NCBI GenBank assembly: GCA_020975725.1
Contig: QXJR01000006.1
Span: forward strand, 372,001 to 436,000
Source of the DNA: Picocystis sp. L7
Lineage: Eukaryota > Chlorophyta > Picocystophyceae > Picocystales > Picocystaceae
Length of the DNA stretch: 64,000 bases
Reading direction: 5' to 3'
In this document: positions 1 through 64,000 of the stretch, piece after piece
How positions within the stretch are numbered: the first letter of the stretch is position 1
How the letters are laid out: each line of letters starts with the position of its first letter
Position numbers and translations under genes: made by a program
The notes under the pieces: model-generated
Seen by the model: only the letters and a program-made list of their open reading frames with translations
What the model was told of the DNA's origin: nothing
The model's database searches: none

Positions 1-1170
1 GACCGTTAGAACACCTTGCAATAGAGTGAACATTCTTCATATCCGAAAGGTAATCTCCACAAGAATGGAGTTAGATAAGGGTTTTTTGCAATAAATCGCC
101 AGCCGCCTTTGCTCAAGAAGATCCGAGGGTGTTGAATCTATTCGTTTGTTTACTGCGAACCTTTTGGAGCAAAAAAATCTCTATTCATGGCGAATGATGA
201 TTATCCCCTTGCTGCGCGTGAGTCTCGCCACTTCTACCACGACTTTGGGACGAATTTTGAATGCTTGTGCCCGTGCATCCATAAATAGATCTTACGTTGT
301 TCTTACATTGAAAATGGATGTGCTTTGAAAATTGAAGCCAGATTCGGAAACAATTCGTTCCTCACATATGATTACCAAGTCCTCCTCTAGACCTTTGCCT
401 TGGATCTTTAACACATCGTACTCGCTTGGCTTCTTCTAAGAAGCTATGCAGTTTTCGACTTGACATTATCCTGTTGAGCCTTTGTGCAAGCCAAGTTGAG
501 CTAGCACATATCGGGTCTGAGCGTTTCTTCCGCTCCATTTCACTGTGATTCCGAAACAAGGTCATCATAATCAGTGCTGTTTTCGACCGTGTTGGGCGTA
601 CACGTGGTATGTCCTTAAGGAGAGAGCAACATGAGATTTCGTCATTCCTATTTGCCATTCCTGGACATCAACATGTCCGCAGCTCAGATGGAGTGTCCGC
701 ATGAAGAATTTTCGACTGCTGACAGATACAGCATAAGTAGAGCAAACGGCTTCTTTGCGAATCGAGCACAACTCAGTGTCCCTTCATTACAACAACTCGT
801 AGACCCACAAAATGGCAGGGGCGCAGACACCACCTTGCCCTGGCCATGCAATGCATGCTATCCCAAGCCCACAAGAGCAAATACGTTCACGGTTGTATGA
901 GGGACGATTAAAAGCAATCCCTGCCTTAAAAAAATGTCGATTCGCAAATTCCCTTCCTGACATGTTGGATGCACCCGTGAAGTATCAATTATTGCCAGAA
1001 AAAGAACATACCACAATCACTGTTGAATGGCCACTGCTGGTAGTTTACCTTTGAACAGTCTCCTGGCAAGAAAGCGGGAGATGGACTCAGTTTCCGTGAT
1101 TTAAAAGTGTCCCGAGCAACAACAAGTACAGGGACGGATGATGTATCCCTTGATTGCAACTGAACCTTCA
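1..1170. other. Intergenic, nothing recognised
   Basis: No protein family, RNA gene or transposon end is recognised here. Only short, unconvincing open frames occur on both strands. It lies downstream of the DCL-RAP gene stop codon, so the last few hundred bases probably include that gene's 3' untranslated region (inference). Confidence 0.4.
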
Positions 1171-3051
1171 CTAGCATGCCACATCGGGATCCTCCAGCTT
1201 TCTCTCCCAATCAAGACAAACCAAATCGTCAACAGAACCCAATTCCAAGCCAGCAGTAAGGCTCTGGCTCAGATACCGAACATGCTTGCCGTCCCCCGGG
1301 TGCTCTTTTACTGCCCAATCCCACTCTGAGAGAGAAATGCCAACGCATGCCCACCCCTTCCCTTCCAAGATTCGATGCCCCACCGATTCCCTGGGGATGT
1401 GGCTTGGTATATCCTCCAGCCCTATACCGAGGTTTCGCAGGTACAGCACCACCCCCTTGCTTTCTGTTGCAATGACGAGGCCAGGGCAAGGGCCGAAAGG
1501 TGTGGTGCACATCCTCTCAAAAGGAATGCACAGTGATCTCAGCCCTTCCTCCAACGCCTCAAAGGCTGCGTAGTCATCAAAAGCTGAGCTCGGCACATCC
1601 AGCTGCTCCGCTGCCCACAGGAGCAATGATGGATCTGGAGTCAGGTCCAGCAAAGGTTGCTGGAGGAGAAAGAAATATGCCCTGGCAATTTCTTTCACTT
1701 CTTCTTCCAGATCAGCCTGACCGCTTGAAGCTCTTGAGACCATCCCAACCAGCCGGCATAGTGCAGGGGCGTACAATTTGGAGCCTTCCAGATTCCAGGT
1801 CGTCAGGGCCCACAGAAGCTCAGTGATTTCTCGAGCCCCTTGTTCTGAGATCTTTTCTTCACCATCCTTCTCCATTACCTCCAGCATTCCCCTGGGCTTG
1901 TACTCGAGCATGGCAAAGGCGAGTAGATCTCTGCACCATTTCTTTCTCTGCTCCATACTCTCTTTCTCTTTGATTAACCTCTCTTCAATTTTGTGCAGGA
2001 GGCCGCGTTGTTTGTTCTCGAGTTGCACGTAGCAGTCCAGCACCTCTCTCACCTTGTCGAACTCCATGTTGTCGACCTCCATTTCGAGGTTGTCCGCCAA
2101 TCCGTCCAGCATTTCTTCTGGTCGATGCTTAGTGTCCCGCAACGCCCGGAGCAGTTTCACCGCATCTTCCTTCCCCGTATTTTCCAGGGTATAGGTGACC
2201 ATGGTTTCTGCTTTGAGGTACCTTCGATCGACCAGCGCCGTTTCCAGCTTCTTTCCGGTCCCCACCATGTTGGCCATGGCTTTCAAGGCCTGTGCCAGCA
2301 CGCTTGCATCCACGCATTCCACGGCCGCGTCCATCAACCTTTGCACTTGCTCCACGTTTTCGCACCTTCCCACGGCCATTTCTTGCGTCCCGTCTACGAT
2401 CCCTGAATCCCAGGTGTGTTCGGTGATGTTTCGGACGCACTTGCGATAGGAGAAGTCTGCATAGGTTCCATCTACACGTACGAGGTGGAAGCATCGGGTA
2501 TCCGGATACTGTGGATGTGGCAGCACCGTCACTCCGGACACGCCAGGTCCCAGCTTTTCCTTGGCCGTCCTGTGTCCTCTCTGCAGCAGTTCCATGACCA
2601 TGGCGTGTTCTGCATGTGGCAGGAACGCGCCGGTGCGTGTCTTGTTGAGGATCTTCCGAAAGTAGGCGGTCATGTCTTCTGCGGCGTAGAAGGTGCGTCC
2701 GCCCAGTTGGAAGGGCCTGCTCGTGGCGAGTCCGTTCGTTCCTTCTCCACCTTCGTCTCCTCCTCCGCCTTGTTCCGCATGGACGAGCGGATGGGATGCG
2801 TTTGCGCCATCCACGTGTGCGTCCGCCCACCACGGCGCGGACGTGGTGGACGCGGTCTGTGCGTCTCTCCACGATCCCCCTCGTTCGTTCCCTTCTTCCC
2901 CTCCTGCAGGTCGTGGTGGACGTGGAGGTCTCGCTTGCGGTCGTTTCAGATGCGACGCATCCCTGCTGTTGGCGCAAAGCGCCGCCATGCGCATCGCAGC
3001 CATCGCCACGTCCACACCAGCACCGCTCTCTCCCCTCCCCTTCCCTCCCAC
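1171..3051 (-). CDS. DUF3223 (DCL-type) and RAP domain protein, probable organellar RNA/rRNA processing factor
   Basis: Single-exon 626-aa protein. Residues about 112-212 match DUF3223, the domain of plant DCL (defective chloroplasts and leaves), including the core CFHLVRVDGTYADFSYRKCV. The middle is predicted alpha-helical and includes ELLWALTTWNL, resembling helical repeats of FASTK/OPR-type organelle RNA proteins. The C-terminal part (about 530-605) resembles a RAP domain, with the pattern GHRILEGKGWACVGISLSEW. Known family roles: plant DCL is needed for chloroplast rRNA maturation, and RAP proteins act on organellar RNA. The combined role here is inferred. The first Met is at 3051, but Met17, Met20 and Met22 are also plausible; the N-terminus is Gly/Arg/Pro-rich and an organelle-targeting peptide is possible but not clear. 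No neighbouring gene suggests an operon. A CT-rich tract lies immediately upstream. Confidence 0.75.
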   Translation of the reverse strand: MGGKGRGESGAGVDVAMAAMRMAALCANSRDASHLKRPQARPPRPPRPAGGEEGNERGGSWRDAQTASTTSAPWWADAHVDGANASHPLVHAEQGGGGDEGGEGTNGLATSRPFQLGGRTFYAAEDMTAYFRKILNKTRTGAFLPHAEHAMVMELLQRGHRTAKEKLGPGVSGVTVLPHPQYPDTRCFHLVRVDGTYADFSYRKCVRNITEHTWDSGIVDGTQEMAVGRCENVEQVQRLMDAAVECVDASVLAQALKAMANMVGTGKKLETALVDRRYLKAETMVTYTLENTGKEDAVKLLRALRDTKHRPEEMLDGLADNLEMEVDNMEFDKVREVLDCYVQLENKQRGLLHKIEERLIKEKESMEQRKKWCRDLLAFAMLEYKPRGMLEVMEKDGEEKISEQGAREITELLWALTTWNLEGSKLYAPALCRLVGMVSRASSGQADLEEEVKEIARAYFFLLQQPLLDLTPDPSLLLWAAEQLDVPSSAFDDYAAFEALEEGLRSLCIPFERMCTTPFGPCPGLVIATESKGVVLYLRNLGIGLEDIPSHIPRESVGHRILEGKGWACVGISLSEWDWAVKEHPGDGKHVRYLSQSLTAGLELGSVDDLVCLDWERKLEDPDVAC

Positions 3052-3175
3052 TCCCCTACTCTCCCTTTCTATCCTCTCCCACTCCCCTACTCCCCTTCTA
3101 TCCTCTCCTACTACTACTCTCCCTTCTGCTCTCTCCTAATACTCTGTCCCTTTCTATCCTCTCCCACCACCCCAC
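3052..3175. repeat. CT-rich simple/minisatellite tract upstream of DCL-RAP
   Basis: Polypyrimidine tract on the plus strand built from variants of CTCTCCCTTTCTATCCTCTC and CCACTCCCCTACTC. The same units form a longer array at 34021-34560. It abuts the DCL-RAP start codon, so it lies in the presumed promoter/5' UTR; any regulatory role is conjecture. Confidence 0.75.
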
Positions 3176-3408
3176 CGCCACTTTTTCTTCTTAGGGAGAG
3201 AGGGGGTCCCTCTGGGACGCTGTCCCATCCACCCGAATTGGGGGCCCTTCCATCACGGGCTTTGTCGTCGGGTCGTTCGAATAAAACAAGCCTTGCGGAC
3301 GATTTCGGTCCCGAGAGCCCCGAGCATGCCGAGGATTCATCGATATCTTCGGTCTAGATATCGACATGTTTTGCCTCATCTTTGCCTCCTTCGAGGATCG
3401 AAGGCATC
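3176..3408. other. Spacer left of Gypsy element E, with a possible MITE tip
   Basis: No gene seen. Bases about 3164-3205 contain CCCCACCGCCACTTTTTCTTC followed by a purine run. They are nearly the reverse complement of 36540-36580 and resemble the tips of foldback element J, so this may be a remnant of the same small-element family. Confidence 0.35.
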
Positions 3409-3508
3409 TGTGACGCCCCGTGCCTCGTCACAATATTAACTTTGGTATAAACACGCTGTGTCTCGGTGAAGACCCTACAGACCGGAAAGAATCGCAGGGT
3501 CTCTACCA
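3409..3508 (+). repeat. 5' LTR of element E, left part
   Basis: First 100 bp of the 436-bp LTR. It matches 32345-32444 with two differences seen by eye. The last eight bases, CTCTACCA (3501-3508), recur at 14952-14959 as the target duplication of transposon G. Confidence 0.9.
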
Positions 3509-4893
3509 GAGTAAGGCTTGGTCCATTTTTTCGTGCTGTTTGGAAGCATCTTGGCATGAGGGATCGTGGGGCGAACCATTCCCCAGATAGGGGTAAATGG
3601 GACATCGATCCCGTTGCTCCCCGGTCCCGTTTCGGATGGGCAAATGGGCCCCACCCCTGTGCCACTTTTTTTGGTGGGCTGTGGGGGTACTTCTGCGTTT
3701 CCCACCGCCTTGGCCGGGGACGGCCGATCCAGGCTCAGAGTCTTCGATCAAAGTTGCTCTACGTTTTACGGTGCATCTTTTCGATCGATGACACATGTCC
3801 CGAAACGATCTTCCCTGCACGCCTCGGAGCCTTCGCGTGTGGGCAGGTGCGTGGGTCCGTTGGGGTCCCATCTACTAGCGGTCGACGAGTTCGACTTCAA
3901 ACCTCTGTATCTTCGCAATGACGTGTTGGATTGACTTGTAAGTACTCTCGGCCGATAGATCTTGTTGCGTTCTATTGAATGATGTCCTTGACATGCTCTG
4001 AAACGGCCTGTGCGCGATTTTACAGACCGAAATAGGCATGCACCTCGAACAAGGTCCGCCTGACCGGCGCAAAGGGCAGATTTGGATCACATCTCCCCAA
4101 CCACGCCCGGGAAGGGGGCGAAACAAGTCCTCAAAGAAAGAACGGAAGCGGTTTCACGGACAAGAGAAGAGAAGCGCACTCAATCGGCGTGATGGGCGTC
4201 CTCCGACGCATTCCCATCTGTGGTCCCAAACAGCCCAAATTGGTCTGGGTTTCAAAAGTCGCGAGAGTGAACCCGCACGAGTTCGATGTCAGGGGCGTGA
4301 ATCCTGCACGCGACACCCACACCACCGGAAAGAGCATCGAAAATCATGCTGAGGGAGGCCAAGCACGTGCGGAATGGACCACGAGGCGGCACGTGACCCT
4401 CTCGGACTCACACGCCCAAAAAGTGGCATAGGGGTGCCCCCTCTTTCTCTCCCTGTCTCTCCTCTCTCTCAAACCCACACAATCGTACAGCCGGGACATC
4501 CAGGCGACTGGACGACGTGCAGGACGAACGTCGGTGGCAGCGCGTGTCCATGCGCACCAGGGACGGAGCCAAGGAAGGTCGAAACGCGACATCCGAAGCG
4601 TAGAAACAGATGCGAAGGGAATGGAAGGAGAAAAGTGGAGAGGAAAAGAGGACGGGAGCCGCGACGCCGCGACGTGGTCGAATCTTGCCAGGACGACACT
4701 GCGAGGAGGACGAGGGGCTGGCGAAGCAAACAAGGGTGCGTAACCAGTCTTCCTGACACGCAAAAGTATCAGGAAGAATGGTCACGTAGACTAGGGGGGA
4801 CTCGCGCGAAACGTGTTGACGTGATGGAAGGATGGGAGGGGAAAGCCCATCCTGGGGCTGCAGATGAAAAGACTGGCGGGTTACATGATGCAT
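3509..4893 (+). repeat. Left terminal inverted repeat of G, containing insertion K
   Basis: Bases 3509-3651 plus 4440-4893 match the reverse complement of 14355-14951. After removing K and its 3-bp duplication the length is 597 bp, equal to the right repeat. Open frames here mirror those in the right repeat and are not believed to be genes. Confidence 0.9.
3652..4436. mobile_element. Small non-autonomous element K (MITE-like) inside the left repeat of G
   Basis: 785-bp segment absent from the matching place in the right inverted repeat of G (between 14805 and 14815). Its ends are inverted repeats, CACCCCTGTGCCACTTTTT and AAAAAGTGGCATAGGGGTG. It is flanked by CCC on both sides, in a C run, so the 3-bp target duplication is ambiguous. 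No coding sequence recognised. Confidence 0.7.
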
Positions 4894-4964
4894 CTTCCAC
4901 TTAAATCTACACTGTTGGTGACAAAGCTTGAGGAGGATATGACCATGTGTTACCAGGAGGTATG

Positions 4965-5885
4965 TTACTTCCTCCAATGCTCTTGCATAAAAAGTGACAC
5001 ATGGTCATTTCCTTCTCCCACGGAAAGTGCAAGAGCGAATTGGTAGTGTGCCTCGTTCATGTTGGCCATGCACAGCCTCAAGACCTCAGCAGCCTCCCTT
5101 TGCATATTTGCATTTGGCTTGGTGAAGGAGTACCACCCAACTTTTTCATATGGCCACCATGGTGCTTCCTTGCTCAACAAATCCCGTTGACGTGCGGAGA
5201 GTAAGGTTGGACGAGTCCCGCCGTGCTCAAGGGGCAGTGCCTTTGATTTTCTCGGAATGTTCGATACAATTGCTTTTTGCACATATCTAATAGCAACACA
5301 ATTCTGCTGTAAGCTGAGGGTTCTCAGTGTGCCATTTCGAGACCGCCTAGCATCGATCTCGACTTGCATGGCGAGGTGTGTGCGGATCATGTCCGGTGCT
5401 TCTCTCATCCAATACCCTAAGATCGGCAAATGCTCTAGGCTTTCAGAGTGAACTGTAGAAGAATGATTGTCCTTGCAAAGCAACAAAACATAATGTAACC
5501 TTTCTTCTTTCTTCTTTGCCTTTTCAAGATACTTCAAAGCATTGACCAAGTGAGAGAAGGTGGTGGCCCTCAATGGGAGGCCCAACGATGTGTTGTGCAC
5601 CGGCTCAACGTAGCCTTCCATACTCCTTCTCGTCTGCACTGTTCTCAAGTAAAGCGCCGATGCTTTTCGAACGCTGGAGTTGCTTGCAATGCCGTCGAAG
5701 TCCGATGACCGCACCACGAAACCGAAGAAGCCTTTTACCTCGTAGGGGGCCAATCGAGATCTGTTTCGTCTAATTACGGAGAAGATAGATGGGCAATAGA
5801 AGGAAGTCTGGCCCTTTCTATGCATACTTTTTAGTTGGAAGACCCCTTGTGGTGACCAACACCTCTCCCTCGTCTTACCATCCAT
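4965..5885 (-). pseudogene. Accessory gene of the G/F transposon family, unknown function
   Basis: 306-codon open frame, not recognised as any known family. A homologous protein segment occurs in transposon F (18060-18792): compare LSLQQNCVAIRYVQKAI here with LSIDQQCIAVRTCQRAI there, and matching GW...KP and later helices. So it is a conserved second gene of this transposon family. It is transcribed away from the transposase toward the left end. Coding-like frames continue upstream on the same strand in other frames (5831-6058, 7867-8193, 8171-8359), suggesting that the N-terminal part is broken by frameshifts or contains introns. No catalytic motif was identified; a DNA-binding or regulatory partner of the transposase is a guess. 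Confidence 0.55.
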
Positions 5886-8852
5886 CGAGGATGGATTTTC
5901 ACGATCTCCTTACACATGTGGTGGTGCATTGAAGCAAGAGCATGTTGATATCCTATTGACCCTTCGACGCGGTCCACATTCAATCCCAATCCTTCAACAC
6001 AGTTTACACATGCATTTCGCGCGATTTCTACAACAATCTCCAAGCTTACATTGCACAATAGAATGCCAATAAAGGCTATTCAAAAGACACAAAAAGAAAT
6101 GGCTTTTGAAGTCCTCGACTTATAGATGCGATCCCTTTTTCTTCCACTCTATCAGAGTGGATGAAATTGCTTGCAACGATGTGGAGCCAATCGATGGCAA
6201 CCTCCTACGTCTCATGAAGAATGACTTTCCTTTGTCACATGTGGTTGAAGGGATAGTTTCTTCTGATACGAATGAAAATATTAGCAATGGCGTGCTCTAA
6301 AAGATTCGTACCTTGGAGCTAATTTTGTACCATGCACTAAGCCACGAGCTTTATGCTTGACTATTGGCCGTGAGTCGAAGCTGCAGTGGGGTTTGGTAGT
6401 TCCAATGTGTATAAGCAACTGTGGCAAGCATCGACCCTTGATGTGCCACTATCACATTTTCTTCTATTCGTACCAAGTTTATGATTCACTCGATCGGGCA
6501 AGGTATATGGGTCGAATGACACCAAACGAGTCTCATCCTGTCCGACTCAAGGCTAAGGACCCACAATGGGTCCCCCGACCCTTGTGCCAGTTTTGTGGGC
6601 GGAGGAGTCCCAAGTGCTCCAGTGTCACCACGTCATGTCTTGCCCGTGAGTTTGGCATGAGTCTCCATCGTCTTGAGCGCTCTTTCACTGGGACGGTCTT
6701 TCCTCACCAGTAGCCTCGTGACCCATGCTTCGTTCGGCCTCGGTGGGGGACGTGACGTTCACAAACCATGCTTTTCCTTGCGTGCTTGAGACGCCAATTG
6801 GCAAATTGCGTGTTCGGAATGAACAACGCATCTTGCTGTACTTTTTGTTTCACGCCATATTTTCAACTTCCGTTCTTTCTTTGAACGTCTTGATCGCTGT
6901 GGTAGATTTCGTGGTTGGGGAGCTACTTGGCAAAGCGTGTCTATCGAACGGTATGAGGTACCTTCTTTGAATTGACAGCTGCTTATGGCATATAAAATCT
7001 CACCAAAAGCGTTTTGAAGCGTACAAATAACATAGTACGATATTACACTGTAAGTTCTACTGAATGACAGGTTGTACGTGTCAATCCAAACCGTGGTTTG
7101 AGAGATACAAAGGGACAACGTTCATCTACCTCACCAGCAAGAAGGGGAACACCGACGGACCCCACCGTTGCTGCGGACAACAACGTCGCATCACGGACGG
7201 GGAACCGAGTTTGAAGTTAAGCTCTCTCGATCAAACAGGTAAAACGTGACACATGGAACGCCAGTCGATGAATGGCGTTCTACGAGGATTCGAACGTCCT
7301 CGCAAACTATGGATACGTGCACATGCATCCCTCCATTGCCCGCTGGAAAAAGTTGGAGAAGGATGCCCGGCACTTTTTGGTGAGCCTGCATGCGCTTGTC
7401 CACGTAGGCCAAGGAGTCAATTGCATTTTTATTTGTATGTGTTCTTCATGCAATACTCATTTCATCGTTGTCCAAATTCATTCCGAAATTTTTTGTACTA
7501 TGCGTCGCACTTGAACTCTATTCCATGCATCCGCTGATGTATGGAAGCATAGCCTTTTGGCCATCGTGTTAGCCGTACATATAACAATATCCTTATCTAT
7601 GGCATGGACCCTTCTCTCCGACTAGGATGCGCGTTACAATCATTCCTATGCACATTTGAGGTGCCATGCTTCATTCTTCGTTTCGTAGGAAGCCCTTGCA
7701 AACATTGGTTACTATTCGACGCGTTGTTGGCCCCCACCAAGCATCCACAATTTCTCTCCCGGGAAGTAAAAGGCACATGATTGCAGTGGGAGTTTCGACC
7801 AATTTGATTACTGCTTCGGCAACCACGAAGGCTTCGATGAAGAGACGCAATCATGTAGTTGGTTCCCTAATCCAATGTAAACTCGGATAGCGAGTGACCG
7901 CTAGGATTGCTCAAAGATTTGAGCTTGGGAAAGGTGATAGAGAATCGCTTTATCATTGGCTTGCCGTCTAGACAAAAGGCAATGGATATAGAAAAATGCC
8001 TGAGTTTAAATTCAGCAAGTGATACTCGGCCAAATATCATTGAACGAATGAAACTAATATGCAACACAATAGTTCCTAGATTTGTATCGGGCCAATGACT
8101 CATATAGTAGGCCGTACCTACGGTGGCCCCATGCGGAATGTGTGCATGTACTTGCATGTCCGTTGAAAGACTACTTAAATTCTTGCCCATCAATAAGCGC
8201 TCCTACCTTTCTACCATTGCATGTCTTCAAAGCCGAGAGATCGCCTGAAAAGCCATTCATTGTCAATGCTAAAGCAATGTGGCTTGTTATACCCTTCGAG
8301 TCTGTTGCCACGTCAAGGACTACTAGAGGTTTACGTGCACATCGTTGTACTCGTTCCAAATCGAGAACATGATCGCTTCATAAGTACGCGTGATAGCCAA
8401 GTGGACCTTGCATCGCATTTAAAAATGGTAGTACTAGCATGGACTAGCACATCTCATGAGCGATTGTGTATGACAACAACAACACACACTTCACAGAAGG
8501 TACATGAGGGTTTAGGGAGGCACGTTTGGCAAGGTCACGCCCCAACCAGAAGCCAGATATGGCGAATAATACCAGAGATAAATGAATGAAGGTAGTGAGG
8601 TACGAAGAAAGAGGAAGCTACCTCGACGCTCCGCACCCTTGTGAAACATGGTTTTCAAAAAGCTTTTGCTACTCACCCAACACATTAAGTCTAGTGAATT
8701 AACATCCTATAACATTGCTTGAGATTGTTTACAACAACGTGCTATTCATCTAAACGAGCCCATCGGTGGCAAGCTTGCTCAACAATAGGCAACGTAGTGG
8801 CAACACTTGGTACATGCGATAATGTGGTGTCATGGGAGATTTTACAACTCAT
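5886..8852 (-). other. Probable decayed upstream part of the G accessory gene
   Basis: AT-richer stretch inside G without a clean gene. Minus-strand fragments at 7867-8193 and 8171-8359 read like protein (for example VVLDVATDSKGITSHIALAL) and overlap in different frames. They are probably remains of the N-terminal coding region, or exons, of the gene at 4965-5885. No homology to a known family was recognised. Confidence 0.35.
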
Positions 8853-10715
8853 CTACCGGACGGGCGATCGGTGAATGGATGGATCATGTAGGGTGGTAAG
8901 GTCCCAACTCACCACGGTACATCCATACGTTCGTCTTTTGAACCAGTCTACCGGATTTGGTAATCAAGTGCCTCCGGCAATGGTTCTCCCACGAGAAAAC
9001 GAGGCTTTGCCTAGAATTGGCATTGAGAATTGAAATAAGTTCTTCTTGTTCCGCGTAGGTATGGTTTTCAACGATAGGCTTCATAGTTTCCATTCCTATT
9101 TCTACCGGTTCCGCGGAAGAAAAGAGTGCTCGATAGCTTTCTTAGCCACCTTCGCATCTTTGCAAACATTTCAATCCCATGCAACTAAATTCACGTTGAT
9201 TGGCGTTGACCATCGACGATGGAAATAGGCAAGCATCTTTTCGGCAATGTCCTTGGCAATAGCATCAAGACGCAGAAGACATTGACGACGGGAATTCTCA
9301 CGCTTCTCCGTGCTGATTTGGTCATCCTCGAAGGGAGTAAGGTATGACCGGGAATCCATCACAGTACGTCATGGAACTTCTCCGCAACTAAGTGAAGCGG
9401 AAGTTGAATCATCGAAGAACCTTCGGTCCCAAAAAAACAAAGTTGTGGGTCCACACGAAGTGGACCCGCCCAATCAACAGAGAGAGGATTACGGGGAACG
9501 TGCAAGCCATTGTGCATGTCCAAGTCCAATGTCCATACATTTTGCGTCGTCAAGAACGCCATCTTCTTCTTCCGCACACTGTCTTTTTCGAGGGAACTAA
9601 ACGCCAACATGTAAGGGAAAGGATGATGTTGGTGTATAGTTGTAGAATAGGCGTGCTAAGTACCGACAATGTGACACCACATTTATGTGGATATTTGCGG
9701 TATACACGAGGGGAACGAAACCATAAAGGGGTTTGCAACCATAGATGAGGTAACTCCTACATATGCAAAGATTTTAGAGCCATACCCTTAAAAACCATAC
9801 GAGTAAACCGAAATCAACAGTGGTCTTCACTAAGCATATACGAGAACGTTCACTTGTAAAAGCTTGGTCTCTTTGTAGTGAAGGGGCTCAAGCACGGAGG
9901 AATATCATTGGAAACCCGTGGAGTGTAAACATACACCAACATCATCCTTTCCCTTACATGTTGGCGTTTAGTTCCCTCGAAAAAGACAGTGTGCGGAAGA
10001 AGAAGATGGCGTTCTTGACGACGCAAAATGTATGGACATTGGACTTGGACATGCACAATGGCTTGCACGTTCCCCGTAATCCTCTCTCTGTTGATTGGGC
10101 GGGTCCACTTCGTGTGGACCCACAACTTTGTTTTTTTGGGACCGAAGGTTCTTCGATGATTCAACTTCCGCTTCACTTAGTTGTGGAGAAGTTCCATGAC
10201 GTACTGTGATGGATTCCCGGTCATACCTTACTCCCTTCGAGGATGACCAAATCAGCACGGAGAAGCGTGAGAATTCCCGTCGTCAATGTCTTCTGCGTCT
10301 TGATGCTATTGCCAAGGACATTGCCGAAAAGATGCTTGCCTATTTCCATCGTCGATGGTCAACGCCAATCAACGTGAATTTAGTTGCATGGGATTGAAAT
10401 GTTTGCAAAGATGCGAAGGTGGCTAAGAAAGCTATCGAGCACTCTTTTCTTCCGCGGAACCGGTAGAAATAGGAATGGAAACTATGAAGCCTATCGTTGA
10501 AAACCATACCTACGCGGAACAAGAAGAACTTATTTCAATTCTCAATGCCAATTCTAGGCAAAGCCTCGTTTTCTCGTGGGAGAACCATTGCCGGAGGCAC
10601 TTGATTACCAAATCCGGTAGACTGGTTCAAAAGACGAACGTATGGATGTACCGTGGTGAGTTGGGACCTTACCACCCTACATGATCCATCCATTCACCGA
10701 TCGCCCGTCCGGTAG
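8853..10715. repeat. Internal palindrome of G: two 785-bp inverted arms with a 293-bp spacer
   Basis: Arm 8853-9637 is the reverse complement of 9931-10715; both arms are 785 bp and almost identical (one clear difference near 9388/10180). The outer tips are CTACCGGACGGGCGATCGG and its complement. Short open frames are mirrored in both arms; a protein-like stretch (9820-10209 plus, also 9359-9610 minus) begins in the spacer. The arms must be recent or kept alike by gene conversion. A transcript through the region would fold into a long hairpin. No target duplication is visible at the outer ends. Confidence 0.9.
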
Positions 10716-11420
10716 TGACACGTCCGAGTCGGTGTACCTGCGGGCCGACGTCGGCGCATTCCGTGGGCGTAGGCGTATGCAACCAACCACGTTGTGCAAT
10801 GTTCTTACGTGGCATTGCATAACCTCGCCTGAGCTTGACCGTCTCGTTCTGTGCACGATTGCGTGCTGCTGCACCGACGCGTCGTTTTGATTCCGAGGCG
10901 TCGGTGCAGAAGCATGTCGACGCATCAGAAGACGCGCCTAAACGCCATCGTCACGTCGTTCACAACACAACGGGATCTACTTTACTAAGGCCAATCGATC
11001 GCGACGCCTAAGATCACCGTGCGTCGACGTTTCCGCGACGTGGACGCGAGGCGATCCCGCTCTTTTCGGAACGACGAACGGACGATACCGCCCCTGTAGC
11101 AAAGTGTTGGTTTCCTCTCGGGACCCCGGCTCCGGTCCCACAACAACGGTTGCGGACGGCGGGCGGCGGGCGGCGGGCGGCGGACGGCGGACACAATACC
11201 GCGCTGAGACGTACAGACGACGGTGAGTGCGAGGAGTTTCAAACAGTGTCCTTAGTTTGCACGAGAGAACGGGACAAATGAGTGCCGCACGCCATAGGTT
11301 GTTGATGAGCGCTTGAGGAAGTAACCTTCCTTGAAGGGGTCAACGTTGCCCAGTCCGTTGCATGAATATTGAAAAGTATTCGGAAAAGAATTCGACGGGG
11401 ATGGCGTGGTAGATCTGACA
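10716..11420. other. 5' flank of the G transposase gene
   Basis: No gene recognised. It is GC-rich and contains a short tandem GGCGGGC-type tract (11158-11188). It lies directly upstream of the transposase frame, so it probably holds its promoter (inference). Confidence 0.3.
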
Positions 11421-14279
11421 ATGAAGGAGCGTGGTGTTGTACTAATTCTTGGCTGCTCTTTTGTTGTAGGAGGTTACTTCAACGGGGTTATTGCTTGGTT
11501 TGAGACGTTTGCTTCCTACCCTTCAACCATGCCAAAGCACCTTGGATTCAAGAAGTCACAAAGGAAGAGATATGTTGCTAGAGTCAATATAAGTAAAAGA
11601 CCCAAGAATGCGAGTCCGGCACTTCAAGGTGAAAAAAAGGACTTGGATGTGCCCGAAGGATCCACTCCAACACAATTGGTGGTTGATCACGAGAGTGATA
11701 GTCGAGATGAACATGTGGGTATTGAGCTTCTTGATGTGCAATTGGAGGATGACTTAACAGCATGGTCGCATCCACAACTTTTTTTTCAATCGTATCTCTC
11801 CACAAATGGTGTGGCGACAATATATAGAGGCATGGATGAGGTGGTGTTTGTCGTGGTGGGTTTGATGGGCAATCGTACAGTGTCGCCAATGGGAGTGTGT
11901 AGCTTGAAGAAAGTAGATGGTATGTTGATGAGCCATTGCAGTGTTGATGGTTGTCAGGGAAGCGATTGGGCACACATGGACATGGCGACCCGTGGCATCG
12001 GGAAATTGTGCTCTTGTGCCCAGAGCTTGATGCGCGTATTCCCTCGCATTCTTCACGTAGAGATTCCATTCAAACGTGCGATTACAATGCTTAGTGATGG
12101 ATTAGGAATAGATGAAGTAGAAGATATAGTGCATGACATGACATCTAGACCTTTGGGCAAGTCTACCATCGACGAAGCACATCTAGAGCAATGGAGAACG
12201 ATGGCTGGCATTGCTTTCGAGTTTGAGCTAGAGGAGAATGGACTTGCATTCAAGGCAGTTTTTTGTGGGTTGAAAGAGAATGCACATGCTTGGGGACTAA
12301 CAAGGCAATATGGGACACGTGGACAAGAGATCTGCTTGACTTGCAAGAGGCACACAAGCACATGTGTGCATGCAAAATGTGCTAGCCGTTGTTGCACAGA
12401 CATCCTCCTAGATAACAGCGCATATGAACCAAACGATCCTGCGATGGATACACGAGCAAATGAAGTTGAACAATTTGCAAAGCTGGAGATGATTTTCAAA
12501 AGGAGACAACTTGGAAATTTTTTCTATTCAACACAAACGGAGGTCGCGATTGGTATGCACGAAATAACAGAAGCAGTAAGTAGGGTTATGGCTGAAAGCA
12601 TTCGCGAGCACCGCGAGACCCTGGCATTGAATATGGACAATTGCTTTGGAGAGGTTATGGACTCAACCGTTTGTTCAAGGTGCCAAACCTCATCCTTTGA
12701 GCCGAAAAATGATTTTCTAATTGTGAGCCAATACGGGATTGTGCAACTACAAGGAGCTCGGGTTTGTCCTACATGTGCTTGCGACCCGAGGGCTTGTGGC
12801 TTGTTTTTCGTTCCCAAGAGCAGTGCACGAGAGAGTGTCAGCTATCATCAGTACGTATATTTGGTGCGTGACCTAATGCTTTGCTGGAATTCCTTCTCGG
12901 AGACAAAACATTCGTTCATAAGCTTGTTGACAACGCTCGTGAGACAAGGTCAATACTCATCTCCTTCTGCAGGCCTGAACCCAAGGCAATTGATCAAGGC
13001 ATCAAGAGACAGCTTTCGCCAGGCTATGCGAGGTTTGATAGCATCCATTGACATAGACAAGCATTGCCCATTTGAATGCGTTTGCCAAGACGACAAGAAT
13101 TGCAAAAGAATTCACATTGATGGGTTGGTTTTAGGCGTGAAAAGGCAGGCTGCAAGATTTGACCAACCATGGTTGAATTGCAGAAACCCAACCTTCGTGA
13201 AGCCATTCACGCAAAATTATTTACACAAAAAGGCCAGAGATTTGCTATGGAAGCTTGCGACTAGTGGACTTGAGCATCGAGATGTTTTGGAGTTGAGACT
13301 TCAATGTCCTTGGCAACTACAAATATTGCTCTTGGATGGGTGCCTTGTGGAGGATAAATTTCACCTTTAGCACCTAGTGAGGGACCTCAGAGAGTTAGGA
13401 ATGGCCGTTGGATCGCATTACCCATTAAACTCGCTCATACCTCTAGATTGCCGCAAGATATTGGAGAAAATTTGTGCCATGGACTCCATGTGCGAGGCCA
13501 CGGATCCATTGGTTGCTAGAATTTTTTCAAGCAGTAGATTCTTGGGTCTTTCTATGCAATTCCTGATGAAGCTCACAGAAGAAGAGCGACTGTACCCTTT
13601 CTTAAAGTATTTGCTTCTGCGGGTAGAACGAAGCACAGTTGAAGAGCGTCTTGTTGAGACTGGAGAGGGTAGGTCTCATTCAACATACTTGGACTCTTTT
13701 GAGGGTACTTCAAACCTACACTTAATGACAAAGGTAGGAGCCATGGGGCCAAGAAAAAGATGGGTAAGATCAGCGAGACAATATGGAAGAGATAGTGCGG
13801 TCGAACCAGAGAAAGAGCATGCAAGAAGCTTCAGCTTCACCCCTGGTCTCGTTTATTACCTTTGTGGAGGGTGTGAAAATGTTGTGGGGTTCCATGTCAT
13901 CAACGAGAAGAATGCGGAGAGTACAATTGAGATTGTGGAATACCTCTATGCCTTCTTCCAGCATGCACCTGAAGAAATTGTGTATGACAATGGCAAGGAA
14001 CTTGAGTTGGCAGCCAGCCTCCGTGAGCCGTCCTTTTTCGGGAGGACTCGCTACTATCAAGATCAAATGCACCACAGGAATCATACGACTGCTCCTGAGC
14101 ACTGAAATTCCAAACACAACAAAAGCATCAATGGTCCTCTAAGTGAGCAATTCAATGCTTCTGTTCGGTGCCGGCAAAACAGCATGATGTTCAGCTCCCA
14201 AGTTGGATATGTTACCTTGATTTGCGCTCAAGCTCTGTATTGGAATGCCAAGAAGCAACAAAGGTTGAGGGAGTTCTGA
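11421..14279 (+). pseudogene. KDZ-like (cysteine-cluster) transposase of transposon G
   Basis: About 952 codons in one frame, with two in-frame stops, TAG at 13368 and TGA at 14103, so this copy is probably inactive unless suppressed. N-terminal and middle parts carry cysteine clusters (around EICLTCKRHTSTCVHAKCASRCC, and VCSRC...RVCPTCACDPRACG), like CxC domains described with KDZ transposases. A plausible DDE triad is visible: Asp in HIDGLVLGVKR (about 567), Asp in IVYDNGKE (about 856) followed by REP..F and H..NH motifs, and Glu in PLSEQFNA (about 909). A related remnant lies in transposon F. The first usable ATG is 11421. The family name is inferred from motifs and 8-bp target duplications; another cysteine-rich DDE family is possible. 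Confidence 0.65.
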
Positions 14280-14354
14280 TGGATCCCAAATTTCAAAAGA
14301 TATACCACCCATTTTAGAGTGTACCATATTGCAGTTTTCTCCATTGCTCAACCT

Positions 14355-14951
14355 ATGCATCATGTAACCCGCCAGTCTTTTCATCTGCAGTCCCAGGATG
14401 GGCTTTCCCCTCCCATCCTTCCATCACGTCAACACGTTTCGCGCGAGTCCCCCCTAGTCTACGTGACCATTCTTCCTGATACTTTTGCGTGTAAGGAAGA
14501 CTGGTTACGCACCCTTGTTTGCTTCGCCAGCCCCTCGTCCTCCTCGCAGTGTCGTCCTGGCAAGATTCGACCACGTCGCGGCGTCGCGGCTCCCGTCCTC
14601 TTTTCCTCTCCACTTTTCTCCTTCCATTCCCTTCGCATCTGTTTCTACGCTTCGGATGTCGCGTTTCGACCTTCCTTGGCTCCGTCCCTGGTGCGCATGG
14701 ACACGCGCTGCCACCGACGTTCGTCCTGCACGTCGTCCAGTCGCCTGGATGTCCCGGCTGTACGATTGTGTGGGTTTGAGAGAGAGGAGAGACAGGGAGA
14801 GAAAGAGGGGGCCCATTTGCCCATCCGAAACGGGACCGGGGAGCAACGGGATCGATGTCCCATTTACCCCTATCTCGGGAATGGTTCGCCCCACGATCCC
14901 TCATGCCAAGATGCTTCCAAACAGCACGAAAAAATGGACCAAGCCTAGTTG
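14355..14951 (-). repeat. Right terminal inverted repeat of G
   Basis: 597 bp, reverse complement of the left repeat without K. It ends CCAAGCCTAGTTG and is followed by the duplication CTCTACCA. Confidence 0.9.
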
Positions 14952-15295
14952 CTCTACCAGGTCCCTTATGGACAGGGTCCCCCCGTAGTCAATCGGTCAA
15001 AGATTCGACTTCCGACAGCCCCTATACATGGTACACGCTGTGTTGTAATAGATCAGATCCCTTTTGACTTGACTAGCCGTGCACCTCTTGACACCTTCGC
15101 TAGCCACAAGTCCGGATCATCAACAACGCGTTCCAACTCTCGCTTTTGGAAGAAGATATCTACCTCCAGCAACCCCGCAAGTCACCGTTGCTCTTTGAAG
15201 CCAAAGTTCAAGCAGATTCCAAGAAGGCCCTCCAAGAACCCCTTTGTGGATCCACTTAAGTGTTATTCTGTGTTAACATAGTGGGCAGCACCACA
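14952..15295 (+). repeat. 5' LTR of element E, right part
   Basis: Continuation of the E LTR after transposon G, beginning with the duplicated CTCTACCA and ending GCACCACA. It matches 32437-32780 with about nine differences by eye, mostly transitions. Confidence 0.9.
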
Positions 15296-15331
15296 ATTAG
15301 AAACTGAATACAAGTTTGGAAATCTATAACA

Positions 15332-15604
15332 ATGGCACCGAAGTCCAAACCAGCAGCTTCCACCGGCGAAGAAGGTGAAGCAAGTGATGTGCAAAGTTTC
15401 GCATCCGTGGAAGATGTTTCTAGCCTCCGCGAAACGGTGAATCAGGTCACCGCAAGTATTCAAGACCAGTTGGAAAAGTTTCAGACTCAATTCGAGACCC
15501 AAGGACAACATGCTTTGGCCCTCCGTACAACGTTGGACCAGATCCTTCGACACCTCGAACCACCTGGGACGACCTCCGTCCCTTGGTCTTCGACCCACGG
15601 AAAC
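15332..15604 (+). CDS. Element E gag, N-terminal piece
   Basis: Start of the E gag reading frame, 36 bp after the 5' LTR. About 90 residues, with a coiled-coil-like stretch (SLRETVNQVTASIQDQLEKF) as in other Gypsy gag proteins. It is cut by transposon F, whose target duplication ACGGAAAC (15597-15604) is repeated at 21361-21368. Fossil. Confidence 0.75.
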
Positions 15605-16465
15605 CAGTAAGGGTTGGAATGATTTCCATTGAATTTTAGCTGCAATAGCAGCAGTCTTTTCTCTCTGTTCTTCTCCCAGGGGGGTTGTTGCAAATAGCCC
15701 ATATGCAACAAAGGGGGGCCTGGGTGGAAAATCGGCAGTACGCACCCCCTGTCCGCACAGGCCGTCGAAGATGGACGCGGTGGTGGGAGCTACAGACCAT
15801 CGCACACGCGCATGGAGGAGACGCGTGCGCCTGTGCGATGGTCCATGGATCGAAGACGAAGACGACGAGGGGGATGGAGGTGAAGACGATGGAACCATGC
15901 GAAACTAGGAAGTGGGAAGGGACGCACAAACGGCGGATGGAGACGGCCCAGACGCCATGATTTCCAGCCACCTTTGACGTCGAGGTGTCTCGAAATCGTG
16001 GTGGAACTATGCCGAAGGACACATCGAACTTGCGAGAGCCCTTGGATGAAGAATTTGTCGTCAAATGGCCAGTACGAAAGGCCACGAGCGGCAAAGGGAA
16101 GGTATTTTCCTTCCCTGCAAAACCGAACAGGCACCTCTCCCGATACGAGAGCAACGACGTCACGAACAAACACGCAAACGGCTTTCTCATGCGGTACAAA
16201 TGTTCAACACTCGGTTGAAACTGTGCTAGGGAGTTGATAACTCTGCTTCATAACTCTCTACTGACAATCATTGCCAGCTAAAATCAGGAGGAATTCTACC
16301 ATGTGCATCATCCATGGTCACAAATGGAACAGTGACAGCTTCAGCCAGCTGCAAATGGATGGCCAGCCAATGGCACTGCTGGTGGTGCCATTGCATCCAC
16401 CTGCAGGTGACTGGAACCTCAGTGCAGGTGCTGGTGGTGCACCTCCAACCACCTGCAAATGGATC
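15605..16465 (+). repeat. Left terminal inverted repeat of F
   Basis: 861 bp, reverse complement of 20500-21360 with only a few differences. Its inner end includes just over one unit of the 104-bp minisatellite. Open frames inside (for example 15636-16199 on the minus strand) are duplicated in the right repeat and show no protein homology. Confidence 0.9.
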
Positions 16466-16949
16466 AAGAATTTTGGCTGGTCCACCTCTGGTGCTGCTAG
16501 TACAGATGGAGTTGCTTTCACTAGTAGATAAATAGACACCGTTTTGTTGATAATGGTAGTGCCGGTGGGTAGAATGATCAACTGTTGGTGATGATGGAGG
16601 TGGATGCCGTATGCTCCTACTAGACAAAAGGGATGGCAAGTAGGGATATGAAGTAGAAACCATGCCAATTCTTGTGGGAGATTTCATCCTATATTGTGTA
16701 TGTATATTGTACATTTGTCATCAAGACTTTTTGGCTTTAGATGTCTACTTCTTTCGTAAGCAAGATTGAAGACTTCCTTTCGTCTTAGATCTCTTCAGTA
16801 CGCTTCCTCTAGAGTCTTTGCCGCTTCCGTTGCAAAGTTGTGCATGCAATGGATTTATGTGAGGCTTATGAGCTTTGTGCATGGTAGTCTTACATTAAAT
16901 CGACTTCATAAGTATAACAAATGATTACATTTCATTGTTGTCATCATCG
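16466..16949. other. Spacer inside F
   Basis: No gene recognised between the left repeat and the transposase remnant. It probably contains the transposase 3' end and untranslated region on the minus strand. Confidence 0.3.
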
Positions 16950-18050
16950 TGAATGTTTGTGTGCGCTCTTTTCTTCTTGCTATTCCAAAGCAATGCTTGG
17001 GCACATATGAGGATCATGTATCCCGCTTGGTTGCTAAAAAGCATTGAATTTTGTTGAATCCTGATATCGGCATTGTGTTGTTTACTCAAAGGTCCATTGG
17101 TGATTGCTCGATCATCGCTAGTGCAAGAGTGCGCAGGAGCGCTTGTGTGATTCCTATGGTGTGCTTGATCTTGTAAGAAGATTGTGTTCCCATCAAATCA
17201 GGTTCACGCATTGCACAAACAAGTTGTAGCTCCTTTGCGTTGCCATGCACAGTTTTCTTAGGGGGCTCTTCAAAGAAGTAGCACAAGAACTCCATAATGT
17301 CAACTGTGCTTTGTGGATCCCGTCCATGTATAACATGGACACCAACCACTTGGGAGCATGTGCCACCGAGATAATGAATGACACCGGGTACCATCTCGGT
17401 GCTCTTCTTGTACTCTTTTTCTTTGCGAACAGTGGAACTTTTTAAGTAATTCCGACCGTGACGGACAAAAGCACCGTTGGGGCCCAAGCAACCTGTCTGG
17501 GCAAACTCCAAGCTCCCCATCCTTTCGAGTTCCCCATCACAACTTCCATCCACTGGAGTATCATTAACATCCAATTTTAGTAATTTCTTGAATGTTGAAC
17601 TTCTAGCTAGTCTTTCCATCATGTAGTGGCACAAGGACAATTCCTTCTTCCGACTCCTAGTCATCCTTGCAAGGCAAAGAATGGCCATGCCTAAGTGTCT
17701 GCTTTCTCTAAACAACTCTTTGATGTCATCACGACCAAGTACTTCAATCTCTTTGTCACAAAATCTCTTTAAAATTCTTCTCGCACAAACTGGTATAAAA
17801 GTGTTCAAAGCATAAATGGAACCCAACGCTTAACACATTCCTACTAAGCAAAGAACAACTCCCAATCGCCCGTTCCTTGATATCAAAATGTGGTCACGCA
17901 ACATTCTAAGTGGTCCTATGAGATTTGTTTTTGCTTCGTCTAAATCACCAAGTTTGATTCCTTGAGTCCCAAGGTCCCACAATACTTTTCTGACGTGTGT
18001 TGGAGGACAATTCTTGTTGTAGGGAAAAACCATTGTGGATTCCTTGAACT
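16950..18050 (-). pseudogene. KDZ-like transposase remnant of F (C-terminal half)
   Basis: Homologous to the C-terminal 370 residues or so of the G transposase: for example VPGVIHYLGGTCSQVVGVHV against TPGLVYYLCGGCENVVGFHV, and AMREPDLMGTQSSYK against SLREPSFFGRTRYYQ. The copy is decayed. The N-terminal half with the cysteine clusters and first Asp is absent; the second Asp is replaced (HGN for YDN); the Glu motif reads SKQ instead of SEQ in a shifted frame; and an in-frame stop lies between the pieces ending at 17827 and 17830. It cannot supply transposase. Confidence 0.75.
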
Positions 18051-18792
18051 TGTTCCAAGATCTTTACCGCACAATGGAGAACATGGAGGAGGTCGAGCAC
18101 TTCACTCCATTGGGCTTGAAAGTCAAGAAATCAGCACTCAAAAGTTTGGGAGTGAAATGAAAAGTTTGAAAAGAGTATGTACCAACGATGAGTACTTAAA
18201 CGTGATTGTGCTATTCTCGAAGGATGGCAAGAATGAGCATGTAGCATGTTTCGAAGACCTCGATACCATTCCAACTGCCAACTATTGGCCTGATGAAGGT
18301 GGGCATATGGTAAGGGAGTGTAGGAAGCGAGCGCGTGGAATTCGAATCAGAAGAACAAGAGTGGCGATTGATTGTTGTCTTTCAATAGACCAGCAATGCA
18401 TTGCCGTGAGAACATGTCAACGAGCGATTACAAATTGCATTCTTGGAAAACCCAAGAGTCTTTTCTTCCGGCAATGTCGTACCTCTAGTAAGGCCCACAA
18501 AAACAAGGAGAAGTTACTCCTCAGCAAATTTGCCCCATGCTAGCCATTTGGTGTGCATGGCTGGAAACCAATGACACGACCTTCTGTGAAGCAAAAGGCA
18601 GATGCATCTGCCCAACTTGAAATCTTCATCCGAAATATGATTCCCGCTCAAGCAAGAGATGTGTTTTCGATTTCGCAAGCTTGGGGAGAAATAAAAATTT
18701 TCGAGTACATCACTGAAAAATCGAGTGAAAGGTCAGCAGGTGGTACAGAGTATTCAAATGATAGAGCTTCATCACGATCTCCACTACAGTAG
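18051..18792 (+). pseudogene. Accessory gene remnant of F, unknown function
   Basis: Plus-strand protein homologous to the G accessory protein: SIDQQCIAVRTCQRAITNCI here against SLQQNCVAIRYVQKAIVSNI in G, and downstream helices also align. The frame is interrupted by a stop at 18541-18543 and then continues (to 18792). The N-terminus is missing at the deletion junction with the transposase remnant. It is transcribed away from the transposase, as in G. Confidence 0.6.
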
Positions 18793-19003
18793 GACAACCA
18801 ATGCTAATGGTGCAAGACATGTTGTAAAATGGGTTACAAGCTTCTTAAGCAACCAAACATAGTCCCTTGCCTAACAACTTCTCCAACGTCCTCAATGTCC
18901 TCAATTTGCATCATATCGAATAAAGCTCAACCACCATGGATCTCCAAGATGAACCACCTTCGCCTCCATGAGAAGCAAAGAAAGTTATCTTCACACATCT
19001 GCA

Positions 19004-20640
19004 GCTGGCTGGAGGTGCACCACCAGCACCTGCACAAAGTTTCGATCCATTTGCAGGTGGTTGGAGGTGCACCACCAGCAGCTGCACTGAGGTTCCAGTC
19101 ACCTGCAGGTGGATGCAATGGCCCCACCAGCATTGCAATTGGCTGGCCATCCATTTGCAGGTGGTTGGAGGTGCACCACCAGCAGTGCCATTGGCTGGCC
19201 ATCCATTTGCAGGTGGCTGGAGGTGTACCACCAGCATCTGCACAAAGTTTCGATCCATCTGCAGGTGGTTGGAGGTGCACCACCAGCAGCTGCACTGAGG
19301 TTCCAGTCACCTGCAGGTGGATGCAATGGCACCACTAGCAGTGCCATTGGCTGGTCATCCATTTGCAGCTGGCTGGAGGTGTACCACCAGCAGCTGCACT
19401 GAGGTTCCAGTCACCTGCAGGTGGATGCAATGGCCCCACCAGCATTGCAATTGGCTGGCCATCCATTTGCAGGTGGTTGGAGGTGCACCACCAGCAGTGC
19501 CATTGGCTGGCCATCCATTTGCAGGTGGCTGGAGGTGTACCACCAGCATCTGCACAAAGTTTCGATCCATCTGCAGGTGGTTGGAGGTGCACCACCAGCA
19601 GCTGCACTGAGGTTCCAGTCACCTGCAGGTGGATGCAATGGCACCACCAGCAGTGCCATTGGCTGGTCATCCATTTGCAGCTGGCTGGAGGTGTACCACC
19701 AGCAGCTGCACTGAGGTTCCAGTCACCTGCAGGTGGATGCAATGGCACCACTAGCAGTGCCATTGGCTGGTCATCCATTTGCAGCTGGCTGGAGGTGTAC
19801 CACCAGCAGCTGCACTGAGGTTCCAGTCACCTGCAGGTGGATGCAATGGCCCCACCAGCATTGCAATTGGCTGGCCATCCATTTGCAGGTGGTTGGAGGT
19901 GCACCACCAGCAGTGCCATTGGCTGGCCATCCATTTGCAGGTGGCTGGAGGTGTACCACCAGCATCTGCACAAAGTTTCGATCCATCTGCAGGTGGTTGG
20001 AGGTGCACCACCAGCAGCTGCACTGAGGTTCCAGTCACCTGCAGGTGGATGCAATGGCACCACTAGCAGTGCCATTGGCTGGTCATCCATTTGCAGCTGG
20101 CTGGAGGTGTACCACCAGCAGCTGCACTGAGGTTCCAGTCACCTGCAGGTGGATGCAATGGCCCCACCAGCATTGCAATTGGCTGGCCATCCATTTGCAG
20201 GTGGTTGGAGGTGCACCACCAGCAGTGCCATTGGCTGGCCATCCATTTGCAGGTGGCTGGAGGTGTACCACCAGCATCTGCACAAAGTTTCGATCCATCT
20301 GCAGGTGGTTGGAGGTGCACCACCAGCAGCTGCACTGAGGTTCCAGTCACCTGCAGGTGGATGCAATGGCCCCACCAGCATTGCAATTGGCTGGCCATCC
20401 ATTTGCAGGTGGTTGGAGGTGCACCACCAGCAGTGCCATTGGCTGGCCATCCATTTGCAGGTGGCTGGAGGTGCACCACCAGCATCTGCACAAAGTTTCG
20501 ATCCATTTGCAGGTGGGTGGAGGTGCACCACCAGCACTTGCACTGAGGTTCCAGTCACCTGCAGGTGGATGCAATGGCACCACCAGCAGTGCCATTGGCT
20601 GGCCATCCATTTGCAGCTGGCTGAAGCTGTCACTGTTCCA
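19004..20640. repeat. 104-bp minisatellite with higher-order 208/312/416-bp structure
   Basis: About 15 to 16 tandem units of roughly 104 bp. Each has a TGCAGGTGGTTGGAGGTGCA core, a CACCAGCAGCTGCAC or CACCAGCAGTGCCATTGGC segment, and CATCCATTTGCAG. Identical blocks recur at spacings of 104, 208, 312 and 416 bp, so variants are arranged as higher-order repeats. The array runs into the right inverted repeat of F (from 20500), and a short piece sits at the inner edge of the left one. Because 104 is not a multiple of three, long open frames appear on both strands; these are not believed to be genes. Confidence 0.95.
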
Positions 20641-21360
20641 TTTGTGACCATGGATGATGCACATGGTAGAATTCCTCCTGATTTTAGCTGGCAATGATTG
20701 TCAGTAGAGAGTTATGAAGCAGAGTTATCAACTCCCTAGCACAGTTTCAACCGAGTGTTGAACATTTGTACCGCATGAGAAAGCCGTTTGCGTGTTTGTT
20801 CGTGACGTCGTTGCTCTCGTATCGGGAGAGGTGCCTGTTCGGTTTTGCAGGGAAGGAAAATACCTTCCCTTTGCCGCTCGTGGCCTTTCGTACTGGCCAT
20901 TTGACGACAAATTCTTCATCCAAGGGCTCTCGCAAGTTCGATGTGTCCTTCGGCATAGTTCCACCACGATTTCGAGACACCTCGACGTCAAGGGTGGCTG
21001 GAAATCATGGCGTCTGGGCCGTCTCCATCCGCCGTTTGTGCGTCCCTTCCCACTTCCTAGTTTCGCATGGTTCCATCGTCTTCACCTCCATCCCCCTCGT
21101 CGTCTTCGTCTTCGATCCATGGACCATCGCACAGGCGCACGCGTCTCCTCCATGCGCGTGTGCGATGGTCTGTAGCTCCCACCACCGCGTCCATCTTCGA
21201 CGGCCTGTGCGGACAGGGGGTGCGTACTGCCGATTTTCCACCCAGGCCCCCCTTTGTTGCATATGGGCTATTTGCAACAACCCCCCTGGGAGAAGAACAG
21301 AGAGAAAAGACTGCTGCTATTGCAGCTAAAATTCAATGGAAATCATTCCAACCCTAAGTG
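20500..21360 (-). repeat. Right terminal inverted repeat of F
   Basis: 861 bp, reverse complement of 15605-16465. It ends CCAACCCTAAGTG and is followed by the duplicated ACGGAAAC. Confidence 0.9.
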
Positions 21361-21368
21361 ACGGAAAC

Positions 21369-22625
21369 GCCCCAGTACCAGCCCCAAACCAGCCCCGGTC
21401 AGGGATACCCCAGGATTCACCCAGGAACCCAACCCAGGATTCCCCAGTATCCCTTCCTACTGGACTCCAAAACCTGACCTTACAGAAAGCTTCCAGAGCT
21501 TCCTTGGGATTGCAACAGATTGCTTCGAGAGTGGGCAAATACAAACCCGAACAGCCCAGAAAGTTCAATCTGGACCAGGGACAGGAAGCCACTGCACTAC
21601 AAATTGTTACTCTTAAAGGACAGTGGAAAGCCTTTGGTATGAACCAAAACTGGAATGAAATGGAGATTCTCGCTACGATACTCACTGAAGGCTTGGCTGG
21701 AAAATATTATGATTGGGCCAACAATCAAGAACAGTTTGAGTCCACACAATTCAGTAGCCTTCATGATTTCTTCGAGCGGCTTGCGAAGTTCCACCTGGCT
21801 GAAGAACCGATCACGAAAACGCTTGTGGACATACAACGCGCGTGGCAGCGACCGGACGAATCCCCGCAAGAATTCGCCACCCGTCTTGATGGGTATCAAG
21901 CTGTACTCAAGCACTTTGGACAGGAATCAGGAGCCCAACTCCATGATGATAAGAAGCAATTGCAATTCCTGACAGGCTTGCAACGTTACATATCGCAGCA
22001 ACTCCATACCGCTTTCATGGGAAAAGCTTTGGAAATGGACAAGACAACTTTGTCCATACTCACAGAAATGCCGTTCGCCCGAATCGTCCAGGCCGCGCAA
22101 GCGATATGGCAACAGCAGCAGCAAAACAAATTGCGTGCTACGATCGTCCGCAACAAGCCGCCCTCGTATTCGATGCCGAACGTCACGAAGCCACAATCAG
22201 TCCATGCTACCACACAAGATGAGGAGATCAAAAACTTTACGAAGCGCCAGCTTTCCTTCCGCCAGCGATTCCTACATAAAATTCTTACACCCGATCAGAT
22301 CAAACAAGCAAGAGAATTGAATTTATGTCTCTGCAGAATCAAGAAAGCACTGGTGTGTCTCTCCAGCGACCACATCGCCCGTGACTGCCCGTTACGAAAA
22401 GTGATGGCAGGAGATAGCGATCCCCCCGCGGACTATCCAGGACATCATCAGTCACACTTCGTTGAAAATGAAATCTCTGAAGATAATGATGAAGAAGATC
22501 CTCAGGAAGACATGGATCCCGAGAGTTGTTACATTCTAGACATGGACCTTTCCGATCCCGTGTTGGAACAGATTTACTGTGAAGAGGAGGAGGCCCCGGA
22601 AAACGGTCAGGCCCTGTCTCACTGA
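21369..22625 (+). CDS. Element E gag, main piece
   Basis: Continuation of E gag to the right of transposon F. It contains a Gypsy-type capsid region: FNLDQGQEATALQIVTLKGQ, then WANNQEQFESTQFSSLHDFF and WQRPDESPQEFATRLDGYQ. A zinc-knuckle-like Cys/His stretch and an acidic tail follow. It lies directly before the protease region in another frame, as usual for LTR elements. Fossil. Confidence 0.8.
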   Translation, partial: APVPAPNQPRSGIPQDSPRNPTQDSPVSLPTGLQNLTLQKASRASLGLQQIASRVGKYKPEQPRKFNLDQGQEATALQIVTLKGQWKAFGMNQNWNEMEILATILTEGLAGKYYDWANNQEQFESTQFSSLHDFFERLAKFHLAEEPITKTLVDIQRAWQRPDESPQEFATRLDGYQAVLKHFGQESGAQLHDDKKQLQFLTGLQRYISQQLHTAFMGKALEMDKTTLSILTEMPFARIVQAAQAIWQQQQQNKLRATIVRNKPPSYSMPNVTKPQSVHATTQDEEIKNFTKRQLSFRQRFLHKILTPDQIKQARELNLCLCRIKKALVCLSSDHIARDCPLRKVMAGDSDPPADYPGHHQSHFVENEISEDNDEEDPQEDMDPESCYILDMDLSDPVLEQIYCEEEEAPENGQALSH

Positions 22626-22696
22626 GTGGTGGACAGGCAGAGCAAAGCAAACTAGACACCACTCATGGCACAGATCCCGCGATCGGTAACGATCAG

Positions 22697-23366
22697 TTGG
22701 TCCCGACCTTACAATCTTTTCATGTACAGCACCAGCCCATGACACGAACGGTCACCAAGCCACCAACCGCTGACATTACTTATATCGATACGCTGGAACA
22801 CTGCAGATACTTTATAACTAGTGGTCAAGCCACTCCACCTGATGAAAAAGGATTTATGGAATTACAAGTGCTTTGGGACACCGGAGCATCGCACAACTTC
22901 ATCAGCAAAACATGGCAGGATCGTTACGAAAAACAATTTGGTACCTGCCCGGTTGTTTCAAGAAACGTACATTATCGCATTGCTGATTCTCCCGTGGAAC
23001 GCCATACGTACGTTGTACGACGGAACATCAGCTTGGGAAATGGAATCAAAACATCAGTATGCTGTTCTGTTTTGCAAGAGACTCCTACCTATGATTTATT
23101 GTTGGGAAAATTATGGATGCAACAGCATCGCATCGTCCTGGATACCTATCGTAACTTTGCTACTGGACATTTCAAAGGAAAAGTGATAGGAATACATGGA
23201 GAACATGGTGTCAAACATCAACACCCTGCCAGTAACATCCTTCATAATATTGAGGAGATCAAGTCTCAACTCAAGGAATGCAAGCAAGAAGGTTTGAGAC
23301 CTTTGTTTGTTCAGGTGCAATTGGTGTCTCAGGCTACCAGTAAATATGTGGAGAACTCCCACAGTG
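22697..23366 (+). CDS. Element E protease region
   Basis: Retropepsin-like segment with LQVLWDTGASHNFIS (the Asp-Thr-Gly-Ala active-site motif) and a flap-side YDLLLGKLWMQQH motif. It precedes the RT region of pol, from which it is now separated by the solo LTR and hAT insertion. The left target duplication of that LTR is AGTG at 23363-23366. Fossil part of E. Confidence 0.8.
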
Positions 23367-24424
23367 TGTTACCAAGCGTCCGTGAGGGACACTTTTCACA
23401 CACGTTTTCTCCCTGTGCACCTTGTCCTTGTCCGGTCGTTGGAGGAAAGAGGGTCGTAGAGCGCCTTGGGAGGTCCCTAGTTTCCGGTCTTCTCTCGCTT
23501 TCTTTTTCGAGTGAGGAGTTCCTCTCGGTTGGGGTCGTAGGAGAGCTTCTTGATGGTCGTCCGGAGCAGTTGGCGACCGAAGAGAATGGCGCACCAAGCT
23601 CACGAGGGAAAGGGAGAGCCGGTTGCTGGCTCAAGCAAAGTTCTATTCTAGCAAGTGGGTTGCTCCCCTTCTTCTTTCGATCTCTCGTGGAGAACGAGTG
23701 GTGGAAACTGCCCTCCTTATCCACTCAACAGGTAGTTGGGGGCCCACGTGGGCCCCCGCGTCCCCATCGGACGGTCCTCGGGCTGTGTCGTTGCCGACCC
23801 TATCCGGTCACCAGGGTATTCCACCGTTCGATCCACTTGGGGGGAGATTCGCCCCGACTGAGCCCGGGTCTGTTTCCCAATTAGTAAGGGGGGTGAACCC
23901 GGGTTCCTGAAGCTGGTCCCGTCAGTCCCAGTCTTGATTGGGGGGACTTCCCGTCTCGCCGAGAGTATTGGGCTCAGAGCCGGGTCAGTCCTCACTAAGG
24001 GAAGGCCTCTCCCCACTTTTCACTGCAATTGTTACTGTCTATCCTTTGAATGGGAGCTACCCTCGATGGGGGTAGGGCAGGGGTGGGTGCGAAAAGATTT
24101 GGGCCGGTGCGAAAAGATGGGTGCGAAATGGGTCGAAGGAGGGGATTTCGCACCGGGTGCGAAAAGGGCGAAATTCGATTTAGTTCTTTTTTAACAAATG
24201 CGAAATTGCTTTCATGTCATTACATATTAGACACGCTTGCAGGCTTTTCATCCGCTCTAAATTCAACCCCCATAGAACAACCGTACTTTGATTTATCATC
24301 CTAAAATATCACAAGCCCTCTACATCATTAGTAAAACAGCATAACTGCGTTTAGGAATCTCTTCTTGGAGACCCACGAGGGCCCTTACCCATACCATGTC
24401 CACTTTGTGATGACCACTTCTGCC

Positions 24425-25212
24425 GTTGATACTACTGGTGCTGTAGGAACTGCCACTGTTGTTGCTGCCACTGCTGTCGTTGGAACTGCTGATGCTATGA
24501 GAACTGCCACTGCTGCCGTTGGAACTGCTGGTGCTATGGGAACTGCTAGTGTTGGAACTAATGCCACTGCTGCCGTTGGAACTGCTGCCACTGCTGCCGT
24601 TGGAACTAATGCCACTGCTGCCGTTGGAACTGCTGCCACTACTGCCGTTGGAACTGCTGCCACTGCTGCCGTTGGAACTGCTGATGCTATGGGAACTGCC
24701 ACTGTTGCTGCTGCCACTGCTGCCGTTGGAACTGCTGATGCTATGGGAACTGCCACTGTTGCTGCTGCCACTGCTGCCGTTGGAATTGCTGCCACTGCTG
24801 CCGTTGGAACTGCTGGTGCTATAGGAACTGCCACTGTTGCTGCTGCCACTGCTGCCGTTGCAACTGCTGATGCTATGGGAACTGCTAGTGTTGGAACTGA
24901 TGCCACTGCTGCCGTTGGAGCTGCTGCCACTGCTGCCGTTGGAACTGCTGCCACTGCTGCCGTTGGAACTGCTGGTGCTATGGGAACTGCCACTGTTGCT
25001 GCTGCCACTGCTGCCGTTGGAACTGCTGGTGCTATGGGAACTGCCACTGTTGCTGTTGCCACTGCTGCCGTTGGAACTGCTGGTGCTATAGGAACTGCCA
25101 CTGTTGCTGCTGCCACTGCTGCCGTTGCAACTGCTGATGCTATGGGAACTGCCACTGTTGCTGCTGCCACTGCTGCCGTTGGAACTGCTGATGCTATGAG
25201 AACTGCTAGAAC
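24425..25212. repeat. VNTR of 24- and 54-bp units inside the hAT element
   Basis: Tandem array of GTTGGAACTGCTGCCACTGC-type 24-bp units interspersed with 54-bp units containing GATGCTATGGGAACTGCC. Unit lengths are multiples of three, so several frames on both strands stay open and encode Ser/Gly- or Ala/Val/Thr-rich repeats. These are judged non-coding, since the array begins about 18 bp beyond the transposase stop. Confidence 0.85.
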
Positions 25213-25229
25213 TACTGTTGTCAATTCTA

Positions 25230-27804
25230 CTAGGCATGCGGGTGTGCCTTTTGCACCTCTGCCATCAAGGCCTTGGGATCCCAATCCGTTTCACCGCTTC
25301 TGAGTCCAAGTTGCACTGTGGAGGCTTTCGTGGGAACAGGTGCAGCGACAAAGTCCCTGCCCTGATGCACGGCAGATTGAGACCACATGAACTCCTCTCC
25401 AAGCAACACCTCCATGAAAGTTACGTTGCTCCCATCAGGCTGAAAATTGTTGCACACCACATCTTGCATGAATTCTGCAAGACGCTCCTCCCTACCCTCT
25501 TCCTCTACTGTCCGGATGGTGTCCAACGCTGCTTCAAGGCCCTCATAGTCCACGAGTGGGCCATCTGCCCCAGTTGCTACTTCTGCTTCAGCTGCTACCA
25601 CTCCTCCTTCTGCTTGTGACGCTGCCAATGCCACCCTGGCCATCTGCTCAGATGTACTGACATAATTGCTGACATCCGATGATGCTGTCCCTACGAGCGG
25701 TACTGGTTGAGCAGACACAAGCTGCAAGTCTGCATGAAGAGCTTGCTTCTTCCTGTTGGGGTCCATGTCTTTGTTTTGGTAAAACAATCTGACAGTGGTC
25801 ATCTGTTGCAAGGTGGTGGGGCTCAGGGAGTTGCGTGTGTCGCTTTGCAGCCAGCCCATTGTACTGAATATCCGTTCCAGTGCAGCAGAATGCGGCACAA
25901 CCTGCAACAAGAGGATGGCCACATGTGCTAGTGCCGGACACTCCCCGCTAACTTGACGCCAATACACCTCCACATCAGCAATTGTTGTGCCGCATGAGAA
26001 GGAAGAGGTGGGCCCAACACCTGCGATGTACGCTTGTAGGTCAGCAATGAGCTTGCGAGCATCTGCCTCCGAACATTTCCTAGCGCTAGCAATCGTCAAC
26101 GCCCTCTCGATTAGTTTCTCTGGCATGGTCTTCGGATCGTCGGCGACAGCCAGCAACTTATACCTTGGGTCAAGCAACAACGCCAAGCGAAGCAGCACTG
26201 CGTCCATCTCACCCACCCGTTTCTTGAAGTGTAACACGCAACTCTCCACCAATGTAGTCGAACCATGGCGGTCATGCAGAATGGATAGCTGCTGAGCCAG
26301 GTAGAGCCAGTACCGGCAAACATCCGCTATCGTAGCTTGATCCCGCTGCACAGCCATCACTACCTTGCACACTGGCCGCAACAACTCGATCAGCAGCTCG
26401 ATCCCACTCCAAAAATCTCTGCTCTCGAGGGCCTCGTTCACGGCTGCTTGCTTGTTGGGGATGAGGTTAGGCACAAGTCTGAGGACTGCACGGAATGCTG
26501 GTTCCAAATTCAAGACCGAGGTGAGGCTGCGCTCCACAGAGGTGAACCGTGTTGCGTTGGCAGAGACCAGGCCTCCACCTTTCAACTGCTGCAGCTGCTG
26601 TTGTTCCCTCAACAGCCCGAGTGCACGGTGGCTTGACCTGAAGTATGCCACCACCTTCTGGACCTTGATGATGAGGTCCTTTGCCCAAGCAATGCTGCAA
26701 TAGCTGCCGAGCAGCAGTGCAAATGCATGCATCATGCAGCGGCCCTCTAGGATGTGGGTGAATCCAGGAGTCTTCACCAGCAGCTCTCTCGCTCCTTTCA
26801 GGTTGGAGGCATTGTCAGTGGTGATCATAGCCACCTTGTCTGCCCCAATTTGCTGTTCAATGACTTTGTGCAGCTCATCACAAAGTTGCTGAGCTGTGTG
26901 CCTGACAGTGGACATGTGGAGCAAGGCCATGAGCTGGGTGGTGCGGTCTGGAAGGATGACGTTTACACCATACAGACTGGCCATCGAGGCATCTGACCAG
27001 CCATCAATGCTAACTGTGAGGTTGTCAGCCTGCTCAATCAACTCTTGGATGCTTCTCTTCACGGTTGCATACTCACCCAGCAGCAACCGATCTGACAACA
27101 CCTTGCGACCTGCGAAAGTATGGAGGGGAGGAGCATGATGAGTTAGTAACCTTCTGTCCAACAAACTAGGTACACGAGGCGTAGCAGCCGCAAGCCTGCA
27201 ACTACGTGGGCTAGAGCAAAGAACGCTTACCTGGGGGCCTGTACATGGGCCGCAACGCGCTCAAGAAGTCCAGAAAGAACGGGGCCTCAGCCACGTTGAA
27301 AGAAATCCCACAAGCGACGAATGCCAGCAACTGTTTCCGCTCGATGGATGCCTGCAGCTGCGCTGGAAGGTTCGTGTCGACAAAGCTTCCGATGCGGGAC
27401 TGCAACTTTGCTTTCTTCGCGGCCGAAGCGGCGGGCAGTGGCTCCCCTGTCTTCTTAGTCCATGTACCGTCCTTTTTTCCAAGCGGGGTAGCCGCTTCTT
27501 CCGGATACGAAACGTACAGGAGAAACGCATCCTTCACTTCGTCCGGGACGTCCTTGCAACCACGGACCAGGTGCTTCGCGAGCGTCTCAGTCTTGGCCGC
27601 AGTCCCACATACCACTTCGTGGCTGTAGTTGCACACGTGGTCCCTACGCTTGCTTAGGCCCTTTGGATCGCCAGTCTGGGTGAAATGGGCCTTCACTGCG
27701 TTAGGTGGCCTTCCCCTTGCAGGCCCAGTCGCAGCGAGGATCTTCACTTCCTCCTCGTCTTCCACCTCCCGCGTGTTGCTGTCCCAATAAGAGTCACCAT
27801 TCAT
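25230..27804 (-). CDS. hAT transposase (two exons)
   Basis: Exon 1 runs from the ATG at 27804 (MNGDSYWDSN) to 27231. The 121-bp intron 27110-27230 has GTAAGC donor and CGCAG acceptor. Exon 2 runs 27109-25230. The N-terminus has a BED-like zinc finger (VCNYSHEVVCGTAAKTETLA then KHLVRGC). The middle matches the hAT RNase H-like core, with LTVSIDGWSDASMASLYGVN and MITTDNASNLKGARELL. The C-terminus has the hAT dimerisation motif (VVPHSAALERIFSTMGWLQS). About 817 residues, a usual length for hAT. Both exons are open, so the enzyme may be functional. A longer frame upstream to 27933 is possible but less likely. Confidence 0.85.
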
Positions 27805-28241
27805 CACATTCAGGCCGAAACACCGCAAGCTGCACGACAATGTTCCCGCTTGAAAGGTTTGTGGGGCACTCGAGCCGACTTGAGCACACCCCCTCTTGCA
27901 GATTAACATGTGCATGTTCAAGTTTCCGAACAAAAAACCCTAATTCCGCACCTTTTCGCACCGCCCGTTTTTGACGACAACGGTGCGAAAAGGTGCGAAA
28001 AGGTGCGGTGCGAAAATAGGGTATTTTCGCACCCACCCCTGGGGTAGGGTGACCCTTCGTAACAAGTGACAGCAAGGTCAAACTGTACAGTGTCCATGAG
28101 TGTGCAGGCTGCAGCCTAGCTGACCGCGATCGAGCACTTCAGCAAGTTGAGGAATTAAAGAAACAGTATCACTTTCTGTTCAAGGAATGGGAACAGGATG
28201 ACTTACCACCGGTACGGTCAGATTTCGATCATCGCATTGAA

Positions 28242-31200
28242 TTGCAGCCTGGATCGACGATTCCGCATCGTAATTATTATCCTATACCAGCAAAAATGCA
28301 GAATGAAGCAAGGCAACTGCTAGCTAAGTTTCTAAATGCTGGGCTTCTTCGATCGAGCAAATCGCCGTTCGCAGCTCCAATGATGCTTATTCCTAAGAAG
28401 ACCCCTGGACAGTGGCGTATCGTATTCGACTTCCGAGCGCTCAACGCAAGCACTGTCAAGGATCGTCATTCGATACTGCGCAGCCAAGAATTATTTGACA
28501 ATTTGTATGGAAGCAGAGTGTATTCTACTTTTGATCTGCAGGATGGTTATTACCACATGAGAATCAGGGAAGAGGACATTGCAAAAAGAGCAGTTACCAC
28601 ACCCTTTGGACATTATGAATGGGTAGTAATGCCCATGGGATTATGCAATGCCCCTGCTACTTTTCAAAGATTTGTGAATCATGCCTTTTCAGAGTTGGTA
28701 CATCAATGGTCATCCCTGAAAGTGTATTTAGAGGACTGCTTGATTCATACTGCTGATTACGCATCGCATGTGCGCAGTATTCAACGCTTCTTTGAACTCT
28801 GTCAACAGCATCACATAAGACTGAAGATGAGCAAAGCATATTACTGTCAAACAGAAGTGGAATTTCTTGGTTATGCCCTTCACAATGGTACACTCACTCC
28901 TGCTCAGCACTTGTTGGAAGCCATAAGGAATGCGCAACCGCCTCAGTCCATAAGTCAGGCTCGATCTTTTCTAGGCCTGGTGGGATTTTATCGACAACTG
29001 ATACCGCAGTTCGCACGTATTGCAGCCCCAATTACAAAGCTCACCAAAAAGGAAGAACAATGGTGCTGGGATAGTGAACAGCAGCAGGCCTTTGTGAAAC
29101 TAAAGGATTACTTTTTACATGGTGAACCGCCCGTTGTACGCATCTTTGATCCAGAGAAACCCATCAGAGTACATACCGATGCCAGCAACCATGCCGTGGG
29201 AGGATGCCTATCACAGTTACATGGCAAGAATTGGCACCCTGTAGCTTTTTATTCACAGGTGCTAAATCCTGCACAACGTCGATATTCGACCACCGGAAAA
29301 GAAACGCTCGCTGTGATCTCATGTTTGCGTAAATGGAAGTTCTACCTGTTGGGTCAACATTTCCATTTGTTTACAGATCATATTGCTATACCATATCTGA
29401 AAACAAAAAGAGCAGAACAACTCACTAGAGTGGAACAAGGCTTGATCGATATACTTTCGCAGTTCGATTATACGCCCCAGTATGCACCTGGACCTAAGAA
29501 TGTCGTTGCGGATGCAATCTCCAGGTGGAACACTTATCCTACACTTACTATATTGGAATTATGTGCTGGAGGCACAGGAACATTACTCCATGCACTTGCC
29601 GCGGAAATGCCAGATTATGTACGCGTATCGTACTACGCTGTGGAACATGATTTATCAGCAGCTAATTCATTGAAATCAGCTTTCGCACACGTACAGAAAT
29701 TACGACCGCATACATTGCTTGGATCAGTGGACAACATCAACTGTTATGGAACAACCATCGCAGACGCAAAACTACAGGAACTACCCCAAATACATTTGTT
29801 GTTTGCTGGAGTTCCCTGTCAACCTTTTTCTCGCGCAGCCGGTTCCAACGCAAAAGGTTTGAAAGATCCAAGACAGTGTTTCACAAAAGCAGCAGAGCTC
29901 ATACAGATAGTAAAGCCTCACAACTTTGCAATTGAATGTGTCCCATTTGCAGAACATTTGCAAAAGGACTTGGAGACAGTCAATACAATGTTGCAATGCA
30001 AACCGCAGGTACATCATCTTGATCGATACACCGCGCAGAAACGTATCCGTTGGCTATGGACAAACATTAAGCTTGACAATGAACAGATTAGCAAAACATG
30101 TGCAGAATCCGCCCCGCTCTGGATCGATTGCTTAATGGACGCTGTCCCGCAACTCGATGTGAACGGTGTACCCCGCAGAAAGTCAGCAACATTAATGGCT
30201 TCATCTAATACCTACAGTGACAGAAACAAAGCAATGTGGGTGCATGATACCACGAGAGCAATGAGATTACGCCCGATGACGCTGGACGAAAAAGCAAAAT
30301 TGATTGGATTGCCATCAGCCAGCCTGTTGATGGGTAACCAAGAACAAAAGCAACGCTTTCTCGGCAACGCAATTCCAGTTCAGTTCTTGCAGCTCCTTCT
30401 TAAACATTTTATACCAAGGTGGGTATTTCATAGTGGGCCTACCACTATTCAGTTTCACACAGATATGAATCAACCGAGTACTCGGGTTGACGACGTATGC
30501 GACAGTGTCCAGTTGGCACATACGATCGACAGCTACGTTGTGTCAGACGAATTGTACCAACGCCTACTTCAAGCAGCAGCTAATGATGACAATTATGATG
30601 AGTCTTCAGGTTTACAAACTGTAGAGGGTCGCATCGCAGTACCGAACGATGCCGATCTACGAAAGCACCTGATGTACATCAACCATGACCTACCCACTGC
30701 AGGACATCCTGGACAGAAAAGGATGCAGGAACTGATGAAAAGACAACATATTTGGCCTGGAATGACACGTGACATCAAGGAGTATGTGGAAAATTGCAGA
30801 GCATGTCAACTGGCTAAACCGTCTTACCGGCGTAAAGCACATTTACTGCAGCGCATGCCTACACCCACACGACCATTCACAGATGTTTACTGTGATCTCA
30901 CAACAGACTTGCCACTTACAACTACAGGATACGACTCAGTATTTGTGATTGTGGACAAATTCACCAAGATGACAATTTATATTCCAATAGTAAAAGCAGC
31001 CACAGCCTCCATGTTAGTGCATCTCTTTCTAAGACACGTTATTTGTCATTATGGAGCACCAGAAAGGCTCTTCACAGACCATGACACGAGGTTTGTTGGA
31101 GAAATATGGCATGATTTTGGATTGATGCTCGGTACCAAACTGCATCGAGGTACTCCTTATCATCCACAATCTGATGGACAGACCGAACGACAGAATCAAA

Positions 31201-32333
31201 CATTGAAAGCAGCCTTGCACACAATGATGGCACATCCAACAGATTGGGACAATCTGTTACCGATGATTCAATTTGCGCACAACAACGCCATAACAGCTTC
31301 AACAAAATATTCGCCATTTTACTTGCATATGGGCAGATCGCCGCGCTTACCGACGCTCGTCACCGCATGGCAAACCATCAGCGCCCGTAGCGAGGAAACT
31401 CAGCGGCGACTCGCAGACGTTTACCATGAAGTATTTGAGAATATGGATGCTCAGTACTCCAGAATGGAAAAATATGCAAATCAGTCAAGACGCGAAAAGC
31501 TATCGCAGTTTGCTGTGGGCCAACGTGTCAAGTTACGTAGACTTGGTCGACTCGCAAAGCACGCTACTCCTTTCTGTGGACCTTTCAAAATTCTGGATGT
31601 ACTACCCAATGGAGCAATTAAATTGGATCTTCCTGCAGGTTCACGCATCAGTGCATGGGTGAATGTGGAACACTTGGAACCATTTCCAGGTCCCATTCAG
31701 TCCTCAGGAGATGTTGTATCACCCTCTATGCCATCTGATACTCAGAGTACCACTGTTGAACAGTACATACTCCGTGATTGGGCCACTATACCGCCTCGAT
31801 ATTGGGTTCAATGGAGAGGACTAGAAGGAAGCAACCGTGAATCGTTCCTCGCAGAACAACAGGCACCAGGAGGTGTACAAGCTATATTAGATTGGGAATA
31901 TCAACATGGTCCCATTCCAGAACTCAACATAACTCAAGGTGACACATCCTTACAGCGAAGTCGTCATCGCGAGCAAGTTTCAGAGTACAAGTACAAGGTT
32001 TACCGCCAGTATTTTCCAATTCTGCATGACACTTGGACAACAGAACATCCAATGAAGACTTTCACACTTACAGGCCGCCATCGCTCCGTCAGACCTAGCC
32101 AACCAATGGTATTGGATCCTCAAGAAAATTTGTTGTATCGGATTGTTTGCAAACGTTTTGTGGATGAAACAGATACAGAACGGTGGTATAAAGGAAAAGT
32201 GATGGATTTTACTAATGATGGATACAGAATCAGATATGAACAAGGTGATGTAGAATACATATCACCTGAAGAACTTGTCAGTTTGCTCCAAGATACCCAG
32301 AAAATTTTTCAAACGAGGACGCTTGGTATCTAA
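28242..32333 (+). CDS. Element E pol: RT, RNase H, C5-methyltransferase, integrase, chromo-like and Tudor-like tail
   Basis: 1363-codon frame. RT comes first (PMMLIPKKTPGQWRIVFDFR), then RNase H (around PIRVHTDASNHAVGG, ending ADAISRW). Residues about 434-722 are a cytosine-5 DNA methyltransferase: motif I LELCAGGTGTLL, motif IV AGVPCQPFSRA, Glu of motif VI in AIECVPF, motif VIII QKRIR, a TLMAS target-recognition-side segment and motif X GNAIPV. Integrase follows, with an H2C2 zinc site (H..AGHPG, CRACQ) and Asp-Asp-Glu core blocks (VYCDLT, FTDHD, DGQTERQ). The C-terminus has a chromo-like segment (RYWVQWRGLEG) and a Tudor-like one (WYKGKVMDFTNDGYRIRYEQ). The methyltransferase presumably acts on DNA in the nucleus; activity is untested. 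Coding traces start left of the first ATG. Fossil copy. Confidence 0.85.
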   Translation: MQPGSTIPHRNYYPIPAKMQNEARQLLAKFLNAGLLRSSKSPFAAPMMLIPKKTPGQWRIVFDFRALNASTVKDRHSILRSQELFDNLYGSRVYSTFDLQDGYYHMRIREEDIAKRAVTTPFGHYEWVVMPMGLCNAPATFQRFVNHAFSELVHQWSSLKVYLEDCLIHTADYASHVRSIQRFFELCQQHHIRLKMSKAYYCQTEVEFLGYALHNGTLTPAQHLLEAIRNAQPPQSISQARSFLGLVGFYRQLIPQFARIAAPITKLTKKEEQWCWDSEQQQAFVKLKDYFLHGEPPVVRIFDPEKPIRVHTDASNHAVGGCLSQLHGKNWHPVAFYSQVLNPAQRRYSTTGKETLAVISCLRKWKFYLLGQHFHLFTDHIAIPYLKTKRAEQLTRVEQGLIDILSQFDYTPQYAPGPKNVVADAISRWNTYPTLTILELCAGGTGTLLHALAAEMPDYVRVSYYAVEHDLSAANSLKSAFAHVQKLRPHTLLGSVDNINCYGTTIADAKLQELPQIHLLFAGVPCQPFSRAAGSNAKGLKDPRQCFTKAAELIQIVKPHNFAIECVPFAEHLQKDLETVNTMLQCKPQVHHLDRYTAQKRIRWLWTNIKLDNEQISKTCAESAPLWIDCLMDAVPQLDVNGVPRRKSATLMASSNTYSDRNKAMWVHDTTRAMRLRPMTLDEKAKLIGLPSASLLMGNQEQKQRFLGNAIPVQFLQLLLKHFIPRWVFHSGPTTIQFHTDMNQPSTRVDDVCDSVQLAHTIDSYVVSDELYQRLLQAAANDDNYDESSGLQTVEGRIAVPNDADLRKHLMYINHDLPTAGHPGQKRMQELMKRQHIWPGMTRDIKEYVENCRACQLAKPSYRRKAHLLQRMPTPTRPFTDVYCDLTTDLPLTTTGYDSVFVIVDKFTKMTIYIPIVKAATASMLVHLFLRHVICHYGAPERLFTDHDTRFVGEIWHDFGLMLGTKLHRGTPYHPQSDGQTERQNQTLKAALHTMMAHPTDWDNLLPMIQFAHNNAITASTKYSPFYLHMGRSPRLPTLVTAWQTISARSEETQRRLADVYHEVFENMDAQYSRMEKYANQSRREKLSQFAVGQRVKLRRLGRLAKHATPFCGPFKILDVLPNGAIKLDLPAGSRISAWVNVEHLEPFPGPIQSSGDVVSPSMPSDTQSTTVEQYILRDWATIPPRYWVQWRGLEGSNRESFLAEQQAPGGVQAILDWEYQHGPIPELNITQGDTSLQRSRHREQVSEYKYKVYRQYFPILHDTWTTEHPMKTFTLTGRHRSVRPSQPMVLDPQENLLYRIVCKRFVDETDTERWYKGKVMDFTNDGYRIRYEQGDVEYISPEELVSLLQDTQKIFQTRTLGI

Positions 32334-32343
32334 GGAGGGGGGA
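32332..32343 (+). other. Polypurine tract of E
   Basis: AAGGAGGGGGGA just upstream of the 3' LTR, after the pol stop codon. This is the expected site of plus-strand priming. Confidence 0.75.
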
Positions 32344-32344
32344 C

Positions 32345-32780
32345 TGTGACGCCCCGTGCCCCGTCACAATATTAACTTTGGTATAAACACGCTGTGTCTC
32401 GGTGAAGACCCTACAGACCGGACAGAATCGCAGGGTCTCTACCAGGTCCCTTATGGACAGGGTCCCCCCGTAGTCAATCGGTCAACGATTCGACTTCCGA
32501 CAGCCCCTATATATGGCACACGCTGTGTTGTAATAGATCAGATCCCTTTTGACTTGACTAGCCGTGCACCTCTTGACACCTTCGCTAGCCACAAGTCCGG
32601 ATCATCAACAACGCGTTCCAACTCTCGCTTTTGGAAGAAGACATCTACCTCCAGCAACCCCGCAAGTCGCCGTTGCTCTTCGAAGCCAAAGTTCAAGCAG
32701 ATTCCAAGAAGGCCCTCCAAGAACCCCTTTGTGGACCCACTTGAGTGTTATTCTGCGTTAACATAGTGGGCAGCACCACA
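32345..32780 (+). repeat. 3' LTR of element E
   Basis: 436 bp, TGTGACGCC...GCACCACA. It begins with a short hairpin (TGTGACG...CGTCACA). It matches the split 5' LTR with about 11 differences, mostly transitions. Confidence 0.92.
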
Positions 32781-33709
32781 ATGCCAGAGACCTGGGTGCA
32801 GCCTCCTTCTTCTGTGGCATGAAGGTTAACAGAGACAGAAACAAGAAGTTAATCTATCTCAGTGAACCTGAGAAGATCCAGAAGTTAATCAAGCAGTTTA
32901 ACATGGAGGACTGCAAAACCAAGAAGATTCCCTTGGATGTGGTGTTAACCAGTGAAAAGGATGGTGAACCCTGTGACACCACGGAGTACCAAATCCTTGT
33001 TGGGAGTCTACTCTACCTCTCAACCACTACCAGACGAGACCTCTGCCAAGCTGCTTCACAACTGTCCAGATTCATGGCTTGTCCCACTAAGTACCACCTC
33101 AAGGCAGCCAAAGGGGTACTCAAGTACTTAAAAGCAACAGTTAACCATGGTCTGTGTCTGGGGGATCGCCTCGATATCCTGTCTGAAGATCTCGATCAAG
33201 CAATCGATACCTTTACCCTTACTGGTTAGTGTGATGCAGACTATGCCACGGACAAGGAAACCAGAAAGTCCAGAACAGGATATCTTTTCTTACTGAATGG
33301 AAGCCTTTTCTCATGGCAGAGCAAGCTTCAATCTACTGTATCAACCTCCACAACAGAGGTTGAGTATCAACCGGCATCGAGTGCCGTCAAAGAGGCACTC
33401 TGGTTAAAAAACCTGCTTTCTGATTTAACAGGTGGCAGTTTAAACAAACAGGTAGTCACCTACTGTGACAATCAGGCATGCATTGAGATCGTGGACAACA
33501 ACCACAGCATGCAGAAAACCAAGCATATTGATGTGGCCCATCACTTCGTCCGCGAGCGGGTCATGTTCGGCGATATCACGTTCCGATATTGCGAAAGTGC
33601 GGAGATGTTGGCTGACTCACTAACTAAAAATTCAAATCAGCAAACATTTTGGAAGTGCATTACAAGGCTTGGTATAACTCCAATCATATCAAGAGATGCC
33701 ACAAACTGA
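32781..33709 (+). mobile_element. Ty1/Copia remnant: end of RT and RNase H
   Basis: Copia-type sequence starting abruptly at the 3' LTR of E: FFCGMKVNRDRNKKLIYLSE, YQILVGSLLYLSTTTRRDL, then RNase H with [31 protein letters not shown] and [10 protein letters not shown], ending in ADSLTK. No left half was found across E. It is a broken fossil. Confidence 0.85.
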
Positions 33710-34020
33710 TCCTGAGTGGGAGTATTGGGAAAAGGGGTGCAGGATCCCTCTGTGGGAGTTTATCCTCTACCGCAGACGAGGAACTCGTCCCCGAGAACCA
33801 AGCCGTGTCCGTGCTCGCCTCATCATGCGCGTGACTTAACTTTGATGAAATACCACCCACTATATGTACTGAGTGGGTTCATGCATGTGTTACACTCTCT
33901 GGTATCCACGTCGAGCAGCCCCTTGAGCCGCCACGCCATCGTCCCATCCATCGTCCGAAACCGCCACGCTCGGTTCGGCTAGGGGATTTCAGACCCCCTT
34001 TTCAGGCAGGACAGACGAGT
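33710..34020. other. Downstream of Copia remnant, possible LTR leftovers
   Basis: The purine-rich GAGTGGGAGTATTGGGAAAA at 33714-33733 resembles a Copia polypurine tract followed by an LTR start. The matching 5' LTR is not in the window, so no LTR can be defined. No gene seen. Confidence 0.3.
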
Positions 34021-34560
34021 CTCACAATACACTCTCCCTTTCTATCCTCTCCTACTACACTCTCCCTTTCTATCCTCTCCCACTCCCCTACTCCCCTTCT
34101 ATCCTCTCCTACTACACTCTCCCTTTCTATCCTCTCCCACTCCCCTACTCTCCATTTCTATCCTCTCCTGCTACACTCTCCCTTTCTATCCTCTCCCACT
34201 CCCCTACTCCCCTTCTATCCTCTCCTACTTCTCTCTCCCTATCTATCCTCTCCTACTCTCCTACTACTCTCCTACTAGTCTCTCCTACTACTCTCCCCTG
34301 TGATCCTCCCCTGCTCCCTCCTACCCTGCTATCCTCTCCTACTACTCTCCCTTTCTATCCTATCCTACTCTCCTACTACTCTCCCCTGTGATCCTCCCAT
34401 GCTCCCTCCTACCCTGCTATCCTCTCCTACTACTCTCCCTTTCTATCCTATCCTACTCTCCTACTACTCTCTCCTACCCTCCTACTACCCTCCTGCTCTC
34501 TCCTACTACTCTCCTACTACTCTCTCCCCTGCTATCCTCTCCTACTACTCTCTCCTGGTT
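34021..34560. repeat. CT-rich minisatellite array
   Basis: About 540 bp of pyrimidine-rich tandem units (CTCTCCCTTTCTATCCTCTC, CTACTACACT, CCACTCCCCTACTCC). A nearly exact block of about 90 bp (GTGATCCTCCCxTGCTCCCT...) occurs twice, at 34300 and 34388. The same units lie upstream of DCL-RAP (3052-3175). Confidence 0.9.
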
Positions 34561-34857
34561 CGCACGGTCCCTGGTCCAGGTTCTCAGGGCCACCCATCCA
34601 GGGCTCTCCCCTCTGCTGCCCTCCCTCGTGAGCGTGCATGGATGGACCCTGCCTCCACCAGTATGGATGGATGGAGGGAGGGATGGGTAAAGAACCTCCA
34701 TGCGACCGTCCCATACCAAAGGGTGAAAGGACAGGGAAAAGGACGAGGAAACGAAGAGTTGGGTGCCAAACACCATGGGAAGCGGAGAACGAGGGGACCG
34801 GGAGGGGAATGCCACAGTGGAGGAAGACAGGGCATGACAGGCAAATTACAATCAAGA
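34561..34857. other. 3' flank of ELO gene
   Basis: No gene recognised. It presumably contains the 3' UTR of the elongase gene on the minus strand. Confidence 0.3.
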
Positions 34858-35703
34858 TCACACCCGCTTCTTTTTGGTGGAAAGCGTGCTGCGGAGGTAG
34901 GTGGCGATGAAGAACTGGATGAACAGGACCAAGTAACTGAACAATAGACCGATCCCAAAGTACGCACCCCAATAATCCCCCCCACACCAAGTGTTACCAG
35001 GGAACCAATTCATCCTCGCCTCTGCATTGTGACGCAAGGCAAGGCTCAACGAACAAGCAAAGACATCCACCACAAACTGTACGATCTGACCGCTGGTCAA
35101 GTACCTCTTCCACCACACCTGACGTCCCAAAGAGGCCATCCCGTAGTAATAGTACATGAAGAAGTGCACCAGCAAGTTCAACGTGATGGGAACCCATTGC
35201 ACGGCACTCAAGGTGTAGAGCTGAGACCAACACAGCGTCAATGTGGCCGCGTGGTGGTAGACGTGCAGGAAGGCGGTTTTCTTCCCGGCAAGGACCAGTA
35301 TCATGGTGTCTAGAAGCTCGTAGTACTTGAGCAAATAGTTCAAGTAGTAGTAGAAGACCAGGTTCCCCCGTACGTTCTGGTGCGGTTTGGGATCGCAGTA
35401 GATTCGAAAGAACCCGTCGAATCCCCCCCCTGCCATGGCGTAGATCTTTACCAATTCGTAGGCGATGATCCCGAGGAGCACGATGGAGGAGAAGCTGAGG
35501 AAGAAGTTGTGCACGACGTTGAGGGACCGCAAGGGTCCATCCTTGGCCATGGGTTTCTTCTTCACTCCTTTCAGGGCCGCTTTGGCGCCCAGCACCGTCA
35601 CCACGTACGCCACGCAGGTGACCAAGGGTGCTCTCCACTCCGAGAGCGGCGTTTTTCCCACCTGGAACTCGAAGTTTTCCGCGTACGCCATGGCTGCTTG
35701 CAT
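34858..35703 (-). CDS. ELO-family very-long-chain fatty acid elongase (3-ketoacyl-CoA synthase)
   Basis: About 281 residues. The HxxHH catalytic box is present as FLHVYHHAATL, preceded by YYELLDTMILVLAGKKTAF and followed by NLLVHFFMYYYYG, all ELO hallmarks. About seven hydrophobic spans are visible. The C-terminus KKKRV fits a dilysine ER-retrieval signal. ELO enzymes condense malonyl-CoA with acyl-CoA at the ER membrane, the first step of fatty-acid elongation; substrate chain length and saturation cannot be read from sequence. The open frame extends upstream to 35847, but that part has no homology and enters foldback element J. The ATG at 35691 (AAGCAGCCATGG context) or 35703 is more likely the start. 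The nearest upstream DNA is therefore element J, about 100 bp away. Confidence 0.88.
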   Translation of the reverse strand: MQAAMAYAENFEFQVGKTPLSEWRAPLVTCVAYVVTVLGAKAALKGVKKKPMAKDGPLRSLNVVHNFFLSFSSIVLLGIIAYELVKIYAMAGGGFDGFFRIYCDPKPHQNVRGNLVFYYYLNYLLKYYELLDTMILVLAGKKTAFLHVYHHAATLTLCWSQLYTLSAVQWVPITLNLLVHFFMYYYYGMASLGRQVWWKRYLTSGQIVQFVVDVFACSLSLALRHNAEARMNWFPGNTWCGGDYWGAYFGIGLLFSYLVLFIQFFIATYLRSTLSTKKKRV

Positions 35704-35799
35704 CGTTCTCCGTCCCACAGGCTGCGTCTCCTTTCGAATCCTCCTCCTGTCTGGGTCTCGCTTCGATTGGGGTTGAGTGGGACAGGCCCAGGGGGAGCA

Positions 35800-37114
35800 C
35801 CCCACCGCCACTTGGGGGGAGCGTGAGTCCTCGGGCTTTTTCTTCACATCAGGCCTGTTCCCCCTTCTTTTTTGTGGTGTTTCCAGGTGATTCGACGAGG
35901 AGAATCCGAATCTGCGCTTGGTTGGTCCTGGATCGTCTGTCTTCTGGGTGAACTCGGCGCGGCTGGCTTGGGGAGTTCTCCAAATTCACCCTTTTTTGGG
36001 CGTTTTGGCCAGGCGGTTGAACATGCGCTTCATGGCACCAGGAGCATCGACTCTCGATGTGCTTTTTCTCATGAAGGTGTTCTATCTCTCCGTCTTTCCT
36101 TTCCCCGGGTTTGGCGCTCCGGTTCTTTGTGGATGCCTGGCTGCCGTTGGGAAGGTGCGCAGCAGCGGTGCCGTTTGGGGTCCCCACCACCTGCTGGTGG
36201 TTTTTCGCCTGTAGAAATCGCGCCAGGCCGAATGTGGCCATGTTGAGAGCACCGTTCGAAAGAACGCGCCGAGACCTATCCAATCAACCATCGTTCGCTC
36301 GATTGGAACCCATATTCGAAGAGATACGCGCGTCGAAAGGAAGGAGCACCCGCCAGGGGAAACGAGGCAGGATCCAGCCCCGAAAGACCCTGGGACGTGC
36401 ACGGGCCTCCCTGCTCTTGCACGGGCCGAACCAGGTCGGGGTCCATCGATCCAAACCCCTCAAAACGGAGTGCTCTACAACTTCGATTGGAGCAGCAACG
36501 TCCGGAGAGGTCCTCCGGAGGCTCCACGGATCCCACAGCGACACCCCCTCTCTCCCTATGAAGAAAAAGTGGCGGTGGGGTGGAGGGAGGATTGGCAGGG
36601 GGCGGCGGACATCCCCCCGAAAGCTGTCTCGTTGGATAGATCTCGGCGTGTTTGTTCGAATGGTTATCTCAAAACGGCCAAATTCTGCCTCATAGAATTT
36701 CTAGGGGCGAATATCCACCGGCAGGTGGTGGGGACCCCAAACGGCACCTCTGCTCGGCACCTCCCCGAGGGCAGCCTAGCTCCCACGGGGAACCGGAACG
36801 CCCAACACGGGGAAAGGAAAGATGGCAAAACAAGACACGCTCGTAAGGAAAATCAGATTGAATAACGATGCCGCTGGTGCCATGGAGCGCATGGGCACCC
36901 CCTGCCCAGAGCGCCCAAAAAAGGGTGAATTTTGGGACCCCCTCAGGCCAGCCACGCCGAGTCCATCGGCAAGGCGAACGATCCAGGACCAGGAAAGCTC
37001 AGATTCGGAATCACCTCGTCGAATCACCAGGGCAAGCGACGAGAAGGAACGGGGAACGGGCCTGAGGCAGAGAAAGAGCCCGAGGATTCACACTCCCCCC
37101 AAGTGGCGGTGGGG
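35800..37114. mobile_element. Foldback/MITE-like element J upstream of ELO
   Basis: About 1.3 kb with long imperfect inverted arms: about 35800-36290 pairs with about 36620-37114. Tips are CCCCACCGCCACTTGGGGGG and complement. Blocks such as AATTCACCCTTTTTTGGGCG, GGTGATTCGACGAGG and GTGCCGTTTGGGGTCCCCAC occur in both arms; divergence is roughly 20 percent by eye. The centre contains a second tip-like sequence (36555-36580) also found at 3164-3190. No transposase is encoded. A target duplication could not be fixed. Confidence 0.7.
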
Positions 37115-37827
37115 AGTGGGGACCACTTCCACCTCCTTGTGCACCGGTGAAGCCGATCCAGCCCTGGCGAATATCATCAACCGATAGAAAATTCAAGGAC
37201 GAATCCATTAATGTGCAATACAAGTCGTGAAACGGTCTGGATCGGGTCGAAAGGGGAGGCAAAGTCAGGGGTGCTTGCAGGTGTCCCCCAAAAAAGTGGC
37301 GGAGTACTGCAGGATGGATCGAGCAACGAGAGAAGAGTGGCAGACAGAATAGTTCCAAAATTCATTTCTTGCGTGGAGAACATCGGACACCACTACGGCT
37401 TCAGGGAAAGCAGTGTTCAGAATCAGTGTAGATGCCGTGCAACCAACTTCGCCGGCGTTCGGTGTCCTCCATGCCACGTCCACAATCCAAACATTCGTGC
37501 CTAGAAGCTGTCTAACGACTGGAGGGGTAAAATCTTAGTCTTGGCCGATTCGGATGACGCTTTGCATCTCACGCATTCGAGCTTCCCGTATCCGCGGCGA
37601 CGTACGAAAGTAGCGAAAGACAGAGCATGGAATGAACGTGGGTGTGCTCCGCTCTCCAAACACTTCTCCCCTGCATGGGAGTACAAAACGAGAATCTAGG
37701 TATTGCTCTGGTCAGTGAAGCATCCTTTATTTACTGGTGGAGAACGTCATCACCTTCTGAACGAGCTGGTCTATTTATTCAAAATTTATTCTTGAGAATG
37801 CATACTGTCCTCCCAATACGTTGTCCA
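37115..37827. other. Between element J and the RNA polymerase gene, nothing recognised
   Basis: Short frames only, with no homology. The right part is presumably the 3' UTR of the RNA polymerase gene. Confidence 0.3.
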
Positions 37828-40800
37828 TCAGCTGAAAAAGTACGGAGAGCTTCTAACAAGCCCAAGATTGAGGGTGCCAGTTTGAGGAACTTTCGGGAAT
37901 GCCACATGCGGAAGTTCGCTCTGAAACTCGTGCAGGAGACTTTCAAGCAATGGGTAACCATGCAGCTCAACGAACTTTTCTCTTAGGATGGTATTCATGG
38001 CATCAACAGTCCCCGCATGGGTCCAGAAAGAGTCATGAACGCCCGCAAACGAGAGGCCTTGATGATAGCACTCGGTGGCGGTCATCATCATGTGTGTGCT
38101 GTCAATAGAGTGAATGTAATTTGGAGGAAAAGCGCTTCTTTGTCGCGCCAATGCTAACGGGAGACGTTCGGAATTCTCCACTATGATAAGGCGCTGTAGC
38201 ACTGTTTTGACGCTATGTCTCTCGCGGTGCCGGTATGGCTGAACCACAGGAAGACCTAGCGGGGTTGTCCAAGCAACTGGTTTACCATTCGATGCAACAA
38301 GGTGTGCACACTCGGTGAGCCAGTTCATAATATGCTTGGCACTACTGAACATTGTATGCAACGAGTCCAGCGTGATTCGGGCCGCATAGCATGCTGTCTT
38401 GTAAATATCGTCCTCCGCGCGCCAACCTCTTTCCTTGAGCCTGCTCGTGATTTGCTCCCTCGCTCCAACAAAGGTCACCCCATAGACGCTGGTCATAACA
38501 GTCTGCTTCACCAGCTTACGATCGACCTCCTTGAGCAGCTTCTGCGCTTGCACATTGCCTTGCAATGCATCCTCCTCAACCCGGGCCGCAACCAGCTGCG
38601 CAATGCCTGTGTACACATCAGACGGTTGTTCTATGGGCACTAGATTCACTGCCCGTCCACCTGACTCATCACGCCCCAATGCTGCATAGTGTTGCAAGCC
38701 ATTGCAGGATCCATCCTGATGGACGGGCAAGGAGGAGAAATAGTTCTCTGGATCGCCAGAAGCAAGAGCATTCCGAACCTCGACACAAGCGGCCAGACAC
38801 TGCCATGGATTGTCGGCACCAAGCCACCAGCGTTCACCCATCAAGGGGTTTCGAGCACTGTCCAAGATGGACTCAATATTCTCTTCAGCCCAGACCCTCC
38901 TGCCTGCTATTGACAACTTGCTTGGCGGACCACCTTCAACGTCCGATGTGAGACGAATCGCGGACAGGTTGAAATGGAACCAAGTATGCAAAAGGTGTAA
39001 GAAAGAGACAAAGGGTCAGTCGATGCTCACGAGCAAATTGTCACATCCCAACACACCCATTGCATGTCTGCCGACAGCGCTCCTATAAAACGACGACCCC
39101 ACCGCTGGTCGGGCGCAAAAAAAAGTAGATGGGTGGCTGCAAAACAGCCCAGCCGTAGCCAATGCAGCGAAAATGCCATCCGATAACCCAGAATTGTCAT
39201 ACCCGTGTCCATCGCATTCGCAAGCAAGAGTCTTACCATACAGATTCGCAACATGAGTGAGCAGCCAGTTCAGTCCAGTAGGGCCAAGTTTGCGAGGACG
39301 GGCGAATTGAAGCACGCCTCGGCATGCATCGTTCCCCAAGTGATTCAGGTACGGGTGCATTGGGTATGCACGGCCGCGAAAATCCAGGTTGTGCGGGAAG
39401 TAAAATACAGGCTCTTCCCGCAGATCGCGCGCCATTTGCAATTTGTACACAAAGTCACAGCGAAGCGAGTGCAACTCCCGATTCTGGCGTTTGACACGGG
39501 CCTTCAATGATCTGTACGTGCGCAGAAGCTCGGCCTTCTCCCTCTGACTGGATGGGGTGAGGTGCCAGCCACACCGAAGACCCCCTGCTTGGTTGGTTCG
39601 CTGAATGCCAAAGAAGGAATCGAAGCGAGGGGCTTCAAACGGCTCGGGTAGATCGATGTTCCGTTGACAAGGAATGCCCCCGGCCCCGCCGCCGGACTGC
39701 CAAATGGATTCCATCACTTGCAGGATTTCGCTATTGATTTTCCATCCTGTAGCTCCAAGTGCATTCAGGGCATCGTATACCTTGGACAATCCCCTCCCTA
39801 GTCCGGCTTCGGACTCCCTGTCTGCCTGCCGCAGCCTGTCTGCTTGCAGCTTCGTACCTCGCGTGCGCATCACCAATGCCCGCAGCGAGAGATGCCCCCC
39901 ATCGTCCCTACGGGTCCACGGTTTTGGTGGTATCAACATTGGCATGTATCTCGGGCTCAAGCTTGCCCGCACTGCGTGTCCGTCGTTGACGAGCTGGAGG
40001 ACGTTGGCATGGCAAGAGATACTGCCGTGCCTTTTCCAATGATCCCCTCTCTTCCCCCTGGCCATACTGCCGCTTCCCAACTGATATCCATGATGAAAGG
40101 CTGGCACCTGGAGCGGTGCACCTTCCCACTCTTTCGAATGTAAGTCGTGGTTGCATTCGTCGACTTTTGCAGATTCAATCAGGAGTTTAATCAAGACCGT
40201 TCCCAACTTTGCGAGCACATCTGGCCCCCACAACGCCGCATCCTCCGCCAGGGCGGCACGAGCATGGCGATTCACGACCACCACTCCTCCGCCAGGACGC
40301 CTCCATCTGGCTTGTATTTGTTTCATGCGGGCATCCAAACCGCTTGAATTGGATGCGAACCGCGCATCGCTACCGTCCGATCCCCCCGGTCGTTGCGAAG
40401 GCGCGACCAATCCTTCCGTCGTGCTGTCCACTTGATCGTCCTCCACGCCTTCGATCGCAAGGTTCCGTGCGCCGCCTTCGTGGATGACGTTATGGGTGAT
40501 TTTGCGGTTTCGACGCTGCGCTTGGGCTCTCAGCCTTTCGAGGTTGACTTGAGCTTGCACGCACTTCCCCACGTGCAAGGCCGCACGTGTGAGTCGCACG
40601 CTCCCTGCTTCTTCTTCGCTGAGGATGAGTCCCAGCACTCCATGCATGGTGATGACGGCCAATTTCTGCGGTTCTACCAGCAAGAGGTAAGGACCGTACA
40701 CGCCTCGATCGGTCCCTTTTTCCCGTCTACGAACGGCTTCTTGTTCTTCCGCCACGGCGTCGCACATGGGTCCGAACCATTTGGCGAGGAGTGCTCTGCC

Positions 40801-41277
40801 AGGTCCAGCGCTAGCTGCTTCTCCTCTGGCATCCCTAGATTTCGCTTCTTCTCGATACCTGCACACGGCTTCGTCGACGGCGCGTGTTTCCAAGGCCAGC
40901 TGGCGGCGTACCAGGGCCGCATACGGCGTGCTCGCTTCGTGCGGATCGTTGGCACGTTCATTGTCCATCCCTGCATCCATGCTGATGCCTTCTTGTGCGG
41001 TGCGAAAGGAGAGGGATCCTGGTGCGGCCGATTGCAAGGCACGTGTCACCCATTTCTGGTGCGCCGCCTCCTCGTGCGTCGTTTGGTTCCATCCGGTTTG
41101 TGGTTCCGTCGTGTTCAGGTGGGTTTCTCCTCTCCACGTGTCTTGGATTCGTGCGTCTTCGTGGATGGACATCGTTCGTCTCCATCCTCGTCGGTCCCAG
41201 CACGGGAGAGGGTTTCGTTTCGCCATCTCCCACAGGCGTCGCCTTCCCATGCCCACCATGTCGACCTCACGTCCCAC
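37828..41277 (-). CDS. Organellar (mitochondrial-type) single-subunit DNA-directed RNA polymerase, T7 family
   Basis: Two exons: 41277-39237 and 38933-37828. The 303-bp intron 38934-39236 has donor GTAAGA and acceptor TTGAAG. The junction falls in the conserved ANLYG region, and the spliced frame encodes about 1048 residues. The N-terminal domain contains YGPYLLLVEPQKLAVITMHG. Further on are NLDFRGRAYPMHPYLNHLG, catalytic motif A HQDGSCNGLQHYAAL (Asp), motif B KQTVMTSVYGVT (Lys, Tyr) and motif C GVHDSFWTHAG (Asp), all intact. It transcribes organelle genomes; the Arg-rich N-terminus fits mitochondrial import, though plastid targeting cannot be excluded. The start at 41277 lies 78 bp from an inverted-repeat element, so the promoter is short or partly transposon-derived. 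No second copy is seen in the window. Confidence 0.92.
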
Positions 41278-41493
41278 TGCCCCCTTCCCACACAGACACC
41301 ACCAGAGCCCTATTCACATGTCAAGGACCGAGGGGAATCGGGGGGAGGGGGAAGTGTGGTTGCGACTGAAAAATGGTCCCCCCAGGGGCTGAATTTTGCC
41401 CCCCCCCCCTCCAGATGCACTTTCGAACAGATGCACCCCACTCGATCGACTTAACCCATTGTTTACGAAGAGACCGGTTCGACCCGGGTGGAA

Positions 41494-44400
41494 ACCGGAC
41501 CCTTCCTTACTGTGCTTCCCGATGGATCGGAAAACTTCGACCGATCGAATCGACGACCATCCCCAACGATAGGCGTAGGTCACCTCGTTCGATCGAGCAG
41601 AAACCGACGACCGATCCTTCGGATGCGACGGCGTGACGTGCGAGAAGGGGCTCGACGCGACAAGGACGGGGGAAAGACGGAGTTTTGAAGACAAGGAAAG
41701 GTGGAGATGCAGTAAAAGAAGGAGAAGGGTGGCAGCAGAGGAGGTGGGAGGAAGACACGTGCGAAGACGAGAGTGCCTCCGCAGCACGATTCCGTGGCTG
41801 GACCTTGGAATCGTCCTACACAGGCATGCCTTGGGGTGGGGTGGGGTTTCAAATGGACCCTCCAGGTGGCGGGAACGACGTGGCGCAGGTGCGACAGGGC
41901 GGGGCTGCAGTGGGTCGCGTGAGCAAGTGTCGCCAACCGAGGCGACGTGGAAACGAAGGTGGGAGGAAAAGAAAAAGATGCAGCCGTCCGACTCGTCCTA
42001 CGTCTATTCAGCAAGAGTTTCTTCTCCAGGGGAATCCTTTGAGGGAACCAAGGGAAGGCCCTGAAGTCTTGTCTAACGAATGTTTTGATGGCCTCGTAGG
42101 AATCAATGGAAGTTGCAAATTCGCCTTGCCCTTCGCGAGAAAGGTCATTTGAATCGCTTCACGATGAGGAGGGACACGATCCCCTCCATGAGGAATGGGT
42201 TGAGTCTTCACAATGCTCCATGCAAGGGGCATTGGGATGCACATCCTTGTCTCAAAGCGAGAAAGATTGGGTGTCCAAGGAATTGTTGCAACACCAAAGT
42301 GATGCGATTGGGAAGTGGATAGTGAAGAAGCGGAAGAGTCTCAAGCACAAATTGCCTCGTCGTGACAAAGATGAGAACCTTCTCTTGAAAAACTGGTGCT
42401 GCAATGCCACTAAGAAGTGCCATTGCAAAGCGGAGCTAAAGTTAATACGCAACGACTTAGGTCAACTTGTTTTGCTAACAAAGGGATCCCATGTTCATGA
42501 TGAGGTTCCTCATAGAAGGGCTTCGTCCGGGCTTCCACACAAATTGAAGGTTACACTGCTTAGTTTTGTGGACAGCGACATTGTGGTACCAAAAATTATG
42601 CGCCAATTAGAGCTTAATGGATATGAGTTGGAAGGCATCACAAAGAAGCAAATTAAAAACTTTTTATCCTATCAAAGGAAAGGCCGCACCCCTTCCAATA
42701 CCGTAGGAGGTTTTGAAAGGTTCGTTGAAGAAAATCTTTGGAGGGAGAGCAAGAGCTACAACAAAGATGAATGTTTCATCGTTGACTACAATTTGGCACA
42801 TGAAACGGGGGAGCAAGACTTTCTCAAGTCATTGATGATGAGCTTCTCAACTCCTCAAATGGTCGATTGGGCAAAGAAGTCCATTGCTACGGGGATGGCT
42901 AGACAGATGACAATCGATGCGACATTTAGGATTTTCACGAATGACATGCTGATCTTGCTAGCAAGCGGAATCACGGATGGAGCAGGACATTGGTTTCCTA
43001 TCATTTACAGCATTGTACCAACCGAGAGCATGGAAAGTACAACCTTTCACTTACAATCATTCTGGATGCTAATGGGTGATTCTGCAGAGGGCTTCTTCGA
43101 TGATATCTACATCCTCAAGGATGCCGGTGCAGGGCTTCATGCAGGTGTGCAAACCTTCTTTAACTTGAGAGGATATACTTGGCATCAACAAGATTGCTAC
43201 GCACATCTCTCTCGGGTGGACGGCAATCTTCAACAAGCCTTCAAGCGATACCACATTCCACCATGTACTGGCACATTGATTGGTAGCTATGTCAAGCGTA
43301 TTTCATACGCCACAAGCAAAGAGGTGAAGGAAATCTTGCTAGAAAAGTTTGAGCATGAATTTTCCAAGCACGAAAAGTTCATAAGTTGGTGGAGGTCGAC
43401 GTATGGTGGCCCTTTTCGGTATTGGGGCCGTTGTGATGCACCACTTGGATACCCCGTAAGCAATCAAGGACATGAGAGCAATAACAATACCTGTAAGAGG
43501 GTTCATATGCCAAGTAGGTCTACTCAAAGGAGGATGGACATCCACAAGGCATTGCTACCTCTTACTCATGCAATTTCATCACTTGTGCGTGAGAAGATGC
43601 GAGAGTATGAGTTTCATCCGCGTGGTGCATCACTTGTGTCTGTCAAGCTCTGGGAAAAAGTCAACCAATTCATGATGTGCAGTGATTGGACACTCCGCCA
43701 AATAGTAGGTGAATTTACCCTATTTCCATCAAAGGCAATACTAGACGATGCATTGTTAATTGCTAGAGAAAGAGCCATCGATTCTATGAAGAATTTAATG
43801 GTTCACTCAAGTATGGCCACAGAAGAAATGATGGAGGAAGTCGATTTACAACTACAGAATGTACTACTTGAGGAATCTACAGCCTTGTTTGAAAAAGGTC
43901 TACTTCCCCTCCAACACGAGTGCATTGAAAGCTTTTTCAGCCGCACATCCAAGTGGGTTGTGCTGGGGAAGAATTGCACTTGCCACAACTTCCAAGACAA
44001 GGGCATTTGCAAACATTCCCTAGCCATAAAAGACGAGTGCAACGACTTGAAGGTACCGGACCACGCAAAGGTCCTACAATACAGCAAATTTGAACAGTTG
44101 AAGCTTCATCATCAGCGTGAACGTACAAAGAAGCAAAAAGCGAGGGAGGCTAGCAATGCTTTACGCTTGAAGCGCTTGAAAGCTGGCGTGGACGGCTTGG
44201 TTCCCTCAAAGGATTCCCCTGGAGAAGAAACTCTTGCTGAATAGACGTAGGACGAGTCGGACGGCTGCATCTTTTTTCTTTTCCTCCCACCTTCGTTTCC
44301 ACGTCGCCTCGGTTGGCGACACTTGCTCACGCGACCCACTGCAGCCCCGCCCTGTCGCACCTGCGCCACGTCGTTCCCGCCACCTGGAGGGTCCATTTGA

Positions 44401-44756
44401 AACCCCACCCCACCCCAAGGCATGCCTGTGTAGGACGATTCCAAGGTCCAGCCACGGAATCGTGCTGCGGAGGCACTCTCGTCTTCGCACGTGTCTTCCT
44501 CCCACCTCCTCTGCTGCCACCCTTCTCCTTCTTTTACCGCATCTCCACCTTTCCTTGTCTTCAAAACTCCGTCTTTCCCCCGTCCTTGTCGCGTCGAGCC
44601 CCTTCTCGCACGTCACGCCGTCGCATCCGAAGGATCGGTCGTCGGTTTCTGCTCGATCGATCGAGGTGACCTACACCTATCGTTGGGGATGGTCGTCGAT
44701 TCGATCGGTCGAAGTTTTCCGATCCATCGGGAAGCACAGTAAGGAAGGGTCCGGTT
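41494..44756 (+). mobile_element. Mutator-like element (MULE) with long terminal inverted repeats
   Basis: About 3,263 bp. The left repeat, about 41494-42048, is the reverse complement of 44202-44756, roughly 98 percent identical by eye. Tip AACCGGACCCTTCCTTACTG. A single open transposase gene lies between, and its last 15 codons or so are inside the right repeat. No clear 9-bp target duplication was found at its borders. High arm identity and an uninterrupted transposase suggest a recent, possibly active copy. Confidence 0.85.
42106..44244 (+). CDS. MULE transposase with SWIM zinc finger
   Basis: 712 residues, no interruption. A basic N-terminal part with a FLYWCH/WRKY-like Cys/His stretch (NWCCNATKKCHCKAELKLI ... 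HVHDE) probably binds DNA. The MULE DDE domain includes the first Asp in MTIDATFRIFTNDM, Asp in DDIYILKDAGAGL, and the CYAHLSR and NQGHESNNNTCKR motifs. The C-terminal SWIM zinc finger is CTCHNFQDKGICKH. Length and domain order are normal for Mutator-like transposases. The gene lies between the element's long inverted repeats, and its 3' end is encoded by the right repeat. Catalytic Glu was not assigned with certainty. Confidence 0.88.
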   Translation: MEVANSPCPSRERSFESLHDEEGHDPLHEEWVESSQCSMQGALGCTSLSQSEKDWVSKELLQHQSDAIGKWIVKKRKSLKHKLPRRDKDENLLLKNWCCNATKKCHCKAELKLIRNDLGQLVLLTKGSHVHDEVPHRRASSGLPHKLKVTLLSFVDSDIVVPKIMRQLELNGYELEGITKKQIKNFLSYQRKGRTPSNTVGGFERFVEENLWRESKSYNKDECFIVDYNLAHETGEQDFLKSLMMSFSTPQMVDWAKKSIATGMARQMTIDATFRIFTNDMLILLASGITDGAGHWFPIIYSIVPTESMESTTFHLQSFWMLMGDSAEGFFDDIYILKDAGAGLHAGVQTFFNLRGYTWHQQDCYAHLSRVDGNLQQAFKRYHIPPCTGTLIGSYVKRISYATSKEVKEILLEKFEHEFSKHEKFISWWRSTYGGPFRYWGRCDAPLGYPVSNQGHESNNNTCKRVHMPSRSTQRRMDIHKALLPLTHAISSLVREKMREYEFHPRGASLVSVKLWEKVNQFMMCSDWTLRQIVGEFTLFPSKAILDDALLIARERAIDSMKNLMVHSSMATEEMMEEVDLQLQNVLLEESTALFEKGLLPLQHECIESFFSRTSKWVVLGKNCTCHNFQDKGICKHSLAIKDECNDLKVPDHAKVLQYSKFEQLKLHHQRERTKKQKAREASNALRLKRLKAGVDGLVPSKDSPGEETLAE

Positions 44757-46228
44757 CCTACACTGCGGGACGGGAGCGTCCCGGGGAAAATCGGTCAAGA
44801 TATCGATCCACCCCCTCCAGGGACCCGAGCTATCGATCGAACCACCCCGAAAAACCCAAGGAGATACTGAGGGGTTCGGGGGGCGTCCCGGGGCCTATTG
44901 AGGGACCGGTTGTCTGAAAGACCATCGTCCCGTCCCTCGGGGGTGGAATGACAGTTAAGCAAAGCGGTCGAATTTCAGGTGGGAAAACCGCGCGTCCGGG
45001 ACGCCCCTCCGGGACGCCCGGGACGCCGAATCAATTTTCATTTTGATTCACTCTCAAACGTCATACGAATCCATTTTGATTCCACGCAGGACGGAACCCG
45101 AACTTGAAACCGAAATGATTCCCCAATCGACCGCGAGGTTGACCCGGGCTCACGGTCTACTGCTTTCCAATGAAGCCACCTTTTTGACCTCGGACTGTGC
45201 AAGAACAGGGCCGAGGACACGATCGACGTCGCCTCCGACTTCGACACCGGAGGTGACGAAACTTGCAAGGAGAAGGGAGCGCCGTCCACGGGACGGACGC
45301 CACACAGACTCGAACCAGATGGAGAGATGGACGTTGATAGGGATAGGAATAGAAAAATCGCGTGCGGGCATGGAAGAAGAAATGGGTAAGGCACTCCCAA
45401 TAGGAACGCATCTTGCCATCCAATCCACGTACGAAGTGCACGTGTAGAGTGACTCGTACAGCCAAGCAATGGAAATCTGCAGGTGCACCTACAACACCCA
45501 GCACTTTGGAGTGCTCGATCTTGCAGGTGAAGCAAGTGGGACAAATTGTGGAGCTGAAATAGGTTAGGCATGTATTGATGCAATCTGTAACTTGTGCCAC
45601 TAAGCGATCTATATACGATCCATGAATCCATCTCAACAACAACCAGCTCTCATGCATCACGCATACTTTAAACGAGTTGAAGGATGGTACTCACGAAAGA
45701 AGAAATGTCACGGGGGTGGTCATTGAAGGTTGTTCGGTGCCCGATGGAGGAGGCAAGGACTGCCCACCTGCACCAGTCAACACCAGAGGATTCACATCCT
45801 TGTACCATTTGTGGGAGCAACTCGCAGGTGCAAGCCCTTCCTCCCCTCATTGTTCTTTCATGGAAGCGGAGGCACGTGGGGTAGAATGGAGGAGAGATTC
45901 TCCACCCTCGTCACGTAGGAGAAAGTTTTGGTTTAAGCTGAAGCGTCTACATGCTTGGGTCACAGGGGCTGTGGGCAAAGGGTGCTTCGCCACTGCCAAG
46001 GATGCCCTCCATTGCTTGGAGGGATGGAGAAAAAAGGAGAACATTGGTCTAGGCACGCTCCTCATGATGGTGGAGACCCAAAAAGTGCCGTCCCCGGCCG
46101 CTCTTGCGACACGAGGGGTGCCCACCGTTGTGTAAGCAGCCGTTCCCATCCCCCCCACCACAGAATATTCTCCCTCCCCGGTGTTCCTCCCTCGAACCCG
46201 GGCCCCGTCCCTCCGGGACACAGGAATC
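44757..46228. other. Interior of outer inverted-repeat element, no recognised gene
   Basis: It contains short GGGACGCCC repeats near 45000-45020 and two modest open frames (45043-45447 plus, 45677-46135 plus) without recognisable domains. May be remains of the element that the MULE entered. Confidence 0.35.
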
Positions 46229-46562
46229 CCACGTTTCCACCCGGGTCGAACCGGTCTCTTCGTAAACAATGGGTTAAGTCGATCGAGTGGGGTGCATCTG
46301 TTCCAAAGTGCATCTGGAGGGGGGGGAAATTCAGTCTCTGGGGGGGACCATTTTTCAGTCGCAACCGGGGGAAGGGTTTTGGGCATTTCGTCACCCCAGA
46401 TCCAGCCCGGTTTGGGGTTCGGTCACCCTGGGAGGGTGACGAAATTACCGGAACGGGTTTTCCTACGGTCTGTTCTCCCCACTGTTTTCCACACAAGAGC
46501 CCGGAGGAAGGGAAATCCGGGTAATTTCGTCACCCTCGTAGGGTGACGCCAACTACGAGGCC

Positions 46563-48814
46563 ATGGCGAACGAACCTTCCGTGCATGCACGCCAACTGCA
46601 ACTCGACGCGCGTGCGAATGCGATTCGTGCGCAAGACGGAACGCGAAGTGCGGTTCTTGATGGACGTGGGGGATGCGAGCAAGACACTTTTCATGAAGGC
46701 GATGGAGGGCAAATGGATTTAGTGGAAGAGCTACGTGGGAGCACATACACGAAAACACGGGATCGTTACAAACATGGTGCTGCGACTTTTCTCTTGCACT
46801 TGTACAAAAGTGGCGATGATGCTTTGAACGCACCTTTCGCTTCGCAAGTGGAGGCAAACCTAGCGGTGGTTCGGCCACGAAATGGGACGTCGGATGAAGC
46901 CATGATCTATTCTTTGCTACCGAGCTATTGTGAAGAACCAATCGAGCCATTGCATTGGGATCTCCTCACCCCCCAAAAAATACTCGAGCCAATTTGGAGC
47001 TGGAAGGATGACTTCAAAAAGTTGTCCGAGAGTAGGCTATCGTCATACCGCGCTGCTTTGCATTTGCTTTTCAAGGACTTTGGCAAAACCGACGTGTGGC
47101 TCAAACTCTCTCCGACGGTCAATCAAGTGCTCAATGGATGGAAGCGGCGTAGGGTTCGGTAGCAAAAAAAACGTGGAATGAGTGTGGAAAAGGGAATGGC
47201 AGAGCTCCCTTTCAAGGTCTATGCGGAGCTTTGCAAAAGGATTGCGTGTGACAAGTTGTATGGTCCCTTTGGGTGGACGTATGCAACGATGCTTTGGAAC
47301 TTGATGGGACGAAGTGACAACATCTCGCACATAAGTGTCAACCATATCAAGTGCAAAGAGGACCATTTGTTGATCTATTATGCCCAACAAAAGACGGACC
47401 AAGATGGCAAACTATCAAAGTACCCTCGGGCAATTTACGCCAACCCCCTTTCCCCTTGGACTTGTGCTATTACTGCGTTGGGGGTCTACCTCATCGTGAC
47501 AAACACCCGTGCTGGCAATAGTGATGGGAGTTGCCACTTTTTCATGGGTCTCAAGATGAATGTGCACGTCGATTTAGGGTGGGGTTGCATGCCAAGGCAA
47601 AGGAGATAGCGAATATTCTTGAAGAGAACGGAATGACTACTCAAAGCGTCGGGACACGCTCATTTCGAAAGGGTGCGGCCACTTATGCGAGTGCAGGTGG
47701 CACGGCATGCCCTTCTTCGTCGGCCATAAGTTTGCGAGCTGGGTGGACACAACCGGGCGTGGAGGACACATATCGTCGTTACGATTCAGCAGGAGATGAG
47801 CATGTTTGCCGTGTATTGACAGGCTTGCCTATGAATGGGGAAGAGTTGGCAATTCTTCCTCCCATCTTCATGCCAGAGACAGAGGAAGACGAGGCTTTCA
47901 TCGACGAGTGTTGCAAGAGCACTATGGACGTGAATCAAGCGAATCCTGGTGTTGCTCGGCGCTGTCTTGCTAGTGTTGTCTTTCACATTTTGAAGTTACG
48001 TGAGCAACTACCTCCGGGCCACAAGTTGTGGGCCGATAGGACAATCAACAACAAGCAAGCAATGGAGAAGTTGCGATCCTTGATTTTCAGTGGCTTTCAA
48101 GACAATCCTCTTGCCATGGAAGCCAATTCGTGTGCAACAGGTGTGCCGCCACATTATGCCTTGCTCCGGTCCATGCGAATAGTGAAGGACCAAGTAGCAA
48201 AACTCATACCCGGAGTGGATGAGCAATTGAGTCAACTCCCAAAGTTGTTCCGAGATGCTTTGGATGAAGCCATTGCTGATGGTAAGCTTGAAGGTGCACC
48301 TCTCACAGCTTCTAATCTTGAAAGGACAGTGCTACGCCTCCTTGAAGAGAGTGGATTGAAGGACGTGCCTCGACTTCTACAAGAAGGGAACACCGTTTGA
48401 ACGAGAACGCAGGAGCGTCCAACAAACCTTGCTGATTTTGGTTTGCAGGCACACAAGACTCTTCCTAGTGACTTTTATGTGCCAAATATGACTCTTCAAA
48501 AGTCTTGGTACCATTGGATGCTCGGTGATGAAGCTAGTGGACACAGACCATGGCGTTTGATTCAACTTTGTGAGGTCTATGACAAGAAAGCCCCAGAGCG
48601 ATTACGCCGCTTCCGAAAGATAATGCTAGCTATCCAGGAGTCCTTGCAAGACAACTGGAACGAAGTTACTACGTTCGATGAAGCAGAGAAGCAGTTTGAT
48701 TCTGTCAAAGCAGCCTTCCAATTTGCTGCGAAGGCTGGACACAAGCGTCGTTATGGTGAGTTGCGTTGGGACACAGTCCTTCGCCACAAATACAAGCAGA
48801 CGCGGTCGACGTGA
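46563..48814 (+). pseudogene. Crypton-type tyrosine recombinase
   Basis: Three overlapping or adjacent pieces read as one decayed gene. The N-terminal part is helical and SAM-like (STYTKTRDRYKHGAATFLLH ... YRAALHLLF). The catalytic region has the family signature RSFRKGAATYASAGGTACPS followed by AGWTQPGVEDTYRRYDSAGD, where the active-site Arg and Tyr are expected, and then VLTGLP. The C-terminal conserved tail has LPSDFYVPNMTLQKSWYHWM. Breaks: an in-frame TAG at 47160, a frameshift between 47531 and 47609, and another near 48400-48440. Cryptons move by a tyrosine recombinase and lack inverted repeats; this form is typical of stramenopiles (family knowledge). Element ends were not determined; flanking GTGACGAAATT repeats near 46435 and 49300 may mark them. 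Confidence 0.75.
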
Positions 48815-49478
48815 GCGTGCACCCCCTTTCCGTTTTTCTACTAGCCATCTACCGTTCCTTGTGCACGACGCGAGCGTTCAAGAGGCACGAAAGTGTCGCC
48901 ACCGCATGCGACTTGAACGACCGCGTGGTTCCACGTCGCTGAAACCCACGAACGCCTCCTTTCCACGTCCAGGAGTTCCAGCCCACGCACACGTTACCAC
49001 TTCTCTCACGCATCTCTACGCTCTATGAAGCACGTCCTCTCCGTCGGCCGTGTCGTCCTTGCCGCGTCGCGCGCGCGTTTCGTTCGTCGTCCCGTCGGCA
49101 GCATCTTTCATTCTCGTCGATCTGTCGGTCGGAAGGCGATCTGTATAGCTCGGGAGGGAGAAATTTAATAGGCAGGGAAGAGATATTGAACCGGGAACTC
49201 CCTTCCATAGTATCTTGGGTAAATCGACTCTTTGACCGGGTCGATATCCGGTTTAGACCCGGGAGATCGGGCTGGGTTGCGAGCGGGGTGACGCTGGGGT
49301 GACGAAATTCCGCGAAGAGGGGTTCTGGGCATTGACAGGTAACATTTGACCCGGATGGCGAACCGAGTTCGTGAACCGAATATTCGATGGGATTCTCGAG
49401 GGACGTGGATGTGTGCCTCGGATCCATCCGAGTCCGGAGGACCTCGCGCGTGTCTACCGCGTACGAGGGGAGTGACTA
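48815..49478. other. Spacer between Crypton and Harbinger remnants
   Basis: No gene recognised. It contains GGGTGACGAAATTCC (49298-49312), similar to sequence left of the Crypton (46434-46447). Confidence 0.3.
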
Positions 49479-50203
49479 GTGGTTTCTGCGTTTAGGGTTG
49501 TCGCAGATTTGCGGAAGACGAACAACAAGGCGGCGCTCTTCCTAGGCAGATCACGCATGGATGGTGCCGAACGCGAACAAATGGGGGATGCGGGTTTGAG
49601 AGAGGGAGCCTTCGAGGCATGGACGAGCATGAGGGCGACGAGGATGGAGAGGGACGACGTCGAACGATGCAAACGAACCGGCGAAAGGTTGTTGCTGCTC
49701 AACCATGTGATAGAAGCAACTGTTGCATGTACTGAGGTAGCCGAGCATCTTGCGAGGAGGCTCGTCTGTGCGCAAGGAGGTTACGGGAGGGGCCGCGCAT
49801 GTTGGAAGGAGAGGAGGGCGCAGAACAACTTTTACGAGTTGTTCAGCGAACGAACGACGGATGTCGCCTTCAAGCGGCTCTTGCGGATGAGTAAGGAGAG
49901 CTTTTGAGTCTTATTACGTCTAGTACGTAGAGACTTGCAGCCAGCTGCAAATTCTAGGGGGGACTTCATGTCACCAAAGCGGACTCTCACTCTCACTCTC
50001 ATGCGTCTGGCCCATGGAACAAGTTACTTGAAACTGAGTGAGAGCTTCGCCATTGGCATTTCCACTGCCCACAAATGCTACACAAGGTGGATAGTAGCCA
50101 TTTGCAAAATGCAGGACCGTTTTATACGAATGCCCACCACCCGTGCAGAAATTGAGGCGTGCACCCAGAGTTTCTCCCGGAGAGGAATTCCGAACGCTTG
50201 CCT
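49479..50203 (+). pseudogene. PIF/Harbinger transposase fragment (N-terminal part)
   Basis: The frame reads YELFSERTTDVAFKRLLRMS, then RLVRRDLQPAA, TLTLMRLAHGTSYLKLSESF, GISTAHKCYTRW and FIRMPTTRAEIEACTQSFSR ending RGIPNAC. This is the region before the first Asp of PIF/Harbinger DDE transposases (usual continuation GxIDGTHI). One in-frame TGA lies at 49905. The gene stops at 50203 where the LTR of Gypsy element B begins; the rest would lie beyond the nest, outside the window. Confidence 0.75.
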
Positions 50204-50744
50204 TGTGTAGCGTCCGACTGATGTGGCACGTGCTCAGGGTCTCACCAGCACCGAAAAGAGCGTCGTCTGAAGGTCGTGAAGTGGAGGAGGCGTTGGGAAG
50301 GCGGTAGCGCTTCCGAAAGAAAGCAAGTGAACTAAAAAGACAAGGGGAGGGACCTAGGGGTCTACCTCTCTCTCAACCGCCCTTGAGCGGTTGAAGACAG
50401 CCTGGCGGGGCTCCCCAACTGCCCACGTGGGGGGCGGGCGATGCATTGGATGGTCCCGAAGGGTCGTTTCCAAGCGACCCTGGCCTGTCCGTCGCATTGC
50501 CACCGTTGAGTTGCCCCAGCCCTACCTTCTAGAAGGGATTCCAAACACCACAACCCTTCAATCCCGGTCTGTTCCGTTCGAGTCTTCGATGGGGAGGTCC
50601 CTTAGTAAGGGGCGAGTCCCCTTACTACAAGGGTCCTGACTGGACCAGGTCTCGACCCAACTCGGAGAGGGGTTCGAAGGGGTCCTCTCATGGATAGGGC
50701 CTATGGGGCCTACATTCTCCTGGTTCCTGTCACTAACTGACACA
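50204..50744 (-). repeat. 3' LTR of element B
   Basis: 541 bp between TGTGTAGCGTCCG (left) and TGACACA (right). It shares the GCGTCCG end and internal GGTCTACCTCTCTC block with the other LTRs of the family but is shorter. Confidence 0.65.
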
Positions 50745-50759
50745 CCTAAGCATGATTGA

Positions 50760-52185
50760 AATCATAAATGTAACTGATGGGGTCATAGAGCATGGTCTGA
50801 ATTTCTGCCACGGTATGTGTTGATTCATATCCATCTGTCCATTGCACACGGCATCTCTTGTCATGCTTCTAGATCACTGTTCCCTGGTAGAATTCTGATT
50901 TGTCATCGGTGACATGGAAGAGGTCCTGTACCACGGCATGCGGCTGGTTAGCAGGTGGTTTGAACCGCGGTCGTTTACGGACTTGCATGGGCAGGTGGCT
51001 TGAGGTCCAGGTGTTGACCATGATGGGTGCAGGACTCTGCAAATATACCTGTTGTTTGTGCTGTTTAACATGCTGAAAGTTGTTCTGTGTTATACCTGTT
51101 TCTGGTATGCAGCCATTTGTTTCTTCCAATGAGAGGAATTCTTCCAAAAGATAGCTTGTTTCATCGATCCACATGAACGGGGTCGAGACGGAGTCCGTTT
51201 GGACCCAATATCGAATGTTGGCTGCTGGGAACAACGAATAATCTCGCAGCAAGTAACGGATGGTGTGATGAATTGGCTCCACTTGAGTGTCTGGAGGCAG
51301 TAATGCATGCTGCGGATGTCCTGAATGTGCAGGAAATACTGTGAGGTCCGAATCCACCCATTTTTCCAAGCGGTCTGCATTAATACGATCAGAATATGGG
51401 GAGTTGTTGGGTAGCTCCAGGCGATACGCTCCTTTCCCCAACTCCTCTGCAATGGTGAACGGACCTACATCGTAGGGATCGAGTTTGTGTTTGTCAGTAG
51501 GACTTTTGAGTCCATACTGAACCTTGACCAAATCTCCTGGCTTGAAGCTACGTGGCGTACGGTTGTTTCGCAGTTCACGGAATGAGTCTGCCTGTTTCTG
51601 TAAATTCTGCAGAATAGCTTTGTATACCTGTTGGTGTTGTTTCAAAAAGGTTTCAATACGATGATCGGTTGAACAAACGGATGTGTTCGCGGAAGCACCC
51701 TGCATAGTGGGTAATTGCAGGTGCCAGGGTAATCTAGAGGGGCACCCATAAACTGCAACAAACGTTGAAACCTTAGTGACAGCATGCTCGCTGTCATTAT
51801 ATGCATGGGCAGCAGCCTGCAAGTAGTTGTCCCAGTTGCGGCGATCGTCGCAGGTTAGTCTCAAGGTCTGTAGCAAGGTTCGGTGTTGTCGTTCGGCTCC
51901 GCCTTGTGACTGTGAATTATATGGGCTACCTGTGGTATGTTGAACCCCGAGCGCAGAACAAAAGGCCCTAAATAATGAGTGGTAAGCTGGTCCATTATCT
52001 GTGCGGATCCTCTGTGGGGTGTGAAATTGATATATCAGACTGTCCATGATACACTGTGCTTCGCGGAATGCGCTCCAGGTGGTATGGATAGGAATATAGA
52101 TCGCAAATTTGGTGAAACGATCAACGATTGTTAGTACTCCATTGTGGCCTTTGCTGGTAAGCAGGAGGCCTTCCACGACATCTGT
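50760..52185 (-). CDS. Element B integrase core and C-terminal region (fragment)
   Basis: Integrase core with [33 protein letters not shown] and [14 protein letters not shown], then the [21 protein letters not shown]-terminal module and chromo-like and tail regions similar to C and D. Upstream coding is cut by element C at 52185. Fossil fragment. Confidence 0.8.
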
Positions 52186-52908
52186 TGCAAAAGCGTCCGT
52201 GAGTTTTGGACACTCACACACGTGCCTTAGAGGAGAGCGTGTGACGGGAAGGAGCCGGTGCACCGGTCTTGGGCGAGGGTCCTCGCACTCGCGGACAAAG
52301 TCCCCTTCTAGCCGGCTCGAGGCGTGGTGCCTAGCGAGGTCGACCTCCTGGTGGTTGGGCAAGCGCGTAGGCCTCAGCAAGTCGTCGAGAGAGGACGGAA
52401 GGAGGCACGCTGGTGGTTGGCAAAGTCAAATTCTATCACAAAGCAAAAAGGGACGATAGGTCTACCTCTCTCACCGCCTCTCACTGGCGGTTGGAATTGG
52501 AGCAAAGGGGGTGTCTTATCCGCCTTCGTCCTCCTCTAAGTCACACCTGACCGTCCATTTTGCTCGCCCCGGGGCGACTGTGAGCTGTCACTTGCTCGAC
52601 ACGGTTCAGCCCCCTCAGGCCCACCCCTCACAATTGTGGATTGGGACGGGGTCGGCTGGTTCCTTTCGGTCTGTCTTGATCAAGGTCTTCGGATCTCCTT
52701 ACAGGAAGCCCGTTATGATCGGGGGCGACCGTGCTTCAATGCGACCCGGGGAAACTGGTTCTGGTTCCGGAACGGTACTGTCGTTGTATTCCAAAGGGAT
52801 ATCAGATCCCTTACTCGATGGGTAGCCCCGATGGTTCGGACCCGTAAGCCAGGGTCTCGACGGACCCTGGTGGGCCTCGTTCACAGGAGGAGGCACCTGC
52901 CCTATGCA
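52186..52908 (-). repeat. 3' LTR of element C
   Basis: 723 bp, left end TGCAAAAGCGTCCGTGAG, right end CTGCCCTATGCA, followed by ACACTCTCCCGG exactly as after LTR D. Confidence 0.8.
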
Positions 52909-52954
52909 ACACTCTCCCGGCTCCCTGGGACGAACCCGGCTATACCTGAAAGTC

Positions 52955-55900
52955 ATAGATGTATGCTATGGGGTCATACAACATTGATCTGATCTGGTCT
53001 GCAGGATAGTAGTCTTTCTTGCCATCTGTCCATAGCACTTCAAAGAGTCCATTGTCTTCATCTGTTACTAACCCCTAGTAATAAGCTGACTTGTCTTGCC
53101 CCTCATGGAAAAGCTCCTGCACAACTGCGCCGGTTAGGTCGGTCCGTTGCGGCTTGCGTGGCCGCTGTCTGGTCTGAAAAGGTAGCTTGGTGAATGGACA
53201 GGTGTTGATCATAATTGGGCTGGGTGACTGCAAGTAGGTAGTTTTCTTATGCGTCTGAACTGCTTCATAGTTAGCATCTGTGATACCTTGTTCTGGAATA
53301 CACCCATTGTGTTCTTCCAGTGGTAAAAAGTCATCCAACAAAGCTGCTGTTTCATCCACCCAGAAGAAGCGTTGCGAAGGATCTGACATATTGCTTTCCA
53401 CCCAATAGCGTACTGGCCTCGCTGGGAACGCGGAGAAATCGCGCAGCAGGTAGCGTCGTATGCGGTACAGCCTTGACTCGGTACACATAGCATCTATATC
53501 CGGCAGCGGGGACGCTTCCAGCTGTCGATCTTCGTTCATCGGAAATAGCGCGAGGTCCGAATCTGTCCAGTGTTCAAGGCGATCAGCGTGGATTCGTTCT
53601 GAACATGCAAAGCCAGTTGGTAAGTCCAGTTCGTAACAGCCGTTCCTCAGCGCCCGTTTAATGACATAAGGGCCAACAAAGTATGGGTCCGGCTTATGTT
53701 TGTCAGCGGGCCCCTTGAGACCATACTGCACCTTCACCTTGTCCCCAGCTACAAATGTTCTCTTCGGTCGTTGGGCGGCAGCGGCGGCCATGCGCTCCGC
53801 AGCTTTACGCAAATTGACCTGGACAGTATCGTAGACCGATCGGTGCTGTTTTAATAAACTGGTTACCCGGCGGTCGAATGTCGTTACGATGTCTGATTGA
53901 TTAGTGCCCTCTATGGTTGGAATCTGCAAATGCCAGGGCAGTCTGGATGGACATCCAAATAATAGCTGAAAGGGTGAGAAGTTAGTAGCTGTATGCACCG
54001 AATCGTTGTATGCGTGAGCTGCTGCTTGTAAGAACAGATCCCATTGGTGCTTATCAGAGCATGTTGTTCTCAGTGTTTGCAGGAGCGTGCGATGCTGTCG
54101 CTCTGCTCCTCCCTGCGATTGAGAATGATATGGAGTGCCAGCAACATGGCGGACTCCCAAAGCTGCGCAGAAAGCTTGAAACAACGATCGGTAGGCGGGC
54201 CCGTTGTCGGTATGTATATGAACTGGGGTGTGGTACTTGTACACCAGGTTATCCATTAAGCACTGAGCCTGACGATGCGCACTCCATGTGGAGTGAATCA
54301 GTATATAGATAGCGAACTTCGTGAAGCGGTCCACCACTGTCAGGACAGCATTATGGCCAAGAGCAGTGAGCGGTAGATTTTCAACCACATCTATCACAAC
54401 AGTATGGAAAGGATACGGAAAGAACCTGAACTCTGGGCAAAGCTGACTGTGTCGGGACCGGTTACTGGGCTTCTGCAGTTGGCACACAGGACAGCGTGCG
54501 ACGAAGAGTTCGACGTGTCTCTTCAGGCCCTTCCACGTGAAGTGTCTTGAGGCATATGCATAAGTTCTCGCTGAACCAAAGTGTCGCTGATCATGAACCA
54601 TGTGTAGCAGCTCCTGTCTGAGGCTATTGTCTGCAGGCACCACCAGTACTGGCTGTGCATTGTCACTGCTTGTAAAAAGAAGGTTGTTCTTGACAATATA
54701 GTCTTCCGTTGGAGAATGAAGAAGTTCCTGGTAACTGGCATCATTGTCGGCAGCGATGCGTATACGCTCCAGTAGAGTAGGTGGCTCCCCTTGCGTAGCG
54801 CAGAGCATTGAGCGCACCGATCGTGGCGTAGTAATTGACGCGATCGATCCACACACAGTCCCTGCTGGACTGCGGCATGCTAGCGGTCTAAGCGTCCGTG
54901 TGTGAATTTGCCAACGCAGCAGCATGTGGGCCATCCACCCAACTGGAAATGCATTACCACACATGCGCTGCCGGCTTGCATCGCTTACGTTCGCTGCAGC
55001 AGTATCACCAGGCCGCATCCCAACCAATCGCTCTCGTTCGTTAACGCTCAGCGGGCGAAGTTCGCCTCCTTCATCCTGGACCCAGGTGGTTTTCGCACGA
55101 TCGCTGTGCGACCGTGAGCTGGCCATCAAAGTTGGACATTTCAAGCGAGGTCGATTCAGAGCATCGCATTGGACTGTTGCACCAGCATCCAAGCACTCCT
55201 CCCAGGTAAGAGGTATTGGTCCCATCGAGAGCTGAGGTTCCTGCAGAGGGGGTAGTGAGGTCCAGCATAACCTTGAACGAGCCTGCGCCCCATACTGTGA
55301 CATGTCCTCAACTACTGGGGATCCAAACCATTCAGCAATCGTGTCCAGGTGAGATTCCAGGTGAGTAGCAAATGGGGTGCACTCTAATATAAAGTCCGGA
55401 CTGTTCAAGCGCTTGTGTATATTAGCAACTGCAGTGAACAGCTCTCGTTGGTCAAACAGTCCCAGGGGAGGTTTGCCTTGGTCTGTGTTCGCTCGCGAAA
55501 AGGGCTGGCAGGGTACTCCTGCTATAAGTAAGTGTACCTTGGGGAGTTTTCGCCGCTGCCCTAATATGGTCACATCATTGCCGTAACGGAATATGTCTTT
55601 GCGCGTAAACAGCCCTGGACGGGCGAGTCGTACTTGATTGAACACCCTCTGTATGACGCTGCGGCAATCTGGGTCCCTTTCGACGGCAATGTAATCGATC
55701 GTAATATCTGCGGATGGAGGCAGAGCAATTTCCAAAGCGCGTAGCGTTGTACCCATACCAGCACACAGATCCAGTATGCAGTAGACTGATCCACTGTCCA
55801 CCTTAGCCGAATGGCGCGATAAGTAGTCTGCCCCAGTATTTTCTGATCCTGGTCTATACTCAACAGTGAAGGGGGCAAAGTAGGCTAATTTCTCAATCCA

Positions 55901-57314
55901 TCGCATCTCGCGCGGAGACAGCTGCTCTGTAGACTTGGTGTTGAGGAAATGGCTAGCTTTGTTATCCGTAAGTACGCTGAAGTGCTGACCAAACAACAAG
56001 TGTCTCCAGTGCTGCAGAGCATACAGGATGGCACAGGTTTCCTTCTCTGCTGGATGATAATTCTGTTGGGCTTGATTCAGCTTCTTTGACCAATATTCAA
56101 CTGGGTGCCACTCCCCTTGCTCATCCTGCTGCATCAGAACTGCTCCCATACCAATGTCGGAAGCATCGGTCTCGACTCGGATCGGTCGGTCCTCATCGAA
56201 GAGTGCCAGGACAGGTGGGTTCGTGAGTGCTGCAACCAGCTTGTTATAAGCTTCTTCTTGTGGGCCTTTCCAGTAGGATGTGAACCCATGTTTCATCGAT
56301 GCCTGGTTCAGCTCAGTCAATGGGGCTGTAAGTTCAGCATAATGCGGAACGAATCGCATATAGAATTGGCACAGCCCAAGGAAGGCCATATTATCGCGTT
56401 GCGACTGCGGTCGCGGGAACTGCTGGATCTTGGTAAGTAGGTGGTTGGTACAGGCCAACTGTCCATTACGTATCCGAAAGCCTACCCACTCCAGAGTACT
56501 TCTGAAAAAGTGACACTTCGATCGTTTCAGCCGGATGTCGGCCTGTTCACAGGTAGCGAAGAATTCCTCAAGGTGTTGGAAATGCTGTTCTTTTGTTTCA
56601 GAATGCACCAATATGTCATCCATGTACACCTTTAAGTAGTGCAGGTGACCAAATATTCTGTTCATCATGCGCTGAAACATCGCAGGCGCGTTGGCAGCAC
56701 CCATGGGCATGACCTTCCACACATAGGATCCAAAGGGTGTGATCACTGCAGTTTTATCGATGTCGGCAGGATCCATCCTAACCTGGTGGAACCCATCCAA
56801 AGCATCCAACGAGGAAAAGTATTTCGCACCTCTCAAGTTCTGCAGGTAGTCATCTATACGGGGCAGCGGATATCTGTCCTTGACAGTAACATTGTTAAGC
56901 AGGCGGTAGTCAAACACGACCCGCCAGCCCCCGTCTTTCTTCGGTACTAGGATTACTGGGGCTCCCTAGCTGGAGCCAGCACAAAGGTCCATTTTACCGG
57001 CATCGACGTATTCGCTGATTAACTCCTTTAGGGCAGCCTGCTGGTGAGGGGATAGCCGATAATAATTCTTGTAATGCGGGGTCGCACTTTCAGCGAGCTG
57101 TATTTTGAAGGCCTCTCCGCTGACACGCTCTGGTGGTAGCTGCGTACGAGGCTCAAATAAGCCCTTATATCGGTGATTGATCAGTCGGTCCAGCCGGTAC
57201 TAATCGCTGTGGTCCAGCTCCCATTCATCGCTGACTTTTGTCCGCATGTGGTCAAGGTCTGCTTCTTCATCGATGATTTCTGGTCTGGGATCCAGAGGCT
57301 GTATCATAAGTATT
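52955..57314 (-). CDS. Element C pol: RT, RNase H, C5-methyltransferase, integrase, chromo-like tail
   Basis: A long open frame occupies 53075-56917 (1280 codons), with coding traces on both sides. RT contains VYMDDILVHSETKEQHFQHL, and RNase H contains PIRVETDASDIGMGAVLM. The C5-methyltransferase (about residues 375-670 of the open frame) has LDLCAGMGTTLRALE, AGVPCQPFSRANTD, LECTPFATHL, QARSR and GNAFPV. Integrase has the H2C2 zinc site (H..RHFG, CPVCQLQK) and DDE blocks, followed by VQYGLKGPADKHKPDPY. It is close to D but clearly diverged from it, and distantly related to E. Fossil, interrupted at 57314 by D. Confidence 0.85.
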
Positions 57315-58063
57315 GCACAGCGTCCGTGGAGACACTGCCAATTCACACACGTTTGGGCCTCAAGGCGGCCAAGATGCCAAGGGAAGAGGATGGAAACGCC
57401 TCGAAGGGCGCGTTTGTGGAGCGTCAGCCGTGTGGGACGGCTCCTGCTGACTTGTGCGAGTCTTGGCGGTCTTGAGAAGCCGCAGCAAGCTCGTGGTTGG
57501 TGGAGGCACGCACTTGAGAAGTCGTCAAGGCAAAAGTCTATTTTCAAGTCAAGTGAGGGGGGCCTCTAGTAGGCCCTCAAACCAGCAGCGGTTCAGGGTG
57601 GGACCCTTATCTCCATGGGGCGCCTGGTGGTCACGTGGCCCTGTCGCCCTCATCGGACGGTTGCACGACAGGCAAGCACGTGACCCAGATCCCCAGGGTG
57701 CTTCCCCACCCTTCGATCGACCTCGGGAGATTCGGGGGGATCCGGTCCCCCCTTCTGCCCGAGTCTCCTAGGGTTGCCCCGAACTGAGCCTGGGCTTCAT
57801 CGGGTTCGCCCTGGGTCTATCCGGACGGCTGGTATTGGGGAGATCCCTCGTACCCTCGGACCGGGGTACCAAGGGCTTCCCATCCCCCGCCTTCCCAGGT
57901 CCTGAGTCGCACTCGTCCAGTTGGGGAGGGGTTACCCGTCCTGTACCTGACTTGATATCCAGCGATTCACAGCAAGCTCCAAGCTCGCTTATCTAAGCTA
58001 CTGCTTGACAAGGATCTTTGTCAAGCACCGGGTCCCATCGTAGGGGGGATCCTGCCCTGTGCA
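57315..58063 (-). repeat. 3' LTR of element D
   Basis: 749 bp bounded by inverted TGCACAG (left) and CTGTGCA (right). It directly abuts element C pol sequence on its left. Confidence 0.85.
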
Positions 58064-58093
58064 ACACTCTCCCGGTTCCCGGCGAATGCCGCA

Positions 58094-61000
58094 TCACAGT
58101 TGGAAGTCATATACGTATGCCACGGGGTCATAGACCATGGCTCGTACTTGCTCTCCCAGGTAGTAGTCAATCTTACCGTCAGTCCATATGATTTTGTGTA
58201 GCCCGTCTTCAATGCTGTCAACCAAGCCTTGGAAGTAGGCTGGATCCGATCGATCGGGTGTATGAAAGAGTTCCTGAACCACTTGTCCTGCCAACTCGGT
58301 GGGTACGATAAATCTGGGGCGGCGCCGAGTCTGGAACGGCAATTTGGTGAAGGTCCAGGTGTTGACCATGATGGGACTGGGTGATTGAAGGTAAGCTGTC
58401 TTCTTGTGTGTGAACACAGCATTGTAGTTGCTGGGGGTAATTCCTTGTTCAGGTATGCATCCATTGGCTTCCTCAAGTGGCAGAAACTCTTCAAGCAAGG
58501 CTGCAGTTTCGTCAATCCAAAAGAAGCGTTGCGATGAATCAGTCAGGGAACTTTCGACCCAGTACCGCACCGGTTGTGTGGGAAAGGTTGCGTAGTCGCG
58601 CAGCAGAAAACGGCGGATGCGATACGTTGCAGAATTGGTCTGCATATCCAATGTATCCGGCAACGGTGCACGGGCAGGCTGCAGATGTTCATCCATGGGG
58701 AACAAGGTGAGGTCTGAATCCACCCAAGGTTCAATGCGGTCAGCGTGGATGCGATCAGAAAACGCCGATCCAGGTGGTAAGTCCAATTGATAAGCACCAT
58801 TCTGTAGAACTTTCTTGATTGTGTATGGCCCCACATAGTATGGATCTAATTTGTGTTTGTCAGTAGGACCTTTGAGTCCATACTGCACTTTTACCTTGTC
58901 TCCCTGTTGGAAGGATTTTATCCGTCGCTTCGCAGTGGCCGTTTGCATGCGACGAGCGCCTTGAACCAGTTCCTGTAGGACGGCTTCGTAGACTCTGCGA
59001 TGGCGGTCCAGCAGGTCTGATATGCGCGTATCGAAGCTGTCAACTGTAAGATCTGTAGCAGCAGCATCTGTAGTAGGAAGCTGCAAGTGCCAAGGTAGCC
59101 TGGATGAACATCCAAAAAGCAGTGCAAAGGGAGAATGCTTGGTTACTGAATGCACGGAGTCATTATAAGCGTGCGCTGCTGCCTGAAGGTATGCGTCCCA
59201 TTGATGTTTATCAGTACAGGTTGTACGTAAAGTTTGGAGTAGCGTGCGATGCTGACGCTCGGCTCCTCCCTGTGACTGAGAGTGATAAGGGGTACCTGTA
59301 ACGTGACGGATGTTCAATGCAGCGCAGAATGCTTTGAACAGCGCACGATAGGCAGGCCCATTGTCCGTATGGATGTGTACCGGTGTGTGATACCGATAAA
59401 CCAGGTGATCCATCAGAAGCTGCGCTTGGCGATGTGCGCTCCAGGTTGAATGGATCGGCACATAAATCGCATACTTTGTAAATCGGTCGACAACCGTCAG
59501 GACAGCATTATGACCCTGAGCTGTGAGCGGTAGATTCTCGACCATGTCCATTACTACCGTATGGAACGGGTATGGGTGAAATTGTAATTCTGGACATAAC
59601 GAAGAATGTCGTGAACGATTCCCAGGTTTTTGGAGCTGGCAAACAGGACACCGGGCGACAAAATGTTCAATGTGGGATTTCATGTTGTCCCATGAAAAGT
59701 GACGAACAGCGTCAGCCTGTGTACGTGTCACGCCAAAGTGTCGTGGGTCATGGATCATGTGCAGCAATTCCTGCCTCACAGAGTTATCTGCCGGTATAAC
59801 CAATGACCATTGTTTGTTCTCTGTTGGGGCAAACAAGAGTGAGTCTTGGACCTTGTACCCTGCAGGTGGCTGTCGTAAGATGTCCTGGTACGTGGAATCA
59901 GCTTGGGCAGCATGGCGAATACGCTCCAGGATGGAGGGCGAGTCAACTGAAGCAGAATGTAGTGAGGACTGCGTTGGCTGTGGAGTTGTGATAGACGCGA
60001 TAGAGCCACACACAGTCCCAGCAGGACTGCGGCTAGCTAGCGGTCGAAGCGTCCGTGTGTGGTTCAGCCATTGAGACAGCATGTGAGCAATCCATCCCAC
60101 AGGGAAGGCGTTGCCGCACATATGTCGTCGACTGGTATCACTGACATTCTTTGCAGCAGTGTCACCAGTCTGCATGCCAACGAGACGTTCACGTTCGCCG
60201 GTAGACAGCGGGCGTGGTTTCCCGTCGGTTCCGCGTACCCAAGTAGAGCGCAGTCGGTCGCTGTGGGACCGTGCGCTAGCCATCAGCGTTGGGCATTTGG
60301 TGCGGGGCTGATGTATTGCGTCCAGGGGTACTCGCGCCCCATCATCCAGGCAGTCTTGCCAAGTAACGGGAAGCGGGGCGAGGTCCAGCGCATTTCCTCG
60401 TTGACTTGGGAAAGAAGTCCAGCACAATCGTGTGCGCGCTTGGGCACTGTAGTGGGACATGTCTTCCAGTATTGGCTCACCAAACCAATCGGTGATCTGT
60501 TCCAGATGAGGTTGTAGGTGAGCAGCAAAGGGGGTGCATTCCAGCACATAATCTGGATGCCCCAGCTTGTTGTGTAGTTGGGCCACGGCTGTAAAGAGTT
60601 CGCGCGTGTCGTACAGACCCAATGAAGGTTTTGATGCATTGGTGTTGGCCCTGGAGAAGGGCTGACACGGCACGCCAGCGACCATGAGATGCACTTGGGG
60701 CAGTTTTCTTCTGTGCACCAGAGTTGTGACGTCATTGCCATAGCGGAAAATATCCTTCCTGGTAAACAGGCCGGGCCTGGAAAGGCGAACCTGGTGGAAC
60801 ACGCGGGATATTACGCTACGACAGTCCGGATCGGATTCAACTGCAATGTAATCTAGTACCACGTCGGATGTGGTAGGAATGATCAGCTCCAATGCCCGCA
60901 GTGTGGTTCCCATGCCAGCACAGAGATCGAGGATACAAAGGGTGTTTGCATCCTTTACTTTTGCGGAGTGCCGTGACAAATAGTCCGGGCCGATGTTTTC

Positions 61001-63079
61001 TGATCCAGGCCTGTATTCAATCGTAAAGGGTGCAAAGTACGCAAGCTTTTCGATCCAGCGCATTTCTCGTGGCGATAGCTGTTCGGTAGCTTTGCTACCC
61101 AAGAACTGGCTCGCTTTGTTGTCCGTTAGCACGGTAAACTGCTGACCAAAGAGGAGATGCCGCCAGTGCTGCAGTGCGTACAGTATGGCGCACGTCTCCT
61201 TCTCAGCAGGGTGATAATTCTGCTGAGCGGTGTTGAATTTCTTCGACCAGTATTCTACGGGGCGCCAATCACCATTGCAAGCCTGTTGCATGAGGGCAGC
61301 ACCCATGCCTATGTCGGAGGCGTCTGTTTCGATGCGAATGGATCGATCTTCATCGAAAAGAGCCAGAACTGGTGCGGACGTGAGAGCTTTGACCATGTTA
61401 CGGAAAGCTTCTTCTTGGGGCTGTTTCCAGTATGAAGCGAAGGCATGCTTCAGCGATGCTTGATTTAATTCAGTAAGCGGTGCAGCGAGCTCAGCATAAT
61501 GGGGCACAAAGCGCATGTAAAACTGGCACAGTCCCAGAAAGGCCATGTTTTCTCGCTGGGTCTGCGGGCGTGCAAAGTGCTGGATCTTAGACACCAGGTG
61601 GGCTGTACAAGCCAACTGACCGTCGCGAATGCGAAAGCCAACCCATTCCAAAGTGCTTCTGAAGAAGTGGCATTTGGATCGTTTGAGGCGGATATCGGCT
61701 TGTTCACAGGTTGTAAAGAACTCTTCCAGGTGTTGGAAGTGTTCCTGTTTCGTTTCCGAGTGAACGAGGATATCGTCCATGTACACCTTCAGAAATAGGA
61801 GGTGTCCAAACACTCTATTCATCATGCGCTGGAACATTGCCGGGGCGTTGGCTGCTCCCATGGGCATGACTTTCCATACGTACGATCCGAATGGAGTTAC
61901 CACAGCAGTTTTGTCGATGTCCGCTGGGTCCACGCGAATCTGGTGAAACCCGTCCAACGCATCCAAAGAGGAAAAATACTTTGCTCCGCGCAGGCTCTGC
62001 AAGTAATCATCAATACGGGGCAGAGGGTATCTATCCTTAACCGTGACGCTGTTGAGCAAACGGTAGTCGAATACTACCCTCCAGCCACCGTCTTTCTTCG
62101 GTACCAGAATGACAGGAGCTCCCCAACTGGATCCTGCACACAGATTCATCTTTCCGGCGTCCACATATTCAGCAATCAGCTCCTTCAGGGCTGCCTGTTG
62201 ATGTGGAGACAACCTGTAGTAGTTCCTGTACTGCGGGGTCGCCCCTTCTACCAGCTGTATTTTAAAGGCTTCTCCGGGTACTCGCTCCGGTGGCGGTTCG
62301 ACACGTGGTTCAAACAAATGCTTGTAGCGTACATTCAGGAGATCGTCCAGACGTGCCTGGTCTGTTTCGTCCAACGGACATTCATCGCTGACTTGACTTC
62401 GCATGTGGGTCAAGTCAGTCTCTTCCTCAACTAGTTCTTTGCTTGCATCCAGTGGTTGCATCATCAGCAATAGACAACCAGGATGTTTGACTGCTTGTCG
62501 GGCCTCGCTTCGAGGCACAATCAGGTCCAGTTTGCGAGAAGCGATGAACTGCTGATCGCCGTAGACAGTATGTTTTGTGCTGTTGCTATCGCGCAGGATC
62601 ATCCGATGTTGGGGCCAGTCCAAGGCCTCCAGGTACTGGTGGCAAAAGTTTGCCCCCAATATGCAGTCAAAGGTTTCTAACGGAGCCACTCCGAACTCGA
62701 TGCGAGTTCGGAACCCGTCGATTGAGAATGCAGCCCTGATTACTGGGGCAGTGTGGACCTTCTGGCCTACAGCCACGGTGTAATCGTAGGACGCTGTTGT
62801 GCACTCCCATGACACCCCTTCTGGGTCGGCCTGTCGCAAACTATCGTACAAGCGCTCGCTTATGAATGAGTAGCTGGCCAGGGTGTCCAAATAAGCTTGA
62901 GTCCTAATTTTTTGTGATTTTTTTCCAAAGTAAGTTTCAGCAGCAAGGAACTCTCCCCTAGGTCTGTTGCTAGCAACAGAATTCAGGTTGATGCATTCCT
63001 TCAGTTTGGTAACCGGGGCGGCTGCCTGTTGCGCTCCCGGCTCCGTCCCGGTGACCGAAGTATCGGGACGGAGAGCCAT
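58094..63079 (-). CDS. Element D pol: protease, RT, RNase H, C5-methyltransferase, integrase, chromo-like and Tudor-like tail
   Basis: 1661-codon frame with all pol parts in order. A retropepsin-like region lies near the start. RT has WRVVFDYRLLNSVTVKDRYP and VYMDDILVHSE, and RNase H has IRIETDASDIGMGAALMQ. The methyltransferase (about residues 708-1000) has LDLCAGMGTTLRALEL, MVAGVPCQPFSRANT, LECTPFAAHL, QARTR and GNAFPVGW. Integrase has the zinc site HDPRHFG..CPVCQLQKPG and core blocks VVMDMVENL, HTDNGPAY and GGAERQHR. Then come the [20 protein letters not shown] module, a chromo-like block (RYWVESSL...FFWIDETAALL) and a Tudor-like end (YFQGLVDSIEDGLHKIIWTD). The start overlaps the gag stop by one base (TGATG), fitting the frameshift or reinitiation this family uses. 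Confidence 0.9.
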   Translation of the reverse strand: MALRPDTSVTGTEPGAQQAAAPVTKLKECINLNSVASNRPRGEFLAAETYFGKKSQKIRTQAYLDTLASYSFISERLYDSLRQADPEGVSWECTTASYDYTVAVGQKVHTAPVIRAAFSIDGFRTRIEFGVAPLETFDCILGANFCHQYLEALDWPQHRMILRDSNSTKHTVYGDQQFIASRKLDLIVPRSEARQAVKHPGCLLLMMQPLDASKELVEEETDLTHMRSQVSDECPLDETDQARLDDLLNVRYKHLFEPRVEPPPERVPGEAFKIQLVEGATPQYRNYYRLSPHQQAALKELIAEYVDAGKMNLCAGSSWGAPVILVPKKDGGWRVVFDYRLLNSVTVKDRYPLPRIDDYLQSLRGAKYFSSLDALDGFHQIRVDPADIDKTAVVTPFGSYVWKVMPMGAANAPAMFQRMMNRVFGHLLFLKVYMDDILVHSETKQEHFQHLEEFFTTCEQADIRLKRSKCHFFRSTLEWVGFRIRDGQLACTAHLVSKIQHFARPQTQRENMAFLGLCQFYMRFVPHYAELAAPLTELNQASLKHAFASYWKQPQEEAFRNMVKALTSAPVLALFDEDRSIRIETDASDIGMGAALMQQACNGDWRPVEYWSKKFNTAQQNYHPAEKETCAILYALQHWRHLLFGQQFTVLTDNKASQFLGSKATEQLSPREMRWIEKLAYFAPFTIEYRPGSENIGPDYLSRHSAKVKDANTLCILDLCAGMGTTLRALELIIPTTSDVVLDYIAVESDPDCRSVISRVFHQVRLSRPGLFTRKDIFRYGNDVTTLVHRRKLPQVHLMVAGVPCQPFSRANTNASKPSLGLYDTRELFTAVAQLHNKLGHPDYVLECTPFAAHLQPHLEQITDWFGEPILEDMSHYSAQARTRLCWTSFPSQRGNALDLAPLPVTWQDCLDDGARVPLDAIHQPRTKCPTLMASARSHSDRLRSTWVRGTDGKPRPLSTGERERLVGMQTGDTAAKNVSDTSRRHMCGNAFPVGWIAHMLSQWLNHTRTLRPLASRSPAGTVCGSIASITTPQPTQSSLHSASVDSPSILERIRHAAQADSTYQDILRQPPAGYKVQDSLLFAPTENKQWSLVIPADNSVRQELLHMIHDPRHFGVTRTQADAVRHFSWDNMKSHIEHFVARCPVCQLQKPGNRSRHSSLCPELQFHPYPFHTVVMDMVENLPLTAQGHNAVLTVVDRFTKYAIYVPIHSTWSAHRQAQLLMDHLVYRYHTPVHIHTDNGPAYRALFKAFCAALNIRHVTGTPYHSQSQGGAERQHRTLLQTLRTTCTDKHQWDAYLQAAAHAYNDSVHSVTKHSPFALLFGCSSRLPWHLQLPTTDAAATDLTVDSFDTRISDLLDRHRRVYEAVLQELVQGARRMQTATAKRRIKSFQQGDKVKVQYGLKGPTDKHKLDPYYVGPYTIKKVLQNGAYQLDLPPGSAFSDRIHADRIEPWVDSDLTLFPMDEHLQPARAPLPDTLDMQTNSATYRIRRFLLRDYATFPTQPVRYWVESSLTDSSQRFFWIDETAALLEEFLPLEEANGCIPEQGITPSNYNAVFTHKKTAYLQSPSPIMVNTWTFTKLPFQTRRRPRFIVPTELAGQVVQELFHTPDRSDPAYFQGLVDSIEDGLHKIIWTDGKIDYYLGEQVRAMVYDPVAYVYDFQL

Positions 63080-64000
63080 CAGTTTTTTGGTGCTCCCATT
63101 ACGGATGCCATTTTGCAGCCGGACTGGTCATGTCCGTAACGGCGGCATCGTTGGCACAGGGAATGAGCTAAGCATAAGTTCTGCTCCTCTTGGGTAAGCT
63201 TTGCTCCCAGTGCCTTGCCTCCGAGCTGTTGTTGAGCTTTTGTAATGGACTGCTTCTGTTCATCCGAGAGATCGTCAAAGCGTTTTCGCTGCCGCTTCGC
63301 TGCTGCCATTTCCTTTGACAAAGTGGGAGGCTGAGCCGGTAGGGCAGCTGCCACTCCACCTGTCGGTGTTGGTCCAGCATGCTGGGTGCCATGAGCCGTG
63401 CGTGAAGACGGCTTGCGGCTAATCCACTTGCCAGCAGCATCCTTGGTTTCCCTGCCATTCTGCTCATGCATATCGCGCTCCAGCTTGAATATCACAGCGG
63501 CCAAACTTCCAGGTTGCATATCTGGAACCTTGTCAACCTCAATAAGGTGATTCAGGTGCTTGTACAAAGCTCGTTGGAGGGAGCTGGGTAGGCCATGTTG
63601 TAGCCTGGCCGCGATGTCATCTTCAGTCAGCGTACGGCAGAGCGGCGAATAGCTTGCATTGACAACGAAGCTCAACTGGACCAGCCTATTGAGAAACTGT
63701 ATTGCATTCTCTGCTCGGCGCATCCGGGTAGTGTGGAACTCTCGCCACGCTTCCGGTCCAGGGTCATGACTCTGGAAAGTCCGCTTGAGGTACGCAAAAA
63801 GGTCATCGACTGATCGTAGCGAGTTGGCATCGCGCATGATCAAGTTTTGGACCATGGCCTTTGCCGTACCCGCCAGTGTTTGGTTGATCGCTAGAACCAG
63901 TTGTTCCATGGGGCGATCGTAGGCATATGCTTGACACCAACACAACACATCGCGGTACCAGTAGGACAGCGCGTATGGGTTGTCTTCGAGTTCTGTCCCT
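63079..64000 (-). CDS. Element D gag (partial)
   Basis: At least 289 codons, running toward the window edge. Gag-type capsid region (AWREFHTTRMRRAENAIQFL, LQHGLPSSLQRALYKHLNHL) and a CCHC zinc knuckle CQRCRRYGHDQSGC near the C-terminus. It ends one base into the pol start. Confidence 0.85.
   Translation of the reverse strand, partial: GTELEDNPYALSYWYRDVLCWCQAYAYDRPMEQLVLAINQTLAGTAKAMVQNLIMRDANSLRSVDDLFAYLKRTFQSHDPGPEAWREFHTTRMRRAENAIQFLNRLVQLSFVVNASYSPLCRTLTEDDIAARLQHGLPSSLQRALYKHLNHLIEVDKVPDMQPGSLAAVIFKLERDMHEQNGRETKDAAGKWISRKPSSRTAHGTQHAGPTPTGGVAAALPAQPPTLSKEMAAAKRQRKRFDDLSDEQKQSITKAQQQLGGKALGAKLTQEEQNLCLAHSLCQRCRRYGHDQSGCKMASVMGAPKN

Follow-up and report, generated by a model that had tools for sequence, protein, structure and literature searches.

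A predicted DNMT3-type cytosine methyltransferase domain within the pol of Ty3/Gypsy retrotransposons of the green alga Picocystis

Three Ty3/Gypsy retrotransposons (here E, G and H) in a stretch of 64,000 nucleotides from Picocystis sp. L7, the window of this analysis, carry a predicted C5 cytosine methyltransferase domain of the DNMT3 type in pol, between RNase H and integrase. Capture of methyltransferases by retrotransposons is known but rare. The simplest reading is a single old capture that took place before E, a member of an older lineage, split from G and H. As a full explanation, this capture combined with methylation within the cDNA-integration complex has in our estimate a probability of about 60%.

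Element E is assigned to Ty3/Gypsy by the order of reverse transcriptase, RNase H and integrase in its pol, which is the same in G and H, and its two flanking LTRs agree with this class. Downstream of a hAT insert, the pol ORF of E runs from 28053 to 32333 on the plus strand (1426 amino acids from stop to stop, zero internal stops), and Pfam finds in it RVT_1 (residues 113-275), RNase H (339-460), DNA_methylase PF00145, Integrase_H2C2 (866-924), rve (940-1038, with 29.3 bits below the cut-off of 32.6) and a Tudor-like end. The sequence-only reading had claimed a C5 methyltransferase in frame between RNase H and integrase of this Gypsy pol, and the Pfam order, the motifs and the open frame bear this out. 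The domain covers 29544-30422 (plus strand) and is called from PF00145, motifs, trees and fold. PF00145 matched with an E-value of 1.6e-16 in the whole ORF, with the best stretch at residues 500-648, and with 1.4e-18 when the segment was searched alone; the profile search against C5-methyltransferase families, named earlier as a possible refutation, thus placed E inside the family. What we take to be motifs I, IV, VI, VIII and X lie on the plus strand at 29550-29588, 29805-29837 (catalytic Cys codon 29817-29819), 29925-29948 (Glu codon from 29934), 30027-30059 and 30357-30380. The nucleotide coordinates of the earlier reading were therefore correct (motifs I to X at 29550-30380), but its residues 434-722 do not fit the ORF of 1426 amino acids, in which these motifs span residues 500-776.

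A search for other copies, also proposed earlier, yielded G and H in the window and a relative in a soda-lake contig (L011). Element G (53075-56965, minus strand) encodes reverse transcriptase, RNase H, methyltransferase (55780-54911) and integrase, with a stop just upstream of the ORF. Element H (58094-63127, minus strand) has a single pol ORF of 1677 amino acids with reverse transcriptase, RNase H, methyltransferase (60937-60065) and integrase; an ORF upstream of it (63082-63999), which is without Pfam match, may be its gag. In all three pol ORFs of the window the methyltransferase is located between RNase H and H2C2. An integrase fragment of a further relative (50755-52347, minus strand) is 54% identical to H. 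No LTR pair was found for G or H within 44000-64000 at the settings used, and H reaches the end of the window. When viral_contigs was scanned with A4, A5 and A6 for more retroelement copies, no relative turned up.

L011 is contig PUNI01000121.1 (4661 bp), which comes from a prokaryote genome collection and whose record is titled Rhodobacteraceae MAG. The first of its ORFs, in which Pfam found nothing above the cut-off, is assigned to gag by position and by a zinc knuckle recognised by eye, and its second ORF contains reverse transcriptase, RNase H, methyltransferase and integrase as well as a weak aspartyl protease (17.3 bits, cut-off 24.3). Since the domain content is that of a Gypsy element, we infer a eukaryotic contig, which is probably a contaminant in the prokaryote collection. 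The MAG comes from soda-lake sediment, and its sample code B1Sed10 belongs to a soda-lake study whose consulted part counts it as a dataset of high salinity (PMC6146748); the same text describes Bitter-1 as a salt-saturated lake, and in our own reading the B1 of the code stands for Bitter-1.

The PF00145 scores exceed the curated cut-off of 22 bits in all four elements, with 67.8 for E and 37.2 for H (domains alone) and 36.0 for G and 28.7 for L011 (whole pol). PC of motif IV, E of motif VI, RxR of motif VIII and GN of motif X are present in this order in four of four. Judged by profile and motifs, the four domains belong to the C5 cytosine methyltransferase family.

The type of the domain becomes visible when several sequences are combined. 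Single-sequence phmmer searches with E or H decide no type: E alone matched HhaI best (0.012), and H alone matched Dcm-type chains (0.12) and DNMT3B (0.18). The three-row profile A1 listed DNMT3B/3A first (4e-6, positions 74-288 of 290), while a Dcm-type chain (2.5e-5) was matched over positions 85-145 only and HhaI reached 3e-4. An AlphaFold model of the E domain built with 16 rows (pLDDT 75.8, pTM 0.79, residues 201-241 mostly poor) was compared by Foldseek, and DNMT3-family entries occupied all of the best 50 of 106 rows with E<=0.001; these best 50 had TM values of 0.58-0.65 by query length and 14-17% identity. A tree was calculated from 29 rows, namely the four retroelement domains, DNMT3A/3B, nine phage or viral-contig enzymes, DNMT1, DNMT2, HhaI and 11 Dcm-type enzymes. 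The retroelement domains, DNMT3A/3B and the nine phage enzymes were split from DNMT1, DNMT2, HhaI and the Dcm-type rows with a support of 100/99, and this split was kept when DNMT1, DNMT2 and the DNMT3B piece were removed and fewer columns were used. On the evidence of the profile, the fold and the tree, the domain is thus of the DNMT3 type, being closer to DNMT3 than to DNMT1, DNMT2, HhaI or Dcm, and an origin from a Dcm/HhaI-type enzyme is ruled out by the same three lines. PHROG families were also tried as a classifier and were dropped, since phrog_116 does not discriminate: its matches include E, H and L011 and likewise DNMT3A, DNMT1 and HhaI.

The source of the domain is a different matter, and a phage- or bacterium-borne DNMT3-type methylase as donor, instead of a Dnmt3 gene of the host, is possible, if somewhat doubtful. 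A profile of the retroelement domains scores the nine phage or viral-contig enzymes with 39.6-64.9 bits and thus higher than DNMT3A (34.8 bits), and a clade of the retroelements with DNMT3 alone is disfavoured (p-AU 0.022) in a tree in which eukaryotic Dnmt3 consists of human DNMT3A and a piece of DNMT3B. This tells against asserting that Dnmt3 was captured from the host; clades with DNMT1 (p-AU 0.031) and DNMT2 (0.022) are disfavoured about as strongly. E, H or A1 served as queries for the phage rows, which are hence biased towards these, DNMT3A/3B sit on a long branch, and the tree is without plant, algal and protist Dnmt3 and without the KnitGypsy sequence. Since the phage rows were picked by likeness and the DNMT3 branch is long, the tree is compatible with a eukaryotic Dnmt3 as well as with a phage-like donor.

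Whatever the donor, a single capture agrees with the comparison of the four elements, whose methyltransferases form one clade in the tree (support 100/100); a second, separate uptake into this position would be the less simple reading. Between E and H the amino-acid identity is 0.45 for reverse transcriptase, 0.35 for RNase H, 0.38 for the methyltransferase and 0.35 for integrase, so that across this distance the methyltransferase has kept as much of its sequence as have RNase H and integrase. Tblastn of E against G and H gave 36-37% for the methyltransferase, 37-39% for reverse transcriptase-RNase H and 28-30% for integrase, and between G and H the values were 68%, 87% and 68%, respectively. 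Of the four domains it is the methyltransferase that is least conserved when G, H and L011 are compared (identity 0.69-0.75, with 0.73-0.93 for the other three); between G and H its identity is 0.69, with 0.73 for integrase.

Since dS was saturated in 19 of 20 comparisons, pN and pS were used for these and no dN/dS ratio is given. In codon alignments, pairwise comparison of G, H and L011 (three pairs) gave a methyltransferase pN of 0.165-0.204 and a pS of 0.75-0.84; pN being well below pS, the domain is under purifying selection. For the same pairs pN was 0.109-0.180 in integrase, 0.106-0.117 in RNase H and 0.038-0.069 in reverse transcriptase, showing that selection on the methyltransferase is less strict than on the other three domains.

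Concerning the function, we infer activity, substrate and benefit of the domain as follows. The pol of E, G and H would have taken up the DNMT3-type domain between RNase H and integrase, most simply once, so that the methyltransferase would be made as part of Gag-Pol and carried in the particle together with reverse transcriptase and integrase. There it could methylate cytosines in the freshly made cDNA or at the site of insertion, and as a result the copy might resemble methylated host DNA, or its expression might be tuned after insertion. The position beside RNase H and integrase, taken together with precedent, makes action on the new copy within the cDNA-integration complex most likely.

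Self-methylation would be expected to leave CpG depletion, and this was absent from the pol of E, G and H relative to the window: the CpG observed/expected ratio is 0.78 in E, 0.79 in G and 0.83 in H, compared with 0.78 in the whole window. These values thus carry no mark of self-methylation and lend no support to the idea that the elements methylate their own or host DNA. Depletion was found in the hAT transposon (0.52) and in a MULE ORF (0.61). If the host methylates CpG, the expected loss is missing from these three elements; other sequence contexts, RNA or the insertion site may be the targets, or the copies may be too young. In the hAT ORF (25230-27260) the CpG ratio of 0.52 is accompanied by an elevated TpG/CpA (1.54), a pattern suggestive of methylation and deamination in the host.

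The missing depletion in DNMT-bearing elements also speaks for a working DNMT3-type enzyme whose main target is not its own cDNA, acting instead on host chromatin or RNA or slowing transposition, with an indirect benefit for the element. RNA methylation and slowed transposition are discussed by De Mendoza et al. in the consulted part of their paper (PMC5890265), and the Tudor-like end of E could bring pol to chromatin. The neighbourhood of RNase H and integrase within pol argues, however, for the cDNA-integration complex, and we regard such a different target as unlikely.

A loss of catalysis, which would reduce the domain to a spacer, structural or DNA-binding, that separates RNase H from integrase, might be suspected from motif VI, which reads ECV or ECT and not ENV, from the motif I loop, whose length differs between E and G/H/L011, from the mostly poorly modelled stretch of E (residues 201-241) and from the lower conservation of the domain among G, H and L011. 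Against this, the catalytic Cys, the Glu of motif VI, RxR and GN are unchanged in four of four elements although the E domain is only 37-38% identical to those of G, H and L011, and we consider a mere spacer very unlikely.

An assembly chimera or chance frame, in which a bacterial Dcm gene was joined onto a retroelement contig, is refuted and found no support, since the junctions are shared by three window elements and an independent assembly, 0 of 300 shuffled sequences match and the Dcm-type rows fall on the opposite side of the tree. The control behind these figures was a profile of the 25 methyltransferases of the tree set that do not come from these elements, with which the window ORFs of at least 50 amino acids (n=702) were scored. 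Only three of the 702 matched at E<=1, and these were the pol ORFs of E (3.3e-26), G (1.2e-24) and H (1.2e-21), whereas 300 residue-shuffled copies of the E, G and H ORFs gave 0 matches at E<=10. Because the order of RNase H, methyltransferase and integrase recurs in G, H and L011, E is not a chimeric join, and a join of this kind, which the sequence-only reading had named as a possible refutation, can be set aside.

That E is not a working element counts against the reading of one capture and action on the new copy. The 5´ LTR of E is divided into two parts (3409-3509 and 14952-15297, plus strand); the stretch 3408-3509 is identical to the 3´ LTR (32345-32782, plus strand, preceded by a purine run) in 100 of 102 bases and the second part in 337 of 347 aligned bases. 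Since the LTRs are 97-98% alike, the insertion of E is fairly recent. No target duplication was seen by eye at the ends of E, where the original left flank may have been replaced. The LTR is interrupted by a probable DNA transposon (3510-14951) with inverted ends that are 99% alike and a 9-bp target duplication; this 11.4-kb insert contains an ORF of 665 amino acids (11373-13370) without Pfam match. The probable gag frame, assigned by position, starts at 15332-15607 and continues at 21358-22625 (both plus strand), the latter part without Pfam match, and between them an element with 864-bp inverted ends (99.3%) and a TAA duplication has been inserted (15611-21354). This insert carries an array of 52-bp repeats (18993-20696), and, short of a Pfam scan of its ORFs, no transposase was recognised in it. 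The protease region follows at 22583-23884 (plus strand; Asp_protease_2 with 5.3e-4 and 21.1 bits, below the cut-off of 24.3), and the hAT transposon (24078-28041, 8-bp duplication) separates it from reverse transcriptase. The catalytic motif of reverse transcriptase is usually YxDD; it reads YLED in E (28725-28736) but YMDD in G, H and L011. Three nested transposons and the YLED motif make E a broken copy, and since the pol of H is open, the candidate working copy is H instead of E.

The surroundings of the three elements contain further mobile sequences and host-gene candidates. A Copia-like fragment (32783-33709) starts where the 3´ LTR of E ends (RVT_2 with 20.4 bits, below the cut-off of 31.6), and at 41493-44756 560-bp inverted repeats that are 99.3% alike enclose an ORF with a SWIM domain and, below threshold, a MULE match (42100-44244). 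By eye, an ORF at 47525-48400 resembles the end of a tyrosine recombinase, without Pfam match above the cut-off. A single-subunit RNA polymerase of the phage type (RPOL_N, RNA_pol), which may be of a green-lineage kind, is encoded at 37828-41313 (minus strand), apparently with an intron, and an ORF with a DUF3223 domain (1171-3135, minus strand) is a host-gene candidate. No tRNA was found in the window, and Rfam gave no match at gathering score.

The pol of E ends in a Tudor-like domain (PF21743, PTM_DIR17) at 32142-32288 on the plus strand. The call comes from one Pfam match near the cut-off of 27.2 bits, which scores 25.7 bits and thus below it in the whole ORF and 29.7 bits and thus above it when the C-terminal 177 amino acids are searched alone. 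An AlphaFold model of this end is unusable (pLDDT 35), and the homologous end of H, 25% identical to that of E, has no Pfam match. Methyltransferase and Tudor-like end in one pol are possibly a new combination: a literature search conducted mostly at the level of listings revealed no description of a Gypsy element with both, and among the partly consulted literature that was searched E would be the first.

Cytosine methylation is usually a weapon of the host against transposons. Elements that carry a methyltransferase reverse this weapon, and with them the benefit that a transposon draws from writing the mark can be tested directly; H provides an open reading frame that can be used for such a test. 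The presence of several elements in one window and of a relative in an independent sample suggests that such captures persist and diversify.

Retrotransposons with methyltransferases have been described in several lineages. A paper from 2025 refers, in the part consulted, to elements with a Dnmt3 in streptophytes and in dinoflagellates, which it lists as LTR Copia and DIRS (PMC12344493), and according to the consulted text of PMC6338049 adenine or cytosine methylases are carried by retrotransposons of charophytes, green and red algae and stramenopiles, a distribution that tells against novelty of the spread. Within the open literature, largely by listings and with preprints and subscription papers outside the search, no C5 methyltransferase in a Gypsy pol was found beyond the case of de Mendoza et al. 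2018.

The best match of the domain by profile and by fold (best 50 of 106 rows) is the catalytic domain of DNMT3A/DNMT3B, in which the motifs read PCN, ENV and GRSWSVPV, in contrast to PCQ, ECV/ECT and GNAIPV or GNAFPV (motif X) here. Gypsy-10_Ec32 of Ectocarpus is a Gypsy element with a Tudor domain at its C-terminus, where E has its Tudor-like end, and according to its authors it is the first transposable element reported to have one, but the consulted part of that paper mentions no methyltransferase (PMC12477816). Further comparisons come from PMC5890265, as far as the consulted part describes them. SymbioLINE-Dnmt is likewise a retrotransposon-borne C5 methyltransferase; it is however found in an upstream ORF of a LINE, belongs to an orphan clade and is CpG-depleted, whereas the domain studied here is of the DNMT3 type, is located in a Gypsy pol and shows no CpG depletion. 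Like E, G and H, SymbioDIRS-Dnmt3 of Symbiodinium has a Dnmt3-type domain in Pol, and CG methylation in yeast was obtained with two of its copies; it is a DIRS element with a tyrosine recombinase, while the elements here have a DDE integrase.

Closest is the LTR Gypsy element of Klebsormidium nitens, for which a Dnmt3 in Pol has already been described (de Mendoza et al. 2018, PMC5890265, as given in the consulted part). Like E, G and H, KnitGypsy-Dnmt3 has a Dnmt3-type domain in the Gypsy Pol ORF, several copies, conserved key residues and purifying selection. Its domain gave no methylation in yeast, a result that the authors call inconclusive. It would be quite a bold reading, and an improbable one, to see in the elements described here a Gypsy lineage apart from KnitGypsy, which received its domain from a donor of phage or bacterial type, spread to more than one eukaryote (the present host and another from a soda lake) and in E joined a methylation writer to a Tudor reader to choose and mark the insertion site. 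The repeats of KnitGypsy are DIRS-like, whereas E has plain LTRs, and the word Tudor has 0 occurrences in the main text on KnitGypsy, whereas E has a Tudor-like end. Since its LTRs are plain and not DIRS-like, E is, compared by description, of the same kind as KnitGypsy but is not filed as KnitGypsy.
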